From an uncultured Porphyromonadaceae bacterium (lineage in GTDB: Bacteria > Bacteroidota > Bacteroidia > Bacteroidales > Muribaculaceae): a stretch of 64,000 bases of DNA. This document shows positions 1-64,000 of this stretch, in pieces. A program made the position numbers and the translations under genes. How positions within the stretch are numbered: the stretch's first letter is position 1; each line of letters begins with the position of its first letter. Location: NCBI GenBank assembly GCA_947643665.1, contig CANRWW010000002.1, positions 1 to 64,000 of the forward strand, written 5' to 3'. The notes beneath the pieces were generated by a model. The model had not been told where the DNA came from. It did no database searches and saw only the letters and a list, made by a program, of their open reading frames with translations.

Positions 1-29
1 TGCGAAAGTGGGAGAGTAGGTAGCCGCCC
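1..29 (+). rRNA. rrf: 5S ribosomal RNA, 3' end only
   Basis: The first bases (GCGAAAGTGGGAGAGTAGG, then a GCCGCC tail) match the conserved 3' part of bacterial 5S rRNA: the loop E/helix IV segment followed by the 3' strand of the terminal helix. The rest of the gene lies before the window. A strong terminator follows within about 12 bases, as expected for the end of an rRNA operon. The exact 3' end is uncertain by a few bases because the 5' pairing strand is not visible. Confidence 0.8.
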
Positions 30-39
30 CCTATATATG

Positions 40-81
40 AAGCGCCCTGGCACAGTTCCTGTGCCGGGGCGCTTTGTTTTT
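40..81 (+). terminator. rRNA operon intrinsic terminator
   Basis: A 16-bp stem (40-55 with 59-74, one G-U pair) closes a 3-base loop (TTC) and is followed by a T-rich tract at 73-81. It lies directly behind the 5S end and is the strongest hairpin at this end of the window. Confidence 0.9.
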
Positions 82-87
82 GCACCC

Positions 88-146
88 GGGCGGGGGGAGC
101 AGCCGGGGGCAGCAGGGTGGTGGGTGGCAGCCGAGGGGGGAGGGGG
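88..146 (+). other. G-run tract with G-quadruplex potential
   Basis: Seven runs of three or more G fall within 59 bases (88-90, 92-97, 105-109, 115-117, 122-124, 135-140, 142-146), all on the plus strand and just past the rRNA terminator. This composition is unlike the rest of the window. The folding potential is inferred from spacing only. Confidence 0.5.
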
Positions 147-182
147 ATCAGAGCCATCAGAGATATCAGAGATATCAGAGGA
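147..182 (+). repeat. Four tandem 9-base repeats (ATCAGAGAT type)
   Basis: Units ATCAGAGCC, ATCAGAGAT, ATCAGAGAT and ATCAGAGGA lie head to tail, and looser copies continue to about 243. The spacing is 9 bases, so slippage would preserve frame, but no credible gene covers the tract. The spacer 183-285 holds nothing else that I recognise. Confidence 0.7.
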
Positions 183-285
183 ATCACCACTACCGCCGGT
201 AGATCAGGGACATCACCTATCTTAGAGAGATATCAGGAGATGCAAGATTGCTGGGGGATGGTAATGGGGGCCGGGTATTTTGGGG

Positions 286-849
286 TTATAGTATTAGGGT
301 TTCTCTTTTTTCAAGTTCTATCAGGTATTGTTTGGCAGCCATTCCTCCCCCGTAGCCTGTCAGAGATCCGTCTTTGCCTATTACCCGGTGGCATGGTACA
401 AGGATTGAGATTGCGTTGTTTTTATTTGCGTTAGCAACAGCTCTTACTGCTTTGGGATCGCCTGTTTTATTTGCCAGTTCGCTGTATGAGATAGTTTTGC
501 CATATGGTATTTCCATGAGCTCTTGCCATACTGCTTTCTGGAAATCTGTGCCGGCAAGCTGTAGCGGTATGGTAAATTTTTGGCGTTTGCCCGCGAAATA
601 TTCGTTCAGTTGTTCTATTGTTCTTGATATTACAGGTGATGATCCTATTTCAAATTTTGCATCAAATGCTTTTTGTAGTCTTTTGTTTATATTGTGTCTT
701 ATCCGTCCTGTTGTCCAGTCGCAAAGGCATAATTTGCCATTTAACGATCCTATAATCATTTCCCCGCATGGAGATTCATATAGCTGCGTGATGATTTTGT
801 TTTTCATTGGTTGTTGCAATTGATCCTCTAAGTTATCTTTCTTAATCAT
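286..849 (-). CDS. ogt: Methylated-DNA--[protein]-cysteine S-methyltransferase
   Basis: A suicide DNA-repair enzyme that moves the alkyl group from O6-alkylguanine or O4-alkylthymine to its own cysteine. The active-site motif PCHRVIG is intact (Cys153). The arginine-finger helix (RAVANA, Arg136) and the closing GYGGG turn near 165-169 are both present, so the protein should be active. At 187 aa it is slightly longer than usual. The first 14 residues are outside the conserved fold, so Met15 (start at 807) is a real alternative. It lies downstream of the M23 peptidase gene on the same strand, separated by a terminator. No Ada regulatory domain is fused, so this is the constitutive Ogt/MGMT type. 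Confidence 0.93.
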   Translation of the reverse strand: MIKKDNLEDQLQQPMKNKIITQLYESPCGEMIIGSLNGKLCLCDWTTGRIRHNINKRLQKAFDAKFEIGSSPVISRTIEQLNEYFAGKRQKFTIPLQLAGTDFQKAVWQELMEIPYGKTISYSELANKTGDPKAVRAVANANKNNAISILVPCHRVIGKDGSLTGYGGGMAAKQYLIELEKRETLIL

Positions 850-868
850 CCGGGATTACTGGATTTTG

Positions 869-915
869 AAAAAATAACGGCGATATGTCATTATATCAGG
901 TGACACATCGCCGTT
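869..915 (-). terminator. Intrinsic terminator of the M23 peptidase gene
   Basis: A 15-bp stem (876-890 with 901-915, one wobble on the minus strand) has a 10-base loop and is followed on the minus strand by ATTTTTTC. A T tract also follows on the plus side (920-929), so it may work both ways. The arm contains GCGATRTG, shared with three other hairpins in the window (13481, 19386, 54873). Confidence 0.8.
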
Positions 916-939
916 ACAGTTTTTTATTTTGATTGAATA

Positions 940-1923
940 TCAACGAAGGCGTAATTTTTTGCCAGGGTTTATTTTTGATTTTGTTGTAAGTCCGTTCAGT
1001 TTGCAAAGCTGTCGTACAGACACTCCGTTGCGTGATGCGATGCGGCTGAGTGTATCCCCTTTTCTTACAGTGTAAGTTGAAGCCTTTTTTGATGATGTGC
1101 CGGAGGCCGACGCAGTGGAGCGAGCCGGATGTGTGGCTCTGTATTGCTTTGCGTATTCCGTATTGGCGGCGGGGTCGTAGTTGCGGGCTTTCTTGTAGGT
1201 ATGTTTGTCGAATGTATATGTATCGGTATGTACAGTCTGGTTTGCGAAGTCGAAAATGGCGGCAGGATTGATGGGCATACCCATGAATCGGGTTTCAAAA
1301 TGCAGATGTGCGCCGAATGACCGTCCTGTGTTTCCTCCAAGTGCTATAGGTTCACCAGCTTTCACGTCCTGATCCTCTTTGATAAGGAATTTCGACAAGT
1401 GGCCGTAGACTGTTTCTAGGCCGTTGGGGTGACGTAGGATGACGTAGTTGCCATATCCCCTTCTCTCAAAGTTGGTAAGGCGTACACGTCCGTCAAACGC
1501 TGCATATACTGTATCTCCGGTCTGTAATTTCAAGTCTATGCCTTTATGTTCTCTTCTGAACCTTGGACGGTATCCATAGGGTGATGTGACATATCCGGGG
1601 CATGGCATTGCGAATTTACTTACGTCAATTGATTTTGTATCGGGTACGTCCATACCTGCATATGCATTTACGCTGCGTGAATTCCACCCTTCAGTATAAA
1701 TGTCAAGCTCTGGTTCCTCTTCGTCTTTGAAAAGATTGTCCAGGAAATCCTGGGTGTCTTTTACGGATATCTGGTTCCCGATGTTTTCCTGACGTGCGAT
1801 GAGATCGTTATGTTCTGCTTTGTGTGCGCTTGGCAACCGATATGTCTGTGCGTCAGCGCCTATGGCAGTGTATGCGGCAATTGCTAATATGGTTAAGGTT
1901 TTAAGCGTTTTTTGAAGCATCAT
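940..1923 (-). CDS. Secreted M23 metallopeptidase with C-terminal LysM domain
   Basis: A probable periplasmic peptidoglycan endopeptidase of the LytM/M23 family. A hydrophobic signal peptide covers about residues 3-25, ending at the ADAQ-type cleavage site. The M23 core carries the zinc motifs HKGID (His126, Asp130) and HLHFE (His206 and His208), with GH at 174-175, so the catalytic set looks complete. After a Ser/Ala/Thr-rich linker (about 260-282), one LysM repeat (284-327) should bind the glycan strands. Placing LysM at the C-terminus is common in Bacteroidetes members. Met2 is an equally possible start. An own terminator follows. The precise bond cleaved, or an activator role like that of degenerate LytM proteins, cannot be decided from sequence. 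Confidence 0.9.
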   Translation of the reverse strand: MMLQKTLKTLTILAIAAYTAIGADAQTYRLPSAHKAEHNDLIARQENIGNQISVKDTQDFLDNLFKDEEEPELDIYTEGWNSRSVNAYAGMDVPDTKSIDVSKFAMPCPGYVTSPYGYRPRFRREHKGIDLKLQTGDTVYAAFDGRVRLTNFERRGYGNYVILRHPNGLETVYGHLSKFLIKEDQDVKAGEPIALGGNTGRSFGAHLHFETRFMGMPINPAAIFDFANQTVHTDTYTFDKHTYKKARNYDPAANTEYAKQYRATHPARSTASASGTSSKKASTYTVRKGDTLSRIASRNGVSVRQLCKLNGLTTKSKINPGKKLRLR

Positions 1924-2064
1924 TAGTTAATAAGTGAGAGAGATTTTATTCTGGTTAGTCTTGCGCCTTGTGCCAGCGGGGTTACGCTGCCCCGTGGTTT
2001 CATGGATTATGCAAGTGTTTTATGTTGTTTGTTGTCTGTGTTTTGCCGGTCCTGCGGGCTTGGA

Positions 2065-2532
2065 TCAGAGTTTCAATTCATCAGGTTCGTAAAGGGCCGG
2101 TGTAACCAGTGGCATGTACTCGAAAATTTCTTCAGGTTTGAAGAAACGAGCTAGTTCCACAACGGCATTTTCAGGGGAATCCGATGCGTGCACTATGTTT
2201 TCCTGTCCGCTCATGCCGAAGTCGCCACGTATGGTGCCAGGTGCGGCATTTCGTGCTTTTGTTACCCCTGTCATTCCTCTGACAACGGCTACAGCATCAA
2301 CTCCTTTTATGGCAAGGACGATTACCGGGGTTGCCATCATGGAACGGAGAAGTATGGGGAAGAACGGACGGTCTACAAGGTGTGCATAATGCTCTTTGAG
2401 CAGTGGCTCAGTGAGCTGCATCATTTTCATTCCTGTGATGATAAGACCTTTTTGTTCGAATCGGTTGGTAATCAGCCCAATCAGTCCGCGCTGAACGCTT
2501 GATGGTTTGATGATGACGAGAGTGGTTTCCAT
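2065..2532 (-). CDS. ndk: Nucleoside diphosphate kinase
   Basis: Transfers the gamma-phosphate from ATP to (d)NDPs through a phosphohistidine. The sequence opens with the family signature TLVIIKP, and the active-site motif NIVHASDS is present with catalytic His115. Most homologues have HGSDS, so Ala for Gly is a mild variant. The 155 aa length is normal for the Bacteroidetes form. It lies downstream of recG on the same strand, but with a 334-base gap that includes a possible promoter, so it is probably its own transcription unit. Confidence 0.96.
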   Translation of the reverse strand: METTLVIIKPSSVQRGLIGLITNRFEQKGLIITGMKMMQLTEPLLKEHYAHLVDRPFFPILLRSMMATPVIVLAIKGVDAVAVVRGMTGVTKARNAAPGTIRGDFGMSGQENIVHASDSPENAVVELARFFKPEEIFEYMPLVTPALYEPDELKL

Positions 2533-2688
2533 TTCAAAATAAAATAATAACCCCTGAAAATGAGGGCAATTGGATATATTATCCGGAGTATAGGATTATG
2601 TTCCGGAATTGCGGAGAGTAGAAATGCGGTTTTCAAGGAGACTCGGAAAGACATCTGAATTGGCTGATTAAAAACCTTTTCCGCACAC

Positions 2689-2696
2689 CAAAGTTA
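2689..2696 (-). promoter_or_regulatory. Possible Bacteroidetes -7 box for ndk
   Basis: On the minus strand this reads TAACTTTG, matching the TAnnTTTG consensus of the primary sigma factor. No clear TTTG element is found at the expected -33 distance. The implied leader for ndk is about 150 bases. Confidence 0.35.
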
Positions 2697-2800
2697 TTAA
2701 AAATAACGTTTTTGTAGAAATTTCGTCGTATTAAAATATACTAATAAAATGTTCCTGCTTTTAAAATGAGAGTCAATGTGTTGGTTATTAGAAGGATATG

Positions 2801-2824
2801 AAAATATGTTATATAACATGTTTT
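2801..2824. repeat. AT-rich palindrome, 24 bases
   Basis: The core ATGTTATATAACAT (2806-2819) is a perfect 14-base palindrome; the arms extend to 12+12 with one mismatch. It lies just behind the recG stop. It could be a protein-binding site or the core of a weak terminator for recG (TTTT at 2821-2824). Confidence 0.5.
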
Positions 2825-2866
2825 GCTGAACAATATATGTTTGCGTTGTTACGGGAAAACATTTAT

Positions 2867-4957
2867 TCAAGATATGCGGGATAGGTTGAAACTACGGTCA
2901 AACATTAGCTTTAATTCAGGGGAGAGCATTGAATGCTGAGGCAGGCATAGTGCTGGATCGGAATCAAGTATCTGGCAGGCACAATCGCGTGCCAGTTGTA
3001 CCAATTGGCCGTCGGTGGCAATGTTTGCTATATGTAGGTCAAAAGGTATGCCGCTTTGAAGTGTCCCTTCAATGTCTCCGGGACCCCGCATTTTCATGTC
3101 TGCTTCCGCAATCAGGAATCCGTCTGTTGTCGAGGTCATCAGTTCAAGGCGTTTTCTTGTGTCTCCGGCGATTTTGTTTTTTGTCATAAGCACACAGTAA
3201 CTTTGCTCAGCCCCACGTCCAACGCGCCCCCTGAGCTGGTGTAACTGGGATAGCCCGAATCTTTCGGCATTTTCAATAAGCATGGTGGAGGCGTTTGGCA
3301 CATTTACCCCCACCTCTATTACGGTTGTCGCGACTAATATGTCGGCCTTGTGCTCGGCAAACAGCCTCATCTGGAAATCTTTTTCAGAAGGCTTCATTTT
3401 ACCATGCACATAAGCTACCTTATACGATGGGAATGTATCGCGTATGAGTTCATACCCTTCTTCCAGGCTGCGCAGATCAAGTTTTTCGTTTTCTTGTATG
3501 AGCGGATACACTATGTATATCTGGCGTCCTTTTGCCAGTTCGCGGCCTATTGAACGGTAGACTTCCATACGTTGGTTGTCATAGCGGAGCAACGTTGTTA
3601 TCGGTTTTCGTCCAGGTGGGAGCTGGTCAATGACAGATACATCCAGGTCTCCGTATACAGTCATTGCAAGTGTGCGAGGTATTGGTGTGGCAGTCATTAC
3701 AAGCACGTGTGGTACTTTGGTATTCTTTTTCCACAAACGTGCCCTTTGCAACACCCCGAAGCGGTGTTGCTCATCTATGACCACAAATCCGAGAGAATGG
3801 AACCTGACACTGTCCTCAATGAGTGCATGGGTTCCGACGAGTATATGCAACGTTCCGGATTCAAGTTCCGCATGTATTATATCCCTTTCTTTTTTGCGTG
3901 TTGAGCCGGTGAGCAGGCGCACGTTTATTCCCAGTGGAGCCGCCAGAGTCCTCAGGGTTTCAAAATGCTGTGTGGCGAGAATTTCAGTAGGTGCCATAAG
4001 GCATGCCTGTGTGCCGTTGTCAAGCGCCATCAGCATTGCCATCAGCGCTACTATGGTTTTGCCGGATCCGACATCACCTTGCAGCAGACGGTTCATTTGC
4101 TTGCCGGAACCAACGTCCGCCCTGATCTCTTTCAATACCCTTTTCTGGGCGTTGGTTAGCGGAAACGGTAGGATCTCAGAATAAAAACTGTTGAAAAAAC
4201 GGCCTATGCGTGGAAACGGAATCCCTTGCATGGCTGCAGCTCTGCGGTGGCTGAACCTTTGTATGTTGAGCTGGAGATAGAACAGTTCTTCAAATTTCAA
4301 TCTTTCCCTGGCGCGTTGCAACGAGGGGTTGTCGGGCGGATTGTGCACTATGCGCATCGCATCCTCCCCGCCCATGAAATTATACCGTCTTATGATATCA
4401 TCGGGAAGCAGTTCAGGTATATGTTTTATCGCAGCAAGCGCATTTTGTATCCAAGTATATATGTTACGGACTGAGATGCCCCGGTTCCTGAGTTTTTCAG
4501 TAAGCGGATATACTCCTCTCAATCCGGCGGATGCGGCTGCTGATTCCGGCGGATCCACTTCCGGATGGACCATGCTCCAATGCCCGTTGAATTGCTGTGG
4601 TTTTCCGAAGACGATATATTCGCGTCCTGTAAAATATAGTTCCTTGATAGCCTTGATGCGTTTGAACCATACCACTTCCATTGTGGCGGTACCGTCTGTG
4701 AATAGGCCGACAAGCCTCATTTTGGCGCCTTCCCCAAGGGTATTGAACGTGACGAAACGTCCACGCACCTGCACCGATGGCATTTCTCCTGTGAAACGGT
4801 TTATAGGATAAACCTGCGAGCGGTCTATATAGTGGGTGGGGAAATGGTGGATCAGGTCATGGCACGTGCGTATCCCAAGCTCCTCTTCAAGGAGCTTCGC
4901 ACGTGAAGGACCTATGCCTTTCACGAATTTCACTTCTATGTCGCGTGCCGACTTCAA
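2867..4957 (-). CDS. recG: ATP-dependent DNA helicase RecG
   Basis: A branch-migration helicase that remodels stalled replication forks and Holliday junctions. The N-terminal wedge/OB region (about 1-230) precedes a superfamily 2 motor with Walker A GDVGSGKT, the DEQH box in VIDEQHRFG, motif III TATPIPRT and the motif VI segment QLRGRVGRG. A RecG C-terminal (TRG-like) region follows. The 696 aa length is normal. Its start overlaps the ispD stop by 4 bases (ATGA), which implies translational coupling in a ugd-ispD-recG operon. Confidence 0.97.
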   Translation of the reverse strand: MKSARDIEVKFVKGIGPSRAKLLEEELGIRTCHDLIHHFPTHYIDRSQVYPINRFTGEMPSVQVRGRFVTFNTLGEGAKMRLVGLFTDGTATMEVVWFKRIKAIKELYFTGREYIVFGKPQQFNGHWSMVHPEVDPPESAAASAGLRGVYPLTEKLRNRGISVRNIYTWIQNALAAIKHIPELLPDDIIRRYNFMGGEDAMRIVHNPPDNPSLQRARERLKFEELFYLQLNIQRFSHRRAAAMQGIPFPRIGRFFNSFYSEILPFPLTNAQKRVLKEIRADVGSGKQMNRLLQGDVGSGKTIVALMAMLMALDNGTQACLMAPTEILATQHFETLRTLAAPLGINVRLLTGSTRKKERDIIHAELESGTLHILVGTHALIEDSVRFHSLGFVVIDEQHRFGVLQRARLWKKNTKVPHVLVMTATPIPRTLAMTVYGDLDVSVIDQLPPGRKPITTLLRYDNQRMEVYRSIGRELAKGRQIYIVYPLIQENEKLDLRSLEEGYELIRDTFPSYKVAYVHGKMKPSEKDFQMRLFAEHKADILVATTVIEVGVNVPNASTMLIENAERFGLSQLHQLRGRVGRGAEQSYCVLMTKNKIAGDTRKRLELMTSTTDGFLIAEADMKMRGPGDIEGTLQSGIPFDLHIANIATDGQLVQLARDCACQILDSDPALCLPQHSMLSPELKLMFDRSFNLSRIS

Positions 4958-5661
4958 TTGTTGGAGGTGTCTGGTGTGTCAAGGGCCATTGATAGCCGCG
5001 CTTCTGCGATCACCAGGTCTATAGGGGTTGTAACTTTTATGTTTTCAGGCGATCCTTCAACCAGTACTATATTTTCGAATCCTGCCGCAGCTATTACAGA
5101 GGCATCATCAGTGAAAGATTCTTCAAAAGGCAGTGAATATGCCTCACGGAGGCGCCATAGTGAGAATGCCTGGGGTGTCTGTACGGCGCGATACATTGCG
5201 CGGTCTACCGCTTCCGACGATACCCCGTTTTCTGATATTTTCCTTATGGAGTCGGTTACGGGAATGGCAGGAAGAGCGCCATCGGTATTTTTTGCATATG
5301 CCAGCACCCGTTTTATCAAGGCGGCACTTACCAACGGACGTGCGCCGTCGTGCACAAGTACTGTCGCTGATGCGGGAGCACCTTTCAACGAATCAATTGC
5401 GTGCTTTACCGATTCCCATCGCGACGATCCCCCTTCTATTATTTCCGGTGATTGCATTCCATGGTCTGCACATAGATTTTGCCATAATGGTACCATCCCT
5501 GGTGAAAGTACAAGCAGTATCCTTCCTGCCGGTAGGGCTTTTCTGAAAGCATCGATTGTGTGCATAAGCATGGGCTTTCCGGCGAGAGGAAGAAATTGTT
5601 TCGGAAGGTCGCCCCCGAAACGCGATCCGCTTCCGGCTGCCACGATCACGGTTATCTCCAT
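4954..5661 (-). CDS. ispD: 2-C-methyl-D-erythritol 4-phosphate cytidylyltransferase
   Basis: Third step of the MEP isoprenoid pathway: CTP + MEP to CDP-ME. The N-terminal nucleotide-binding signature AAGSGSRFGGDLPKQF is intact, and the VHDGARPLV motif that holds metal and CTP is present near residue 105. The 235 aa length is typical. ispG of the same pathway is encoded separately at 25042. It sits between ugd (30 bases upstream) and recG (4-base overlap). Confidence 0.95.
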   Translation of the reverse strand: MEITVIVAAGSGSRFGGDLPKQFLPLAGKPMLMHTIDAFRKALPAGRILLVLSPGMVPLWQNLCADHGMQSPEIIEGGSSRWESVKHAIDSLKGAPASATVLVHDGARPLVSAALIKRVLAYAKNTDGALPAIPVTDSIRKISENGVSSEAVDRAMYRAVQTPQAFSLWRLREAYSLPFEESFTDDASVIAAAGFENIVLVEGSPENIKVTTPIDLVIAEARLSMALDTPDTSNN

Positions 5662-5691
5662 GTCTATATGGTTTTGTTTGTTTTGTTTCAG

Positions 5692-7014
5692 CTATTTGCG
5701 TCCTATGCAATGGTATTCTATCCCCTGGCGTGCCATATCTTCGGGGTCGTATATGTTGCGTCCGTCAATTACTACCGGTCTTTTCATGGAGCGTACAATC
5801 ACCCCCCATGAGGGAAGACGGAACTGTTTCCATTCTGTGAGCATGAGCATGGCATCCGCCTCAAGCACGGCATCGTACATGTCGGTAGCATATTCAACCG
5901 CGTCGCCTATCCTTCTGCGGCATTCTTCCATTGCCACAGGATCAAATACTTTCACGCGGCATCCTGCGTCAAGCAAACGGTCAATGGTTACGAGCGATGT
6001 GGCTTCCCGCATGTCATCAGTCTCAGGCTTGAAGGCGAGTCCCCATATGGCCACGAGTTTTCCTCTCATGTTCTCCTTCCCTCCGAAATGCGAAGCCAAT
6101 TTTTCAAAAACGACAGATTTCTGGCGTTCGTTAACTTCTTCCACAGCTTTGAGTACGCTCATGTCGTATCCCTCTTTCTCGGCAGTCCTGATGAGCGCCT
6201 TCACATCCTTTGGGAAACAGCTGCCACCGTACCCGCAGCCGGGATAAAGGAACTTTGACCCTATCCGTGAATCGGTACCGATACCCTTCCTGACCATATT
6301 CACATCGGCTCCTACAAGTTCGCACAGGTTTGCGATGTCGTTCATGAACGATATGCGTGTGGCAAGCATGGAATTTGCCGCATATTTGATCATTTCCGCC
6401 GAGGGTATGTCGGTGAATATAACTCTGAAATTATTGAGCAGGAAAGGACGGTACAGGCGGCTCATAAGCACACGCGCTTCATCGCTGTCAACACCCACTA
6501 CTACCCGGTCAGGACTCATGAAATCCTTTATGGCAGCTCCTTCTTTTAGAAATTCAGGATTGGATGCCACGTCAAAAGGGATTTTTTCCCCACGCTTTTC
6601 CAGTTCTTCCATTATGGCGTGGCGCACTTTCCTGGCAGTACCTACCGGTACGGTGGATTTGGTGACAAGCACGGTATATTTCTTGATTGTCCGTCCGAAG
6701 GTGCGTGCCACATCAAGCACATACCTGAGGTCTGCGCTCCCATCCTCATCAGGCGGCGTTCCGACAGCGCTGAATACCACTTCCACTTTGTCTATCACCT
6801 CTTCAAGATCGGTTGTGAAGTGCAGGCGTCCTTCCTTTTGGTTGCGCACGACCATCTCGTCAAGCCCCGGCTCGTAGATAGGTACTTTGCCTTGAAGCAG
6901 ATTATTTATTTTTTCCCGGTCAATATCCACGCAGGTCACATCCACACCCATTTCAGCGAAGCAGGTGCCAGATACAAGCCCTACGTAGCCCGTTCCTACA
7001 ATTGCTATGTTCAT
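5692..7014 (-). CDS. ugd: UDP-glucose 6-dehydrogenase
   Basis: Oxidises UDP-glucose twice with NAD+ to UDP-glucuronate, a precursor for capsule and other surface glycans. The Rossmann motif GTGYVGLVSG (7-16), Glu/Lys of EFLKEG (154-159), the EMIKYAAN helix (Lys210) and the catalytic cysteine in GYGGSCFPKD (Cys266) are all present. The 440 aa length is standard. It is divergently transcribed from a membrane glycosyltransferase gene across a 114-base intergenic region carrying promoter boxes in both directions. First gene of the ugd-ispD-recG run. Confidence 0.96.
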   Translation of the reverse strand: MNIAIVGTGYVGLVSGTCFAEMGVDVTCVDIDREKINNLLQGKVPIYEPGLDEMVVRNQKEGRLHFTTDLEEVIDKVEVVFSAVGTPPDEDGSADLRYVLDVARTFGRTIKKYTVLVTKSTVPVGTARKVRHAIMEELEKRGEKIPFDVASNPEFLKEGAAIKDFMSPDRVVVGVDSDEARVLMSRLYRPFLLNNFRVIFTDIPSAEMIKYAANSMLATRISFMNDIANLCELVGADVNMVRKGIGTDSRIGSKFLYPGCGYGGSCFPKDVKALIRTAEKEGYDMSVLKAVEEVNERQKSVVFEKLASHFGGKENMRGKLVAIWGLAFKPETDDMREATSLVTIDRLLDAGCRVKVFDPVAMEECRRRIGDAVEYATDMYDAVLEADAMLMLTEWKQFRLPSWGVIVRSMKRPVVIDGRNIYDPEDMARQGIEYHCIGRK

Positions 7015-7039
7015 TTCATCAAGTTCCGTTGCTTAACTA

Positions 7040-7047
7040 CAAAATTA
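7040..7047 (-). promoter_or_regulatory. Probable -7 box for ugd
   Basis: Minus strand reads TAATTTTG (TAnnTTTG), 26 bases before the ugd start, giving a short leader. The -33 element is weak. Confidence 0.45.
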
Positions 7048-7102
7048 GCAATTATTCCCGAATTAAACGTGATATGCGGATGCGGGTCTGCGCAAAAATT
7101 GC

Positions 7103-7110
7103 TAAATTTG
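7103..7110 (+). promoter_or_regulatory. Probable -7 box for the glycosyltransferase operon
   Basis: Reads TAAATTTG (TAnnTTTG), 19 bases before the ATG at 7129. No good TTTG lies at -33. The position supports 7129 over any of the upstream in-frame starts. Confidence 0.45.
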
Positions 7111-7128
7111 CATGAGCAATGTATATTT

Positions 7129-8319
7129 ATGGAGGAGATATATTTTTCGTTTGACAATATCAAGGCATTGGGTTGGATAGGGGTGGCGGTGGCATTTGTT
7201 GCTGCCGCATGGCTTCTGATTTTTTATCGCAGGAGGGTGTCGCTTGTCGCAAGAAATGCAATCGGCTGCCAGAAAGATTCGGAAAAAACTATGCCGGTGG
7301 ATTTCCCCGCAGTTTCCGTGCTTGTTTACAGCAATGGTAACATGGATGGGCTTGCCGGTTTGCTTGAGCATATAGCGTCGCAGGATTATCCGGGGAAAAT
7401 GGAGGTTGTAGTGGTAAACGACGGGACGTCGGGAGACATGGCTGATATCGTGACCCGTTTCGGTCTCCGGCATCCTGAGACAGATGTTTATTATACCCAT
7501 GTGCCGGATGGCGCCCGTAATCTGAGCCGTAAGAAACTATGTCTCTCTCTTGCGGTAAAGGCTGCGCGCCACGATTATGTTGTAATTACCTCTTCTGATT
7601 GCGTTCCGGCCTCAGACAGGTGGCTGTCACTTATGATGCGTCCGCTCACCGAGGGAAAAGACGTAGTGCTTGGATTTGCCAATATTAACGGCCTTAAGGG
7701 TGTCATGGACAGATATGATGAGGTCGCCACTGCCACCACCTGGCTTACTTCAGCCTTGAAGAACCGGCCATACCGAGGATGTGGTTTCAATATCGCATAC
7801 AGGAAGCAACTGTTTTTTGACGTGAAAGGATTTGCCCGCACCTTGACTTTGCATTATGGTGATGATGACCTTTTCATAAACCAGATAACCAATCGCACGA
7901 ATACAGCTGTGGTGCTTCATCCCGATGCTCTGGTAACGGCACATTTTGACAGGCCATCGGCTGTTTTTCGCGAATTAAGGCTCCGGCATTGTTTTACGGG
8001 ACGTATGATAAAAGGTGGAGGTGGAGCGCGGTGGTTTTTCAGGATATCAAATATCGCTATGTGGGTTTGGATTGCGGCCACGGCTACCGGACTGGTTATG
8101 ACGCTTCCAAATGCTCTTCCTGGATGCTTCCTTGTAGCGCTTGTGCCTGCATTATGGATTCCGCTTGTGATAGCCTGGCGCCGCACCGGTGCGGCTCTCG
8201 GAGTTAAACTTGGAGCAACACTGTTGCCCTTTGTGATGTTATTCCGTTGGGTGCGCACATGCATTTGGGGCATATGGAGCGGGCTTCCTTCCCGTAAGAA
8301 CCACACATGGCGCAACTGA
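7129..8319 (+). CDS. Membrane-anchored family 2 glycosyltransferase
   Basis: An inverting GT-A fold transferase acting at the inner membrane. One membrane segment lies near residues 13-31; a GT2 domain follows with SVLVYSNGN, the acceptor-side VVVNDGT, the DxD-like TSSDC and the later GDDD metal/catalytic region; two or three membrane helices follow at about 300-375. The open frame runs upstream to 6619 inside ugd, but ATG 7129 is chosen because it follows a promoter box and starts at the first membrane helix. It is 57 bases from the secreted amidase-like gene, probably one operon. Sugar donor and acceptor are not predictable. Confidence 0.85.
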   Translation: MEEIYFSFDNIKALGWIGVAVAFVAAAWLLIFYRRRVSLVARNAIGCQKDSEKTMPVDFPAVSVLVYSNGNMDGLAGLLEHIASQDYPGKMEVVVVNDGTSGDMADIVTRFGLRHPETDVYYTHVPDGARNLSRKKLCLSLAVKAARHDYVVITSSDCVPASDRWLSLMMRPLTEGKDVVLGFANINGLKGVMDRYDEVATATTWLTSALKNRPYRGCGFNIAYRKQLFFDVKGFARTLTLHYGDDDLFINQITNRTNTAVVLHPDALVTAHFDRPSAVFRELRLRHCFTGRMIKGGGGARWFFRISNIAMWVWIAATATGLVMTLPNALPGCFLVALVPALWIPLVIAWRRTGAALGVKLGATLLPFVMLFRWVRTCIWGIWSGLPSRKNHTWRN

Positions 8320-8376
8320 AGAGCGTTTGCTTTTTAAAATGTACTGCAAATTATCAATCAAAAAATCGTAGAGATT

Positions 8377-11175
8377 GTGTATTTAAGAAAAATTATATGT
8401 CTGATCCTTATATTGGCTTTCGGATGCGGTGCGGCAGATGCGGCACGGCGTAAAAAAAAGACACGAAAACGTGCCAGGACCACTCGCGTGGTAAACAAGA
8501 AACCGACTTTCACAGGCCCGATGAGCGATGCGGAACCTTTTGTGACCATAGAAACCGAACATCCCGCCAAACGAGGACTTGCAGGACGTATCATCGCCGT
8601 ATGGCAGAGCCATGGGCTATACTTCGACCAGGGAGCTGGGCGTTGGCAGTGGCAGCGTCCCCGGCTGTTTGGTACGGTAGAAGATCTTTTTACCCAAGGA
8701 TATGTAATGCCTTATCTTATGCCTATGCTTGAAAACGCAGGAGCATATGTGATGTCTCCGCGTGAGCGTGATCTTTCCGTTACAGAAATAATAGTGGATA
8801 CCGATGGCTCACCGCAGGGAGATTTCTACCTTACCGAAGGAAAACATAAATGGAAAGAGAGTGCCAGGGGGAGCGGATTCGCACTTCCTGAACGGGATCT
8901 GTTTTCCGGCGACAACCCGTTTTCAATGGGAACTTCCGAGAAAGTAGCGACTGTAGGTGAGGATGACAAGGATCATGAAAGCACGGCAGTGTGGAATGCC
9001 GACTTTCCGGAGCGTGGAGATTATGCTGTCTATGTATCGTATTCTTCCTATCCAAACAGCGCTACAGATGCCCAATATACGATAAATCATCTGGGGGGCA
9101 CTACAAAAGTAACAGTCAACCAACGCATGGGGGGAGGCACATGGATCTATCTCGGCCATTATCCGTTTGCGAAAGGGAAACAGAAAAAGCCGGTGGTCCA
9201 ACTTACCAACCGTTCATCTGAAAAGAATAAAGTGGTATCTGCCGATGCCGTAAAGATTGGTGGCGGCATGGGAAATGTGGCCCGTGCAGCCAAAGGAGAC
9301 AACCGTTATGACGCCATGACCTCGGGCGCGCCACGTTTTACCGAGGGTGCGCGTTATTGGCTCCAATGGGCCGGGATGCCTGAAAGCGTATACACCGAAT
9401 CGGATGGTGAAAATGATTATACAGACGATTACAAAAGCCGTGCTTTGTGGGTAAACCACCTGGCGGGAGGCTCTGAGATGCTCCCGGACAAGCCGGGGCT
9501 TGGTATACCGGTGGATCTGGCATTTGCTTTCCATACCGATGCCGGCACTACTTTTGACGGTTCTGTCGTAGGAACACTTGGCATTTACTCCACCGATGAC
9601 GGCAACTTGCTTGGTAATGGCCGCACACGTCTTGAAAACCGGGATCTTACGGATTATGTGATAACCTCTGTGGTCAATGACATAAGGGAGTTGCACCGGC
9701 CGGACTGGACAAACCGTTCGATCCGTGACAGGAAGTATTATGAAATACGGGAGACTAAGGTGCCGGCAATGATAATGGAATTGCTTTCGCACCAGAATTT
9801 TGAAGATATGAAATATGGGCTGGATCCTCGTTTCCGTTTTGATGTGGCCCGTGCGGTGTATAAAGGTATATTGCGTTTTTTAGCACATAGATACAATGTC
9901 CCGTTCACAGTACAACCCCTCCCGGTGGAGAAATTTGCCATAAAAGGGGCTGGTAACGGAAAATACAGGCTTTCTTGGGAAGCTACGGAAGACAGGCTGG
10001 AGCAATCGGCAGTGCCGTCATATTATATAGTTGAGGAAAGGATAGGCGACGGAGCTTTCGCCCGTGTCGCCACAGTGAAACAACCTCATTATGAAATGAC
10101 GGTTTCCGACCGCGCCATTCATTCATATCGCATTGTGGCCGGCAATGACGGCGGCCGTGCTTTCCCTTCCGAGGTGCTTGCGCTTTACGATAACGGAACA
10201 GGCCAGATTGACGTTAATATTGTCAATGGCTTTACCCGCGTTTCGGCGCCTGACCATTTTGAATTCGGGGAATATATGGGATTCAATAGCCTGTCTGACG
10301 GCGGTGTGCCTGACGTGCAGGATATCATATCCACCGGTGAGCAGTATGATTTCCGCGGATGGTCTGAGTTTGTGAACAATGACAGACCCGGTTTCGGGGC
10401 ATCCCGTGGCAATCTGGAAAAAGAGATAACTATGGGTAACACCCGCGATTTCGTATATCTGCATGGCCGTGCTGTCAAGGCTGCCGGTAAAGGCTTTGTA
10501 TCGTCAAGCGTGTCGGCTTTTGTGTCTGATACTCATTCAGCCAATTTGGGGACGCCTGCCAATCCACGGGTAATAGACCTTATTTTGGGCAAGCAGAAGG
10601 AGATCGCTCCTGGAAATGGTTCAAAAGGTACGCGCTACAAAGCATTTACCCCGGAGTTGCAGGTGCGTCTTGCCGGTCATTGTGCCGCAGGAGGTTCCTT
10701 GATGGTAAGCGGCGCATACATAGGAACCGATCTTATGGACAATCCTTATTCAGAAGCTGCAACGGTTGAGCGAGACCGCCTGTTTGCTACCGGCCTTCTT
10801 GGTTATTCATGGCATATGGACAAGGGCACTGTCAATGGCAAAGTGGAGACCGTGACATCACCTTTTAAGATATTCGGACATCATAGGCTGGTTTTTGAGA
10901 CAGGGCCGTCACGGGAAAGTTATGCCGTGGAGTCGCCTGACGCCATACAGCCTTCAGGCACGGATGCGTTTGCCATAATGAGATATGAGGAAAACGGTTT
11001 GACTGCCGCTACAGCCCTTGAAAGGGTGTCTCCTCCAAAGCTGCCATACCGTGTCGTGGCTCTAGGTTTTCCATTCGAGACCATACATGGTGAGCATGAC
11101 AGGAGCACGTTGATGACAGACATATTGAGATTCCTGTGCGCGAAACCTGCGCATGCTTCTCCAAACCTTAAATAA
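8377..11175 (+). CDS. Secreted N-acetylmuramoyl-L-alanine amidase-like protein with golvesin-type insert and FnIII domain
   Basis: A GTG start is followed by a signal peptide (about 1-22) and a very basic stretch (24-42). Databases often label relatives as xanthan lyase or FnIII proteins. I read an interrupted Amidase_3 fold: His79 in QSHGLY, Glu102 in TVEDLF, His386 in FHTDAG and Glu468 in VPAMIMELLSH, which match the four zinc/catalytic positions of that family. A golvesin C-terminal-like beta domain is inserted around 135-300, an FnIII-like domain lies at about 518-615, and an unassigned C-terminal region runs from 620 to 932. It may cleave peptide stems from glycan strands, but the substrate is inferred. 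It is clustered with two glycosyltransferases and a DUF4922 gene, 20 bases from the next start. Confidence 0.75.
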   Translation: MYLRKIICLILILAFGCGAADAARRKKKTRKRARTTRVVNKKPTFTGPMSDAEPFVTIETEHPAKRGLAGRIIAVWQSHGLYFDQGAGRWQWQRPRLFGTVEDLFTQGYVMPYLMPMLENAGAYVMSPRERDLSVTEIIVDTDGSPQGDFYLTEGKHKWKESARGSGFALPERDLFSGDNPFSMGTSEKVATVGEDDKDHESTAVWNADFPERGDYAVYVSYSSYPNSATDAQYTINHLGGTTKVTVNQRMGGGTWIYLGHYPFAKGKQKKPVVQLTNRSSEKNKVVSADAVKIGGGMGNVARAAKGDNRYDAMTSGAPRFTEGARYWLQWAGMPESVYTESDGENDYTDDYKSRALWVNHLAGGSEMLPDKPGLGIPVDLAFAFHTDAGTTFDGSVVGTLGIYSTDDGNLLGNGRTRLENRDLTDYVITSVVNDIRELHRPDWTNRSIRDRKYYEIRETKVPAMIMELLSHQNFEDMKYGLDPRFRFDVARAVYKGILRFLAHRYNVPFTVQPLPVEKFAIKGAGNGKYRLSWEATEDRLEQSAVPSYYIVEERIGDGAFARVATVKQPHYEMTVSDRAIHSYRIVAGNDGGRAFPSEVLALYDNGTGQIDVNIVNGFTRVSAPDHFEFGEYMGFNSLSDGGVPDVQDIISTGEQYDFRGWSEFVNNDRPGFGASRGNLEKEITMGNTRDFVYLHGRAVKAAGKGFVSSSVSAFVSDTHSANLGTPANPRVIDLILGKQKEIAPGNGSKGTRYKAFTPELQVRLAGHCAAGGSLMVSGAYIGTDLMDNPYSEAATVERDRLFATGLLGYSWHMDKGTVNGKVETVTSPFKIFGHHRLVFETGPSRESYAVESPDAIQPSGTDAFAIMRYEENGLTAATALERVSPPKLPYRVVALGFPFETIHGEHDRSTLMTDILRFLCAKPAHASPNLK

Positions 11176-11194
11176 TTTTTGACCATATACCACA

Positions 11195-12550
11195 ATGAAA
11201 TTCCGAATTAATAATCAGAAAGATATTACGGAGCCTATAGCAATCTCGCCTGTAATTTCAACGGAAGCCCTCAAAAAAAAACTTTCTGAGCCACTTGCGG
11301 CCGGCGACAGTTTTGTAATGCTGAATATAGGTGGAAAAGGTCTTGACATTGATTCATCCGGCATAATGCGGTTCATGCAGGTGCTTGATGATAGCGGCAT
11401 GCCTATGGTATATTCAGACTATCGTACAAAGGGAGCAGACGGTGTTGTACGCTCTCATCCCGTCATAGATTATCAGCAGGGATCCGTGCGCGACGATTTT
11501 GATTTCGGACCGGTGATTTTTCTCCGTTCATCTGATGCGAGAGATTGCCTGAATGTCTTGCCTGATTATGACTATGCCGCGTGGTATGCCCTCCGTCTGG
11601 CACTGTCGCGTCGTGGATTGCCTTTCAGGATTCCTGAGGCACTTTATACAATGGTTGAGACAGACCTGCGTAAGAGCGGTGAGAAACAGTTTGACTATGT
11701 AGACCCTCGCAACCGCGATGTGCAGATAGAAATGGAGACCGCTTTTACCCGCCATCTGGCGGAAATAGGTGCATGGATACCGGAATGTCATGATAGGATA
11801 GAGATTGACCAGGATGATTTCAGTGTTGAGGCTTCTGTGGTGATACCGGTGCGCAACCGTGCGCGCACGGTTGTAGATGCTGTTCGTTCGGCTCTTGGAC
11901 AACAGGCCGATTTTCTGTTCAATGTGATCGTGGTTGATAACCATAGTACCGACGGCACGACCGAGTTGTTGCGAGATCTGTCCATGCAGGATGCGCGTCT
12001 TGTGCACCTTATTCCGGAGAGCCGTTCGCTAGGTATCGGAGGGTGTTGGAATCTTGCTGTTGACAGCCGTGATTGCGGGCGCTTTGCCGTGCAGCTTGAC
12101 AGTGACGACCTTTACAAGGATGTGGATACGTTGCAGAAGATAGTTGACAAGTTTCGTCAGGAGCGGTGTGCCATGGTGATAGGTTCATATGAACTTGTGG
12201 ACTTTGAAGGCAATCCTCTTCCACCAGGATTGATTGACCATAAGGAATGGACGGACAGCAATGGAGCCAACAATGCGTTGCGCATAAACGGTCTTGGAGC
12301 ACCGAGGGCGTTTTATACTCCGGTGTTCAGGAATGCCAAGTTGCCGAATGTGTCATATGGGGAAGATTATGCCATGGGTTTGAGGCTGTCACGTGAGTTC
12401 CGGATCGGGCGTATATATGACTCATTGTATCTATGTCGCCGTTGGGAGGGAAACTCTGATGCCGCTCTGTCTGTAGAGCGTGTCAATGCCAACAATGCAT
12501 ACAAGGATTTCTTGCGCACTACGGAGATAAAGGCGCGTCAACTTTTATAA
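11195..12550 (+). CDS. Family 2 glycosyltransferase with degenerate N-terminal GT-like half
   Basis: The C-terminal half (about 210-451) is a clear GT-A domain: [19 protein letters not shown] and the DxD element QLDSDD. It ends with a GEDY motif resembling the catalytic ED of GT2 enzymes. The N-terminal 200 residues hold a second, shortened GT-like segment ([10 protein letters not shown], then RDDFDFGPV) without an N-terminal nucleotide-binding part. No signal peptide or membrane helix is seen, so it should be cytosolic. The next gene starts 2 bases after its stop, so the two are tightly coupled. Substrate unknown. Confidence 0.82.
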
Positions 12551-12552
12551 TT

Positions 12553-13449
12553 ATGACCCTTAATGAGTTTTATCGGAGACAATTAAGTCTCTGGCCACTG
12601 GCCTCAGATAATGTCCGTGCCCTTTTCAGTGTGTGCAGCCGTGCTCTTTTGCCGGCAGGGCATGAGGAAGGGATGCAGTTTGTGCTTCAGCATAATCCAG
12701 CCCGCGCTCGTTCTACCGGTGCAAAAACTGACGCGGCTTCAGTGGCTGCCCGTCCCTGTTTCCTGTGTCGCTCGTCCCGTCCTTATGAGCAGATAGCCCT
12801 TTCACCAGGAGAACTTGGAGATGAATTTTCAGATCTGGATTATGAGATACTTGTCAATCCCTACCCTATATTTCCATATCATTTCACAATACCATCTGTA
12901 TCACATATGCCCCAGGTGATTGCGGATGATAGATGTATGAGGTTTGGTGACATGTTGCGTCTGTCCCGTGCAATGGAGGGTATGGCATTGTTTTACAATG
13001 GTGCGCGGTGCGGTGCTTCGGCACCAGATCATTTCCATTTCCAAGGAGTGCCTTCCTCATCAATGACTATACTCTCAACTGAACGTTCCGTACCGTTTCT
13101 CACTTACGGTTATGAAAGCGGTTGTTACGAGGAAATGTTAGAATGGTTCTCCAGGGCGGTGGCACAGGCACGGGAACTACCTGTGCCTGAAGATTCCGCG
13201 GCAGACGAACCAGAACCGCGTATGAATGTCATATGCACTTATATCGGTGGTATATGGAAAGCGCTTGTCATACCGCGCCGGGCGCACCGTCCGGACTTTT
13301 ATGGCACCGATGCGGGGCAGTTGCTTCTTTCTCCCGCTTCGGTTGACTTGTCCGGTACAGTGATTGTGCCTGTATCTGCTCATTATGAAGCAATCACTCC
13401 TGAGGTACTTGCTTCGCTCATATCGCAGACAACATATCCTCTAATGTAA
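12553..13449 (+). CDS. DUF4922 protein, HIT-like nucleotidyl transferase/phosphorylase fold
   Basis: The motif DHFHFQ gives His160-x-His162-x-Gln164, the active-site pattern of GalT/Ap4A-phosphorylase branches of the HIT superfamily. NPYPIFPYHFTIPS (102-115) matches the conserved strand before it, and a CxxC pair (Cys69, Cys72) may bind zinc as in GalT. The family is uncharacterised. From the motif I infer transfer of a nucleotidyl group or phosphorolysis of an NDP-sugar or dinucleotide. Its placement as last gene of a glycosyltransferase/amidase operon suggests a job in nucleotide-sugar supply or salvage. Length 298 aa, no export signal. Confidence 0.8.
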   Translation: MTLNEFYRRQLSLWPLASDNVRALFSVCSRALLPAGHEEGMQFVLQHNPARARSTGAKTDAASVAARPCFLCRSSRPYEQIALSPGELGDEFSDLDYEILVNPYPIFPYHFTIPSVSHMPQVIADDRCMRFGDMLRLSRAMEGMALFYNGARCGASAPDHFHFQGVPSSSMTILSTERSVPFLTYGYESGCYEEMLEWFSRAVAQARELPVPEDSAADEPEPRMNVICTYIGGIWKALVIPRRAHRPDFYGTDAGQLLLSPASVDLSGTVIVPVSAHYEAITPEVLASLISQTTYPLM

Positions 13450-13480
13450 GTAGGCAGATCATACATACAATAGGAATATC

Positions 13481-13519
13481 GCAACCGGCGGTGTGTCAAT
13501 TAGGCACATCGCCGGTTGC
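13481..13519 (+). terminator. Hairpin behind the DUF4922 operon
   Basis: A 15-bp stem (13481-13495 with 13505-13519, one wobble) with a 9-base loop, 31 bases past the stop. No T tract follows, so it may protect a 3' end rather than terminate on its own. The arm holds GCGGTGTG/CACATCGC, related to the hairpins at 876, 19386 and 54873. The rest of 13450-13722 holds no gene. Confidence 0.6.
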
Positions 13520-13722
13520 GCATCAGGAGGAGGTGTGTGCTTTAAGCATATACCTCTCCTGGTACAGTCAAATGGGGAATGGTGATATAATTAACTTGAA
13601 TGGGAACAAAATAATATTTAAGCGTGTTAATTTTATAGTAAATTCACAAGATTGAAGTCTCTGTGTCCCGTATCATTACGCAAGGGCTCATGATGATTTC
13701 CAATATAATTATATCAAGGATA

Positions 13723-14787
13723 ATGAAGACATTGAGTTCATCACTTTGTGTTGCCATGCTGGTTGCTGTTGAAACTCTCTTTTCGGGATGTTCACATACC
13801 GAAGAAGCAAAAGTGTCGTCTCCGGTAAAAGTGGTTGTGCAACCTGTAAGTTTTAGCCGACAGGGAAACAGCCGGTTGTTTTCTGGAACCGTTGAAAGTT
13901 CTAAAAATTCGGTCGTAAGTTTTTCTGTACCCGGTACCATAACTGAAATTTTTGTAGAAGAGGGAGACCGGGTTGCAAAGGGACAACCTTTGGCTCGTGT
14001 GAAAAGCGGCAATTTCGTAAATGCAAGCAATATCGCCGATGCCGAACTGGCAGAGGCACGTGATGCTTATGCGCGATTGAAAAAACTGCATGATGCCGAT
14101 GCCCTTCCTGAAATCAAATGGGTGGAAGTCCAGAATAAGCTCAAGCAGGCTGAGAATGCAGCTGAAATTTCCAGACGGGCAGTTGCCGATGCCACTATCC
14201 ATTCTCCGGTAAATGGGGTTGTAAGCCGCAAGATTGCCAATGTGGGTCAGACCGTAATACTTGCCGAGCCGGTAATTGAATTGGTGACATTGGGAGATCT
14301 TATGATAGCAGTGTCTGTGCCTGAGGGTGAGATTGGCGATGTGGCTGAAGGACAGTCTGCAAAAGTAGGTTTCCATACTCTTGGCATTGATTCGCTTCAT
14401 GGATATGTAAATCGTAAATCGGTGGTTGCAGATCCGTTGACGCGAGCCTACACCGTCAAAATATCCATACCGACAGCCGACGGACGTATTCTCCCCGGTA
14501 TGGTAGGTGAGGTGGTTTTCACAGATACGGTTTCGCATAATCGGCAAGCTGATGGCGTGCTTCTTCCTTCGCAATCAGTATTGCTAGGCTCGGATAACCG
14601 CACTTTTGTGTGGATCGTAGACGGGGGCAAGGCCACTCGCCGTTTCGTCAAAGCCGATGAGCTTTCGTCAGGTGGTGTAATCGTTACGACCGGCCTTGCT
14701 GAAGGTGACAGCGTGATTGTCGCCGGAATGCAGAAAGTCGGCACAGGTACACCTGTAAGAAGCGAACTGTCAAGTACATTCAAGTAA
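13723..14787 (+). CDS. RND efflux periplasmic adaptor (membrane fusion protein), lipoprotein
   Basis: Links an inner-membrane RND pump to an outer-membrane channel. ATG 13723 is chosen over an upstream start at 13663 because it gives a clean lipoprotein signal with lipobox LFSGC (Cys23). HlyD-type order follows: barrel-sandwich lipoyl half (GTITEIFVEEGDRVAKGQ), a short alpha-hairpin (about 95-145), the second lipoyl half (DATIHSPVNGVVS), beta-barrel and membrane-proximal domain. It is first of the three-gene operon adaptor-permease-TolC. The short hairpin resembles the MexA/AcrA class. Substrate unknown. Confidence 0.9.
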   Translation: MKTLSSSLCVAMLVAVETLFSGCSHTEEAKVSSPVKVVVQPVSFSRQGNSRLFSGTVESSKNSVVSFSVPGTITEIFVEEGDRVAKGQPLARVKSGNFVNASNIADAELAEARDAYARLKKLHDADALPEIKWVEVQNKLKQAENAAEISRRAVADATIHSPVNGVVSRKIANVGQTVILAEPVIELVTLGDLMIAVSVPEGEIGDVAEGQSAKVGFHTLGIDSLHGYVNRKSVVADPLTRAYTVKISIPTADGRILPGMVGEVVFTDTVSHNRQADGVLLPSQSVLLGSDNRTFVWIVDGGKATRRFVKADELSSGGVIVTTGLAEGDSVIVAGMQKVGTGTPVRSELSSTFK

Positions 14788-14804
14788 TCTAACGACTATA
14801 AGCC

Positions 14805-17800
14805 ATGGCACAGCAAACCACTCAGAAGAATCCCAAACCGGGGGCGCCATTGAAACCGTCGCCAATAGTCGTGGCGGGTATGAAATACAGCAAGGAAATC
14901 ATACTCATAACATGTATTTTCATAGCTTTCGGTATCTATGCACTTAAAGTCATGGATAAGAACGAATTCCCGTCGTTCACCATCCGCGAGGGGGTTGTGG
15001 GCGCCATGTATCCGGGAGCTTCTGTAAAGCAGATTGAGCAGGAGGTGTTGAAACCTCTTGAAGACTACGTATTTTCCTATAAGGAAGTTGACAAGGGGAA
15101 GACACACTCGCAGGTGTCAGGTAATACGGCTATAATTTTTGTGGAGCTTGACGATAATGTGGATGACCCGGACAGTTTCTGGAACGAATTCAAGATCGGG
15201 ATGGATAAAGTACGCCTTGGGCTTCCGCCAGGTGTACTGGGAGTAGAGACCATAAGTAATTTCGGGGCCACATCGGCTTTGCTTATAACTATGCAGAGCA
15301 ATGAAAAGACCTACCGGGAACTTGGCGAATACATGGATGCTGTGAAAGATCGCCTGCGTTCTATTGAGAGTGTAGGAGGGATGACCGTCTATGGAAAACA
15401 GACCGAGCAGATTGCCGTATATTTTGACCCGGTCAAACTGCAGCATTATGCTTTGTCGGAAAAAACCGTAGGTGCGACATTGCTTGCGCAGGGGTTCCAG
15501 ACTACAGGGGGAGCTTTGCGCAATGGAAGTTATATACAGCCGATATATGTGGCACGTTCGGTAAATTCGGTGGCGGATATAGCCGATATGGTGGTATTCA
15601 GCTCTCCCGACGGGAGTGTGGTGAAACTAGGCGATATAGCCGATATAAAGAAGGAATATCCTGTTCCTGAAAGTTATATAACCAACAATACCGAGAAGTG
15701 TATCCTTCTGAGTGTGGAGATGAAGGAGGGCTACAATATAGTGGAGATGGGTAAGCAGGTAGACGTCCAGCTCGAAAAGGTTCGCACGGAAATTCCTGAG
15801 TCGGTGACATTGTTCAAGATCACAGACCAGCCGGTGGTGGTAAACAGTTCTGTCAATTATTTCCTTGTAGAACTGTTGATCGCTATCATTGCCGTGGTAG
15901 TGGTGATCATGATCTTGCTTCCGCTTAAAGTGGCTTTGATTGCCGCTGCCACAATCCCGGTCTCCATATTCATATCGCTGGGACTGTTTTATGCATTTGA
16001 CATAGAATTGAATACCGTTACCCTCGCATGCCTGATTGTGTCGCTCGGGATGATTGTGGATAATTCCGTGGTCATAATAGATGACTATGTGGAGCTTATA
16101 TCTGAAGGTATGGACCACATGTCGGCAACCCTAAGGGCCGGCACAGAGTTTTTCAAGGCGATTTTTTCAGCGACCCTGGCAATTTCGGTGACTTTTTTCC
16201 CGTTCCTGCTTACTGTGACCGGCATGTTCCGCGATTTCCTTACAGATTTCCCATGGGGCATGACCATCATCCTGTTCGTATCATTACTCATTGCAGAGTT
16301 GCTGGTTCCTTTCCTGCAACTGAAACTCATCAGAGAACCTATATATAAGATCCAACAGGAGAAGCTCGCTTCAGGGAAAATGAAATTCAGCCCTTTCAAT
16401 TCCATGCAAAAAGGCTATGATAAACTTATCGGATGGTGTTTCAACTGGCCAAAGACCACAATATTTCTGGGTATGATATGTGTGGCTCTAAGTGCCTGGA
16501 TGTTTGTTACCACCCCTTTACAGCTTATGCCGATAGCTGAACGCAACCAATTTGCGGTTGAAATATTCATGCCGCAGGGTACGTCTGTGGAGCGTACATC
16601 CCAGGTAGCTGATTCGCTTGAGCATATTCTGGCGGGTGATGACAGGGTAGTGTCCATAGCATCGTTCCATGGTTGTTCTTCCCCTCGTTTCCAGGCCACA
16701 TATGCTCCCCAGGTAGGAGGCCCGAATTTCGCCCAGTTCATAGTAAATACAAAAAGCAACCAGGCTACGATTGATGTGCTCAATGAGTATACCGAACGTT
16801 ACGAGAGTTGGTTTCCCGACGCGTTCATACGGTTCAAGCAGTTGAGCTATTCCACTGCAGACTATCCTGTTGAAATCAGGTTTACAGGAGCTGATGAAGC
16901 TACGCTCCGTCAGACTTGCGATTCTGTTCTGCAGGTGGCGAGGCGTGTGCCCGGATTGCGCAATGTACGCTCGTCGCTTGATAATCCGGTGGCTGCTGCC
17001 GTTGTACGGCCGGATATTACGCGTGCATCGCGTCTGGGTCTTAACAGCGTTCTGATTGAGACAACTTTGGCTATGCGTTATGGTTCCGGACTTCCTGTCG
17101 CCACTGTATGGGAGGGTGACTATGGCATCCCTGTGGTGCTGAAGGCAGGTACATCTGACCGTTCTACGGCAGACGAGCTGCTGGACGAGCCAATGCCTGT
17201 ACTAGGTTTCGGCGATGTCCCCCTAAGGCAGATTGCAGATGTCGCTCCTGAATGGCATCCAGGCATGTTGACACGCTATAGCGGGGTTCCTTCCGTCTCG
17301 CTTATTGCAGAAGTGCAGAGGGATATAAATGTCATAGACCGTACGGAGGCTTTGATGGATAGTATAGGTCATTATGAACTTCCCGCAGATGTGGAGCTGG
17401 CACGGGGAGGGGAGTGGGAAAACACGATGAGTACTTTGCCCCAGATTCTCAGCGGCTTGGCCATAGCTGTAGTGATAATATTTTTCATCCTGTTGTTGCA
17501 CTATGCGGAGGCTGACACCGCGCTCTTGCTTCTTGCGTGCCTGCTGTTGTGTATTCCCGGTGCTGCAGCCGGCCTTAAGATACAGTCAACCGACCTTTCG
17601 TTGACTTGTGTGCTCGGTCTTGTGTCACTTATGGGTATTCTTGTGAGGAACGCTATTGTGCTTCTTGATTATGCAGAGGAGCTTAGAAATCAGGGACAAA
17701 GTATGAGGGATGCTGTATTTAACGCTTCAAAACGCCGTATGCGTCCTATATTCCTTACATCGGCGGCGGCTACAATGGGTGTGTTGCCGATGGTCATGGG

Positions 17801-17966
17801 TGACAGCGCATTGTGGAAGCCAATGGGAGTAGTGATATTCTGGGGGACTCCTGTAACGATGATATTTATCCTTACTGTCATACCGGTGGCATATTGCCTT
17901 ATGAAAGGACGTAAAAAGGATGACACGCTACCACCTGCAGAACCTCTTGAAACGCATCTGTTATAA
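14805..17966 (+). CDS. RND efflux permease with non-canonical proton-relay residues
   Basis: A 1053-aa inner-membrane pump of the AcrB/RND superfamily: TM1 near 28-48, two large periplasmic loops and two blocks of six helices. In AcrB the proton relay uses Asp407-Asp408 (TM4) and Lys940 (TM10). The aligned positions here are Asp419-Asn420 (LGMIVDNSVV) and Arg948 (ILVRNAIV), so only one of the two acidic residues remains and Lys is Arg. Such a pattern occurs in some RND branches and need not mean loss of function, but it separates this pump from the HAE1 type at 56072. It follows the adaptor by 17 bases and precedes a TolC-like gene. Substrate unknown. Confidence 0.92.
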   Translation: MAQQTTQKNPKPGAPLKPSPIVVAGMKYSKEIILITCIFIAFGIYALKVMDKNEFPSFTIREGVVGAMYPGASVKQIEQEVLKPLEDYVFSYKEVDKGKTHSQVSGNTAIIFVELDDNVDDPDSFWNEFKIGMDKVRLGLPPGVLGVETISNFGATSALLITMQSNEKTYRELGEYMDAVKDRLRSIESVGGMTVYGKQTEQIAVYFDPVKLQHYALSEKTVGATLLAQGFQTTGGALRNGSYIQPIYVARSVNSVADIADMVVFSSPDGSVVKLGDIADIKKEYPVPESYITNNTEKCILLSVEMKEGYNIVEMGKQVDVQLEKVRTEIPESVTLFKITDQPVVVNSSVNYFLVELLIAIIAVVVVIMILLPLKVALIAAATIPVSIFISLGLFYAFDIELNTVTLACLIVSLGMIVDNSVVIIDDYVELISEGMDHMSATLRAGTEFFKAIFSATLAISVTFFPFLLTVTGMFRDFLTDFPWGMTIILFVSLLIAELLVPFLQLKLIREPIYKIQQEKLASGKMKFSPFNSMQKGYDKLIGWCFNWPKTTIFLGMICVALSAWMFVTTPLQLMPIAERNQFAVEIFMPQGTSVERTSQVADSLEHILAGDDRVVSIASFHGCSSPRFQATYAPQVGGPNFAQFIVNTKSNQATIDVLNEYTERYESWFPDAFIRFKQLSYSTADYPVEIRFTGADEATLRQTCDSVLQVARRVPGLRNVRSSLDNPVAAAVVRPDITRASRLGLNSVLIETTLAMRYGSGLPVATVWEGDYGIPVVLKAGTSDRSTADELLDEPMPVLGFGDVPLRQIADVAPEWHPGMLTRYSGVPSVSLIAEVQRDINVIDRTEALMDSIGHYELPADVELARGGEWENTMSTLPQILSGLAIAVVIIFFILLLHYAEADTALLLLACLLLCIPGAAAGLKIQSTDLSLTCVLGLVSLMGILVRNAIVLLDYAEELRNQGQSMRDAVFNASKRRMRPIFLTSAAATMGVLPMVMGDSALWKPMGVVIFWGTPVTMIFILTVIPVAYCLMKGRKKDDTLPPAEPLETHLL

Positions 17967-18064
17967 ATGTGCGCTTAAAGGACAATTACATGCAGAAATT
18001 TACAACTTAATATAGCGTACGTCTTTCGGATGCTTGTTTAATTCATATATTTTTTTGAATCACA

Positions 18065-19357
18065 ATGAAAAGCCTCAAATTCATTATATTGTCTATATTT
18101 GCCTTTGGAACCGGTGCGGCCATGGCCGCTGATACAGATTCCATACTGACTCTGGAGAGATGTGTGGAACTTACATTGGCAAACAATGCAGCAGTACGTA
18201 ATGCAGCCAACAACACTCAGGCTGCTGTGGAGATGCGGAAAGAAACGTTTACCAAATACTTTCCGGAAGTTTCCGCCACCGGATTGGCATTCTGGACACA
18301 TAATGATGTGTTTGAATATAATATCCTGGACCTGATTGAGATCGGTTTTATAAATAAAGGGAAAATGGCGAGTGTACAGGCTTTGCAACCGGTATTCATG
18401 GGAGGTCAGATTGTAAATGGGAATAAATTGGCGGCTGTAGGGGAGGAGGTTGCCAGATTGCGGCAACGGCAGAGCAATGACGATTTGCGTCTTACAACAG
18501 AATCCCTTTATTGGAAACTCGCCACATTGAAAGCCACACGGCAGGCTCTTAAGGCTGCGATTGCCACACTTGATACACTTGACAACCAGGTAAAGGTTGC
18601 GGTGGATGCCGGTATCGCCATGCGTAATGACCTTTTGAAGGTGCAACTGAAACGAAATTCTTATCGGACTGAGATGGTTGATCTGGATAATGGCATAACT
18701 CTTGTCAAGATGTTGCTTGGGCAATATATGGGACAGGGAACGGAAGGTAATTTCGATATTGAGTGTGAGGTACCCCGCGAGGTGCCTGAATTCCCTTCCG
18801 AACTTTATATCCCGGGCAAAAGCGCGCTTCCCATGACCGTAGACTATCAATTGTTGCAAAAAAATGTAGAAGCCAAGGAACTTGAGAAGCGTATTGAAGT
18901 TGGAAAGAACCTGCCGCAGGTAGCAGTGGGTGCGGGGTGGTTTTATCATGACCTTTTAAAGCAGAATCATAATTTCGGCGCACTGATGGTGGGTATAAAC
19001 ATCCCTCTTTCCGGATGGTGGGGCGGATCCCATGCTATAAAAAGAAAAACGCTTGCAATTGATAACGCCCGTAACGAGCTTGTTGATTTAGGTGAGAAAC
19101 TTGAAATAGAGATGCTGGACAAATGGAACAATCTCACTGCTTCACACCGTAAGATGGATATCGCCATGGAAGGTATTGCAGAAAGCAAGGAGAATCTTCG
19201 TCTCAACCGTCTTTACTATGAAGCAGGGATGTCTACCATTACTGATCTTCTGGAGGCTGAGGCAAGCAACAAAGAATCCATTGACGAATATATAGCTGCC
19301 TATGGTGCGTTCCGTGTAGCGCGTTCCGCCTATATTATAAGTACAGGACAGATGTAG
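18065..19357 (+). CDS. TolC-family outer-membrane efflux protein
   Basis: Outer-membrane channel partner of the preceding adaptor and pump. A signal peptide covers about residues 1-22 (AAMAAD). Two repeats of the OEP fold follow, rich in long helices (LTLERCVELTLANN at the start of the first). At 430 aa it is at the compact end of the family. The gap from the permease is 98 bases without a terminator, so it is likely the third gene of the operon, closed by the hairpin at 19386. Confidence 0.9.
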   Translation: MKSLKFIILSIFAFGTGAAMAADTDSILTLERCVELTLANNAAVRNAANNTQAAVEMRKETFTKYFPEVSATGLAFWTHNDVFEYNILDLIEIGFINKGKMASVQALQPVFMGGQIVNGNKLAAVGEEVARLRQRQSNDDLRLTTESLYWKLATLKATRQALKAAIATLDTLDNQVKVAVDAGIAMRNDLLKVQLKRNSYRTEMVDLDNGITLVKMLLGQYMGQGTEGNFDIECEVPREVPEFPSELYIPGKSALPMTVDYQLLQKNVEAKELEKRIEVGKNLPQVAVGAGWFYHDLLKQNHNFGALMVGINIPLSGWWGGSHAIKRKTLAIDNARNELVDLGEKLEIEMLDKWNNLTASHRKMDIAMEGIAESKENLRLNRLYYEAGMSTITDLLEAEASNKESIDEYIAAYGAFRVARSAYIISTGQM

Positions 19358-19385
19358 GTGTATACCTATGGCTAAGGATACTGAA

Positions 19386-19421
19386 AAAGCGATGTGTCCA
19401 GGACCGCTGGCACATCGCTTT
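19386..19421. terminator. Bidirectional terminator between tolC-like gene and obg
   Basis: The stem 19386-19401 / 19407-19421 (15 bp with one bulged T) has a 5-base loop; A-rich on the left and T-rich on the right. It sits between convergent genes and can serve both strands. The arm contains GCGATGTG/CACATCGC, shared with three other hairpins. Confidence 0.8.
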
Positions 19422-19455
19422 ATATATTCCGGGTTACTGAAGGGTTAGGGGATGG

Positions 19456-20664
19456 TCATTTGATTTCGTCATCGCCGTATTCCCAGCCGAGGTCTTCTAT
19501 GGTGTCACCATCCTCGTCGCTCCAGTCATCGTCAAGATAGTCTTCTTCGTCCGGTTCTTCTATGCTTTCTTCACCTGGTAGGCTTTCGAATATGAATTCA
19601 TCTTCTTCGCGCACACGGTGGTGGCCGTCAAGCGGTCGGTGGGTGATGGGTATTTCCTCTATTTGATTGGAGTCATCGTTGATGGCGCGCCATAATGCGT
19701 CTTTCAGTTCTGTCAGCCCTTCTCCTGTTACTGCTGAAATAAATACTGTTGGCAGGTCGTCAGGCAGTGATGGGGCGATTTCTGCCTTCAATTCATCGTC
19801 AAGCATGTCGCTTTTCGATATGGCGAGCACTCTCTGTTTGTTCATCAGCTGTGGATTGAAACGGCGAAGCTCTTCAAGCAGTATTTCATATTGTTGCTTT
19901 ATGTCGTCTGCATCGGCGGGAACCATGAAAAGCAGCACGGCATTTCGTTCGATATGTCGCAGGAATCTCAGTCCTAGCCCCCGGCCTTCGCTTGCCCCTT
20001 CTATGATACCGGGTATGTCTGCCATGACAAACGAGCGGTTGCCACGATATTCTACAATGCCGAGTTGCGGTTCCATTGTAGTGAACGGATAGTCTGCGAT
20101 TTTCGGGCGGGCAGCTGAGACGGAGCTTAACAATGTTGATTTTCCTGCGTTGGGAAAACCGACAAGACCTACATCGGCAAGCAGTTTCAGTTCCATTATT
20201 ATGGTCTTTTCAATTGCCGGCTGGCCGGGTTGCGCGTATCGTGGCGTGCGGTTTGTGGCTGATTTGAAGTGCCAGTTTCCAAGCCCCCCTTTGCCACCCC
20301 GCAGGAGCTTTACTTCCTGTCCGTCATCTGTAACCTCGCAAAGGAATTCTCCTGTCTCCGCATCAAATACCACCGTGCCACAGGGAACTTCCACAATCTG
20401 GTCTTCACCGTCTTTGCCGAAACTGCGTCCTGCCGAGCCGCTTTGGCCGTTGCCGGCAAAAATATGCCGGCGGTAACGCAGAGGAAGGAGTGTCCACATG
20501 TTTTTGTTGCCACGGAGGATCACGTGGCCGCCCCTACCGCCGTCACCGCCGTCAGGTCCACCTTTTGGGACATATTTAGCACGATGAAAGTGTCGCGAGC
20601 CGGCGCCTCCTTTGCCTGAGCGGCAAAGTACTTTCACATAATCGATAAAGTTAGAATCTGCCAT
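19456..20664 (-). CDS. obg: GTPase Obg (ribosome assembly/stress)
   Basis: Essential GTPase that binds the 50S precursor and (p)ppGpp. The glycine-rich Obg fold (1-158, for example [14 protein letters not shown]) is followed by the G domain with G1 GFPNAGKST (169-177), switch TTMEPQLG, G3 DIPG and the NKQR/SKSD region. The last 50 residues are a strongly acidic tail ([15 protein letters not shown]), typical of Bacteroidetes and used for ribosome contacts. Length 402 aa. It is the last gene of a long minus-strand run. Functional pairing with the RelA-type gene at 31651 is known biology, not shown here. Confidence 0.96.
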
Positions 20665-20748
20665 ATGATGTTTGTAATTTTTTTTAGAAAGGATTTTCGG
20701 GTGTTACTTAAAGTAACTGTCCTACGTCAGGTAAAACGTCGGGAAGTA

Positions 20749-21807
20749 TCAGTTTGTTAGCGAGCGGTGATGTTTCATGAGCTCTTGTGCATGCCGGAAA
20801 TCGGCGGGAGAGCCTATGTCTATCCATGTGCCGCTTATGGGATAGAAAGTGACTTTCATTTTTTGTTGCATGGCCGCTTCAATAAGAGTTGTAGCGTCTG
20901 TACGTTCATCAGGATTGAGTGCGTTGAGCACGAAATTATTGAATATGTATATTCCGGCGTTGGCAAAGTGGGAATATGTGGGCTTTTCCTGAAGCGCTGT
21001 CACTGAGTCGCCTTCTGTGGTGAGGATCGCATAGGGGACAGATACGGTATAGGGGATTGCGGCGATGGTCACATCCGCATCCATATTGATATGACGCAGA
21101 TACATCTCCTCAAGATCCACAGTGGTGAGCAGATCTGAATTCATCACCAGGGTACATCCACTGTCAGGACGTTTTACAAGTGCAGCCGAACCGATTGTAC
21201 CGAGCGGTTTTTCCTCTTCCACGCATTTTACGTTTATTCCGTGTCGTGGTATCGAAAAGTAATCTTTTATCTGGTCGGACAGGTAGCGCACCGTGACTGT
21301 CACGTCGGTTATGCCGGCGCGTGCCAGCCGCTCTATATTATAGTCGATGATCGGACGCCCGTCAATCTCAAGAAGGGGTTTCGGTGTGGTGAGTGTAAGT
21401 GGCCGCAGCCTTTCACCTTTCCCTCCTGCCATTAGCAGGGCGCTTATCGGAAGAAGGGTAGACTGTTCGGTAAGGTTTATGAGGCGTACGATACCCCCCT
21501 CTATGTCAAGTTCCGGCAGGAGTTTTATACCTTTGGCGCGTGCAGCCCTGATGGTGTGCAGCCGCTGGATCGGTGCATCTTTTGCTGATATGGCACTGAA
21601 ATCGGTGTTCATTACCTGCCATACAGGATTGTCAAGCGATGTGCCGCAAAGTATCCCGCGCCGTATGTCTCCATCTGTCAGGGTGCCGAGCATCCTGAGT
21701 GATACCGGATCTGCGACAATGAGTGTCATGACCCCGCCGGAAAGGTCATTGATCCGATGTAAGGCTTCTCTTACAGTCTCGTTTTTATATATGATATGTT
21801 TTTCCAC
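20749..21807 (-). CDS. CBS-domain nucleotidyltransferase, PtmE-like (GDP-GlcN/GDP-sugar synthesis)
   Basis: Two CBS motifs (about 1-118) are fused to a sugar-phosphate nucleotidyltransferase (about 120-350) with the signature LLMAGGKGERLRPLT, the metal site MNSDLL and GTWIDIG near the end. This architecture is that of PtmE of the Campylobacter legionaminic-acid pathway, which makes GDP-glucosamine. The downstream partners of that pathway flank it: the CMP-sugar synthetase gene is 4 bases upstream and the epimerase gene precedes that. I therefore infer a GDP-linked nonulosonate route rather than a generic glucose-1-phosphate enzyme. CBS domains suggest nucleotide control. Confidence 0.82.
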   Translation of the reverse strand: MEKHIIYKNETVREALHRINDLSGGVMTLIVADPVSLRMLGTLTDGDIRRGILCGTSLDNPVWQVMNTDFSAISAKDAPIQRLHTIRAARAKGIKLLPELDIEGGIVRLINLTEQSTLLPISALLMAGGKGERLRPLTLTTPKPLLEIDGRPIIDYNIERLARAGITDVTVTVRYLSDQIKDYFSIPRHGINVKCVEEEKPLGTIGSAALVKRPDSGCTLVMNSDLLTTVDLEEMYLRHINMDADVTIAAIPYTVSVPYAILTTEGDSVTALQEKPTYSHFANAGIYIFNNFVLNALNPDERTDATTLIEAAMQQKMKVTFYPISGTWIDIGSPADFRHAQELMKHHRSLTN

Positions 21808-21811
21808 GGGA

Positions 21812-22519
21812 TTATTTTTTTAATGATATCATAGCTTCAGCCACAATCCAGTCAAGAGGGGTGTCAAGATCTACGGACCGTTCTGCCGGCATTTCATATG
21901 GCAGGCGGCGTGGGAAACTGCCCATCGGCATCATTGCGAGCGATGCCGGATTTATGGCATATACGGCGCCGTTGAATTCCCATGCACGAGGGGCATCCTG
22001 ACGCCGCGTAAGTTGACCGTCACCTTTGGATATATGTAGCGTTCCGGTTGACGGGTCTGTCTCGAAACAGTTGTAATATGGATTTGCCGATGTCTCTTTT
22101 ACGGATACGGCCATATCCGGCGTTTCTTTTTCGTAAATGTCTATACACCCTTCTACATCCTCAACAGTGCGGAATGGGGAGGTTGGTTGTAAGAGCAATA
22201 TATAATCAAACTCTATACCCGATTCGCGGGCTGTATCTGCCGCATGCAGCATCATCTCACGCGAACCGGCGCTGTCTGTTGCCAACTCCGGCGGCCGCCG
22301 GTAACCGGTTTCCAGTCCGCAGGTTCCCGCCACAGCTGCAATCTTGTCGCTGTCGGTTGACAGCATTATGTTCTCCTTAGGCCATCCATGGCGCCGGCAT
22401 AATTCCATTGCAGTGTCAATGCTGTATGATATAAGGGGTTTGCCTCCAAGCAATTTTATGTTTTTGCCTGGAATCCCCTTGCTTCCCCCGCGGGCAGGTA
22501 TGATGATTAATGGTTTCAC
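21812..22519 (-). CDS. CMP-nonulosonate (acylneuraminate-type) cytidylyltransferase
   Basis: Activates a nine-carbon acidic sugar with CTP to the CMP-sugar. The N-terminal IIPARGGSKGIPGKN motif is diagnostic, RRQDAPRAWEFNGAVYAI matches the C-terminal family block, and DLDTPLDW is the usual ending. Length 235 aa fits PtmB/LegF and NeuA short forms. Neighbours (PtmE-like and a hydrolysing epimerase) favour CMP-legionaminate or a relative over CMP-sialic acid. The condensing enzyme (NeuB/LegI) is not in this window. Confidence 0.88.
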   Translation of the reverse strand: MKPLIIIPARGGSKGIPGKNIKLLGGKPLISYSIDTAMELCRRHGWPKENIMLSTDSDKIAAVAGTCGLETGYRRPPELATDSAGSREMMLHAADTARESGIEFDYILLLQPTSPFRTVEDVEGCIDIYEKETPDMAVSVKETSANPYYNCFETDPSTGTLHISKGDGQLTRRQDAPRAWEFNGAVYAINPASLAMMPMGSFPRRLPYEMPAERSVDLDTPLDWIVAEAMISLKK

Positions 22520-22532
22520 TCTCTGTAATGGT

Positions 22533-23735
22533 TTAATTTGAGGCCGGTAAGTCGTAGAAACGTTTTGTGGCCAGTTCCTGTAATGGGAATGTGGCTAAGG
22601 TGCAGGCGATGTTTTGTGCCGTACCGGGTTTCTGATATGGATTTGATGTGTTCAGCGCTTTCATACGCCATGTTCCTGATAGCGCAAGGGAAATGGCGTC
22701 TGATATTTCATCTGCCGTATCGCCACAATGTATTACCGATTCGGCGGCGGTGCGGCCACGTTGGCGTATGCCGATGTCAACTGTGGGTATATGTGCCGAA
22801 GGCACTTCCACAATGCCGCTTGATGAATTTCCTACAACGGCGCCTATATGTTTGAGAGCCGAGAGGTAACGCCGTCTTCCTAACGACGGCACCACGGAAC
22901 ATCTGTTTGTATGCATTGCCGCATATTCCTCAATGAGCCTTATAATGTCGGATCCTCCGGGATCGTTGTTGGGGTAGGTGAATATTACGGGTGATTGCGG
23001 GAATCTGTCAAGTGCTTTCAGCAGCGCCATGCATCGCACGGCGGGTAAAGCCCCGTTGTCAAGTGTCGCCGGATGGTATGTGACAAGCAGTGTGCCGGTT
23101 CCGATTTTTAGGCCGGCCAGCTTTTCAAGTTCCTCCACTGTAGCTTCGTCTGGAAGTTCCATCAGGTTTTCCACACCGAGGGCGCCGAAATTGAACACGC
23201 GTGATGGTTCTTCACCCATCTGTATTACTCTCTGGCGGTAATCCTCTGTAGCGGTGAAATGCAATGCCGACAATTTTGTAAGCGCATGGCGGATGTTGTC
23301 GTCAAATGCCCCCTCGGATATTTCTCCTCCTGCTATGTGTGCTATGGGAATGCCCATTATTGTGGCGGCTGTTGCAACCGGCAGCATCTCATATCTATCC
23401 CCAAGCAATAGGATTATGTCTGGCTGGATGCTGTTGAAGGCTTCTGCCATTCCGCTAAGGCAACGTGAGGATGCCATGGCGGTCTCTGTGGGGGAGGTGG
23501 CGCCGGATCCGCTATCAAGCATAGGCACGCGTGCCGCCACTTCAATGCCGTCTGCAATAATCTCATCAATCGTGTTTCCGAAAGCCGGATGAAGGTGCAT
23601 GTTTGTGGCTATGACACAAGTTTCCACATCGTTTCGCTTCTGAAGCTCTTTCACAACCCCTTGCAGGAGCCCCCAGTCTGCCCGGCAGCTTGTCACTATG
23701 GCAATCTTCCGTTTTTTATCAGTCGTTCCGGTCAT
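22533..23735 (-). CDS. Hydrolysing NDP-sugar 2-epimerase (NeuC/LegG type)
   Basis: Converts an NDP-GlcNAc-type sugar to the free ManNAc-type sugar with loss of NDP, supplying the NeuB-type synthase. It starts with the NeuC hallmark IVTSCRADWGLL (relatives have TGTRADYGLL), and has LLGDRYEML, HIAGGE and the SSSGIVEVPS nucleotide-binding region. Length 400 aa. The gene is 13 bases ahead of the CMP-sugar synthetase gene. Whether the substrate is UDP- or GDP-linked cannot be read directly; the PtmE-like neighbour suggests GDP. Confidence 0.88.
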   Translation of the reverse strand: MTGTTDKKRKIAIVTSCRADWGLLQGVVKELQKRNDVETCVIATNMHLHPAFGNTIDEIIADGIEVAARVPMLDSGSGATSPTETAMASSRCLSGMAEAFNSIQPDIILLLGDRYEMLPVATAATIMGIPIAHIAGGEISEGAFDDNIRHALTKLSALHFTATEDYRQRVIQMGEEPSRVFNFGALGVENLMELPDEATVEELEKLAGLKIGTGTLLVTYHPATLDNGALPAVRCMALLKALDRFPQSPVIFTYPNNDPGGSDIIRLIEEYAAMHTNRCSVVPSLGRRRYLSALKHIGAVVGNSSSGIVEVPSAHIPTVDIGIRQRGRTAAESVIHCGDTADEISDAISLALSGTWRMKALNTSNPYQKPGTAQNIACTLATFPLQELATKRFYDLPASN

Positions 23736-23798
23736 AATACATATGCGATTACGATAAGTAACTTAATTTTGATTATTGAATCTTATGCGTCAGGCTTT

Positions 23799-25049
23799 TT
23801 AGCAAAGTGTGAGACGTGAGGTCGCAGAGAGTAAAGATGCTGCGTGGGAGAGTTCTTCAGGGGTAACGGCTTCTATTTCCGAGCGGAGTTTTGCCGCAGG
23901 TGCCACCTCGCCTGTTATAAGTGCCGAATGTGCCATGGAGAGTGTGGTTTGTTCCAGGGAGGCTGCCGCCACTGTGAGTTGGCCGAGATACTGTTTCTTG
24001 GCTGCTGCAAGCCTGCGTCCTGAGGGTGGATTGCGTTGCAGGTCGGTGATAATATGTGCTGTAAGATCACTGCAAAGCACCATGTCTTCAGGGCTGCAGC
24101 CGAAGTATGCCGTAAACAAGCCGCAATCGGCCATCAGCGACAATGATGCGTCTGCGGAATATACCAGTCCGCGGCGTTCGCGCAATTCGGCATTAAGCCT
24201 GGAATTCATGCCAGGTCCACCGATTATGTTTGTAAGCAGTGCAAGAGCGGTGCGCTCTGTGGAGAATATTCCGGGTACTTGGGCACCGATTACCGTGTGA
24301 GCCTGATGTGCGCCTGTTTCGCGTGATTCTGAAAACTGGGGAACTGTGGCAATTGTTTGTTGCCTGTGGGGTGGTTTTACGGCAGTTACAGATGAATCTC
24401 CTGCCATTTCCTGGAAATGCCGGCTTATTGTGGCATAGGCGTGGGATGCTGATTCGGATCCGCTGTAAAACAGTATCATTTCTGTAGGCAAGAAATGCCC
24501 ATCAACGAAAGTCCTGCATATTTCTGATGTGAATCCTGCCAGATTTTTTTCTGTGCCAAGGATTGAGTGGCCGAGAGTGGAGCCTGAAAATATGCGGTTT
24601 TCAAATTCGTCGAATACAAGTTCTGCAGGACTGTCAAGATAGCTGTTTATCTCCTCACATACCACTTCTCTTTCCTTGTTGAGTTCCCTTTCTGGAAAAG
24701 TAGGGTTATAAGCGAGGTCAGCCAGCAACTGTGACGCCCTTGCAAGGTTCCCTTTTGGGAAAATTGTATAGAATGTTATTTCTTCTTTGGTGGTAAATGC
24801 GTTCAGTTCACCACCTACCGCTTCCATACGGCTGTTGATATGGTGCGCGCGCCTGTGTGTTGTGCCCTTGAATATGGTATGCTCCACAAAGTGGGCCAGA
24901 CCGTGGGTTTCCGGCGCGGTTTCATATCGGCTTCCACCTTTGACGGTAAAGCCGAAACAGCCGACCGGAGTACGCGCTTGCATGCACACAAGTGTATGTC
25001 CGGTAGGCAGGGTGAAAAGTTGCAATGTTTCAGGTGGTTTCTTAGACAT
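23799..25049 (-). CDS. M16 family zinc peptidase (insulinase/pitrilysin-like)
   Basis: The inverted zinc motif is intact (His53-Phe-Val-Glu56-His57 in AHFVEHTIF) and the third ligand lies in the downstream EEINSYLD segment, so this is a catalytic subunit. The substrate-clamping LRERRGLVYS segment in the second half is also conserved. At about 416 aa it is the single-module bacterial type (processing-peptidase-like). Start ATG 25049 overlaps the ispG stop by 8 bases; an upstream start at 25070 is possible. No signal peptide is evident, so it is probably cytosolic. Confidence 0.92.
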   Translation of the reverse strand: MSKKPPETLQLFTLPTGHTLVCMQARTPVGCFGFTVKGGSRYETAPETHGLAHFVEHTIFKGTTHRRAHHINSRMEAVGGELNAFTTKEEITFYTIFPKGNLARASQLLADLAYNPTFPERELNKEREVVCEEINSYLDSPAELVFDEFENRIFSGSTLGHSILGTEKNLAGFTSEICRTFVDGHFLPTEMILFYSGSESASHAYATISRHFQEMAGDSSVTAVKPPHRQQTIATVPQFSESRETGAHQAHTVIGAQVPGIFSTERTALALLTNIIGGPGMNSRLNAELRERRGLVYSADASLSLMADCGLFTAYFGCSPEDMVLCSDLTAHIITDLQRNPPSGRRLAAAKKQYLGQLTVAAASLEQTTLSMAHSALITGEVAPAAKLRSEIEAVTPEELSHAASLLSATSRLTLC

Positions 25050-26721
25050 TCTCTGTGTCATTAGGCTCACGCCATACTCCGTCTGCCTTCAGCAGTGATA
25101 TAAGTTGTTCCACAGCTGTTTCAGCCGGGATATTTTTTAGGACCGGTGTTTTCCCCCGGTAGAGTGATATGTTCCCTTTTCCGGCACCGACATATCCGTA
25201 GTCGGCATCGGCCATCTCTCCGGGGCCGTTGACAATACAACCCATAATGGCTATTTTGAGACCTTTCAGATGCGATGTGGCGTTTTTAACTTTTTGCACG
25301 GTCTTGCTCAGATTAAAGAGTGTGCGGCCGCAACCCGGGCATGAGACGAACTCTGTGCGCGATACGCGGCGGCGTGCAGCCTGGAGTATGCCGAGCGACA
25401 GGCGTGTGCGGTCTTCATCAGAAAGGGTGTCTGCCTGTAAGTCAATGCCGTCTATCAGCCCGCGCATAAGCAATGTCCCGAAATCGGCGGCGGCGTGTAT
25501 TGTTACCGTACCAGCCGGTAAACCGTTGTAGCCAAGCCGCGCTATCACGGGGTTTGACAATCCAAGTATGTCAAGCCGGTGGACTGCTGCGGAAATCTCG
25601 CCTACCGGGTTTTGGTGGTTCGAGCTTATTACTATTATTTTTCCGGCAACATCTTCCGGATTGAATTCCGGTGACAGTACCGCATGGGCTGTATGTTCTG
25701 AAATGTCATCTGCAGGTATGTGGTCGTAGCCCATGACTACAGGCACATTGCTTCCTCCGCAAAGGCCTATGGCAGCAGTGGGCCGGTGTATGGAGGGGTC
25801 GTCATTGAGAAGTTCAAGGGCTATATCCGCGTTTATTTCCGGTGCGTCTGAAAGCGACGTTATGTGATTGACAAGTTCACGTGCCACCGGTATTTCACAC
25901 TCAGGATCTTCGCTCAGTGATACACGCACTGTATCGCCTATCCCTTCGGCGAGCAATGTGCCTATCCCCACGGCGGAACGCACGCGTCCGTCCTCACCGT
26001 CGCCAGCTTCGGTCACACCTAGATGCAGGGGGAAATGCATATCCTCGGCATCCATGGCGCGAACCAGCAGACGCACGGTGTGCACCATCACTACGGTGTT
26101 GCTTGCTTTTATGGAGATTACTATGTCTGAAAAGTCGTGGTTGCGTGCCACACGCAGAAATTCCATGGCACTCTCAACCATTCCCGCAGGGGTGTCGCCG
26201 TAACGGCTCATTATGCGGTCTGACAGCGAACCGTGGTTCACCCCTATGCGTACGGCGGTGCCATGTTTTTTGCAAAGTTCCAGGAATGGCCCGAAAGTGT
26301 TTTCAATTCTGGAAAGTTCCTGCAGGTATTCTTCATCTGTGTATTCAAGTTTTACAAACGTGCGGCCTGGATCCACGAAATTTCCGGGATTGATACGCAC
26401 TTTGTCAACCTCTGTTGCGGCCGCGAATGCCGCCTTGGGGTTGAAATGGATGTCTGCCACCAAAGGGATCGTGTAGCCCAGTTCATGTACAAAGCGGCGT
26501 ATTTCGCCCATGGCATGCGCCTCGCGTTCTCCTTGTGCGGTAAGGCGGTCAATGTCGGCTCCGGCGTCGGCGATGCGTAATATCTGTTTTACAGAAGCCT
26601 CCACATCGGTAGTGGTTGTATTGTTCATTGATTGCAGACGGATGGGGTTGTCACCTCCTGTCGGCACACATCCGATATGTGTCACTGATGATGGACGACG
26701 CTTGTAATTGAATACACTCAT
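25042..26721 (-). CDS. ispG: 4-hydroxy-3-methylbut-2-enyl-diphosphate synthase (long Bacteroidetes form)
   Basis: Penultimate MEP-pathway step: MEcPP to HMBPP using a [4Fe-4S] cluster. The TIM-barrel half opens with the IGCVPTGGDNPIRLQSM segment, and the cluster-binding half carries CPGCGRT and the GCIVNGPGE motif with the required cysteines. At 559 aa it has the extra middle domain seen in Bacteroidetes and plant proteins, compared with about 370 aa in E. coli. Between purE (18 bases upstream) and the M16 gene (8-base overlap). Complements ispD at 4954. Confidence 0.96.
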   Translation of the reverse strand: MSVFNYKRRPSSVTHIGCVPTGGDNPIRLQSMNNTTTTDVEASVKQILRIADAGADIDRLTAQGEREAHAMGEIRRFVHELGYTIPLVADIHFNPKAAFAAATEVDKVRINPGNFVDPGRTFVKLEYTDEEYLQELSRIENTFGPFLELCKKHGTAVRIGVNHGSLSDRIMSRYGDTPAGMVESAMEFLRVARNHDFSDIVISIKASNTVVMVHTVRLLVRAMDAEDMHFPLHLGVTEAGDGEDGRVRSAVGIGTLLAEGIGDTVRVSLSEDPECEIPVARELVNHITSLSDAPEINADIALELLNDDPSIHRPTAAIGLCGGSNVPVVMGYDHIPADDISEHTAHAVLSPEFNPEDVAGKIIVISSNHQNPVGEISAAVHRLDILGLSNPVIARLGYNGLPAGTVTIHAAADFGTLLMRGLIDGIDLQADTLSDEDRTRLSLGILQAARRRVSRTEFVSCPGCGRTLFNLSKTVQKVKNATSHLKGLKIAIMGCIVNGPGEMADADYGYVGAGKGNISLYRGKTPVLKNIPAETAVEQLISLLKADGVWREPNDTENV

Positions 26722-26739
26722 ATGATTTTCACAATGGGA

Positions 26740-27246
26740 TCAGTTTACCTTGAAATCGTATTTCACTTCCTTAAGATCTTCATTCGCCTTGACGATTTTT
26801 TTTCCTAAACCGTCACGCCATGTATCGTATCGGGCTGCGACATCCATGTCGGTAAGGGCAATGATACGTGTGGCAAGTACGGCTGCGTTCATTGCGCCGT
26901 CAATACCTGTAGCTGCTACAGGTATGCCTGGAGGCATCTGGGCTACAGACAGGAGTGCGTCCTCACCTTGTAATGTGGCGCTCAAGGGGACACCAATGAC
27001 AGGCAATGGTGTTATGGCGGCTATGACTCCCGGCAGGGCTGCCGACATGCCCGCTCCCGCTATTATCACTTTTACTCCGCGGTTTGCTGCGTTTTTGGCA
27101 AAATCTGCAACCTCTTCAGGGGTGCGGTGTGCCGACAGGGCGAGCATTTCAAACGGGATCTGCATGCCGTCAAGGTAATCGGCCGCTTTTTTCATTATGG
27201 GAAGATCCGAGGTGCTTCCCATTATAATGCTGACTGATGGTTTCAT
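26740..27246 (-). CDS. purE: N5-carboxyaminoimidazole ribonucleotide mutase
   Basis: Purine biosynthesis: N5-CAIR to CAIR. MGSTSDLPIM binds the substrate phosphate, SAHRTPEEV holds the catalytic His, and GAGMSAALPGVIAA follows. Length 168 aa is the class I type that works with PurK, which is not in the window. Co-directional with ispG downstream and the PAP2-like gene upstream. Confidence 0.96.
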   Translation of the reverse strand: MKPSVSIIMGSTSDLPIMKKAADYLDGMQIPFEMLALSAHRTPEEVADFAKNAANRGVKVIIAGAGMSAALPGVIAAITPLPVIGVPLSATLQGEDALLSVAQMPPGIPVAATGIDGAMNAAVLATRIIALTDMDVAARYDTWRDGLGKKIVKANEDLKEVKYDFKVN

Positions 27247-27311
27247 GTATATGAGGTTATATTATGATCAATTGAATTGTATTACAGAATTGGCTGGAGT
27301 GTGTGCGCAGG

Positions 27312-27956
27312 TCAGTAGAATGACGGAATGGCAGCCGCCTGCAACGTCCACGCCGGAAGGAATACGCAAATGAATCCGTTCAGGAATCCTGCCGCCACCT
27401 GGAGAAGTGTATGGCGCCCAAGTATAAGGCGCGATGTGCATACACATCCGGCTAAGACCACGGCAATGACAAATTCCCATTGCAGGTTTGTTACGGAATT
27501 TCCGCTGCTCATCAGGAAGAATATCATCGCGCAGAGCGCTCCTGTTCCTGTGGCGTGTCCACTGATTTTCCACCAGTGGTTTACAATGTTGAGGACCACC
27601 AGGGAAATGGCACCTCCGAACATGAAAAGGTAAAGCCACTGGGGAGCGTGCACGAAATAGTAGTATATGCCGGTTCCCAGGTAGCATAAGGTGCATATAA
27701 GGTACGGCCAGCCACGTTCGGCGCGTTCGTTTAGCATAGGATCCTTTACGGCTCCGAGATGTGTAAGCAGAAATATGCCGATGACAGGAACCACACATGT
27801 TGCCACAAAAGTCACCGCTATGACAATCATTTTTGCTTTTTCCGGGCTATAGCATAAGTAAGAAAGGTACATGGCAAGCAGTATGCCGTAGGTACCCATC
27901 AGTATTGGGGAGAATACTGCGGAAAAAATGCGTGCTAAGGTGGTTGTAAACTTCAT
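27312..27956 (-). CDS. PAP2-superfamily membrane protein
   Basis: A 214-aa protein with about six membrane helices. The C-terminal half has the PAP2 phosphatase-like elements SGHATG and SRLILGRHTLLQVAAG, corresponding to motifs with the two catalytic histidines. The KxxxxxxRP motif is less clear (NERAERGWPY may occupy its place), so activity is plausible but not certain. Likely acts on lipid or isoprenoid phosphates at the membrane. Lies between rpoN and purE on the same strand. Confidence 0.72.
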   Translation of the reverse strand: MKFTTTLARIFSAVFSPILMGTYGILLAMYLSYLCYSPEKAKMIVIAVTFVATCVVPVIGIFLLTHLGAVKDPMLNERAERGWPYLICTLCYLGTGIYYYFVHAPQWLYLFMFGGAISLVVLNIVNHWWKISGHATGTGALCAMIFFLMSSGNSVTNLQWEFVIAVVLAGCVCTSRLILGRHTLLQVAAGFLNGFICVFLPAWTLQAAAIPSFY

Positions 27957-28022
27957 CGGTCTATATTTTCGGATAGTTTATTTGTAAATATTTGATAGGA
28001 ACGTAGTTGATGACGGAAGTCC

Positions 28023-29507
28023 TTAGTGCGCTTGTTTGCGTAAGCGGGCTACCTGAAATCCCATTGTCTCACGGTATTTTGCAACAGTGCGGCGGGCTAT
28101 GGGCAGTCCTTCTTTTTCAAGAAGCAGGGTCAGTTCACGGTCGCTGAGAGGTTTGTCTTTATTTTCTTGCTCAATGGCAGAGCGTATTACAGCCATTACG
28201 CGGTTTGCCGTCACAGATTCATCGTTTTCCCGGATCCGTTCGTTGAAAAATTTTTTGAGTGGATATACACCACGGATCGTAGCTACATATTTGCCTTGTG
28301 TGGCGCGGGATATGACTGAAAGGTTATATCCGGTGATGGCTGCCACATCTTTGAGCACCATCGGCCTGATATCTTCTTCCTCTTCCGTAAGGAAAAACTT
28401 GTGCTGGAGTTTTACAATGGCGCTCATGACATTGAAGAGGGTTTGCTGGCGCATGTTCACAATTTTTATGAAATTGCGTGCGTCCTCCCGTTTGGCTCTG
28501 AGAAAAGCGCGTGCTTCATCCGCCAACCGCCCCTGTTGTCTGCCGAGGCTGTCTTCTTCCGCAAAGGTGGCTTCCACACGCAGTTCCGGCACATGGTTGA
28601 GGAGTGTCAGTGACAGTACCCCGTCCTCTCCTGTCTCAAAGCTGAAATCGGGAGATATTCCACGGCTGCCATGCTCCATACGCATGTCCGGCACCCCTCC
28701 TCCCGGTTTAGGATCAAGGTGTTTTATTATGTCTGCTGCTTTTGCGACGGCATCTGTATCAATGCCAATGCGCCCGGCTATCTTCGCGTAATGTTTTTTC
28801 GCAAGTAGGTCAAAATATGATGATACTATTTCTATTGCCGTTAAGGTGGCTGTAGTGCGTGGCAGGCGTCTTAATTGAAGCAGGAGGCAATCGCGCAGAT
28901 CCATGGCCCCTACTCCCGGAGGGTCAAGTGTCCTTACCATTTCCCAGATGTGTCCCACCTCTTCCGTAGAAACATCTATGCCGCTTTCTATAGTCATGTC
29001 ATCAGCCAGAGCTTGGCAAGAACGGGTCATATAGCCGTTGGAATCAATGTTTCCGACTATATAACGTGCTATTTCCACCTCTTTTTCGTTTAGGTCAAGT
29101 TCCGATACCTGGTTCATAAGGCGTTCGGTAAGCCCTTCACCGTCGGAAGCCACACCTTGTTCGTGATACGTGAGTTCACTGTCAAACGTGCGGTGTCTTA
29201 TGCCGGATGTGACAGTGTTTCCTGTGGATGACAGATATTCAGGCATATCCTCTTCCGACCTGAAATCCGCGCGTTGCATTTCGTCGGGAGTTTCGTTGAA
29301 TGCAGTTCCGTCTTCCGTCGCGGAAGATGGGGTGCGTTGATCTTCCGGTTGGTCGTCAACGGCTTCAAGTGCCGGCATTTCATCAAGCGCGCGCTGCACT
29401 TCATCTTCCACTTCCGGACCAGTCATTTCAAGCATGCGCACAAACTGCACTTGCAGGGGCGTGAGCCTCTGCGTCTGTTTTAGTTCTGTGCCCAATTGCT
29501 GTTTCAT
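28023..29507 (-). CDS. rpoN: RNA polymerase sigma-54 factor
   Basis: Directs RNA polymerase to -24/-12 promoters in need of AAA+ activators. The Gln/Leu-rich region I is at the N-terminus (LKQTQRLTPLQVQFVRMLE), an acidic linker covers about 45-95, then comes the core-binding domain, and the RpoN box ARRTVAKYRE is at 471-480. Length 494 aa. No enhancer-binding protein gene is in the window, and I found no convincing -24/-12 promoter near other genes here. Between the HD gene (32 bases) and the PAP2-like gene (66 bases). Confidence 0.96.
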   Translation of the reverse strand: MKQQLGTELKQTQRLTPLQVQFVRMLEMTGPEVEDEVQRALDEMPALEAVDDQPEDQRTPSSATEDGTAFNETPDEMQRADFRSEEDMPEYLSSTGNTVTSGIRHRTFDSELTYHEQGVASDGEGLTERLMNQVSELDLNEKEVEIARYIVGNIDSNGYMTRSCQALADDMTIESGIDVSTEEVGHIWEMVRTLDPPGVGAMDLRDCLLLQLRRLPRTTATLTAIEIVSSYFDLLAKKHYAKIAGRIGIDTDAVAKAADIIKHLDPKPGGGVPDMRMEHGSRGISPDFSFETGEDGVLSLTLLNHVPELRVEATFAEEDSLGRQQGRLADEARAFLRAKREDARNFIKIVNMRQQTLFNVMSAIVKLQHKFFLTEEEEDIRPMVLKDVAAITGYNLSVISRATQGKYVATIRGVYPLKKFFNERIRENDESVTANRVMAVIRSAIEQENKDKPLSDRELTLLLEKEGLPIARRTVAKYRETMGFQVARLRKQAH

Positions 29508-29539
29508 GTCGTATGGCGCGTGATGGAAAAATACTTTGG

Positions 29540-30175
29540 TTATAGTTCGTCTATGTCTCCTGCGTTGCGTTCCATAATGGCTGCGGCAAGCGAGTCGCCG
29601 GTCTGCACTATTGCCACAAGGGGATAAAGTTTACGTGCGGCATCGTAGTTCCGGCAATCCTCGAAACTGTTCTGGTTCACTCCCCACGCTCCCATATGCC
29701 AGCGTATGGCCAGCATCTCGTCATCGCTTAGTTCCATACCGCTGCATAGGGCCAGTATGACAGATTTTTCTCCATGTCCCATAGGGAAGTTGCGGTAAGT
29801 TACTTTATATCCTTCGGCGTCTTCCCATTGTCCGAGTGCGTTTTTACGCTTTTTCACGGAGCGGCGGTATATGTCTGTCTTGCATATATCATGCAAAAGC
29901 GAGGCTATGATTATGTTTTCCCTGCTCACTTCGGTTTCGAGGGATGGCTCTATGGCCTTCATGCCTTCCCACACCGCCAATGCGGCTTTGCAGGCGTTAA
30001 GCGAGTGAAGGGCAAGTCCTCCTTCAACGTTCAAATGATGTCCTGCTGATGCCGGCGCTTCAAAGAATCCCTGGGTATTGAGATCTTCAAGCAATCCTTC
30101 CACCCCTTCCCGGCCAGTGGATCTGAGGAGTGTTTCAAATTCTTCCTTACATGCTTTTGCGTCGACTTTTGACAT
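29540..30175 (-). CDS. HD-domain protein (putative phosphohydrolase)
   Basis: A 211-aa cytosolic protein with HD superfamily ligands: His of GLALHS near residue 57, His-Asp in SLLHDICK near 94, further His in MGHGEKS and RWHMGAW, and a late Asp in QTGDSLA. The pattern resembles YhaM-like or nucleotide-cleaving HD proteins. The true substrate is unknown. It precedes rpoN by 32 bases. Confidence 0.75.
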   Translation of the reverse strand: MSKVDAKACKEEFETLLRSTGREGVEGLLEDLNTQGFFEAPASAGHHLNVEGGLALHSLNACKAALAVWEGMKAIEPSLETEVSRENIIIASLLHDICKTDIYRRSVKKRKNALGQWEDAEGYKVTYRNFPMGHGEKSVILALCSGMELSDDEMLAIRWHMGAWGVNQNSFEDCRNYDAARKLYPLVAIVQTGDSLAAAIMERNAGDIDEL

Positions 30176-30251
30176 ATGTATATTTTTTTGATGTTGTCAG
30201 GATTCGTTTGGTGCAGTTGCACCCAATTGCCGGATATTGCCGGTGGCTGTC

Positions 30252-30608
30252 TTACCATTGTATTTCCACCGATGCACCTTTCATCGGGATAGGAATGGGT
30301 GGGGTTAATTTTGTTACTTTTATCTTTCCACCTTCCAGAAACCTCCACCTGTCGCATATGGCTCGCATTATTTTGACCGTAACGGTTTCAAGCAGCTCGC
30401 ATGGTGTGGCCATGACCTGTTTTGAAATGGCGGCTATCTCGGCATAGTTTACAGTAGAATTGATGTCTTCGGATTCTGTTTCCGCGGGATAATGGTTGAA
30501 CCATACTTCAACAGAAACTTCAAACAGGTTTCCCACTTTCTTTTCTTGCGGGAGTAGCCCGTGGAAAGCATGGATCCGCATACTGTCAAGTCTGACTGTA
30601 AGTCTCAT
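30252..30608 (-). CDS. folB: Dihydroneopterin aldolase
   Basis: Folate pathway: 7,8-dihydroneopterin to 6-hydroxymethyl-dihydropterin plus glycolaldehyde. MRIHAFHGLLPQEKKVGN is the conserved N-terminal block with the Glu that binds the pterin, and TVNYAEIA plus the Lys near the C-terminus complete the site. ATG 30608 gives 118 aa, the family length; an open frame reaches 30692, but it would run across the promoter listed at 30635-30664. Confidence 0.92.
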   Translation of the reverse strand: MRLTVRLDSMRIHAFHGLLPQEKKVGNLFEVSVEVWFNHYPAETESEDINSTVNYAEIAAISKQVMATPCELLETVTVKIMRAICDRWRFLEGGKIKVTKLTPPIPIPMKGASVEIQW

Positions 30609-30634
30609 AATGTAACGTCTATTGTATTTACATA

Positions 30635-30664
30635 CAAAGTTAACTATTTTTCCTTTGCTGCAAA
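30635..30664 (-). promoter_or_regulatory. Bacteroidetes-type promoter for folB
   Basis: On the minus strand TTTG (30661-30664), 18 bases, then TAACTTTG (30635-30642), 26 bases ahead of the folB ATG. Good consensus match. The run of minus-strand genes from folB to obg has no clear internal terminator. Confidence 0.65.
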
Positions 30665-30677
30665 AATCATTCCAGAA

Positions 30678-30716
30678 TATAAAAGCACCCATACCGTTGT
30701 CATTTCGGTACGGGTG
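30678..30716 (-). terminator. Intrinsic terminator of the lipoprotein gene
   Basis: An 11-bp stem (30686-30696 with 30706-30716, one wobble on the minus strand) with a 9-base loop is followed on the minus strand by CTTTTATATT. It separates the mlaEF-relA-lipoprotein run from folB. Confidence 0.75.
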
Positions 30717-30751
30717 ATATGCTGGTTGATAATTGAAGGTATGCTTCGGTT

Positions 30752-31588
30752 TTATTCATCGGATCTGCTGGCGGCAGCGGCAGCTTGCCTGCGGGCGATT
30801 TCTATAGTCTTTTCAAGGCGTTTGTGTTGCACCTCGTTATCCCTGGCGCGGATCAGGGCACGGCTGTAATTGTATGCGTTGGCTATGCCTTGTGCCTGTG
30901 CGGCTGATAGTTTTATTGATTTGTTTTTACCTCCGGTAAATTGCAGTGTGAGAGTGGCAGACGGGTTGGAAGCAAGGTTCTTCACCGTGACGGATCCGAT
31001 TGTGTCGCTTTGCTCCGGTGAAAATGTTATGACTTCTCCTCCGTCAATGCGGTAATTGCTTTCGCCATCGTAAGGCACTGCTTGTGTTGATGCGGAAGCC
31101 GCCGGGCCATTTATAGCTATCGCTGTATGTTTGAGCGATGGATTGGCAGAAGATACGATATAAAATTGTCCGATCTCAGATACGCGTGCTTCTATTCCCG
31201 TAGTGTTCATGAATGCGGGGTTATAGCTTTTTGCATCTATCCAGTATCCCTCTATCATGCCTGGGGTTTTTATCCATTTGAGGCGAGGCTTGAGGTTTTC
31301 CATTGCCGCATTATCTGCAATGTTGGTGGAGTCTATTGAGGCGATCTGCATTAATGCCAGCTGTTCTATTACTTTTGGGCGTAACAGCATTCCTTCACGT
31401 TGTATTGCCATTTCGGAAATATAGGTTTTCTGAAGCGAGTCAAGCAGGGATGTGGCGCGGTTGTAGTCTTGTGCTTCATAAGCCTGTGTGGCTTCCGTAA
31501 GGAGTACGCGTGCCTGGGGATCTTCTTTTTGTCCAGAGCATGCTGCCATGATTATTCCGGAAAGGGCATAGATGAAAGTCTTTTTCAT
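30752..31588 (-). CDS. Lipoprotein of unknown function
   Basis: I do not recognise the family. A lipoprotein signal with lipobox IMAAC places Cys17 at the mature N-terminus. A TPR-like helical segment follows (about 25-65: ARVLLTEATQAYEAQDYNRA). The middle (90-220) looks beta-rich, and the C-terminus is a charged helix ending in an Ala-rich run. It lies 62 bases downstream of the relA-like gene and is closed by a terminator, so it may share that transcript. Confidence 0.8.
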   Translation of the reverse strand: MKKTFIYALSGIIMAACSGQKEDPQARVLLTEATQAYEAQDYNRATSLLDSLQKTYISEMAIQREGMLLRPKVIEQLALMQIASIDSTNIADNAAMENLKPRLKWIKTPGMIEGYWIDAKSYNPAFMNTTGIEARVSEIGQFYIVSSANPSLKHTAIAINGPAASASTQAVPYDGESNYRIDGGEVITFSPEQSDTIGSVTVKNLASNPSATLTLQFTGGKNKSIKLSAAQAQGIANAYNYSRALIRARDNEVQHKRLEKTIEIARRQAAAAASRSDE

Positions 31589-31650
31589 GTTTTCAGTGTT
31601 GAATATGCTTTAAGAGAAGTGTATTGCGTCTGTTGCTTCAGCCGAAGGTT

Positions 31651-33942
31651 TCAGTTGGCTCTTTGTACTTCCTTTACTCCTTTTACAGTCTGGATCTTCC
31701 TTATCAGTGAATTGAGCATCCTGGTGTCTGATATGCCTATTACAAGATGGCCTTGGAAGAGACTGTCGTGGGAGTCTATGGATATGTTGCGCAAACTTAC
31801 GTTTTTTTCTTTGTTAATAATTGAGGTGATATTGGTGATAATGCCGATATCGTCGCGTCCTAACACGCGCAGTGTCACGGCAAACTGTTCGCCGATCTTG
31901 CCGGACCATCTGGTAGTGATCATGCGGTATGGGTAGCGTTCGCGTATATTATGTGCATTCGGGCAATCGGTGCGGTGTATTTTTATCACACCTTCTGATG
32001 ATATGAAACCGAATACGTCATCACCATAAATGGGGTTGCAGCATTTCGCGAATTTATAGCTGATCCCCTTGATATTGTTGCCGATCACTAATACGTCGGT
32101 GGATCCTGGAGCCCCGCTTTCCGTGCTGTCCGGCGTGGTGCGTAATGTAAATTCTTCGGCAGATACCGGGGTTGAATGGCTTTCGCCATCTTTGTTCCCG
32201 TTTTCGAAATTGATATATTTTTCTGCGAGGGAGTTTACATCAAGTTTTTCGCCTGCTATGTCCCTGAAAAAATCTGTGGAATTTTTAAAACCGATTTTCT
32301 TTATGAAACGGCTTAAAGTGGCTTCGTCAAGATCAATTTTACGGTTCTTAAAGCGGCGTTCAAGCATTTCACGGCCGAGGTCGGCAGTGCGTCCCTGCTG
32401 TTCTTTTATTGTCTGGCGGATCTTTGTACGGGCTTTGGAGGTGGTGACAAAGTTGAGCCAGTCGGCTTTGGGTTGCTGCGAAGATGAGGTGAGCACTTCT
32501 ACCGTGTCGCCGCTTTTCAGCTTGTATGTGATCTTTTCATTTTTGCCGTTTACGCGCCCTCCGACGCAGGAACAGCCCAGTCCTGAATGTATGTTGAATG
32601 CGAAATCAAGCAGTGTGGCACCGGCAGGCAAGCGGTAAAGGTCACCTTTGGGCGTGAAGACGAACACCTCCTTGTCGTATATGTCCATCTTGAAATTACG
32701 CATCAGCTCCATCGGTTCGGAGTTTGCAGTCTCAAGTATGTCCCGCACATTGTTCATCCATGCATCCAAGTTGCTTTCGCTCTTTATACCTTTGTATCGC
32801 CAGTGTGCCGCCAACCCCTTTTCGGCTACGAGATCCATGCGGCGCGTGCGTATCTGCACTTCCACCCATTTCCCTTCAGGCCCCGCCACGGTGATGTGCA
32901 AGGATTCATATCCGTTGGATTTCGGGATGCTTATCCAGTCTTTCATGCGCGATGGATTAGGCTGGTACATGTCTGTCACAACAGAATATGCCATCCAGCA
33001 GTCGCTTTTCTCTTTTTCGGGAGGGGTGTCTATGATGATGCGTATCGCAAAAAGGTCGTATATGTGGTCTATGTCGTTTTTCTGTTTTCGCATCTTGTTC
33101 CAGATGGAGAAAATTGACTTTGTACGTCCCTTTATGTCGAATTTCAGCCCTAGCTTCTCCAGTTTTTCTTTTATCGGGCCAATGAATGAGGCGATGTATG
33201 CGTCTCTGGCGTTTTTCCGCTCGTTGAGTTGTTTTGCGATGGAGGTGTATGTGGGTCGGTCGGTATATTTGAGCGACATATCCTCCAACTCTGATTTTAT
33301 GGTGTACAACCCAAGGCGATGCGCAAGGGAGGCATACAGGTAGTTTGCTTCATATGCCACATCCCTTACCAGCCTTTCATTGGGGTGGTGGTTTATGATT
33401 TTCATAAGCACGAGACGATTGAGTATCATTATTATGATAACCCTTATGTCATCGGCGAATGTCATGAGCAAGCGTCTGAAATTCTCTGATTCTATGGCTG
33501 TGCCTCTTTCGTAAAGTGACGACACTTTCAGCAGTCCGCGCACCATCCGCGCGATATCCTCGCCCCATTGTGCGGATACCTTCTCCGGAGTGTGGTAACC
33601 GGTAAGGCAAATCGGATAGAGCAATATGGCTATGACCATATTTCGGTCTGGGCTTACACGGCTGCAAAGTTCTATGGCTGTGGCCATGCTTCGCAGCAAT
33701 GTTGAGTTTCCGAATTTGTCGCGGTTGAAATGCCCGTCTTTGGCTGCATCGGTTAATATGCCACGTAGCAGGATGATGTCATCATGTGTCGCATCAGCCA
33801 TTTCGCCGGCAAAAAGCAGCAGTTGTCTGTATGACGAAGGGACGCTTTTTAATTCGGATTCTGTAAGCCTGTTGGCCATAATCTCCTTCTCTGAGAGTGG
33901 AGCGGCTTCTGTGGCTGCCGTATTTTTTTCTTTCTCGCTCAT
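31651..33942 (-). CDS. relA: RelA-type (p)ppGpp synthetase with degenerate hydrolase domain
   Basis: A 763-aa RSH-family protein in the usual order: HD hydrolase region (about 60-240), synthetase, TGS, zinc-finger and ACT. The synthetase site looks active: GRTKSIFS loop, YDLFAIRIII, GYESLHITV and EVQIRTRRMD. The hydrolase site does not: where active enzymes have HDxxED the sequence reads LLYPICLTG, and the later KLADR Asp is replaced (MILNR). It should therefore make alarmone but not degrade it, so a second RSH protein with hydrolase activity is expected elsewhere in the genome. The TGS domain (FTPKGDLYRLPAGAT) and Cys pair (AKCCNP) indicate ribosome sensing. Confidence 0.93.
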   Translation of the reverse strand: MSEKEKNTAATEAAPLSEKEIMANRLTESELKSVPSSYRQLLLFAGEMADATHDDIILLRGILTDAAKDGHFNRDKFGNSTLLRSMATAIELCSRVSPDRNMVIAILLYPICLTGYHTPEKVSAQWGEDIARMVRGLLKVSSLYERGTAIESENFRRLLMTFADDIRVIIIMILNRLVLMKIINHHPNERLVRDVAYEANYLYASLAHRLGLYTIKSELEDMSLKYTDRPTYTSIAKQLNERKNARDAYIASFIGPIKEKLEKLGLKFDIKGRTKSIFSIWNKMRKQKNDIDHIYDLFAIRIIIDTPPEKEKSDCWMAYSVVTDMYQPNPSRMKDWISIPKSNGYESLHITVAGPEGKWVEVQIRTRRMDLVAEKGLAAHWRYKGIKSESNLDAWMNNVRDILETANSEPMELMRNFKMDIYDKEVFVFTPKGDLYRLPAGATLLDFAFNIHSGLGCSCVGGRVNGKNEKITYKLKSGDTVEVLTSSSQQPKADWLNFVTTSKARTKIRQTIKEQQGRTADLGREMLERRFKNRKIDLDEATLSRFIKKIGFKNSTDFFRDIAGEKLDVNSLAEKYINFENGNKDGESHSTPVSAEEFTLRTTPDSTESGAPGSTDVLVIGNNIKGISYKFAKCCNPIYGDDVFGFISSEGVIKIHRTDCPNAHNIRERYPYRMITTRWSGKIGEQFAVTLRVLGRDDIGIITNITSIINKEKNVSLRNISIDSHDSLFQGHLVIGISDTRMLNSLIRKIQTVKGVKEVQRAN

Positions 33943-34005
33943 AGTTTATTCCATTTGCTCAATACAGATCCCGGGGGTGTGCCTGCGGACTGGCGATGGT
34001 AGCTG

Positions 34006-34785
34006 TCACTGGCTCTCGCGGTTGCCTTGTGAGATGATATAGTCTTTTACCTCCTGGAAAAGACGTGTGGCGAAAACGAATTCGTTAAGAGCTTCGTTGG
34101 TTGTCGTGAATATTCGCTGCTTGTCTCCTACCCATTCACGGTGCCCTTTGTTTATGAATACGATATTTTCTCCTATGCCAAGCACGGAGTTCATGTCGTG
34201 GGTATTGATAATGGTCGTTATGTCGTATTCCTGTGTGATATCGTGCAGGAGTTCGTCAATAAGTATTGATGTCTTTGGATCCAGGCCGGAGTTGGGCTCG
34301 TCGCAAAACAGATATCGCGGATTGAGAGCGATTGATCTTGCTATGGCGACACGTTTCTGCATGCCGCCCGAAATTTCTGACGGATATTTGGATTCGGCGC
34401 CGGCAAGATTCACGCGGTTGATGCAGAAATGGGCACGCTCCAATTGTTCCGCACGGCTCATTTTCGAGAACATCATGAGCGGGAACATCACATTGCCGAG
34501 CACTGTCTCGGAGTCAAAAAGTGCGGATCCCTGAAACAGCATACCTATTTCATGACGGAGCTGTTTGATCTGCGTATCTGTCATCTTCATGAAGTCGCGG
34601 CCGTCGTAGAGTATTTCTCCCTGTTCGGGACGCACAAGTCCTACGATACATTTCATAAGGACAGTTTTTCCAGATCCGCTCTGGCCTATAATCAGATTTG
34701 TCTTGCCGGAATAGAATTTGGCACTTACATCATGAAGTATGGTCTTTCCGTCAAATGATTTGATGATATTCTTTACTTCAATCAT
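34006..34785 (-). CDS. mlaF: ABC transporter ATPase of the MlaF type
   Basis: ATPase of the Mla phospholipid-transport system between the membranes. Walker A GQSGSGKT, the signature ISGGMQKR, Walker B YLFCDEP and the NSGLDP D-loop typical of the MlaF/Ttg2A group are present. Length 259 aa. Its start overlaps the permease stop by 4 bases. No MCE-domain (MlaD) gene follows, as the next gene is the RelA-type synthetase at 63 bases; an MlaD partner must be elsewhere. Confidence 0.92.
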   Translation of the reverse strand: MIEVKNIIKSFDGKTILHDVSAKFYSGKTNLIIGQSGSGKTVLMKCIVGLVRPEQGEILYDGRDFMKMTDTQIKQLRHEIGMLFQGSALFDSETVLGNVMFPLMMFSKMSRAEQLERAHFCINRVNLAGAESKYPSEISGGMQKRVAIARSIALNPRYLFCDEPNSGLDPKTSILIDELLHDITQEYDITTIINTHDMNSVLGIGENIVFINKGHREWVGDKQRIFTTTNEALNEFVFATRLFQEVKDYIISQGNRESQ

Positions 34786-35531
34786 TGCAGTAAGAGTTTT
34801 GTCAGTACCACATCGAAAAGCAATATAAGGATACTGCTTGATACTACGGCATTGGTGCTTGCTTTACCCACTTCAAGTGCACCTCCCTTTACGTAATATC
34901 CGAAATAAGATGATACGGAGGCTATTATGAAGGCAAAAAATAGAGATTTTATGATTCCGTACCATACGTACCACTCAACGAACAGTGCCTGGATACCGTA
35001 AATAAAGCGTGATACGCTTATCAGATCGGTAAATGCGGCCACACACCATCCTCCCACAAACGAGGTCGCGATACAGAATACAACCAGCACCGGCATGAAC
35101 ATGACGAAAGCCAAGATCTTCGGGGTGACCAGGAAGTTGGTGGAGTTGACACCCATTATTTCAAGTGCGTCTATCTGCTCGGTCACTCTCATTGTGCCGA
35201 TCTCTGAGGCTATGCTTGATCCGACCTTTCCGGCTAGAATCAGGCAAAGAATTGAATTTGAAAACTCCAGAAGCACGATGTCACGTGTGGCAAGTCCGAC
35301 AGAATATGCCGGAATAAGTGGCGACTGTACGTTAAGTTGCATCTGGATGGTGCAAACGGCACCGATAAACAATGAGATCACGATTACCAGCGGAATGGAA
35401 TCCACACCGAGTTTCATGATTTCAAGTACGGTGCGACGACCGAATACCGACCATTTGTCAGGTATGGCGAAAGCTCTTTTCAGAAACAGGGTATATTTCC
35501 CCAGTTGCTCCAGAGATTTTGTCAATATCAT
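34782..35531 (-). CDS. mlaE: MlaE-family phospholipid transport permease
   Basis: Inner-membrane permease with five or so helices. The family block GKVGSSIASEIGTMRVTEQIDALEIMGV is recognisable in pieces (SSIASEIGTMRVTEQIDAL), as are LEIMKLGVDSIPLVIVISL and the Gly-rich C-terminal helix. Length 249 aa. Coupled to mlaF by a 4-base overlap; both genes are needed for the transporter core. Confidence 0.92.
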   Translation of the reverse strand: MILTKSLEQLGKYTLFLKRAFAIPDKWSVFGRRTVLEIMKLGVDSIPLVIVISLFIGAVCTIQMQLNVQSPLIPAYSVGLATRDIVLLEFSNSILCLILAGKVGSSIASEIGTMRVTEQIDALEIMGVNSTNFLVTPKILAFVMFMPVLVVFCIATSFVGGWCVAAFTDLISVSRFIYGIQALFVEWYVWYGIIKSLFFAFIIASVSSYFGYYVKGGALEVGKASTNAVVSSSILILLFDVVLTKLLLQ

Positions 35532-35624
35532 TTCAAAAAAATTTCTTTATTCTCATAAAAAATGCCTTGGTACACAGAATCTGTACAATTCAGTCTGTGC
35601 CAACATCCCTTCATAAACAATTAA

Positions 35625-35632
35625 CAAAGGTA
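35625..35632 (-). promoter_or_regulatory. Possible -7 box for mlaE
   Basis: Minus strand reads TACCTTTG, about 93 bases ahead of mlaE. No clear TTTG at -33. The leader contains a small inverted repeat (ACACAGA at 35574-35580 with TCTGTG at 35594-35599). Confidence 0.4.
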
Positions 35633-35677
35633 GTGAGTTTTTCGTTTCTTTACGTTTAAGAAATCTTAAAAAACAGC

Positions 35678-35702
35678 AAAGCCCGACTTAAAGTCGGGCT
35701 TT
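35678..35702 (-). terminator. Intrinsic terminator behind tRNA-Cys
   Basis: AAAGCCCGAC pairs with GTCGGGCTTT across a short TTAAA loop; on the minus strand a TGTTTTTT tract follows. It starts 6 bases from the tRNA 3' end. Confidence 0.88.
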
Positions 35703-35707
35703 GAAAG

Positions 35708-35778
35708 AGGTACCAAGCGGACTCGAACCGCTGTACACGGTTTTGCAGACCGTTACCTAACCACTCGGCCATGGTACC
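35708..35778 (-). tRNA. tRNA-Cys (anticodon GCA)
   Basis: The minus-strand sequence folds as a cloverleaf: acceptor GGTACCA with TGGTACC, anticodon stem ACGGT/ACCGT around the loop CTGCAAA (anticodon GCA), T arm GCGGTTCGAGTCCGC. The discriminator base is U, as in bacterial tRNA-Cys. CCA is not encoded. 71 bases without CCA. Confidence 0.96.
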
Positions 35779-35794
35779 GTGTTGATTGCGGGTA

Positions 35795-35825
35795 CAAAGG
35801 TACGCATTATTTTTTATTGTGCAAA
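35795..35825 (-). promoter_or_regulatory. Promoter of tRNA-Cys
   Basis: Minus strand: TTTG (35822-35825), 19 bases, TACCTTTG (35795-35802), 17 bases before the tRNA 5' end. Excellent match to the Bacteroidetes consensus. The -33 element lies inside the last codons of the DEAD-box helicase gene. Confidence 0.75.
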
Positions 35826-37147
35826 CTTTTCGGTTGGTTTTTCCGCTTTTTTGTATGGTAGGGGGGCTGTTCAGGGGTGCATTGTCTTGATTGCGGGTTT
35901 GCTTGTGCCTGTTTGCCCGCGTTGGAGCGGCTGGCGTTCCGTGGTTTGCCGGGATGTTTTTTACCGGAACGGTAGGTTTTTGTTTTTCCACCGGGGTTGT
36001 ATTCCGGGGAGATGCCCATTTCTTCCGGAAGCGGATTTTTCAATATCTCTTTTTTTAGAAACCGCTCTATTTGCCCGAATTTCTGTTGTTCTTTTCCCCC
36101 GGCTACAAGGGTCACTGCGATTCCTCCTGCATTGGCACGTGCTGTGCGGCCTATGCGGTGCACATAGTCCTCGGCACATCGTGGCACGTCGTAATTTACA
36201 ACCATTGAGATATCTTCGATATCAATGCCTCTGGCCACGATATCTGTGGCTATCATCGCGTCAATGCGGCCTGCCTTGAAGTCAAGCATTACGTCGTCGC
36301 GCTGTTGCTGTTCAAGATCGGAGTGCATTTCTCCTACTTTCAGGTTGTGTTTGCGCAGCGTGCGTGCGAGGTCTTTTACATTAAGTTTGGATGCGGCGAA
36401 TACTATCACCCGATGCTGGCGGACGGTGCGTAGCAGATGCTCAAGCAGAGCCGGTTTTTGCCCTTCACCGCACACGTATGCGCTTTGTTCTATTTTTTCG
36501 GCAGGCCGGCTTACGGCTATTTTCACTTCGGCAGGGTCTTTGAGTATGGCTTTTGCCATCATCTTTATTTTTGGCGGCATGGTTGCGGAGAACATCAGGG
36601 TCTGCCGGTCTTTGGGGAGATGTTTCACGATCTGCATTATATCATCGTAGAATCCCATGTCAAGCATCCGGTCGGCTTCGTCTAGAATAAAAAACGAGAC
36701 TTTGGAAAGATCCACAATTCCGGTGTTCAGATGTGCGAGAAGCCGGCCTGGGGTTGCGATAATCACATCGGCACCGCTTTTTAGGCCACGTTGTTGCCGT
36801 CCGAATTCTTCTCCTCCTGCACCTCCATATACTGCCATGCTGCTCACGGGCATATAATATGCGAACCCTTCCATCTGTCGGTCGATCTGCTGGGCAAGCT
36901 CTCGTGTAGGGGCCATAACCACGCAGTTTATGGCGTCGGTAGGGTAGTCGCCATAAGTTATCATGTCAATTACCGGCAGAAGATATGCTGCCGTTTTGCC
37001 AGTGCCAGTCTGGGCTACTGCTATGAGGTCGCGCCCTTCCAGAGCGATGGGTATGGATTGTTCTTGAATAGGGGTGCACTGGTCGAAGTGCATGTCATAT
37101 AGCGCATCAAGAAGATCGTCGCTGAGGTCTAATTCGTCAAATCGCAT
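35807..37147 (-). CDS. DEAD-box ATP-dependent RNA helicase (RhlE-like)
   Basis: Unwinds RNA duplexes in ribosome assembly, RNA decay or cold adaptation. The motor is complete: Q motif (FDQCTPIQEQSIP), AQTGTGKT, PTRELAQQ, DEADRMLDMGF, SAT, and RGIDIEDI with HRIGRTAR. After about residue 375 a basic, low-complexity tail follows (rich in Lys, Pro, Asn, Gln), typical of the RhlE group and likely RNA-binding. Length 446 aa. Its stop lies only 28 bases ahead of tRNA-Cys. Confidence 0.93.
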   Translation of the reverse strand: MRFDELDLSDDLLDALYDMHFDQCTPIQEQSIPIALEGRDLIAVAQTGTGKTAAYLLPVIDMITYGDYPTDAINCVVMAPTRELAQQIDRQMEGFAYYMPVSSMAVYGGAGGEEFGRQQRGLKSGADVIIATPGRLLAHLNTGIVDLSKVSFFILDEADRMLDMGFYDDIMQIVKHLPKDRQTLMFSATMPPKIKMMAKAILKDPAEVKIAVSRPAEKIEQSAYVCGEGQKPALLEHLLRTVRQHRVIVFAASKLNVKDLARTLRKHNLKVGEMHSDLEQQQRDDVMLDFKAGRIDAMIATDIVARGIDIEDISMVVNYDVPRCAEDYVHRIGRTARANAGGIAVTLVAGGKEQQKFGQIERFLKKEILKNPLPEEMGISPEYNPGGKTKTYRSGKKHPGKPRNASRSNAGKQAQANPQSRQCTPEQPPYHTKKRKNQPKSLHNKK

Positions 37148-37193
37148 CAGGGTAGTTATAAACAGTGCGTGGGAAATAATTTGCGAAATTACT

Positions 37194-37201
37194 CAAAAAT
37201 A
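37194..37201 (-). promoter_or_regulatory. Possible -7 box for the DEAD-box gene
   Basis: Minus strand reads TATTTTTG (TAnnTTTG), about 47 bases ahead of the start codon. The -33 element is not clear. Confidence 0.4.
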
Positions 37202-37308
37202 ACGATGTGCACAATTGGCACTTCCACAATAATTCTCACCCGGTATTGTATTTTACTGTCTTAGGACAGGGTGCCATGAGGGTTGACGGTTTCCGTTGTA
37301 TGGTCTGA

Positions 37309-38661
37309 TCAGTATGTTCCAGGTAGGGAAGATGGCAGATGGCACAGTTTCCTGAGACATAATACAAGCAGGTAGCTTGTTGCCGCCGCTATTGCCACAG
37401 GCAACATTAGTGGGTATGCCTGTGCCATTTCCACTGTTATGAATATTGACATAAAGGGGGCGCGTATAGCTCCTGCCATTACCGATCCCATGCCTATGAA
37501 AGCGAAATCCGCTACCGGTAGCGTGAGGCCGAATGTGGTGTTTAGGAGTTGCGCGAAAAAGAATCCCGCAACGCAGCCTGCCATAAGTGTCGGGGCAAAA
37601 TCTCCCGCCACACCTCCTCCGCTATTGGTAGATGCGCAGGCGAATGCCTTTATGGCCATGATGCCGAAAGCTATCAGTATTGTTGCCGGGATATTGTTCC
37701 AGTTGTTGGCAAATAAACTGTAAGAGGTGATATCTTCTGTATGTCCTGCCAACAGATCCGACATAAAATTGTATCCTTCTCCATAAAGGACAGGAAATAT
37801 AAATACAAGTATGCTGAGTATTGTGCCAGACACGATATTTTTTATCCAGGGACCGGTCATTGAATTATACCAATTCCTCATAAAAGACATTATGGATGAG
37901 TAATAGAAAGAGTATATGCCACAGAAAACGCCTAAAAGTACAACCCATATCATCCAGTGCCAGTCAAATTGTACGAAATCAAAGAAATTCAGATCGGTAG
38001 TGCACCCGCTCAATACATATGCCGTTAGACCGGCTGTCACAGCGGACAATATTATCGCGAGAATCGCCGGGGTTGACAATGTGACAGTGAGTACCTCAAG
38101 AGCAAACAGCGCTCCTCCTATAGGGGCTTTGAATATGCCAGCTATTCCGGCTGCGGCTCCGCATGCGAGCAGTATTTTTATAAGTTCCGTGTCTGCGCGC
38201 AATATCCGTGCAAGATTGCTGCCGATAGCGGCGCCGGTGTATGCAATAGGGCCTTCAGACCCGGCGGAACCTCCGAAACCTAGTGTAAGCGAGCTTGCTA
38301 TCATAGGAGCATAAGTGAGGTCTGGTGCCAGCCTGTATTTATGTCGGGCTATGGCGCGGTTGATACGGTCTGTGCCGTGATAGATCTTTTTGTGCAGGAT
38401 ACGACGTTGGTATAAACCGGTCAGCAATATGCCGGTCAAGGGGGATACAAGCAGTATCCAATTGGATCCTTGAGGATTCATCTGGCTGGTTATGGTCTGG
38501 GAAATCCATTTTATGGAAGTTTTCAGCATGAAAGCTGCCGTACCGGTTACGAGCCCGGTAACGAAAGCCAATATCATCATGAACGCATACGGAGGTATGC
38601 GCCGGTGCATGAACCTGAGAATCACGCTTTCATGTTTAATATCTGAACCCCCGGAATCCAT
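37309..38661 (-). CDS. ClC-family chloride channel/transporter
   Basis: A 450-aa membrane protein with about ten to twelve helical segments. The gating motif GSEGP (in FGGSAGSEGPIAY) keeps the external glutamate equivalent to Glu148 of the E. coli exchanger, and the GDFAPTLMAG segment matches the GxFxP anion-binding motif. The first selectivity motif GSGIP is not obvious, so ion choice is uncertain. No CBS domains follow. Probably an H+/Cl- exchanger or a fluoride/chloride variant; single-gene unit. Confidence 0.88.
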   Translation of the reverse strand: MDSGGSDIKHESVILRFMHRRIPPYAFMMILAFVTGLVTGTAAFMLKTSIKWISQTITSQMNPQGSNWILLVSPLTGILLTGLYQRRILHKKIYHGTDRINRAIARHKYRLAPDLTYAPMIASSLTLGFGGSAGSEGPIAYTGAAIGSNLARILRADTELIKILLACGAAAGIAGIFKAPIGGALFALEVLTVTLSTPAILAIILSAVTAGLTAYVLSGCTTDLNFFDFVQFDWHWMIWVVLLGVFCGIYSFYYSSIMSFMRNWYNSMTGPWIKNIVSGTILSILVFIFPVLYGEGYNFMSDLLAGHTEDITSYSLFANNWNNIPATILIAFGIMAIKAFACASTNSGGGVAGDFAPTLMAGCVAGFFFAQLLNTTFGLTLPVADFAFIGMGSVMAGAIRAPFMSIFITVEMAQAYPLMLPVAIAAATSYLLVLCLRKLCHLPSSLPGTY

Positions 38662-38732
38662 TAATCTGCTTAAAAGTTGAAAACGCTTGTTTTTTAATAT
38701 AACACGGTGGTGGATGCAAGGTTTAAAATAAT

Positions 38733-38764
38733 GTTGGGATTGAAAGTGGAATTAATTACCTTTG
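38733..38764 (+). promoter_or_regulatory. Promoter of the nfnA-nfnB-ilvA operon
   Basis: GTTG (38733-38736), 20 bases, TACCTTTG (38757-38764), 32 bases ahead of the nfnA ATG. The -7 box is a perfect TAnnTTTG; the -33 box has one change. Confidence 0.6.
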
Positions 38765-38796
38765 CACCTGTAGATAAATTTTAATGTTCAGTATAT

Positions 38797-39579
38797 ATGA
38801 ACAAGATTGTTGAGAAAGAACATTTCTCTGAAAAAGTAATTCGCCTTGTAGTGGAAGCGCCTCTGATCGCGCGTGCCAGAAAACCCGGGCATTTTGTCAT
38901 TGTCATTAGCGACGAGAAAGGGGAGCGCATACCACTTACAATAGCTGACTCGGATGAGAAGGCGGGTACAATAACACTGATAGTCCAAGCGGTAGGGGAG
39001 TCTACCATCTCCATCTGTGCGAAGGAGCCGGGTGAGTTCCTACATGATGTGGTGGGTCCGCTCGGCCGGGCTACGTCTATAGAGAATTTTGGAACTGTAG
39101 TTTGCTGTGGCGGCGGCGTTGGCGTCGCTCCGCTGCTCCCTATTCTAAAAGCCATGAAAGCGGCAGGAAATAAGGTGGTTTCAATTCTTGCTGCGCGCAC
39201 CAAGGATCTGATCATACTTGAAGATCAAGTGCGGGAACACTCCGACGAGGTCATAATAATGACCGATGACGGCTCATATGGCAGTAAAGGTCTTGTGACC
39301 GATGGACTGGAAACGGTCTTGAAACGTGAGCATGTGGATATGACATGTACCATAGGACCGGCCGTGATGATGAAATTCGTATCTATGCTTACAAAGAAGT
39401 ATGAAGTGCCTACAATCTGTTCGCTCAATACGATAATGGTTGACGGTACCGGTATGTGTGGCGCTTGCCGTGTCACGGTGGGTGGCAAAATGCGGTTCGT
39501 GTGCGTTGACGGACCTGAGTTTGACGCGCACCAGGTTGATTTCGATGAGATGATTCTCAGGCTTAAACCTTTTAGTTGA
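38797..39579 (+). CDS. nfnA: NfnA: FAD/[2Fe-2S] subunit of NADH-dependent ferredoxin:NADP+ oxidoreductase
   Basis: Small subunit of the electron-bifurcating transhydrogenase. A ferredoxin-reductase-like FAD/NAD-binding fold (RIPLTIADSD flavin region; CCGGGVGVAPLLP nucleotide-binding region) ends with a [2Fe-2S] cysteine cluster (CSLN, MCGACRV, FVCVDGP). Relatives are also annotated as sulfide dehydrogenase subunit or PyrK-like. The next gene, 30 bases away, encodes the matching large subunit, which supports the Nfn assignment over PyrK. Confidence 0.88.
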   Translation: MNKIVEKEHFSEKVIRLVVEAPLIARARKPGHFVIVISDEKGERIPLTIADSDEKAGTITLIVQAVGESTISICAKEPGEFLHDVVGPLGRATSIENFGTVVCCGGGVGVAPLLPILKAMKAAGNKVVSILAARTKDLIILEDQVREHSDEVIIMTDDGSYGSKGLVTDGLETVLKREHVDMTCTIGPAVMMKFVSMLTKKYEVPTICSLNTIMVDGTGMCGACRVTVGGKMRFVCVDGPEFDAHQVDFDEMILRLKPFS

Positions 39580-39609
39580 TGCAGTCCATCTCCATAAAGA
39601 TACACAGAT

Positions 39610-41073
39610 ATGAATACAGATACAATATCTCCACGCGACGCACAATGGCGTGAAGAATTGCGCAAGTCGCGCACGGCAAAACAGAGGACATCAATCCCTA
39701 GGGTGAAGATGGCGGAGTTGTCGCCGGATTACCGGATAACTTGTAATGAGGAGGTGAATTGCGGTCTCGGAAAAGATGAAGCCGTGGCGGAAGCGTCACG
39801 TTGCTTGGATTGTCCTGATCCGCAGTGTGTAACAGGTTGTCCTGTGAACATCAACATCCCGGGCTTCATCAAAAATATTGAGCGTGGAAATTTCCAGGAG
39901 GCAGCATTGGTATTGAAAGAGACATCGGCGCTTCCCGCTGTTTGCGGCCGCGTCTGCCCGCAGGAAAGGCAATGTGAGTCAAAGTGCATCTACAATAAAA
40001 TGAAGCGTGAGCCAGTGGCTATCGGCTATCTGGAGCGTTTTGCCGCAGATACCGAGAGAATGTCCGGCAAAGCGGCAATGCCGGCATGCCGGCCAGGAAA
40101 TGGCAGAAAGATCGCTGTGGTCGGTTCCGGTCCGGCATCTCTGTCGTTTGCCGGGGAGATGGCGCGGCGGGGATATGAGGTCCATGTGTTTGAAGCACTC
40201 CATGAGGTAGGCGGCGTGCTTAAATATGGTATCCCGGAATTCCGCCTTCCTAACGAGGTGGTTGATGTGGAGATCCGTGACCTTTCCCGTATGGGTGTGA
40301 AATTTATGACAAATTGCGTGGTGGGAAAGACGCTTGGATATGACGATCTTGTAGCACAAGGTTTTGAGGGGATGTTTGTGGCATCCGGTGCCGGTCTTCC
40401 CAGGTTTATGGGTATTCCCGGTGAGAATCTTGTTGGTGTTATGTCAAGTAATGAATATCTTACCCGTGTCAATCTGATGGGGGCGGGGAGCAAAGGTTGG
40501 GCGACCCCAGTCCTGCGTGGCAAACGTGTGGCTGTAATTGGCGGGGGAAACACTGCTATGGATTCCTGTCGTACGGCACGGCGCATGGGCGCAGAGGAGG
40601 TTTACATAGTCTATCGCCGCAGTGAGGCTGAGATGCCGGCGCGCGTTGAAGAGGTCAGACATGCGAAAGAGGAGGGGGTGCGGTTTCTTACCCTCTTCAA
40701 TCCGGTGGAATATCCTGGAGACGGAAATGGCAGGGTGCGTGCCATGAGACTGCAGCGTATGGAACTCGGTGAGCCTGATGCGTCCGGACGCCGTTCACCG
40801 GTGCCAGTGGATGGAGATATACGTGAGATAGAGGTGGATGAGGTAATCGTGAGTGTGGGGGTATCCCCGAATCCTCTTATCCCTAATTCTGTAAATGGGC
40901 TTGAGGTAACACGTCGTGGCACCTTAGTGGTGGATGATGACACTCTTGAAACTACTATACCGATGGTTTTTGCCGGAGGTGATATAGTGCGTGGAGGAGC
41001 CACTGTAATACTTGCTATGGGAGATGGCCGCAAGGCGGCATCTGCCATGGCTGAAAAACTTGAAAACAATTAG
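39610..41073 (+). CDS. nfnB: NfnB / glutamate-synthase small-subunit-like flavoprotein
   Basis: Large Nfn subunit: an N-terminal twin [4Fe-4S] Fer4_20 region (CLDCPDPQCVTGCPVN and CGRVCPQERQCESKC), then an FAD site (VVGSGPASLSFAGEMA) and an NADPH site (VIGGGNTAMDSCRTARR). Length 487 aa fits NfnB or the homologous GltD. No GltB lies nearby, and nfnA precedes it, so Nfn is favoured. Expected role: couples NADPH formation to NADH and reduced ferredoxin, linking to the ferredoxin made by the PFOR at 47105. Confidence 0.88.
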   Translation: MNTDTISPRDAQWREELRKSRTAKQRTSIPRVKMAELSPDYRITCNEEVNCGLGKDEAVAEASRCLDCPDPQCVTGCPVNINIPGFIKNIERGNFQEAALVLKETSALPAVCGRVCPQERQCESKCIYNKMKREPVAIGYLERFAADTERMSGKAAMPACRPGNGRKIAVVGSGPASLSFAGEMARRGYEVHVFEALHEVGGVLKYGIPEFRLPNEVVDVEIRDLSRMGVKFMTNCVVGKTLGYDDLVAQGFEGMFVASGAGLPRFMGIPGENLVGVMSSNEYLTRVNLMGAGSKGWATPVLRGKRVAVIGGGNTAMDSCRTARRMGAEEVYIVYRRSEAEMPARVEEVRHAKEEGVRFLTLFNPVEYPGDGNGRVRAMRLQRMELGEPDASGRRSPVPVDGDIREIEVDEVIVSVGVSPNPLIPNSVNGLEVTRRGTLVVDDDTLETTIPMVFAGGDIVRGGATVILAMGDGRKAASAMAEKLENN

Positions 41074-41097
41074 GAATTAGCATATAGTAATTTAATT

Positions 41098-42300
41098 ATG
41101 GCTGAATTGAATATTGAGGAAGTATACCGTGCCCAGATGGTGTTGAAAGATGTAGCGCGTCATCCTAAGATCATCGGACCGACAAATCTGAGCGAGACAT
41201 GCGAAATATACCTTAAACCTGAAAATCTGCAGCATACGGGGTCGTTTAAATTGCGTGGCGCATATTATAAGATCTCGCAACTCAGCGATGACGAAAAGAA
41301 ACGGGGTGTGATAGCCTGTTCTGCCGGGAACCATGCGCAGGGAGTGGCTCTCGGGGCCACTCACAATGGCATAAAATCGCTTATATGCCTTCCTGCCGGC
41401 GCGCCGATCTCAAAGATTGAGGCTACTAAAAAACTTGGTGCTGAAGTATGCCTTGTGCCTGGAGTTTACGATGATGCCTATGCAAAAGCCCTTGAACTGC
41501 GCGACAAGCATGGATATACCTTTGTGCATCCGTTTGATGACCCCCTGGTAATTGCAGGACAGGGAACAATTGGTCTGGAGATTCTTGAGGAGATGCCTGA
41601 GGCGGAGGCCATTGTTGTGCCTGTAGGTGGAGGGGGGTTGATTTCCGGAGTAGCTTTTACTGTGAAAACGTTGCGTCCTGACATAAAAGTATATGGTGTT
41701 CAGGCTGCAGGAGCTGCCTCTATGGCCGAATCGCTTGCACATGACAGGCGAGAGCACCTTCCGGGAGTAAAGACAATAGCCGACGGTATAGCTGTCAAGG
41801 AACCAGGTGTGAACACTTTTGACATATGCAAGCGATATGTGGACCAGGTTGTGACAGTCAACGACGATGATATAGCCGGAGCCATTCTTTCCCTGATTGA
41901 AAAACACAAACTTGTGGCAGAGGGAGCCGGTGCGGCTGCTGTGGCAGCTGCCATGTATGGTAAACTGCCGATTGAAGGGAAGAAGGTTGTATGTCTTGTG
42001 AGCGGTGGCAACATAGATGTCAACACGCTAAACCGCATTATCAACCGTGGCCTTGCGAAAAACGGGCGTGTATGCCAGCTTGAAATGGAATTGCTTGACA
42101 AGCCGGGCACCCTTTCAGCAGTATTGAAGATCGTAGGTGACCAAGGAGGAAATATACTTTCGGTAAATCATGAACGTATAACCACGGCTACTGAAATCAA
42201 CTCATGTCTGCTGCATCTGGAACTTGAGACGCTTAATTCGGAACATATAGTGCGTATACGCGAAGCTCTTGCAGACGCAGGTTACAAGATCGTGTCCTGA
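41098..42300 (+). CDS. ilvA: Threonine ammonia-lyase with C-terminal ACT-like domain
   Basis: PLP enzyme deaminating threonine (and serine) to 2-oxobutyrate and ammonia. The PLP lysine motif is in GSFKLRGAYYK, the phosphate-binding glycines are in PVGGGGLISG, and CLVSGGNID closes the core. The last about 75 residues (LEMELLDKPGTLSAVLK) form a single ACT-like domain, giving 400 aa, the short form between catabolic TdcB and long IlvA. It follows nfnB by 24 bases and precedes a terminator. Feedback by isoleucine or activation by other ligands cannot be told. Confidence 0.92.
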   Translation: MAELNIEEVYRAQMVLKDVARHPKIIGPTNLSETCEIYLKPENLQHTGSFKLRGAYYKISQLSDDEKKRGVIACSAGNHAQGVALGATHNGIKSLICLPAGAPISKIEATKKLGAEVCLVPGVYDDAYAKALELRDKHGYTFVHPFDDPLVIAGQGTIGLEILEEMPEAEAIVVPVGGGGLISGVAFTVKTLRPDIKVYGVQAAGAASMAESLAHDRREHLPGVKTIADGIAVKEPGVNTFDICKRYVDQVVTVNDDDIAGAILSLIEKHKLVAEGAGAAAVAAAMYGKLPIEGKKVVCLVSGGNIDVNTLNRIINRGLAKNGRVCQLEMELLDKPGTLSAVLKIVGDQGGNILSVNHERITTATEINSCLLHLELETLNSEHIVRIREALADAGYKIVS

Positions 42301-42335
42301 GAAGGCCGATTGCAGTCAAGTAATAAAACTCATGA

Positions 42336-42378
42336 AATGCGACCGCATCCAATAGATGATGCGGTCGCATTATTTTTT
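42336..42378 (+). terminator. Intrinsic terminator of the nfn-ilvA operon
   Basis: A perfect 14-bp stem (42336-42349 with 42358-42371), an 8-base loop and ATTTTTT afterwards. It separates the operon from the oxalate genes. Confidence 0.9.
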
Positions 42379-42497
42379 CCAGATGTGAACTATACCTTAT
42401 GGAGTATGTTGTTTATAGTGGGCGACGTTTAAAAGCGCGGCTCATGACAGATGTGTGAATGGCAAATATAAATGACGAAACAACTAATAAATTTTCT

Positions 42498-43808
42498 ATG
42501 AATACTGCTCCATTACAAGGAATCAAAGTGGTCGATTTTACTGAAGTACAATCCGGCCCTTCATGTACCCAGATGCTGGCATGGCTGGGTGCGGATGTAA
42601 TAAAAATCGAACGTCCCGGTGTTGGAGACGCGACCCGTAAGGAACTTCAATTCAACCCTGACCTTCCAAGTTATTATTATCTCCAGCTTAATAGCGACAA
42701 GAAGTCGCTTACGCTTGATGCCAAGACACCCGACGGCAAGGAAATACTTACAAAGCTGATCCAGCAGGCAGATATGTTTGTTGAGAATCTTCATCCGGGA
42801 GCCATGGACAAGCTAGGTTTCAGCTGGGATGTGGTCCACAAACTTAATCCCAGATGTATTTACGGAACCATCAAGGGGTTTCCGGTATCTTCAAAATATA
42901 AGGATCTAAAGGCTTATGAACCTATTGCCCAGGTGACTGCCGCAGCCGCTTCCACCACAGGATGGTATGATGGGGAATATAACATCCCCTCCCAGTCTGG
43001 TGCGGCATTGGGCGATTCAAATACAGGCATGCATCTGCTTATCGGCCTGCTGGCTGCTTTGCAGCAGCGCGAGCGTACCGGAGAGGGATCATATGTCTAC
43101 CAATCCATGCACAATGCATGTTTGAACCTATGCCGAATCAAGACCCGCGACCAGTTAACCCTTGAAAAAATAGGTTATCTGACACAGTTCCCACAGTATC
43201 CTGATGGCAAATTCGGAGATTGCGTTCCACGTTCGGGGAATATAGAAGGTGGTGGCGTTCTGGGGTGGGCTTACAAGTGTAAGCCGGCCGGCGGATATGA
43301 TTCGGAAGTAGATGCCAACAACTACGTATATATAATCTTGCAGCGTGGTGCCAAGGAATTTGAGGCAGCTTGCAAGGCTATGGGATTCGAGGATTGGCTT
43401 ACTAATCCTGATTTCAATACCGCTGACGCCCGTGACCGTCATAAAAATGAGATATACCAGCGCATAGGCGCATGGACTGCAGACAAGACTAAATTTGAGG
43501 TGACTTCCATACTAGGTCCTGCGGGGGTGCCGGTTGGTCCTGTACTGTCAACCAAGGAGGTTATGTCAGACGAATCCCTATACGACGGCAATACCCTCGT
43601 CCGTATAAATCAGGGTGGTAGGATCGGTGAGTTTGTGACTGTCGGATGTCCTTTCACCATGTCAAGTTATCAGCCTGTTTATGGACCAGCTCCTGAACTT
43701 GGAGGCAATACGGAAGAGGTGCTCAGGAGTCTTGGATATACAGATGACCAGATCGCTTCATTTGCAAAGAACGGGACTACAGCTCCTGTGGAGTCTACCG
43801 ATAAATAA
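42498..43808 (+). CDS. frc: Formyl-CoA:oxalate CoA-transferase
   Basis: Class III CoA-transferase that moves CoA from formyl-CoA to oxalate, releasing formate. LQGIKVVDFTEVQSGPS and ADVIKIERPG open the fold, and the catalytic Asp is Asp173 in LGDSNTGMHL, which matches Asp169 of the Oxalobacter enzyme. GEGSYVYQSM and GGGVLGWAYK (glycine loop) further support Frc rather than a carnitine or succinyl enzyme. ATG 42498 gives 436 aa (Oxalobacter 428); ATG 42459 adds 13 unconserved residues. Next to oxc, its required partner. Confidence 0.93.
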   Translation: MNTAPLQGIKVVDFTEVQSGPSCTQMLAWLGADVIKIERPGVGDATRKELQFNPDLPSYYYLQLNSDKKSLTLDAKTPDGKEILTKLIQQADMFVENLHPGAMDKLGFSWDVVHKLNPRCIYGTIKGFPVSSKYKDLKAYEPIAQVTAAAASTTGWYDGEYNIPSQSGAALGDSNTGMHLLIGLLAALQQRERTGEGSYVYQSMHNACLNLCRIKTRDQLTLEKIGYLTQFPQYPDGKFGDCVPRSGNIEGGGVLGWAYKCKPAGGYDSEVDANNYVYIILQRGAKEFEAACKAMGFEDWLTNPDFNTADARDRHKNEIYQRIGAWTADKTKFEVTSILGPAGVPVGPVLSTKEVMSDESLYDGNTLVRINQGGRIGEFVTVGCPFTMSSYQPVYGPAPELGGNTEEVLRSLGYTDDQIASFAKNGTTAPVESTDK

Positions 43809-43909
43809 GTATGATTATAGAAAATCATAGATAAAAGCAATGTTCCAACGGGTCGGAGTGATTGTCCCGAGCGGGGATTATTTAAGCGAAGACCTGTAAT
43901 CTTCCAATA

Positions 43910-43992
43910 TAGTTTTTAGTTGTTAGTTTTTGGTTGTCGGCCGAGGTTGCTTGGCTTGAGCGGCCGAGGCCTGACAACTAAAAACTGATAAT
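43910..43992. repeat. Tandem and inverted 14-base repeats between frc and oxc
   Basis: TAGTTTTTAGTTGT (43910-43923) is followed directly by TAGTTTTTGGTTGT (43924-43937); an inverted copy lies at 43974-43988. The arms can pair (43922-43942 with 43968-43990), and GGCCGAGG occurs twice in the loop. The rest of the 224-base frc-oxc spacer holds no gene. It may be a small dispersed repeat or a processing hairpin in the frc-oxc transcript. Confidence 0.65.
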
Positions 43993-44032
43993 TGATTTAT
44001 TTTTTATATCTACTTACAATTTTGAAATATAT

Positions 44033-45823
44033 ATGCTCGAAACTAACAATACGTCTTCTTCATCCTCAAGTGCATCAAAGCCCGGCCAGGCTTCTGCCGG
44101 AGGATGTAGCTGTCAGAAACCGGCTCCGCATTTCCCAGAGCAGGTGACAGGCATGTACCTTCTTGCACGTGCGCTAAAAACCATCGGTATTGATACCATT
44201 TATGGCCTTGTAGGCATTCCGATTACCGAGGCGGCGTATATAGCGCAGGGTCAAGGTATAAAATTTGTCGGATTCCGTCATGAGCAGCAGGCCGGTATGG
44301 CTGCTGCCACTCATGGTTATATGACCGGTAAACCCGGCGTGTTGATGACAGTATCATCATTAGGCTTTATGAACGGCCTTACCGCCACAGCCAATGCTAC
44401 AGTCAACTGTTATCCAATGATCCAGATTTCCGGATCGTCGGTACGTGAGCCGATAGACCTTCTTCAGGGTACTTATGAGGGGCTTGACCAGCTTAACGTA
44501 GCCAAACCTGTTGTGAAGGCTGCATACCGTATAAACAGGGCCGAGGATATACCGACAGGGGTTGTGCGTGCATATCGCGCTGCCGTCTCAGGACGTCCCG
44601 GCGGTGTGTATCTTGACATAACTACTCCTGCTCTCGGCCAGATCCTTGACCATGATGTGGCAGAGGCTTTGCTACAGGTGCCTGTGGATCCTGCTCCAGC
44701 CATGATCCCCGCACAGTCGGCGGTCGAACGTGCTGTGAAATTATTCGCTTCGGCTAAAAAGCCTGCAATCCTGGTTGGCAAAGGTGCCGCACAGGCTCAG
44801 GTTGAAGATCTTGTCAAGGAACTTGTTGAGAAGACCGGGGCTCCTTTTTATCCGATGTCAATGGCCAAGGGCATACTGCCCGACAATCACCCCCTCAGTG
44901 CGATTTCGGCTAGAAGCACCATAATGCAAGATGCCGATGTGGTGATGCTTGTGGGTGCACGTCTTAACTGGCTCTTAAGCAGAGGCCAGGGGAAATGGAA
45001 CAAAGAAGGGAAGTTTATCCAGCTGGAAATAGATCCGGAAGAAATTGACAGCAACCGACATATTGACGCGCCTGTCGTAGGGGATCTACGAAGCTCCCTT
45101 GAGGCTATTATATCAGGGATTGAAGGTGTTGAAATGGAGATGGATCCTGCATGGGTATCCGGCATACAGTCGGAGTCCAAAGTCAAGAATGCCAAATTCC
45201 TGGAGCGTCTGCAGCCGAAGACAGTTCCTATGACACATTGGAGCGCCCTCGGTGCCGCCAAAAAAGTAATAGAGGCTAATCCCGATGTGATTCTTGTGAA
45301 TGAAGGTGCCAATACGCTTGATGATACCCGCGACTCAATAGATATGTTCCTGCCGCGCCATCGTGTGGATTGTGCCACATGGGCTATCATGGGCATGGGC
45401 ATGGGATCTTGCGTGGGAGCGGCTGTGGCTACCGGTAAAAGTGTGGTTGCCATAGAGGGTGACAGTGCATTCGGTTTCTCCGGGATGGATTTTTCCACTA
45501 TCTGCCGTTTCAATCTGCCTGTGACTGTTTGTGTGTTCAATAACGGAGGCATCTATAACGGTATAGGCGAACCACTTGACAAGACCTCCGATCCTGCACC
45601 GACCACTCTTGACATAAATGCCAGATATGACAAACTGGGCGAGGCTTTCGGAGCCAAGACATATTATGTGACAACTCCTGATGAGTTTGAACAGGCTCTT
45701 ACTGAGGCTGTGGCTTCAAAGAAACCGTGTCTGATAGATGTGCAGCTTGCTGCAGACTCAGGTAAGGAGAGCGGGCATATCGGTTATCTTAATCCGGCTC
45801 CATTGATTGATATCAAAGTCTGA
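44033..45823 (+). CDS. oxc: Oxalyl-CoA decarboxylase
   Basis: ThDP enzyme converting oxalyl-CoA to formyl-CoA and CO2. GLVGIPITEAA, the cofactor-activating Glu in FRHEQQAGMAAA, AVSGRPGGVYLDI, LVGARLNWLL, VNEGANTLDDTR and the ThDP motif EGDSAFGFSGMD through NNGGIYNG match the Oxalobacter enzyme closely. Length 596 aa against 568: the first about 35 residues are a Ser/Gly/Cys-rich extension (including CSCQ) not needed for the fold. Forms the core oxalate catabolic pair with frc. Confidence 0.96.
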   Translation: MLETNNTSSSSSSASKPGQASAGGCSCQKPAPHFPEQVTGMYLLARALKTIGIDTIYGLVGIPITEAAYIAQGQGIKFVGFRHEQQAGMAAATHGYMTGKPGVLMTVSSLGFMNGLTATANATVNCYPMIQISGSSVREPIDLLQGTYEGLDQLNVAKPVVKAAYRINRAEDIPTGVVRAYRAAVSGRPGGVYLDITTPALGQILDHDVAEALLQVPVDPAPAMIPAQSAVERAVKLFASAKKPAILVGKGAAQAQVEDLVKELVEKTGAPFYPMSMAKGILPDNHPLSAISARSTIMQDADVVMLVGARLNWLLSRGQGKWNKEGKFIQLEIDPEEIDSNRHIDAPVVGDLRSSLEAIISGIEGVEMEMDPAWVSGIQSESKVKNAKFLERLQPKTVPMTHWSALGAAKKVIEANPDVILVNEGANTLDDTRDSIDMFLPRHRVDCATWAIMGMGMGSCVGAAVATGKSVVAIEGDSAFGFSGMDFSTICRFNLPVTVCVFNNGGIYNGIGEPLDKTSDPAPTTLDINARYDKLGEAFGAKTYYVTTPDEFEQALTEAVASKKPCLIDVQLAADSGKESGHIGYLNPAPLIDIKV

Positions 45824-45878
45824 CCCATGTCCATATCAGGCTCCTTATAAAATAATTTCCACGATTTACTTATTTAAT

Positions 45879-45920
45879 ATCTGCCGGGTGATGTCTCCTG
45901 TCAGGAACTCCCCGGCAGAT
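45879..45920 (+). terminator. Hairpin behind oxc
   Basis: ATCTGCCGGG (45879-45888) pairs with CCCGGCAGAT (45911-45920); TCCTG/CAGGA can pair inside. Only TTT follows, so it is likely a partial terminator or processing site before the carrier gene. No gene in the 190-base spacer. Confidence 0.5.
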
Positions 45921-46013
45921 TTACAAAAGAATCATAACGCTCGCGGTTCGCGTTAAAACAATCTTTTACGGGAAACGAGGGACGCATGTTTAACTGTTTA
46001 TAAAATAAACTTT

Positions 46014-46988
46014 ATGGTACACATATTGTTATACGCGATAGTCCCTATCATCGTTGTGATGCTTGCGGGCTACATCTCCGGAAAAAAAGGTATATTTAAC
46101 GGAGACAACGCCAAGGCGTTTAACAAGGTCGTGCTGGACTATGCTTTGCCGGCTGCCTTGTTCGTATCAATTGTTGATGCAAGTCGCGAGATGCTTGTGC
46201 GCGACATAAAGCTCACCATAATTTCCACCATTGGTATCATGGTCTGCTTTATGATAGTGTATTTTATTTATGCATATTGTTTTAAAGGCAATACCAAGGC
46301 GGATGGAGCTATAATGGCTCTTGTTTGTGGATCTCCAACAATCGGTTTCCTCGGTTTTGCCGTGTTGGAGCCTATTTTTGGCACAACTCCGTCTGTTGCG
46401 TTGGTGGTGGCTATCGTAGGTATTGTGGTGAATGCTATCGGCATACCGGTAGGCCTGTCGTTGCTTAATTCCGCCAATGAGAAACTGAAACCGCTTGCGC
46501 CCGGCCAGAAGAGGCCGAGTGCGTGGAAGCCTGTGATACATGCCCTTGAGCAGCCTGTGGCATGGGCGCCTATCCTGGCTGTGGTATGGGTGGTTGTCGG
46601 TCTGCCTTGGCCGGACTGGGCAAGCCCTTCGTTTGATCTTATCAAAGGTGCAAATGCATCCATGGCAGTGTTTGCTGCCGGTGTGACGCTTTCTGCAGTA
46701 AAGGTAAATATAAACTGGCAGGCAGTCCTCGGATGTATCCTCAAACTGATTATGATGCCGGCTTTCGTGCTTGTGCTCGGTCTGATTTTCAAGATGGATC
46801 CGATGAATCTGAAGATGCTTGTCGTGGCATGCGCCCTTCCTCCGGCATTCTCGGGTATTATCATTGCCAGCGAGTATGACACGTATGTGGCGACTTCCAC
46901 ATCGTCGCTAGCATTGAATGTGATAGCCTTTATCGCTTTCTGCCCGCTTTGGATATGGATAACAGATATATGCATCAAGGCATTCTAA
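46014..46988 (+). CDS. AEC-family carrier, candidate oxalate transporter
   Basis: A 324-aa inner-membrane protein with about ten helices in two inverted halves, of the auxin efflux carrier (AEC) family that includes malonate and malate permeases. Recognisable parts are the N-terminal VIxxMLAGYISGKKG segment, the mid-protein loop and ACALPPAFSGIIIASEY near the end. Located directly behind frc and oxc, and the only anion carrier between them and PFOR, so import of oxalate (perhaps in exchange for formate) is inferred. It is not an OxlT-type MFS antiporter. Confidence 0.8.
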   Translation: MVHILLYAIVPIIVVMLAGYISGKKGIFNGDNAKAFNKVVLDYALPAALFVSIVDASREMLVRDIKLTIISTIGIMVCFMIVYFIYAYCFKGNTKADGAIMALVCGSPTIGFLGFAVLEPIFGTTPSVALVVAIVGIVVNAIGIPVGLSLLNSANEKLKPLAPGQKRPSAWKPVIHALEQPVAWAPILAVVWVVVGLPWPDWASPSFDLIKGANASMAVFAAGVTLSAVKVNINWQAVLGCILKLIMMPAFVLVLGLIFKMDPMNLKMLVVACALPPAFSGIIIASEYDTYVATSTSSLALNVIAFIAFCPLWIWITDICIKAF

Positions 46989-47104
46989 ACATTTGCAACA
47001 TTCTATCTCAATAAATCTAAATAATTGTGAGACAGATGCGGGACGCCCTGACTTGGCTGTCAGTGGTGTCCCGCAATTGTTTCCATATATCAAGGAAAAC
47101 GAAA

Positions 47105-50100
47105 ATGAAACAGATATTTGACGGTTGTGCGGCTGCAACACATATCGCATATGCCCTTAGCGATGTGGCCACCATTTATCCTATAACCCCTGTGGCTTCC
47201 ATGGGTGAGATTGCACAGAAATGGGGAATGGCGGGAAGAAAGAACTATATGGGCATGACCTTACGCGTGGAAGAGATGGAAAGCGAGCTTGGAGCCGCCG
47301 GTGCCACACATGGCGCCTTGGCAGCCGGATCGCTTGCCACGACTTTCACCAATTCGCAGGGGCTTATGCTGATGCTTCCTAATATGTTCAAGATCGCAGG
47401 CAACCATTTGCCGGCAGTCTTCCATGTGGGATCACGCTCGCTTGCCACTCATGCGTTGAGTATCTTCGGGGACCATTCCGATGTGATGGCCACACGGTCA
47501 AGCGGTTTTGCCTATCTGGCATCGTCGTCTGTACAGGAGGCTATGGATCTGGCTTTGGTCTCCCATCTGGCTGCTGTGGAGGGGAGTTTGCCCGTATGCC
47601 ATTTTTTTGATGGATGGCGCACCTCAAACCAGATGTCTACGATTGATGTGATTGATTATGATACGATTTGGCCGCTTGTCAATTGGGAAAAGATACGTGG
47701 GTTTAGAAATATGGCTTTGAATCCCGACCATCCGACGTTGGCAGGCTCGGCACAGAATCCCGATGTGTATTTTCAGAATTCAGAGGCTTCAAACTGTTCA
47801 TATGATGCTTTCCCGGGGATAGTGCAGAAGATAATGGATCGCGTAGGTGAGGCTATCGGGCGCCATTATCATCTGTTTGACTATGCCGGCCATCCGGAGG
47901 CGGAAGTTGTGCTTGTATCTATCGGTTCAAGCTGTGAGGTAATCAGGCAGACCATAAATGTTCTTGATTCGATGGGATATAAAGTAGGGGCTGTGAATGT
48001 GCGGTTGTTTCGGCCGTTCTCTGCCGAGTCACTTATGAAAATCGTGCCTGAGACAGTGCGTACGATTGTGGTTCTTGACCGGACAAAAGAACCGGGTGCT
48101 GAGGGGGAACCGCTTTTCAAGGATGTGGCCACTGCCACTGTGATGACCGGACGCACCGGCATAAAGGTGCTCGGTTGCCGTTACGGTTTGTCAAGCAAGG
48201 AGTTTAGCCCCGCTATGGTAAAGGGTGTGGTTGATGAGGCTTTAAAGCCGAACCCCCGGCGCTTTTTCACGGTGGGGATTACAGACGATGTGACGCACCT
48301 GTCAATTGATGTTGATTATGGTTTCCAATTGTCTTCAGTGCAGCCGGACGGAAAGCCGATGTGCCAGTCGGTATTTTATGGCATGGGGTCTGATGGGACT
48401 GTCGGGGCTACCAAACAGGCGGCACGGATCATTGTAGGCAACAGCGGCCTGTATGCCCAGGCATACTTTTCATATTCGGCAAAGAAATCTGGAGGATATA
48501 CAACATCGCAATTGCGGGTGGGGAGTATGCCTATATCTGCCGACTATAACATAGAGAGCGCCGATTATGTGGGATGCAACAAAGATACATATATACAGCG
48601 TTTCCATCTTTTGCGCAATCTAAGGAAAAGTGGCATCTTTGTGTTGAATTGCTCATGGGATGACAGGCAGCTGGGGGAATTGCTCCCTGACCATATGAAA
48701 AGGGAACTTGCGCTTAAGAATGTGGATTTCTATGTGATAGATGCCCAGGCAATCGCACGCGATGTAGGTCTGGGAGTGAGGGTAAACATGATCATGGAGA
48801 CGGTATTCTTCCATCTGTCGCAGATCATACCGTTTGAAGTGGCTGTTGACGGACTTAAAAAAGAGATTACGGCATCATATATGCATGAAGGGGGAGATGT
48901 GGTGCAGAAAAACTTCAGGGCCGTGGATATGGCGGTTGGTGCTTTGCGTAAGGTAGAGGTGCCTTCGTCATGGTCGGATGCTGTGGAATATGTGTTGCCT
49001 GATAAAAATTTGCCCAAAGGCATACCGCGCGATACGGATAGTTTTTTCAATATGATTTCCAAACCTTGCCTGCGTCTGGAAGGGGATTCGTTGCCTGTAT
49101 CGGTGTTCTCTCCCGACGGGCATATGCCGATGGGTACTACCGCTTTTGAAAAGCGCAGGATTGCGATAAATGTGCCCCAGTGGGATCCGGAAAAATGCGT
49201 GCAGTGTACCGAATGTTCGCTCGTATGCGCCCATGCTGCAATAAGGCCTTATCTGTTGACGGATAAGGAAATTTCCGCAGCTTCAGTGGATGTCTCCGCA
49301 AACCTCCTTACCATTCCTTCGGAACTTTCCGGAAAGGTGCCGGGAGCGGATGGCTTGCGCTACAGGATACAGGTTTATCCGGAGGACTGCACAGGCTGCT
49401 CGTCGTGCGCTACCATATGTCCCGGCCATGCCCTTACGATGGTGCCTATTGGAAGCCAGCTTGATGTGCAGATTTCCCTTCTTGATTTCATACAGGAAAA
49501 TGTATCCCTTAAAGACAAACTTGTGCCTCGTTTCACCACAGACGGATCACAGTTCCAACAACCTCTTCTGGAATTTTCAGGGGCATGTGCCGGGTGCGGT
49601 GAAACACCTTATGTAAAACTGCTTACACAGCTTTTCGGCGAGCGCATGCTGGTGGCTAACGCAACGGGGTGCTCATCAATATGGGGAGCCAATTATCCTA
49701 GCAATGCATATTGCCGCCGTTGTTCTGACGGACGTGGGCCTGCCTGGGGCAATTCGTTGTTCGAGGACAATGCCGAATATGGATACGGTATGGCGGTAAG
49801 TTGCCGTCAGCGTCGTGAGGCGCTTCTGGCGGATGCAAAAGCGCTTCTGGCGCTCATTCCTGCCAATGATGCATTGTCAGAGGCGTTAAGCGGCTGGATT
49901 GGTGCATATGCAGATCCCGACCGCTCATATTCATGCGGTAAGACCCTCATAGGCATATTGGAAAGCTATGACGTACATGATGGGCAGGCAGCCCGTTTGA
50001 AAGATGCAATCATTGCCAATGCCGATATGTTGGGTAAGAAAAGCATATGGGCTATAGGTGGAGATGGTTGGGCGTATGACATAGGTTTCGCCGGGCTTGA

Positions 50101-50884
50101 CCATGTGCTTGCTTCCGGCGAGGATATAAATCTGCTTGTGATGGATACGGAATGTTATTCCAATACCGGTGGCCAGACCTCCAAGGCGACCCCGCTTGGT
50201 GCCGTCACCAAATACTCTCCATACGGCAAGCGTACTTTTAAGAAAGATTTGGGGCGTATGATGATGACTTATGGTACTGTTTATGTAGCTTCGGTTGCAT
50301 TGGGAGCCAATTACCAGCAGACAATTGATGCCATGCGGGAAGCGGAGGCATATCCGGGGCCATCTATAATAATAGCATATTGTCCATGTATAAATCATGG
50401 AATCAGGGCCGGGATGGGTAATTCTATTGTGGAGGAACGATTGGCTGTAGAGGCAGGATATTGGCCAATATACCGTTTCAATCCTCTTCTCGCCGATCGT
50501 AGGCTTTCTCCATATATTGCTGACAGGCTCGCTCCGTCCGACGGTCTCCAGTCTGACGGATCCCCCTCTGCGGTTGAAAGTGACGATGAAATCTCGGCAG
50601 GAGAAGGTTCGTGGATAAAGGTGAATGAAGAATCTTCTACTCTTACTGTGGATTATCCGTTGCTGGACCATACAGCACAAGCCGTTGGGAATAATGGTGT
50701 GGAGAACTTGCCGGAAAATATCTTTCCGGCAGACAAACTTAATGCTTTCCTTGACGGTGAAGACAGATATGCCGACATAGCCATTGTGGCTCCTTCTGCC
50801 GCTCCCGTCTTGCGCAGTGAACTTTCAGCGCGTACCAACCTTCTCCATACTATACTTCAAGGGTTGTCCGTAGTTGAGAAATAG
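47105..50884 (+). CDS. nifJ: Pyruvate:ferredoxin (flavodoxin) oxidoreductase with extended C-terminus
   Basis: Oxidative decarboxylation of pyruvate to acetyl-CoA and CO2 with ferredoxin reduction. Single-chain PFOR layout: YPITP (domain I), RVEEMESELGAAGA, substrate Arg before ATHALSIFGDHSD, two [4Fe-4S] sites (CVQCTECSLVC; CTGCSSCATIC), GACAGCGETPYVK, and the ThDP site GGDGWAYDIGFAG with SNTGGQTSKATP. ATG 47105 fits the family start; frames from 47027 are longer without homology. At 1259 aa it is about 70-90 residues longer than usual, owing mainly to a Ser/Asp/Glu-rich segment near residues 1140-1180 and an altered tail. A divergent stretch (NYPSNAYCRRCSDG) replaces the usual sequence after SSIWG. 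Confidence 0.9.
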   Translation: MKQIFDGCAAATHIAYALSDVATIYPITPVASMGEIAQKWGMAGRKNYMGMTLRVEEMESELGAAGATHGALAAGSLATTFTNSQGLMLMLPNMFKIAGNHLPAVFHVGSRSLATHALSIFGDHSDVMATRSSGFAYLASSSVQEAMDLALVSHLAAVEGSLPVCHFFDGWRTSNQMSTIDVIDYDTIWPLVNWEKIRGFRNMALNPDHPTLAGSAQNPDVYFQNSEASNCSYDAFPGIVQKIMDRVGEAIGRHYHLFDYAGHPEAEVVLVSIGSSCEVIRQTINVLDSMGYKVGAVNVRLFRPFSAESLMKIVPETVRTIVVLDRTKEPGAEGEPLFKDVATATVMTGRTGIKVLGCRYGLSSKEFSPAMVKGVVDEALKPNPRRFFTVGITDDVTHLSIDVDYGFQLSSVQPDGKPMCQSVFYGMGSDGTVGATKQAARIIVGNSGLYAQAYFSYSAKKSGGYTTSQLRVGSMPISADYNIESADYVGCNKDTYIQRFHLLRNLRKSGIFVLNCSWDDRQLGELLPDHMKRELALKNVDFYVIDAQAIARDVGLGVRVNMIMETVFFHLSQIIPFEVAVDGLKKEITASYMHEGGDVVQKNFRAVDMAVGALRKVEVPSSWSDAVEYVLPDKNLPKGIPRDTDSFFNMISKPCLRLEGDSLPVSVFSPDGHMPMGTTAFEKRRIAINVPQWDPEKCVQCTECSLVCAHAAIRPYLLTDKEISAASVDVSANLLTIPSELSGKVPGADGLRYRIQVYPEDCTGCSSCATICPGHALTMVPIGSQLDVQISLLDFIQENVSLKDKLVPRFTTDGSQFQQPLLEFSGACAGCGETPYVKLLTQLFGERMLVANATGCSSIWGANYPSNAYCRRCSDGRGPAWGNSLFEDNAEYGYGMAVSCRQRREALLADAKALLALIPANDALSEALSGWIGAYADPDRSYSCGKTLIGILESYDVHDGQAARLKDAIIANADMLGKKSIWAIGGDGWAYDIGFAGLDHVLASGEDINLLVMDTECYSNTGGQTSKATPLGAVTKYSPYGKRTFKKDLGRMMMTYGTVYVASVALGANYQQTIDAMREAEAYPGPSIIIAYCPCINHGIRAGMGNSIVEERLAVEAGYWPIYRFNPLLADRRLSPYIADRLAPSDGLQSDGSPSAVESDDEISAGEGSWIKVNEESSTLTVDYPLLDHTAQAVGNNGVENLPENIFPADKLNAFLDGEDRYADIAIVAPSAAPVLRSELSARTNLLHTILQGLSVVEK

Positions 50885-50944
50885 CTATTCTTATAGTATG
50901 GGCTATGCACAAATAATGATTGTTTTTGCGTGTCATGAAAAATT

Positions 50945-50990
50945 GGACTGCATCACAAAAGTTGGATATGAAACATTTGTGGTGCAGTTC
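50945..50990 (+). terminator. Hairpin behind PFOR gene
   Basis: A 15-bp stem (50945-50959 with 50976-50990, with wobbles) and a 16-base loop, 60 bases past the stop; a short T run (50997-51000) follows after seven bases. Probable transcript end. Confidence 0.55.
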
Positions 50991-51349
50991 AAATCGTTTT
51001 AATTTGATACATCCTCCTGTTTGAAAGGGCGGCGTCCAAGTTCATTGTTTGATGTGCTTGGATTATAGTCTGTATTTTTGAAAAAAATAAAAAAACGGTG
51101 TTGTTAATATGTGTGGATCTGTTTGTGGTATGTTAGGTTTATTTCGATTGGATTAGTTATTGAAAAGGATATATGCAGATAATTTAACATATAGTTAATA
51201 TGGTCTGGTTCGGGTGCTCGTCAGGCTTGTTTGCGATGGTGTTTTTAGCGATCTGTAATGTGCAGATGTGTGTGTTGCTATATAAAAGTGTTTGCACGGG
51301 GCATGTAGAGGCATTTTGCTAAAATTTTATTAAATTTGTTTGCAAAATG

Positions 51350-51381
51350 TTTGCAGATAAACAAACCCTTTTATATCTTTG
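51350..51381 (+). promoter_or_regulatory. Orphan Bacteroidetes promoter
   Basis: TTTG (51350-51353), 20 bases, TATCTTTG (51374-51381): the best match to the full consensus in the window. The predicted start is near 51388. No gene begins for about 445 bases. Confidence 0.7.
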
Positions 51382-51387
51382 CAGCAT

Positions 51388-51648
51388 ACAAAGTGAATAA
51401 CTTATGTGCCCCCGCCGGTAATCCGGTATTAAAAGCAAATATATTGGTTGGACTGACAGATTTTTTTTACATAATTGAACGATTGGACATATTTTTCATT
51501 ATTGGGGGCAGGACGGATTTTGTCCGGAATATAATTCTCTTCATCTGATTTAATATTCCCAGTGGAAGGAGCCAGCGGTTGGTTCCTTCCACTATGTTGC
51601 GGCAATTCATTGATTGCACAGATATGGTGCGTTTGTGCAATCAATGCC
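51388..51648 (+). ncRNA. Candidate structured non-coding RNA
   Basis: From the predicted start, TGCCCCC (about 51416-51422) can pair with GGGGGCA (about 51504-51511), enclosing a CCGG-TAAT-CCGG hairpin. Next comes a perfect-arm 14-bp hairpin (51561-51574 with 51580-51593, one wobble, loop GCGGT) and a 12-bp hairpin extended by GGC/GCC (51601-51620 with 51634-51648). No ORF fits. It could be the 6S/Bacteroidales-1 type RNA, another sRNA, or the leader of ptb-buk. Boundaries are uncertain; no T-rich terminator directly follows. Confidence 0.45.
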
Positions 51649-51832
51649 AGTGATGGCGCTAAATTAATTTTGCTATAAAAGGACGATTGTAAAATAATAT
51701 AAGCGTTAATCATTGTGAATGTGTGTAAATGTCAAAATGGATGTAAATTAAATTTAATTTTTTAGTAGTTTTTTTGGTCGTAAAATTGTGCATTTTCAAA
51801 AATAATTCTGATATTTGCAAAAAACATATTAT

Positions 51833-52753
51833 ATGGCCATGGAAGCGATCAGAACCTTTTCCCAGATATACGATCTTTTGGGAAGTCTTGATAACCGTAA
51901 ACGTATAGCGGTAGTGTGTCCTGATGATGCATGCACCCGTTCTGCCGTAGCAGATGCTTTGGCAAAAGGTCTTGCGGATTTTCTGTTGGTAAGTACACCG
52001 GAGGCTCTTTCCACTTTGCCGGATGAAATATTGTGCCATGGCAGCGAAAGGGTTATGAAACGTGAGGCATTGTCGCCTGATTCTGCTGCTGCGTTGGCTG
52101 TAGAGGCTGTGCGTTCTGGAGAAGCCGACATATTGATGAAAGGTCTCATCAATACGGATAATTTCCTTCGTGCCATATTGAATAAGGAGCATGGCTTGCT
52201 GCCGAAAGGCAATGTGCTTACGCATTTGTCTGTCGCCCAGTTGCCTGGTTACCATAAACTGCTTTTCTTCGGGGATGTTGCTGTAATACCTTATCCGACT
52301 TTGGAGCAACGTGTGGCAATGCTTAAATATAATATCGCCACTTGTAGAAAGTTCGGAATATCATGCCCTAAAGTAGCATTGATACATTTTACCGAAAAGG
52401 TAAATGAAAAATTTCCTAATTCGGTGGATTATGTGGCTCTTGAAGAAATGGCTTCTCGCGGGGAGTTCGGTTCTGTTGAGATGGGAGGACCGATGGATGT
52501 AAAGACGGCTTGCGACAGGCATAGTGCTGAAGTGAAAGGTATTGAATCTCCAGTATGTGGTAATGCCGATCTGCTCATGTTCCCTAATATTGAGTCCGGC
52601 AACACGTTTTATAAGACGGTAACCCTTTTTGGTGGTGCTGATATTGCCGGTATGTTGCAGGGTGCCCTCTGCCCGGTGATCCTTACCAGCCGGAGCGATA
52701 CCACGCTTTCCAAACTTTCAAGTATGGCTTTTGCATGCCTTAGCGTGCTTTAA
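51833..52753 (+). CDS. ptb: Phosphate butyryltransferase (acyl-CoA phosphate acyltransferase)
   Basis: Exchanges CoA for phosphate on short-chain acyl-CoA, making acyl-phosphate. PTA/PTB fold: RKRIAVVCPDD at the start, GEADILMKGLINTDNFLRAIL, LTHLSVAQLPGYHKLLFFGDVAV and a C-terminal SRSDTTLSKL block. About 306 aa and the adjacent butyrate kinase favour Ptb over Pta. ATG 51833 is preferred; a TTG at 51815 lies within an AT-rich box (GATATTTG) that may itself be promoter. Butyryl-, isobutyryl- or other acyl-CoA specificity cannot be read. Confidence 0.9.
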   Translation: MAMEAIRTFSQIYDLLGSLDNRKRIAVVCPDDACTRSAVADALAKGLADFLLVSTPEALSTLPDEILCHGSERVMKREALSPDSAAALAVEAVRSGEADILMKGLINTDNFLRAILNKEHGLLPKGNVLTHLSVAQLPGYHKLLFFGDVAVIPYPTLEQRVAMLKYNIATCRKFGISCPKVALIHFTEKVNEKFPNSVDYVALEEMASRGEFGSVEMGGPMDVKTACDRHSAEVKGIESPVCGNADLLMFPNIESGNTFYKTVTLFGGADIAGMLQGALCPVILTSRSDTTLSKLSSMAFACLSVL

Positions 52754-52827
52754 GGCATTGATGCAATAGTTTTGCAGGATTATTTCCACAACTCTTTTTC
52801 CATAACAAACCGATAAAAGCGTAAAAC

Positions 52828-53949
52828 ATGAAGATACTTGCAATAAATCCCGGTTCCACTTCAACTAAGATGGCTGTGTTCGAGGATACTACACCTGTGC
52901 TTACATTAAGTCTCCGGCATAGTGTGGAGGATCTTGAGCCGTTTCCAAAGGTGATTGATCAATTTGATTTTCGCAAGAACCTTGTGCTTAAGGCATTGGC
53001 AGACAATGGGATCCCTTTTGAATTTGATGCGGTGGTAGGCCGTGGCGGTCTGTTGCGTCCCATACCAGGTGGAGTTTATGAAGTGAATGATGCGATGGTG
53101 GCAGACATACGCAAGGTGCGTCGCAGCCATGCCTGCAATCTGGGGTGTCTCATAGCACGTGACCTCGCTGACGAGCTTGGATGCAAGGCATTCATTGCCG
53201 ATCCGGGGGTTGTTGACGAGCTTGATGAAATAGCCCGTGTGACAGGTTCACCGCTTATGCCGCGTACCACTACATGGCATGCATTGAACCAGCGCGCGAT
53301 CGGTCGCCGTTTTGCTGCCGAACAGAGCGAACTTCGCGGTGAGCATCTTAAATATGAAGATTTTAATCTTATTATATGCCATCTTGGTGGAGGAATATCC
53401 ATCGGGGCGCATAAAGGAGGAAAAGCCATAGATGTGAACAATGCTTTTGACGGGGAGGGTCCTTTCTCTCCGGAGCGGGCAGGCTCACTTCCGTCAGGGT
53501 CGCTTATAGACCTTTGTTTTTCGGGAAGGTACAGCAAGGATGAACTGAAGAAACGCATAAGCGGGAAAGCCGGTCTTGCGGCTCATTTAGGCACTACGCA
53601 TATTCCTGAGATTCTGGAGCGCATAGATAATGGCGATGACTATGCCCGTCTTGTGCTGGATGCCATGATCTACCAGATTGCAAAGAATATAGCTTCTTTA
53701 GGTCCGGTATTCTATGGCAAGGTGGATGCTATATTGGTTACCGGAGGCATTGCATACTCCGATTATGTGATTTCGCGTCTTAAAGAGCGCATATCGTATA
53801 TGGCACCGGTATATGTGTATCCCGGTGAAGATGAGTTGGAGGCTCTCGCGCTTAATGCATTGGGCGCCCTTACCGGTGAATTGCCTGTGCAGGTATATAC
53901 GCAAAAAAAAGCTAAACCCCTCCCTTGTGTTGAGCCACAACTCAATTGA
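52828..53949 (+). CDS. buk: Butyrate kinase
   Basis: ASKHA-fold kinase: acyl-phosphate + ADP to acid + ATP. The N-terminal ILAINPGSTSTKMAVFED is diagnostic, with VGRGGLLRPIPGGVY, HLGGGISIGAHKGGKAID and the adenosine motif LVTGGIAYS following. Length 373 aa, slightly longer than the usual 355-360 owing to a Lys/Pro-rich C-terminus. 74 bases after ptb; the pair yields ATP by substrate-level phosphorylation, usually from butyrate or branched-chain acids. Confidence 0.94.
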   Translation: MKILAINPGSTSTKMAVFEDTTPVLTLSLRHSVEDLEPFPKVIDQFDFRKNLVLKALADNGIPFEFDAVVGRGGLLRPIPGGVYEVNDAMVADIRKVRRSHACNLGCLIARDLADELGCKAFIADPGVVDELDEIARVTGSPLMPRTTTWHALNQRAIGRRFAAEQSELRGEHLKYEDFNLIICHLGGGISIGAHKGGKAIDVNNAFDGEGPFSPERAGSLPSGSLIDLCFSGRYSKDELKKRISGKAGLAAHLGTTHIPEILERIDNGDDYARLVLDAMIYQIAKNIASLGPVFYGKVDAILVTGGIAYSDYVISRLKERISYMAPVYVYPGEDELEALALNALGALTGELPVQVYTQKKAKPLPCVEPQLN

Positions 53950-54018
53950 GATCCTATGACCATGCGGAGGGGAAATGGATTTGGCTGTTCCGAATATATG
54001 AATATTTGTTTGTGAAAT

Positions 54019-54807
54019 ATGGCTCTCATACCACATCCACAACTTATCACACTTGTAGAAAAAATAGGTTGCGACAAGACGTCGCTGGCAATCGGGCGTC
54101 TTGCCGTATTGTCTTTAATGGCAGGGGCATTTATCGCGTTGGGAGGTATATTGTCTGTTTTTGTAGGTTTCGGCATTCCCGGCATATCAGCGGCGAATCC
54201 TGGTATCCAGAAATTACTGAGCGGTCTGATGTTCCCCACGGGATTATTCCTGATAGTTCTTTTCGGTGGTGAACTTTTTACTGGTAACAATGCTGTCCTG
54301 ATGCCGGGATGCCTCAAACGGCGTTTCGGGTTGTTTACTGTAATCAGGCATTGGACTACCGTATGGATATTCAACTTCGTTGGAGCATTGTTGTTTACCT
54401 ACCTGTTTGTGTACATGAGCCGCCTTACGGCTAGTGAGCCATACCATACGGCTGTGATAAATATCGCTCAATCCAAGGCATCTCTTCCGTGGGGAGTGTC
54501 CTTTGTCAAGGGCATTGCAGCCAACTGGTGTGTATGTCTTGCGGTGTGGCTTTGTCTGATGGTAGACAATCTTCCGGCGAAAATGCTTGCTTGCTGGATC
54601 CCTGTAGGGGCATTTGTGGTGTTGGGTTATGAGCACTGTATAGCCAACATGTTTTTTATTCCGGCAGGCATGTTCGAAGGCGCCGATGTAGGTATGGCAG
54701 GATTATTCAATAATCTCGTGCCGGTAACGCTTGGAAATATAGCCGGTGGTGCGTTGCTTGTAGGTGCCCTGTTCCATAGTTTGCATGGAAGCGGCAGAAA
54801 ACAGTGA
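54019..54807 (+). CDS. focA: Formate/nitrite transporter family channel (FocA-like)
   Basis: Pentameric FNT channel of 262 aa with six helices. FGGELFTGNN matches the omega-loop motif, NWCVCLAVW is the third conserved block, and the central His lies in YEHCIANMFFIPAG. VPVTLGNIAGG is the last motif. FNT members carry formate, nitrite or hydrosulfide. With frc and oxc in the same strand block and no nitrite genes in sight, formate is the best guess. No terminator is seen between buk and this gene (69 bases). Confidence 0.9.
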   Translation: MALIPHPQLITLVEKIGCDKTSLAIGRLAVLSLMAGAFIALGGILSVFVGFGIPGISAANPGIQKLLSGLMFPTGLFLIVLFGGELFTGNNAVLMPGCLKRRFGLFTVIRHWTTVWIFNFVGALLFTYLFVYMSRLTASEPYHTAVINIAQSKASLPWGVSFVKGIAANWCVCLAVWLCLMVDNLPAKMLACWIPVGAFVVLGYEHCIANMFFIPAGMFEGADVGMAGLFNNLVPVTLGNIAGGALLVGALFHSLHGSGRKQ

Positions 54808-54872
54808 TAAATGTCTGATACAGTATCGGCATTATAAGAAGCCGGACTTCAAAGACGCCTCTAAATATATGA

Positions 54873-54912
54873 AAAAGGCGATGTGTCGTTCATTTTAGAC
54901 ACATCGCCTTTT
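54873..54912. terminator. Bidirectional terminator between focA and queE
   Basis: A perfect 15-bp stem (54873-54887 with 54898-54912), loop of 10 bases, A-rich left flank and T-rich right flank, between convergent genes. The arm is GGCGATGTGTC/GACACATCGCC, the clearest member of the hairpin set noted at 876, 13481 and 19386. Confidence 0.9.
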
Positions 54913-54932
54913 CTTAATGGTAATAAGACAGA

Positions 54933-55544
54933 CTATCTCACGTTCAGTATCTTATGTGTCTGCAATGACAGGACCCAAGTCGGGTTCTGCAATATGTATG
55001 CTATGGTGGCCGTGGTTATGGCTTTGTTGCGGTGTGCGTCTCCTGTATCGCAAGGCTGCAATGACCGCAATGCACCATGTTTTTCCGCAAGGTTTTCAAA
55101 ACCGGTTAACCTTGTGGCTTCAGCATCGGGCAATGGCAGCGATTCTGCCTTGAAAACCACTTTCAGTTCATCTATGCGCCTAAGTCTTACCGGCGCGCTT
55201 TTCGGAGAACAAGTGATATGGTCAATAAGCCTGAGCATGCTGTCAGGAAGATCAATGGATCCGTTGGTCTCAATCTGTATTTTTTTGCCTGCTTTTCTGA
55301 GTTTTTCCAACAGTGATGAGGTGAGTTGCAATGTTGGCTCTCCTCCGGTGATGACAATGTATTCGGCTGGATAATTGAGTGTTTCGGCTACAATTTCATC
55401 TTCGGTCATTTCATCGGATGTCTCATGGTGCGTGTCACAGAAATCGCATTTAAGGTTGCATCCGGAAAGACGCACGAAAACAGAGGGCGAACCTGTGCGG
55501 TGTCCCTCTCCTTGAAGTGAATAGAATATCTCGTTGACTTTCAT
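54933..55544 (-). CDS. queE: 7-carboxy-7-deazaguanine synthase
   Basis: Radical-SAM enzyme of queuosine/7-deazaguanine synthesis: 6-carboxytetrahydropterin to CDG. SLQGEGHRTGSPSVFVRLSGCNLKCDFCDT carries the CxxxCxxC cluster motif and the QGEG substrate motif, and ITGGEPTLQ is the SAM-contact block (shown here in parts). 203 aa, standard. It follows queD by 23 bases, the previous enzyme of the pathway. Confidence 0.95.
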   Translation of the reverse strand: MKVNEIFYSLQGEGHRTGSPSVFVRLSGCNLKCDFCDTHHETSDEMTEDEIVAETLNYPAEYIVITGGEPTLQLTSSLLEKLRKAGKKIQIETNGSIDLPDSMLRLIDHITCSPKSAPVRLRRIDELKVVFKAESLPLPDAEATRLTGFENLAEKHGALRSLQPCDTGDAHRNKAITTATIAYILQNPTWVLSLQTHKILNVR

Positions 55545-55567
55545 ATATGGCAGATAAACAGGCTTTG

Positions 55568-55939
55568 TCAGATTGCGGAACCGGCCGCGATATCTGAGGG
55601 GGTAGCGTCATCAGACACGTATAGCACGGAATTGCCTTCTGATTCCTGTACTGATACCATGAAACATCCTTGTATTTCTCCGCATATCCAGCGTGCGATG
55701 TTTTCTGCTGTAGGATTGAACGGAAACAGCTCATTGAAGTTCCCGTGATCCAGTTGCCCGTGCACGCGCTCTTTTATATGGGTGAAATCAGCAACCATCC
55801 CGTCGGGGTTCAATTCGGTGCCGCGGCAGTAAACAGTCACCACCCAATTGTGTCCATGCAGCCGGCTGCATTTGCTTTCATATGAGAGCCGCAGGCTATG
55901 GCAACCGGCAATCTCCATCCTTTTTTTGATATAGTACAT
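55568..55939 (-). CDS. queD: 6-carboxy-5,6,7,8-tetrahydropterin synthase
   Basis: PTPS-fold enzyme making CPH4 from dihydroneopterin triphosphate. The zinc ligands are His in GCHSLR and the two His of LHGHNW; the catalytic Cys is in SKCSRLHGH; the LDHGNFNE segment holds the Asp/His pair. 123 aa, standard. First of the queD-queE pair with a TAnnTTTG box upstream. Confidence 0.95.
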   Translation of the reverse strand: MYYIKKRMEIAGCHSLRLSYESKCSRLHGHNWVVTVYCRGTELNPDGMVADFTHIKERVHGQLDHGNFNELFPFNPTAENIARWICGEIQGCFMVSVQESEGNSVLYVSDDATPSDIAAGSAI

Positions 55940-55975
55940 CTTTCAGTGTTGTTTCTAAACGCATTTTTCAGATTG

Positions 55976-55983
55976 CAAAAATA
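55976..55983 (-). promoter_or_regulatory. Probable -7 box for queDE
   Basis: Minus strand reads TATTTTTG, 36 bases ahead of queD. No clear TTTG at -33. No preQ1-type aptamer was recognised in this short leader. Confidence 0.45.
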
Positions 55984-56071
55984 CGGAAAAATACTGAGAT
56001 ACTTCATATCCGGGAACAGTTTGTATGTAGGCTGCTGCAATTCGGCTTTCGGGCGTTGGAGCGTGTGGCGG

Positions 56072-59000
56072 TTATTTTTCAGGACTTGCGGGTTTGTCTG
56101 CCGTTTTGGGTTCCGGCAACCTGCCGGAACCTGAAAAGATGCGGCTGAGATAGCGTTCCTGCAATTTCTGGAAAAGCTCCCAGAAATTAGGTACGAACAG
56201 GCAGCCTATTATGGCATTTACCGCCATGCCGAATACAACCGCCGTGCCGAGGCTTACGCGGCTTTCTGCTCCGGCACCTGTTGCGAACAGCATAGGCATC
56301 ACGCCGAATACAAATGCCATGGCAGTCATCATTATCGGTCGGAAGCGTACAATGCCGCCTTGCCTGGCCGCCTCACGGATGGGCATGCCGCTTTTGCGGA
56401 AATCAATGGCATATTCCACGATGAGGATGGCATTTTTTGCTGCGAGGCCTAGAAGCAGTATTATGCCTATCTGGGTATATATGCTTATGCTCTGGTTGAG
56501 GAAAAAGCATCCTATGATTGTACCGAGTATGGCTGTGGGCATCGCAATGACGACGGCAAGCGGATCTGTCCAGCTTTCATATTGGGCGGCAAGCACCAGT
56601 ACCGTCATTATTATGGCAAATATTAGCACTATAGTTATGGTAGTGCCCGATTGTGTCTCCTGATATGCTTCTCCTGTCCATGCATAGCCATAATTGTTGC
56701 CAGCGGCTTCGCTTACGATATCTTCCATTGCGGCTATCGCTTCAGACGAACTTACCCCTTTGGCGGGTGTGGCGGTTAGCGATGCGGTCTGGTACATGTT
56801 GTAGCGGTTGATGGATGATGAACCCATGGCAGGTTCAATACGGGCGAACGATGCGAAAGGCACCATGTCGCCATTGTTATTCCGCACTGAGAGATGGAGT
56901 ATGTCATCAGAATGGCTGCGTGCCCATCCTTCTGCGGCGATATTGACCTGGTATACTTCATTGAACTCAACGAAGTCATTGACATATGATCCACCTACAT
57001 AAGAAGACAATGCTGAATAGACGGCATCAAGGCTAATGCCCATCAATTCTATTTTGTCCCTGTCCATGATTACGCGGTATTGCGGTACATTTCCCTCGTA
57101 AAGCGATTGTACGGAGGCTATTGCCGGATTTTTGTCTGCCGCCTCGCGAATGGCGCCAATGGCAGCCATCATGTCTGTGGAGCTTTGTGAATTTATATCA
57201 AGCAACTGCATCTGCAGACCGGAGGTCATGCCCAATCCCGGTATGGCAGGCGGGTTTATCGCAAAAACGATGCCTTCCTGCAATGCCGCACATTTCTCAT
57301 TGATGCGTTCCATCACAGCTTCAACGCTGTGCGACTTGCCTTTACGTTCATTCCAGGGCTTGAGTACGACGAACATGGAACCAAGATTGCTTCCAGCTCC
57401 ACCTTCCATGAATGAGAAACCGGTGATTTCCAATACGTCCTGGACTTCCGGCATGGAGCTGATCATGTCGCTTACCTGTGCCACCACTTTGTCTGTGCGT
57501 TCGAGCGATGCCCCTGTCGGGAGCTGGACGGACGTCATGAAATAACCCATGTCTTCTTCGGGCACATAAGTCGTAGGCCAGCGGAGGAATCCCCAGAGCG
57601 CTGCGGCGCATAACAACAGGTAGCATCCTATTGCGACAACCGGATGCTTCAGGCATCTGCCTATGCCCTTAGTGTAAAGTGCCAATGTGGCGCCCCACCC
57701 TTTGTTGAACCATTTGTAAAGGAAAAATCCTGAAGGTTTGCTTTTACGGAGGAACAACGCGCACATTGCAGGCGTGAACGTCAGGGCGTTGAAGCCAGAG
57801 AAAGCAGTGGAGACTGCGATTGTGAGTGCGAACTGTTTATAAAGTTCGCCTGTAATGCCTGAAATAAAAGCTGTAGGTATGAATACCGACAACAATACCA
57901 AGACTTCACCTACCACCGGCCCCTGCAGTTCAGTCATGGCTTTTTCGGCAGCCTGGCGTGGCGTCATCTTTCCTTCGTTTACAATACGGGCGCAGTCTTC
58001 CACAACCACAATGGCATCATCCACCACAATCGCTATGGCGAGCACGAGGCCGAAAAGTGTAAGTGTGTTAAGGGTGAAGCCGAGCAGTTTCATTACCGCG
58101 AATGTGGCTATCAACGATACCGGAATGGTAATCATCGGTATGATCACAGCCCTCCAGCTCTGCAGGAAGAAAAGGATCACGACCATCACGATAAGGGTGG
58201 TTTCAACGAATGTGACCAGCACTTCATCAATAGATGCAGAAACAAAGTCTGTGGTGTTCATCAACACACGGTAATGCACGCCAGGCGGGAGGTATGGCTC
58301 AAGGTTTTCCAGTTCTTTTTCCACCTCTTCTGCCACACTTAGGGCATTTGCGTCTGAACGTTGATATACGCCTATCAGTCCGGCTTCCTTGCCGGACACT
58401 CGTGATATCGCGCTGTAGCTTTCGCTTCCGAGTTCCACTTTTGCTATGTCGCGTAAGCGGAGCAATCCGTTGTCACCGTTGGAGCGGATTATTATGTCGC
58501 CGAACTGCTCGGCAGTGACAAGACGTCCTGGAGAGGATAGCGTGAACTGGAATGATGCTGGATTTTTCACAGGCTGGCTTCCCACTGATCCGGCTGATAC
58601 TTCAATGTTCTGTGAGCGGATTGCCGACATTACATCAGATGGTGTTACACCGCGTGCCCGCATGAGGTCTGGATTGAGCCATACACGCATGCTGTATTCT
58701 CCCGCTCCGAAAGCGTTCACACCACCCACACCTTCGAGGCGTGACAGCGGATTGACCAGATGGAGCTGGGCGTAATTGGTGAGGAACAGCGAATTGTAAC
58801 GTTCTGGATTGTCACTCTCTAGTGCTACGAACAGAAGGATGTTCGTGCTCTCTGAATTGATGCTCACTCCCTGTTGGGTCACCGAGGCGGGCAGGCGTGA
58901 AGATGCCTGGTTGACAAGATTCTGTACCTTTACTGTGGCATCGTCAAGGTTTACGTTGTTGTTGAATGTTATGGTGAGGCTGTATGAGCCGTCGTTGCCT

Positions 59001-59248
59001 GAATTCGAGCTCATGTACATCATGCCCTCAACGCCGTTAACACTTTCCTCTATGGGCACCCCTACGGTTTCTGCTACAGTTTTGGCGTCAGCACCGGGAT
59101 ATACGGCAGATACTCGCACGGTGGGTGGGGAAATATTGGGATACTGGGCTATAGGCAATGTCTTTACCGTTACCAATCCCACTATAATCATCAATATTGC
59201 CAGCACAGTGGCGAAAATGGGTCTGTCTATGAAAAATCTTGAAAACAT
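56072..59248 (-). CDS. RND multidrug efflux permease, HAE1 (AcrB/MexB) type
   Basis: A 1058-aa proton-driven inner-membrane pump. The start MFSRFFIDRPIFATVLAI is typical of HAE1 pumps. Proton-relay residues are canonical: VVDDAIVVVED in TM4 (Asp-Asp) and LAAKNAILIVEY in TM10 (Lys). Last gene of a minus-strand operon in the order outer-membrane channel, adaptor, permease. The usual C-terminus is followed by a short Pro/Lys-rich end. Likely exports amphiphilic drugs or bile-type compounds; the substrate is not evident. Confidence 0.96.
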   Translation of the reverse strand: MFSRFFIDRPIFATVLAILMIIVGLVTVKTLPIAQYPNISPPTVRVSAVYPGADAKTVAETVGVPIEESVNGVEGMMYMSSNSGNDGSYSLTITFNNNVNLDDATVKVQNLVNQASSRLPASVTQQGVSINSESTNILLFVALESDNPERYNSLFLTNYAQLHLVNPLSRLEGVGGVNAFGAGEYSMRVWLNPDLMRARGVTPSDVMSAIRSQNIEVSAGSVGSQPVKNPASFQFTLSSPGRLVTAEQFGDIIIRSNGDNGLLRLRDIAKVELGSESYSAISRVSGKEAGLIGVYQRSDANALSVAEEVEKELENLEPYLPPGVHYRVLMNTTDFVSASIDEVLVTFVETTLIVMVVILFFLQSWRAVIIPMITIPVSLIATFAVMKLLGFTLNTLTLFGLVLAIAIVVDDAIVVVEDCARIVNEGKMTPRQAAEKAMTELQGPVVGEVLVLLSVFIPTAFISGITGELYKQFALTIAVSTAFSGFNALTFTPAMCALFLRKSKPSGFFLYKWFNKGWGATLALYTKGIGRCLKHPVVAIGCYLLLCAAALWGFLRWPTTYVPEEDMGYFMTSVQLPTGASLERTDKVVAQVSDMISSMPEVQDVLEITGFSFMEGGAGSNLGSMFVVLKPWNERKGKSHSVEAVMERINEKCAALQEGIVFAINPPAIPGLGMTSGLQMQLLDINSQSSTDMMAAIGAIREAADKNPAIASVQSLYEGNVPQYRVIMDRDKIELMGISLDAVYSALSSYVGGSYVNDFVEFNEVYQVNIAAEGWARSHSDDILHLSVRNNNGDMVPFASFARIEPAMGSSSINRYNMYQTASLTATPAKGVSSSEAIAAMEDIVSEAAGNNYGYAWTGEAYQETQSGTTITIVLIFAIIMTVLVLAAQYESWTDPLAVVIAMPTAILGTIIGCFFLNQSISIYTQIGIILLLGLAAKNAILIVEYAIDFRKSGMPIREAARQGGIVRFRPIMMTAMAFVFGVMPMLFATGAGAESRVSLGTAVVFGMAVNAIIGCLFVPNFWELFQKLQERYLSRIFSGSGRLPEPKTADKPASPEK

Positions 59249-59327
59249 ATCTGGTCAATTGGCAATTAACAGTTGTGGGTTTAGTATCCGGCAATCTTAA
59301 CCGGTATGGATTAAGGTGTTGGCAAAA

Positions 59328-60458
59328 TTATCTGGCGCTAATAGGTTTAACAGTCATGCCGTCGCGCACTTTGAGCAGAGCCTGTGTCACGTATCTGTCT
59401 GTGGGGCTTAGGCCGGATTTTACTATCCGGAGTGTGTCATGGTATATGTCTCCTGTTTCGATCGGGGTGTAGACAACCTTGTTGGAATCATTTACCACAT
59501 ATACATATTTGCCAAGCTGGTCGGTGCCTATGGCGGCATCTTTTATAAGCATGGCGTCGGGTTCTATCGCATATGGGAGGTCTACGCTGGCATACATGCC
59601 GCTTTTGAGTTCGCCATTGTGGTTGTCAACGAGCAGACGCAGTGTCACAGTGCCGGTTCCTTTCTGTACATCAGGGGATGCGTAGTCAAGTTTCCCGGTA
59701 TATCCGCCTATTATGCTGTCGCCGAACAATACTGGCACGTGTCCGTAGTCGATTTGCTTTTTCTTCATGGCATCGGCGATGTTTATGTATCGGGAATCTT
59801 CCACAGAGAATATGGTAAGTATTGTACGGTCATCATATATGGTCGTCATTTTTACCGGTGCCCCTTCTCCCGCCACATAATCGCCGACTACAACTTCGGG
59901 TGAGGATACCCGTCCGGTAAATGGCGCCCGCACGGTGCAGTATCCAAGCATCATGTTGGCTGTTGTGACTGCTGCCTGGGCACTCTTTATCTCAGCTTCG
60001 CTTTGCCGGAGGTTGCTTTCGGCTTGTATCACATCCATTTTTGACACAGCATCGCTTTCCAGGGCTTTTGTCATGGCCTCGAACTGCCGCTGGCAATAAT
60101 CATGGTTTGCTTTTGCCGATTCCAGCCTGGATTGTGCCTCAGCCAGCTGGGAACGGTAAGTGGTGCTTTCTATCGTGAAAAGCGGCGTACCTTCTTTGAC
60201 GAGTGTGCCGTCTTCGTAATGTTTTGCTGTAATATAGCCGGTGACACGTGCTACAACTGCCGCATCGCGGTCGGCAAGAAGGAAAGCCGGGTATGATTTG
60301 CTCAGTACGATCGAATCAGTCTGTGGTGTGGCAACATTTACAGACATTTCCGGTGTATCCCCTTTTTTGTCATCTTTTCTTGAATGGCAGGATGTGAATG
60401 CGGTCAATGCCGTTAGAGACAGTATTGCTGCGGTATGGATATGTGCAGATGCTTTCAT
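59328..60458 (-). CDS. RND efflux periplasmic adaptor (AcrA/MexA type)
   Basis: Membrane fusion protein for the adjacent HAE1 pump. The N-terminal signal ends near a possible lipobox (LTAFTSC, Cys about 24), then the barrel-sandwich (VARVTGYITAKHYEDGTLVKEG), a coiled-coil hairpin (about 110-170), the second lipoyl half (YCTVRAPFTGRVS) and the beta-barrel with DRTILTIFSVEDSRY. 376 aa. 79 bases ahead of the permease gene and 17 bases behind the channel gene. Confidence 0.92.
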   Translation of the reverse strand: MKASAHIHTAAILSLTALTAFTSCHSRKDDKKGDTPEMSVNVATPQTDSIVLSKSYPAFLLADRDAAVVARVTGYITAKHYEDGTLVKEGTPLFTIESTTYRSQLAEAQSRLESAKANHDYCQRQFEAMTKALESDAVSKMDVIQAESNLRQSEAEIKSAQAAVTTANMMLGYCTVRAPFTGRVSSPEVVVGDYVAGEGAPVKMTTIYDDRTILTIFSVEDSRYINIADAMKKKQIDYGHVPVLFGDSIIGGYTGKLDYASPDVQKGTGTVTLRLLVDNHNGELKSGMYASVDLPYAIEPDAMLIKDAAIGTDQLGKYVYVVNDSNKVVYTPIETGDIYHDTLRIVKSGLSPTDRYVTQALLKVRDGMTVKPISAR

Positions 60459-60475
60459 TTTGCGTAATTGATTGA

Positions 60476-61915
60476 TTACATGTTGACTTCGAGGGTTTCA
60501 AAATCGAATCCTCCTCCGAGGGCTTCATATAGATTTATGAGTGATTCAAGAGCCTGGCCGCGTGCGGCTATCTGTTCCTGTTCAGCCGAGAGGGTGTTGA
60601 GTTGTGCCGTGACCACATCAAGCATCGGGCTAAGTGAATTTTTATATCTGTCAATGGCAAGCTGGAGCGATTCGGTGCTGGCAGCCAGTACCTTGTCAAT
60701 GTATCCAAGATAAATTATAGCGAAGTGATACCCCGCCAATGCATTGTCTGTTTCCTGGAATGCATTGGCAACCACTAGATTGTAGTTGTCTATGGCACCT
60801 TGCAGCTGTTCGCGCGCCGTAGCGAGGGCATATTTACGTGACATTCCGTCGAATATCGTCCATGAGAGTGTCGGGGCTATAGTATATGTGAAAGAATTAT
60901 GGCGGAATAGGTCATCTATATTGTGGGCTGATGTGCCTATTGATCCTTCAAGTGAGAGTGTCGGCAGGAAATCCTTTTTTGCGATTCCAGCTTCGGCAGC
61001 GTATTGTGCGAGTTGGAGTTCCGCTTGTGCTATGTCCGGACGTCTTCGCAATATGCCTGCGGGGACACCTGCGCTTATTAGCCTGTGGCAGTCGGGCAGT
61101 GGTGTAGGAGTGGAAAGCCGTGCCCTTAATCCGTCGCTGAATGATCCGGTGAGCACCTCAAGTGAATTGATTGCGGCATGTATGGAATATTGTAGTTTTG
61201 GCATTGAGGCCAAGGTTGAGTAATATGTCTCTTCTGCCTGGGCCACATCCAGTTTGGAAGCGAGAGTGGCTTCGAATCGGGCACGGGCGATGTTTACAGT
61301 CTTAAGTTGTGATTCTGAATGCACTTCAGCCACGTATAGTTGTCCTTGCAATGTGCGCAGTTGCAGATATGTGTTGGCCACCTGCGCGCACAGGCTTACC
61401 ATAGCGCCGGCAAATTCCGCGCGGGACGCATTGTAGGCAGCTTTTTTTGCTTTGACACCTGATGCGATTTTTCCGAAAATGTCAATTTCCCATTTTGCAG
61501 ACAAGCCGGCGTTGAACCCGCTCATTACCGTTGCCGGAATATCAGTCGCAGTCATGGCGCCGCTTTGCCGTTCCTTGCTCCATCCGGCCGCAAGGCTGAT
61601 TGACGGATACCACCCTGACTGTGCTTGCTTCATAATGTTGCGTGCGATTTCTGTGCGGTGCAATGCCTGTGCGAGATCATAGTTATAGTCAAGGGCGAGA
61701 GTTATAAGCGAGTCAAGGGTGGTGTCGCCGAAAGAACGCCACCATCCTTCGGTAGGGGAGGGTATGTCCTGTTGCACCTCCGGCGTGTATGTCCATCGCT
61801 CGGGTAGTGTATCGTTTAGGTGGCGGGTGAGGTCGTCCCCGTTTACCGGCGGTTCCGCTGCTGATGCCAGACAGCAGGCTGTGCCTAAAGCAAAATAAAT
61901 AAAACGTTGAAACAT
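60476..61915 (-). CDS. RND efflux outer-membrane channel (NodT/OprM-like)
   Basis: TolC-fold protein with a signal peptide (about 1-20). NodT-type blocks: EGWWRSFGDTTLDSLITLAL at the start (shown here as landmark), WEIDIFGKI, GVPAGILRRRPDIAQAE and APTLSWTIFDG. 479 aa. Cysteines at 14-15 (TACCLAS) do not form a clear lipobox, so lipidation is uncertain. First gene of the three-gene operon; nothing regulatory such as TetR or AraC lies next to it, and the 289-base spacer before 62205 holds no other gene. Confidence 0.92.
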   Translation of the reverse strand: MFQRFIYFALGTACCLASAAEPPVNGDDLTRHLNDTLPERWTYTPEVQQDIPSPTEGWWRSFGDTTLDSLITLALDYNYDLAQALHRTEIARNIMKQAQSGWYPSISLAAGWSKERQSGAMTATDIPATVMSGFNAGLSAKWEIDIFGKIASGVKAKKAAYNASRAEFAGAMVSLCAQVANTYLQLRTLQGQLYVAEVHSESQLKTVNIARARFEATLASKLDVAQAEETYYSTLASMPKLQYSIHAAINSLEVLTGSFSDGLRARLSTPTPLPDCHRLISAGVPAGILRRRPDIAQAELQLAQYAAEAGIAKKDFLPTLSLEGSIGTSAHNIDDLFRHNSFTYTIAPTLSWTIFDGMSRKYALATAREQLQGAIDNYNLVVANAFQETDNALAGYHFAIIYLGYIDKVLAASTESLQLAIDRYKNSLSPMLDVVTAQLNTLSAEQEQIAARGQALESLINLYEALGGGFDFETLEVNM

Positions 61916-62145
61916 AAGACTTCTATAATAACCGGTGACAATTGATATGTTGCCGCTGCTTTAAAACTCCTCCACTATAAGCCTGTACCCATAGAGGTAT
62001 ATTGAATTATAGATATTAAACAAATCTCAAAAATCTTTAGTTTACAAGCCGGTATGATAAGCGTTCGTTCCGGCTTTGGGCAAGGAGTCTGAAAAATGGT
62101 AATAATCACCGATATTATGTTTCGATATTGCGATACAAGTGTGCA

Positions 62146-62153
62146 TAAATTTG
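62146..62153 (+). promoter_or_regulatory. Probable -7 box for the CMD-cupin gene
   Basis: TAAATTTG (TAnnTTTG), 51 bases before the ATG at 62205; TTCG lies 21 bases further upstream in the -33 position. Confidence 0.45.
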
Positions 62154-62204
62154 CGGTGTGGTTATTTATCAATTTCCGGTACTCGGATAGTGTAATTAAA
62201 ATGT

Positions 62205-63026
62205 ATGAAAGTTAAATGTCTAATTGCTGCAATTGCAGTGGTGTTAAGTTTTTCTACAATTATGGCAGAACAAAAGATCAGACAGACGGCAGGGCGCACG
62301 GCACTTGGGGAATTCGCTCCTAAATTTGCGGAATTGAACGATGATGTGTTGTTCGGGGATGCGGTATGGAACGATTCCACCCTAAGCCTACATGACCATA
62401 GCATGGTCACTATTTCCATACTTCTTGGTAAAGGTTTGACAGACTCTTCTTTCCGTTCGCATTTGGAAATGGGTAAGAGGCATGGCATAACCCGGAGTGA
62501 GATAGCCGCACTGTTGACACAAGCCGCATTTTATGCGGGATGGCCAAATGCCTGGGCCGGATTCCGTATCGCAAAAGAAGTATGGGCGGATTCAGAAGAT
62601 GTCGCCACAGAAAAAGAACGTTTTCAGCGGGAAATGATTTTTCCTGTAGGTGAGCCTAATACGGAATACGCAAGGTATTTTACCGGAAACAGTTACCTGG
62701 CACGTGTTTCCGGCATGCAGGTTCCGTTTTCCAATGTCACTTTCGAACCCCGTTGCCGTAACAACTGGCACATACACCATGCATCCGGAGGTGGTGGACA
62801 GATGCTTGTCGGTGTCGCAGGCCGCGGATGGTATCAGGAGGAAGGGAAGCCTGCCGTGGAAGTTCTCCCCGGAACAGTAGTCCATATCCCCGCCGGCGTG
62901 AAGCATTGGCATGGTGCGGCTTCAGATTCATGGTTTGCCCATCTTGCTTTTGAAGTGCCGGGTGAAGGCACCTCCACGGAGTGGCTTGAACCTGTCACAG
63001 ATCAGGAATACGATAGCCTGGACTGA
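62205..63026 (+). CDS. Secreted carboxymuconolactone decarboxylase-like/cupin fusion protein
   Basis: Signal peptide (about 1-21, cleavage near IMAEQ), a CMD/AhpD-like helical domain (about 28-125; HDHSMVTISILL, FRSHLEMGKRHGITRSEIAALL) and a cupin (about 150-255) with metal ligands in NWHIHHA and GVKHWHG. The CMD half lacks the CxxC of AhpD, so peroxidase-type thiol chemistry is unlikely. This fused architecture is known in databases but not functionally defined; export to the periplasm is unusual for a decarboxylase-like enzyme. Single gene before dnaG. Confidence 0.85.
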   Translation: MKVKCLIAAIAVVLSFSTIMAEQKIRQTAGRTALGEFAPKFAELNDDVLFGDAVWNDSTLSLHDHSMVTISILLGKGLTDSSFRSHLEMGKRHGITRSEIAALLTQAAFYAGWPNAWAGFRIAKEVWADSEDVATEKERFQREMIFPVGEPNTEYARYFTGNSYLARVSGMQVPFSNVTFEPRCRNNWHIHHASGGGGQMLVGVAGRGWYQEEGKPAVEVLPGTVVHIPAGVKHWHGAASDSWFAHLAFEVPGEGTSTEWLEPVTDQEYDSLD

Positions 63027-63100
63027 TAGCCGGCTGTAGCTTCGGTAATGGCCATATCTGTTTTAACTTGCCTGAGCGGTTTTCTATGGAAAAAAAGTGC

Positions 63101-63108
63101 TAACTTTG
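63101..63108 (+). promoter_or_regulatory. Probable -7 box for dnaG
   Basis: TAACTTTG, 92 bases before the dnaG ATG; TTTT lies at 63080-63083, three bases closer than ideal for a -33 element. The leader (63115-63200) shows no clear structure. Confidence 0.45.
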
Positions 63109-63200
63109 CATTTATCCGTACCGTTATCGGATATGGTAACCGGAAAACATTCCCAAGGGAGAACAAGACTTCCTTAATATCCCCAATTTTGGACAGATTC

Positions 63201-64000
63201 ATGAAAACGATTGACAGGGAAACAGTGCAGAGGATCATTGACACCGCTGATATAGTGGAGGTGGTAAGTGATTTCGTGCATTTGCGCCGCAGAGGGGCGA
63301 ATTACATAGGGTTGTGCCCGTTCCACAACGAGCGCACCCCCTCCTTCTCCGTGTCGCGCGCAAAGGGCATATGCAAATGTTTCAGCTGCGGCAAAGGTGG
63401 CAGTCCTGTCAACTTCATCATGGAGCATGAACAGTTGAGCTATTGGGACGCGCTGAGATACCTTGCGAAAAAATACCATATCGAGATACAGGAACATGAG
63501 GTGACAGATGCCGAGCGGCAGGCTATGAGTGAGCGCCAGTCGCTTATGGAGGTCAATGATTTCGCCATGAAGCATTTCGAGCGCAATATGCTTGAGACCT
63601 CCGACGGGCGCGACATAGGCCTGGCTTATTTCCGTGAACGTGGCATCAACGAGGCTATGGTCAGGCGCTTCCATCTGGGATATTCCCTTAATCTTCGTGA
63701 CGATCTCCTTGAGGCTGCCAGGAAAGACGGTTACAGCGATGACGCGCTTGTAAAGACGGGGCTGTGTGTGCGCACGGACCATGGCGATTTGTACGACCGT
63801 TTCAAAGCCAGGGTAATGTATCCGGTTTTCTCCATTTCCGGCAAGGTAGTGGCTTTTGGAGGGCGTACTCTACGGTCTGACAAGACTGTCGCCAAGTATG
63901 TAAATTCCCCGGAGAGTATAATATACAAGAAAAGCCGTGAGTTATATGGCCTTTATCAGGCAAAACAGGCTATTGTCCGTAAAGACAAGTGTATTCTTGT
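63201..64000 (+). CDS. dnaG: DNA primase, 5' part (cut by window end)
   Basis: Makes RNA primers at the replication fork. ATG 63201 opens a frame that stays open to the window edge (266 codons seen of a usual 600-700). The CHC2 zinc finger is intact: Cys39, His42, Cys60 and Cys63 (CPFH, then CKCFSCGKGG). The start of the catalytic TOPRIM-adjacent core follows (RVMYPVFSISGKVVAFGGR, AKYVNSPES). The TOPRIM metal site and the helicase-binding domain lie beyond the window. Confidence 0.95.
   Translation, partial: MKTIDRETVQRIIDTADIVEVVSDFVHLRRRGANYIGLCPFHNERTPSFSVSRAKGICKCFSCGKGGSPVNFIMEHEQLSYWDALRYLAKKYHIEIQEHEVTDAERQAMSERQSLMEVNDFAMKHFERNMLETSDGRDIGLAYFRERGINEAMVRRFHLGYSLNLRDDLLEAARKDGYSDDALVKTGLCVRTDHGDLYDRFKARVMYPVFSISGKVVAFGGRTLRSDKTVAKYVNSPESIIYKKSRELYGLYQAKQAIVRKDKCIL

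Follow-up and report, generated by a model that had tools for sequence, protein, structure and literature searches.

A 2-oxoacid:ferredoxin oxidoreductase gene linked to the frc-oxc-AEC oxalate genes of Muribaculaceae

Results

Organization of the locus

The window, i.e. the whole stretch of 64,000 nucleotides that was analysed, derives from an uncultured bacterium of the Muribaculaceae. An ORF check of the window showed seven genes within 12 kb, all intact and all on the plus strand. Presence and strand of all seven were as stated in a first-pass annotation of this DNA, whereas the names AEC, FocA and Ptb proved looser than claimed there. The frc start given earlier, position 42498, is an internal ATG; frc begins at 42459. 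The PFOR gene had been listed in that annotation, but had not been assigned a role. The following features were located:

42336..42371, plus strand: terminator-like hairpin in the ilvA/frc interval, 14-pair stem with a T-rich tail
42459..43808, plus strand: frc, YfdW-type formyl-CoA:oxalate CoA-transferase whose glycine loop deviates (TIGR03253)
44033..45823, plus strand: oxc, oxalyl-CoA decarboxylase, a thiamine diphosphate enzyme (TIGR03254)
46014..46988, plus strand: AEC-family carrier, YfdV-like, a likely oxalate carrier
47105 (ATG)..50884, plus strand: PFOR2, a single-chain 2-oxoacid:ferredoxin oxidoreductase from a distinct clade associated with oxalate genes (TIGR02176)
51048-51080 and 51350-51381, plus strand: two Bacteroidetes-type promoter-like sites in the 954-bp gap 5' of ptb
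about 51839..52753, plus strand: ptb, phosphotransbutyrylase-like, lineage-local neighbour
52828..53949, plus strand: buk, butyrate-kinase family (TIGR02707), lineage-local neighbour
54019..54807, plus strand: FNT-family channel (PF01226), possible formate exit

Terminator-like sites in the region numbered 15, against 13.9 expected from shuffles, and the hairpin between ilvA and frc had the longest stem; its position suggests that a new unit begins at frc. An Rfam search of positions 34000-64000 yielded tRNA-Cys alone and no RNA element near the oxalate genes. A comparison of ORF families over 15 PFOR2 loci and 80 oxc loci showed just four that recurred in more than seven loci, namely oxc, AEC, frc and PFOR2. 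Of 281 confirmed oxc loci the best 80 were used, and the set therefore leans to close relatives; it also overlaps the 148 genomes of the family surveyed below and is not an independent sample. From records shared in this way, the surveyed family is taken to be Muribaculaceae. The run frc-oxc-AEC-PFOR exceeded chance, and for ptb-buk-FNT no linkage was found outside the window's genus.

Frc and Oxc

Enzymes of the Frc family move CoA from formyl-CoA onto oxalate. Those of the Oxc family convert oxalyl-CoA to formyl-CoA with consumption of one proton per turn, and CO2 and formate are released. Both proteins of the window exceeded the NCBIfam cut-offs, Frc for formyl-CoA transferase (TIGR03253, 570.2 vs 504.2) and Oxc for oxalyl-CoA decarboxylase (TIGR03254, 768.1 vs 739.4), and they were 53% and 52% identical to E. 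coli YfdW and YfdU, respectively. Equivalents of Asp169, Gln17 and Tyr139, which we take to be the catalytic positions of Frc, were present in the window and were found as D in 73, Q in 72 and Y in 72 of 76 rows; the remaining rows had gaps there, bar one unread residue at Tyr139. Glu56, Tyr120, Glu121, Tyr483 and Ser553, presumably the key positions of Oxc, were each kept in 79/79 rows. The glycine loop GGGGQP of YfdW was replaced by E-G-(G/S)-G-V-L in 76/76 Frc rows, the family score being reached nonetheless, and by E-G-G-Q-V-L in the Cetobacterium protein. The window Frc also differs from YfdW at the W48 position, where it has E and YfdW has Q. Judged by these scores and by the conservation of the checked catalytic residues, the two proteins probably convert oxalate to formate and CO2, as the first-pass annotation had proposed.

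Frc and Oxc had an identical distribution, occurring in the same 90 of 148 genomes of the family, with split or partial oxc scored as present in three (G002, G068 and G133). A profile search of the window's whole genome gave one match to PF02515. No second full-length class III CoA-transferase above the cut-off was found in any of the 90 genomes. Additional matches above the cut-off were the other piece of one gene, the pieces lying on different contigs in G104 and G127, and G067 had one weak match below the cut-off. Oxalate genes in Muribaculaceae (S24-7), to which the first-pass annotation had referred, are indeed in print: in the S24-7 material of Ormerod et al. 2016 (PMC4936053), 19 of 30 genomes are oxalate-positive, and all 19 have frc, oxc and, as in the window, a permease adjoining oxc. 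Bacteroidetes Frc and Oxc are described in part of another study as increasing in mouse faeces together with glutamate decarboxylase, glutaminase, SOD and catalase (PMC5348496), which points to a link with stress.

The AEC carrier

The AEC protein matched the YfdV model NF007384 (NCBIfam) best, but stayed below its equivalog cut-off (304.1 vs 404); it was 48% identical to E. coli YfdV and was the sole PF03547 match in the genome. Its gene lay directly 3' of oxc in 73/73 loci that left room of 1.5 kb or more, so that the frc-oxc-AEC order predicted for relatives was conserved. From this synteny and the single PF03547 match it can fairly be inferred that the protein is a likely oxalate importer.

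The use of a carrier other than OxlT, to which the first-pass annotation had pointed, is no novelty. The frc-oxc-AEC order is also found on a Cetobacterium somerae plasmid and, with the same direction (frc-oxc-yfdV), in the oxalate/acid-tolerance operon yfdXWUVE of E. coli K-12, and oxalate import via an oxc-adjacent permease had been proposed in the S24-7 part of PMC4936053. In contrast to yfdXWUVE, the window island has no YfdX or YfdE gene and has PFOR 3' of the AEC gene. With Oxalobacter formigenes (part of PMC3720670, and general knowledge of the families) and its Frc/Oxc/OxlT system it shares the two enzymes and the reaction cycle, but in the island the enzymes adjoin an AEC-type carrier. 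Relative to the S24-7 oxalate genes as given in that portion of PMC4936053, the arrangement frc-oxc-AEC-PFOR2 is an addition.

Distribution of PFOR2

PFOR2 exceeded the cut-off of the PFOR model TIGR02176 (NCBIfam, 1494.9 vs 911.35) and was homologous over residues 2-1146 to the PFORs of Desulfovibrio africanus and Moorella thermoacetica. In a tree calculated without 12/26 outgroup rows, and from an alignment without the partial PFOR2 row L172, it formed a separate clade of 51 rows with support 100.

Among the matches listed, which could have missed a fragmentary PFOR2 in an oxc-negative genome, PFOR2 was present in 42/90 oxc-positive and 0/58 oxc-negative genomes of the family; genus-stratified shuffles reached the observed count in 2/5000. 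Where PFOR2 lay apart from oxc (13 genomes), the association was weak (1616/20000 in the genus-stratified test), so linkage and shared descent account for part of it. Elsewhere in the order, where two PFOR candidates were scored per genome, PFOR2 occurred in 2/243 sampled genomes, both from another Bacteroidales family and both with the island order frc-oxc-AEC-PFOR. PFOR2 lay 3' of the oxalate trio in 25/61 loci with at least 7 kb of room. It was missing, among the matches listed, in 48/90 oxc-positive genomes, and within the window's genus it was listed in 5/11 genomes while oxc was present in 11/11, indicating that PFOR2 is dispensable for the pathway. The PFOR is thus an overlooked neighbour that is linked to the oxalate genes and was seen only alongside them in the sampled genomes.

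A search for PFOR2 on plasmids was negative: the 15 listed of 44 records had at most 49% identity, which is the level of ordinary PFORs. The window's genome also encodes a housekeeping PFOR (PFOR1), and PFOR1-level matches were found in at least 108/148 genomes of the family. PFOR1 could supply acetyl-CoA, which speaks against a need for PFOR2.

Residues of PFOR2

In the pyruvate enzyme, according to PMC5020499, Thr31 and Arg114 bind the carboxylate and Leu121, Ala219, Ile843, Asn996 and Met1202 form the pocket. The equivalents in the window, T28, R111, L118, A216, I859 and N1020, were kept in 48, 51, 51, 49, 46 and 51 of 51 rows, a comparison that covers both carboxylate-binding residues and the first four of the five pocket residues. 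E61, which we take to be the TPP glutamate, and the Fe-S cysteines also matched the pyruvate enzymes, those of D. africanus and M. thermoacetica included. Unlike these, the PFOR2 clade has E59 and G109 (Q and S/T in 39 other PFOR rows), N/D863 and Y/F864 (S/T and mostly A/V), and C1017 and C1093 (V and S/A). These substitutions were nearly fixed and clustered beside the catalytic positions, which stay intact. In an AlphaFold model of residues 1-1200 the mean pLDDT was 64.9, with values below 50 in the active-site stretches 853-887 and 1015-1055, so that the clade-specific residues are not placeable in it.

ptb, buk and the FNT channel

The FNT protein, the genome's one PF01226 match, passed the Pfam model (248.9 vs 34.6), but scored below the FocA equivalog TIGR04060 (168.0 vs 290.1) and TIGR00790 (214.4 vs 232.3). 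Ptb stayed under the TIGR02706 cut-off (235.9 vs 410.5), whereas Buk exceeded that for butyrate kinase (TIGR02707, 501.7 vs 289.1). PFL was ruled out as a formate source in the window's genome, as there was no match to PF02901; oxalate may therefore be a main source of formate.

FNT was counted as present above 140 bits (79 genomes, two as fragments), leaving out 21 genomes with merely weak matches of about 44 to 93 bits. Across the 148 genomes, 61 had both oxc and FNT, 29 oxc only, 18 FNT only and 40 neither. Without control for genus this co-occurrence was significant (Fisher p 2e-5), but no association was found within genera, where genus-stratified shuffles reached the count in 1689/5000. 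Both genes were on one contig in 8/61 genomes and at most 15 kb apart in three (G000, G145 and G062), all of the window's genus; in 53/61 they were on different contigs, so that the distance is not readable. In 20 FNT regions, with FNT itself picked as an ORF in 18, no neighbour family occurred in more than four. A Bacteroidetes-type promoter motif had 8 matches across the window against 1.82 expected from shuffles, and two of these were the sites 5' of ptb. For want of a within-genus association and of recurrent neighbours, the idea that FNT is a constant member of the island was rejected. The earlier expectation of an FNT gene within 15 kb of oxc in relatives, the role of the channel as formate-exporting member of the unit, and a complete import-decarboxylate-export unit were not supported. 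Apparently, ptb, buk and FNT lie next to the oxalate genes as local neighbours.

Discussion

The explanation that we consider best, and hold with moderate confidence, is that two modules lie side by side, frc-oxc-AEC with PFOR2, which is linked to oxalate, and a separate ptb-buk-FNT. In the first, oxalate would enter via the YfdV-like carrier, and the Frc/Oxc cycle would turn it into formate and CO2 with uptake of a proton; the likely benefit would be oxalate removal and pH defence, not growth on oxalate. PFOR2 would be a second 2-oxoacid:ferredoxin oxidoreductase retained for the oxalate pathway. Since a second class III CoA-transferase of the YfdE type was not found, our best guess is that PFOR2 serves as the acyl-CoA source and thereby starts or refills the Frc cycle, either with an acyl-CoA derived from pyruvate or, if glyoxylate is the substrate, with formyl-CoA; reduced ferredoxin would be formed in addition. 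This role as primer is conjecture. The second module would be a separate unit, found adjoining only in the window's genus, and its FNT channel may release formate without being a constant partner of oxc.

The strongest competitor, which we regard as possible but the less likely reading, is that an ordinary paralog of pyruvate:ferredoxin oxidoreductase was gained beside the oxalate genes as PFOR2 and has been retained for reasons of general metabolism or the like, its co-occurrence with oxc reflecting linkage and descent only. The pyruvate-type residues and Fe-S cysteines, the weak test in the unlinked genomes and the single clade are as such a paralog would have them, but its absence from the listed matches of oxc-negative genomes, its place within the oxalate island in both carriers outside the family and the near-fixed residues beside the catalytic positions argue against it. 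That all seven genes form one evolved island, with import by AEC, cleavage by Frc/Oxc and formate export by FNT, is unlikely. It would account for the common strand within 12 kb, the lack of PFL and the co-occurrence of oxc and FNT when genus is ignored, and frc, oxc and a formate transporter are among the S24-7-specific KOs in the relevant part of PMC6381624. However, a strong FNT match was missing in 29/90 oxc-positive and present in 18/58 oxc-negative genomes, and the within-genus shuffles, the rarity of close spacing with most pairs on different contigs, the neighbourhoods of FNT and the promoter-like sites before ptb all speak against it. We give hardly any credence to PFOR2 being a single-chain oxalate oxidoreductase that forms two CO2 from oxalate with ferredoxin. 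It belongs to the same superfamily as the Moorella enzyme and, among the matches listed, strictly co-occurs with oxalate genes, but the motif of that enzyme, YPIRP in the portion of PMC5020499 concerned, is YPITP in the window, and the position was T in 48/51 and S in 3/51 PFOR2 rows and never R, on which ground this reading was rejected.

Beyond the two-module reading, PFOR2 might found an oxidoreductase branch re-tuned for the oxalate cycle, one that uses CoA and glyoxylate, or a different small 2-oxoacid, to form formyl-CoA or some other acyl-CoA usable by Frc, primes oxalate activation instead of YfdE and passes electrons from C2 acids to ferredoxin; this we regard as improbable. What was known already is the frc-oxc-carrier trio in gut bacteria, and what is new is the additional PFOR-like enzyme tied to oxalate genes. 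The locus also cautions that seven collinear genes need not be one unit. If PFOR2 is a dedicated ferredoxin-linked enzyme, oxalate use would be coupled to redox state and 2-oxoacid supply, and priming of the Frc/Oxc cycle without YfdE would become testable. If the re-tuned branch is real, the Bacteroidales of the gut would have an oxalate pathway in a redox-linked form.

Gene block and conserved core

All seven genes claimed by the first-pass annotation (frc, oxc, the AEC carrier, PFOR, ptb, buk and FNT) were found in the window as collinear, open reading frames. The gaps measured 224 bp between frc and oxc, 190 bp between oxc and AEC, 116 bp between AEC and PFOR (PFOR start codon taken as ATG 47105) and 954 bp between PFOR and ptb. 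In the genome that holds the window, 2.6 Mb in 68 contigs with a completeness of 95.8%, the class III CoA-transferase, FNT and AEC each gave a single match, and PFL gave none. Across the family of the window, taken as Muribaculaceae, PFL was matched in 11 of 148 genomes; nine of the 11 belong to one genus and ten carry oxc.

Species-level genomes were scanned with the Oxc protein, and the best 80 of 281 confirmed loci were compared. In 79 of these 80, frc lay upstream of oxc in the same orientation; in L043, the sole exception, just about 200 bp are available ahead of oxc. AEC followed within 1.5 kb downstream in all 73 loci with room. A window-type PFOR (PFOR2) was located downstream of oxc in 25 of the 61 loci having at least 7 kb of room. 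Relatives with more than 50% identity were present in 2/80 loci for ptb and buk and in 1/80 for FNT, 52 of the 80 having 9.9 kb downstream, and in 3/80 for ilvA. When ORFs of the 80 oxc loci and 15 further PFOR loci were clustered, only oxc, AEC, frc and window-type PFOR formed families occurring in more than seven loci.

The same order, frc-oxc-yfdV, is found in E. coli K-12, where yfdE follows, and the trio is also present on a plasmid of Cetobacterium somerae (Fusobacteriota; L189, 5917-10026). A cupin gene lies upstream of the trio on this plasmid. The frc-oxc-permease set of Muribaculaceae has already been published (PMC4936053, in the part available); the finding is real, though mostly known already.

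PFOR2 as a separate clade associated with oxc

The window PFOR, used as query against the 148 family genomes, yielded two groups of matches separated by an identity gap: 42 PFOR2 genes with 58-100% identity and, among the matches listed, at least 108 housekeeping-type PFOR1 matches at 49% or below. Both types are present in the window's genome. In a tree built by a quick method with 14 of 26 outgroup rows and a midpoint root, the 51 PFOR2 rows formed one clade (SH-aLRT 100), and 13 PFOR1 rows grouped separately, next to other PFORs of Bacteroidales. Searches of open-licence papers turned up no description of a PFOR linked with oxalate genes, nor is such a tie reported in the accessible portion of PMC2776528. 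The oxalate-associated PFOR2 clade is the new element.

Oxc was detected in 90 of the 148 family genomes, and frc in exactly those 90. Among the matches listed, PFOR2 occurred in 42/90 oxc-positive versus 0/58 oxc-negative genomes (Fisher p 9.7e-12), and the observed count was reached in 2 of 5000 genus-stratified shuffles. All 11 genomes of the window's genus carry oxc and just five carry PFOR2. PFOR2 lay within 6 kb of oxc on one contig in 27 of the 42 genomes. Among the other 15, AEC adjoins PFOR2 near a contig end in L128, and the sequence ends 199 bp upstream of PFOR2 in L126; in the remaining 13, neither AEC nor oxc was found in the at least 5.5 kb checked upstream. For these 13 unlinked cases alone the genus-stratified test was weak (1616/20000), so that much of the PFOR2-oxc association is carried by linkage and descent. 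In the order sample (247 genomes, 243 outside the family, two candidates scored per genome), the only PFOR2-level matches listed outside the family were in G316 and G220, two genomes of one genus in another family; both carry oxc, in the order frc-oxc-AEC-PFOR2.

FNT, ptb and buk as a probable separate module

FNT, counted as present above 140 bits, was found in 79/148 family genomes. Both oxc and FNT were present in 61 genomes, oxc only in 29, FNT only in 18 and neither in 40 (raw Fisher p 2e-5), but the association vanished within genera (1689/5000 genus-stratified shuffles). The two genes were on different contigs in 53 of the 61 genomes; in the eight one-contig cases they were 10, 11, 13, 21, 36, 67, 575 and 599 kb apart, leaving three within 15 kb. 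Formate export by FNT as part of a complete oxalate unit, as originally proposed, was therefore not upheld. In 21 family genomes lacking a strong FNT match, weaker FNT-like hits scored about 44 to 93 bits.

No gene family recurred in more than four of 20 FNT regions of other genomes, in 18 of which FNT itself was picked up. In the congener G043, one contig carries ptb, buk and FNT together and a different one carries oxc; within 9 kb downstream of its PFOR2 no match to any of the three was found. Two Bacteroidetes-type promoter-like sites precede ptb, and a terminator-like hairpin precedes frc. Both were found by consensus matching, which falls short of proof, and in total the terminator scan gave 15 sites versus 13.9 expected. 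A formate transporter has, like frc and oxc, been listed among the KOs specific to the family (PMC6381624, in the text available).

Residues of PFOR2 and Frc

In Desulfovibrio africanus PFOR, Thr31, Arg114, Leu121, Ala219, Ile843 and Asn996 bind the pyruvate carboxylate or line the methyl pocket (PMC5020499, in part). In the alignment PFOR2 keeps these residues, and the 12 cysteines matching Fe-S positions, assigned by homology, are invariant in 90/90 aligned rows. None of the aligned PFOR2 rows carries YPIRP, the motif of oxalate oxidoreductase. Next to the retained residues lie six further positions characteristic of PFOR2; window E61 is the TPP glutamate.

PFOR2-specific residues (residue replaced; PFOR2 rows; location)
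E59; Q; 51/51; two before E61
G109; S or T; 49/51; two before R111
N/D863; S/T; 48/51; four after I859
Y/F864; mostly A/V; 49/51; five after I859
C1017; V; 51/51; three before N1020
C1093; S/A; 50/51; two before invariant C1095

PFOR2 of G316 and G220 also carries E59, C1017 and C1093, together with T109, S863, M864 and S instead of T28. The structure model was unreliable around the PFOR2-specific residues. Judged from the alignment, these residues possibly reflect a shift in substrate or oxygen tolerance.

In Frc (frc, 42459-43808, plus strand) the glycine loop reads EG(G/S)GVL for GGGGQP in 76/76 rows (the window plus 75 loci); at the W48 position, every one of the 73 rows having a letter there shows E. 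Because of this variant loop and the glutamate, the donor range of Frc may differ. YfdE, an acetyl-CoA:oxalate CoA-transferase, has been suggested as primer of the cycle in E. coli (PMC3720670, in the excerpt available); a second full-length class III CoA-transferase above cut-off was found in 0/148 family genomes. In a proposed priming role, PFOR2 would supply an acyl-CoA and reduced ferredoxin, and the latter could be used by a pair of genes upstream of the island:

38797-41073, plus strand, NfnA/NfnB-like pair whose members match halves of PRK12778; ilvA and frc lie downstream

The pair was seen near oxc in just two (L002, L036) of the best 80 of 281 loci.

Setting of the locus

A gene for a ClC-like chloride channel or H+/Cl- exchanger, scoring below curated cut-offs, lies near the oxalate genes (37309-38661, minus strand). 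ClC proteins help acid resistance in E. coli. FNT is followed by two genes (54933-55939, minus strand), one queE-like with a score of 134.3 bits where the cut-off is 240 and one queD-like, named by eye. An RND efflux permease gene and, upstream of the permease on the same strand, an adaptor gene named by eye occupy 56072-60458 (minus strand). In the congener locus L207 a queD-like relative is near ptb-buk-FNT, away from oxc.

In mouse metaproteomics, Bacteroidetes Frc and Oxc were higher in faeces than in caecum, and glutamate decarboxylase, glutaminase, SOD and catalase rose alongside them (PMC5348496, in the part accessible). This joint rise fits a stress or pH role resembling the one in E. 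coli.
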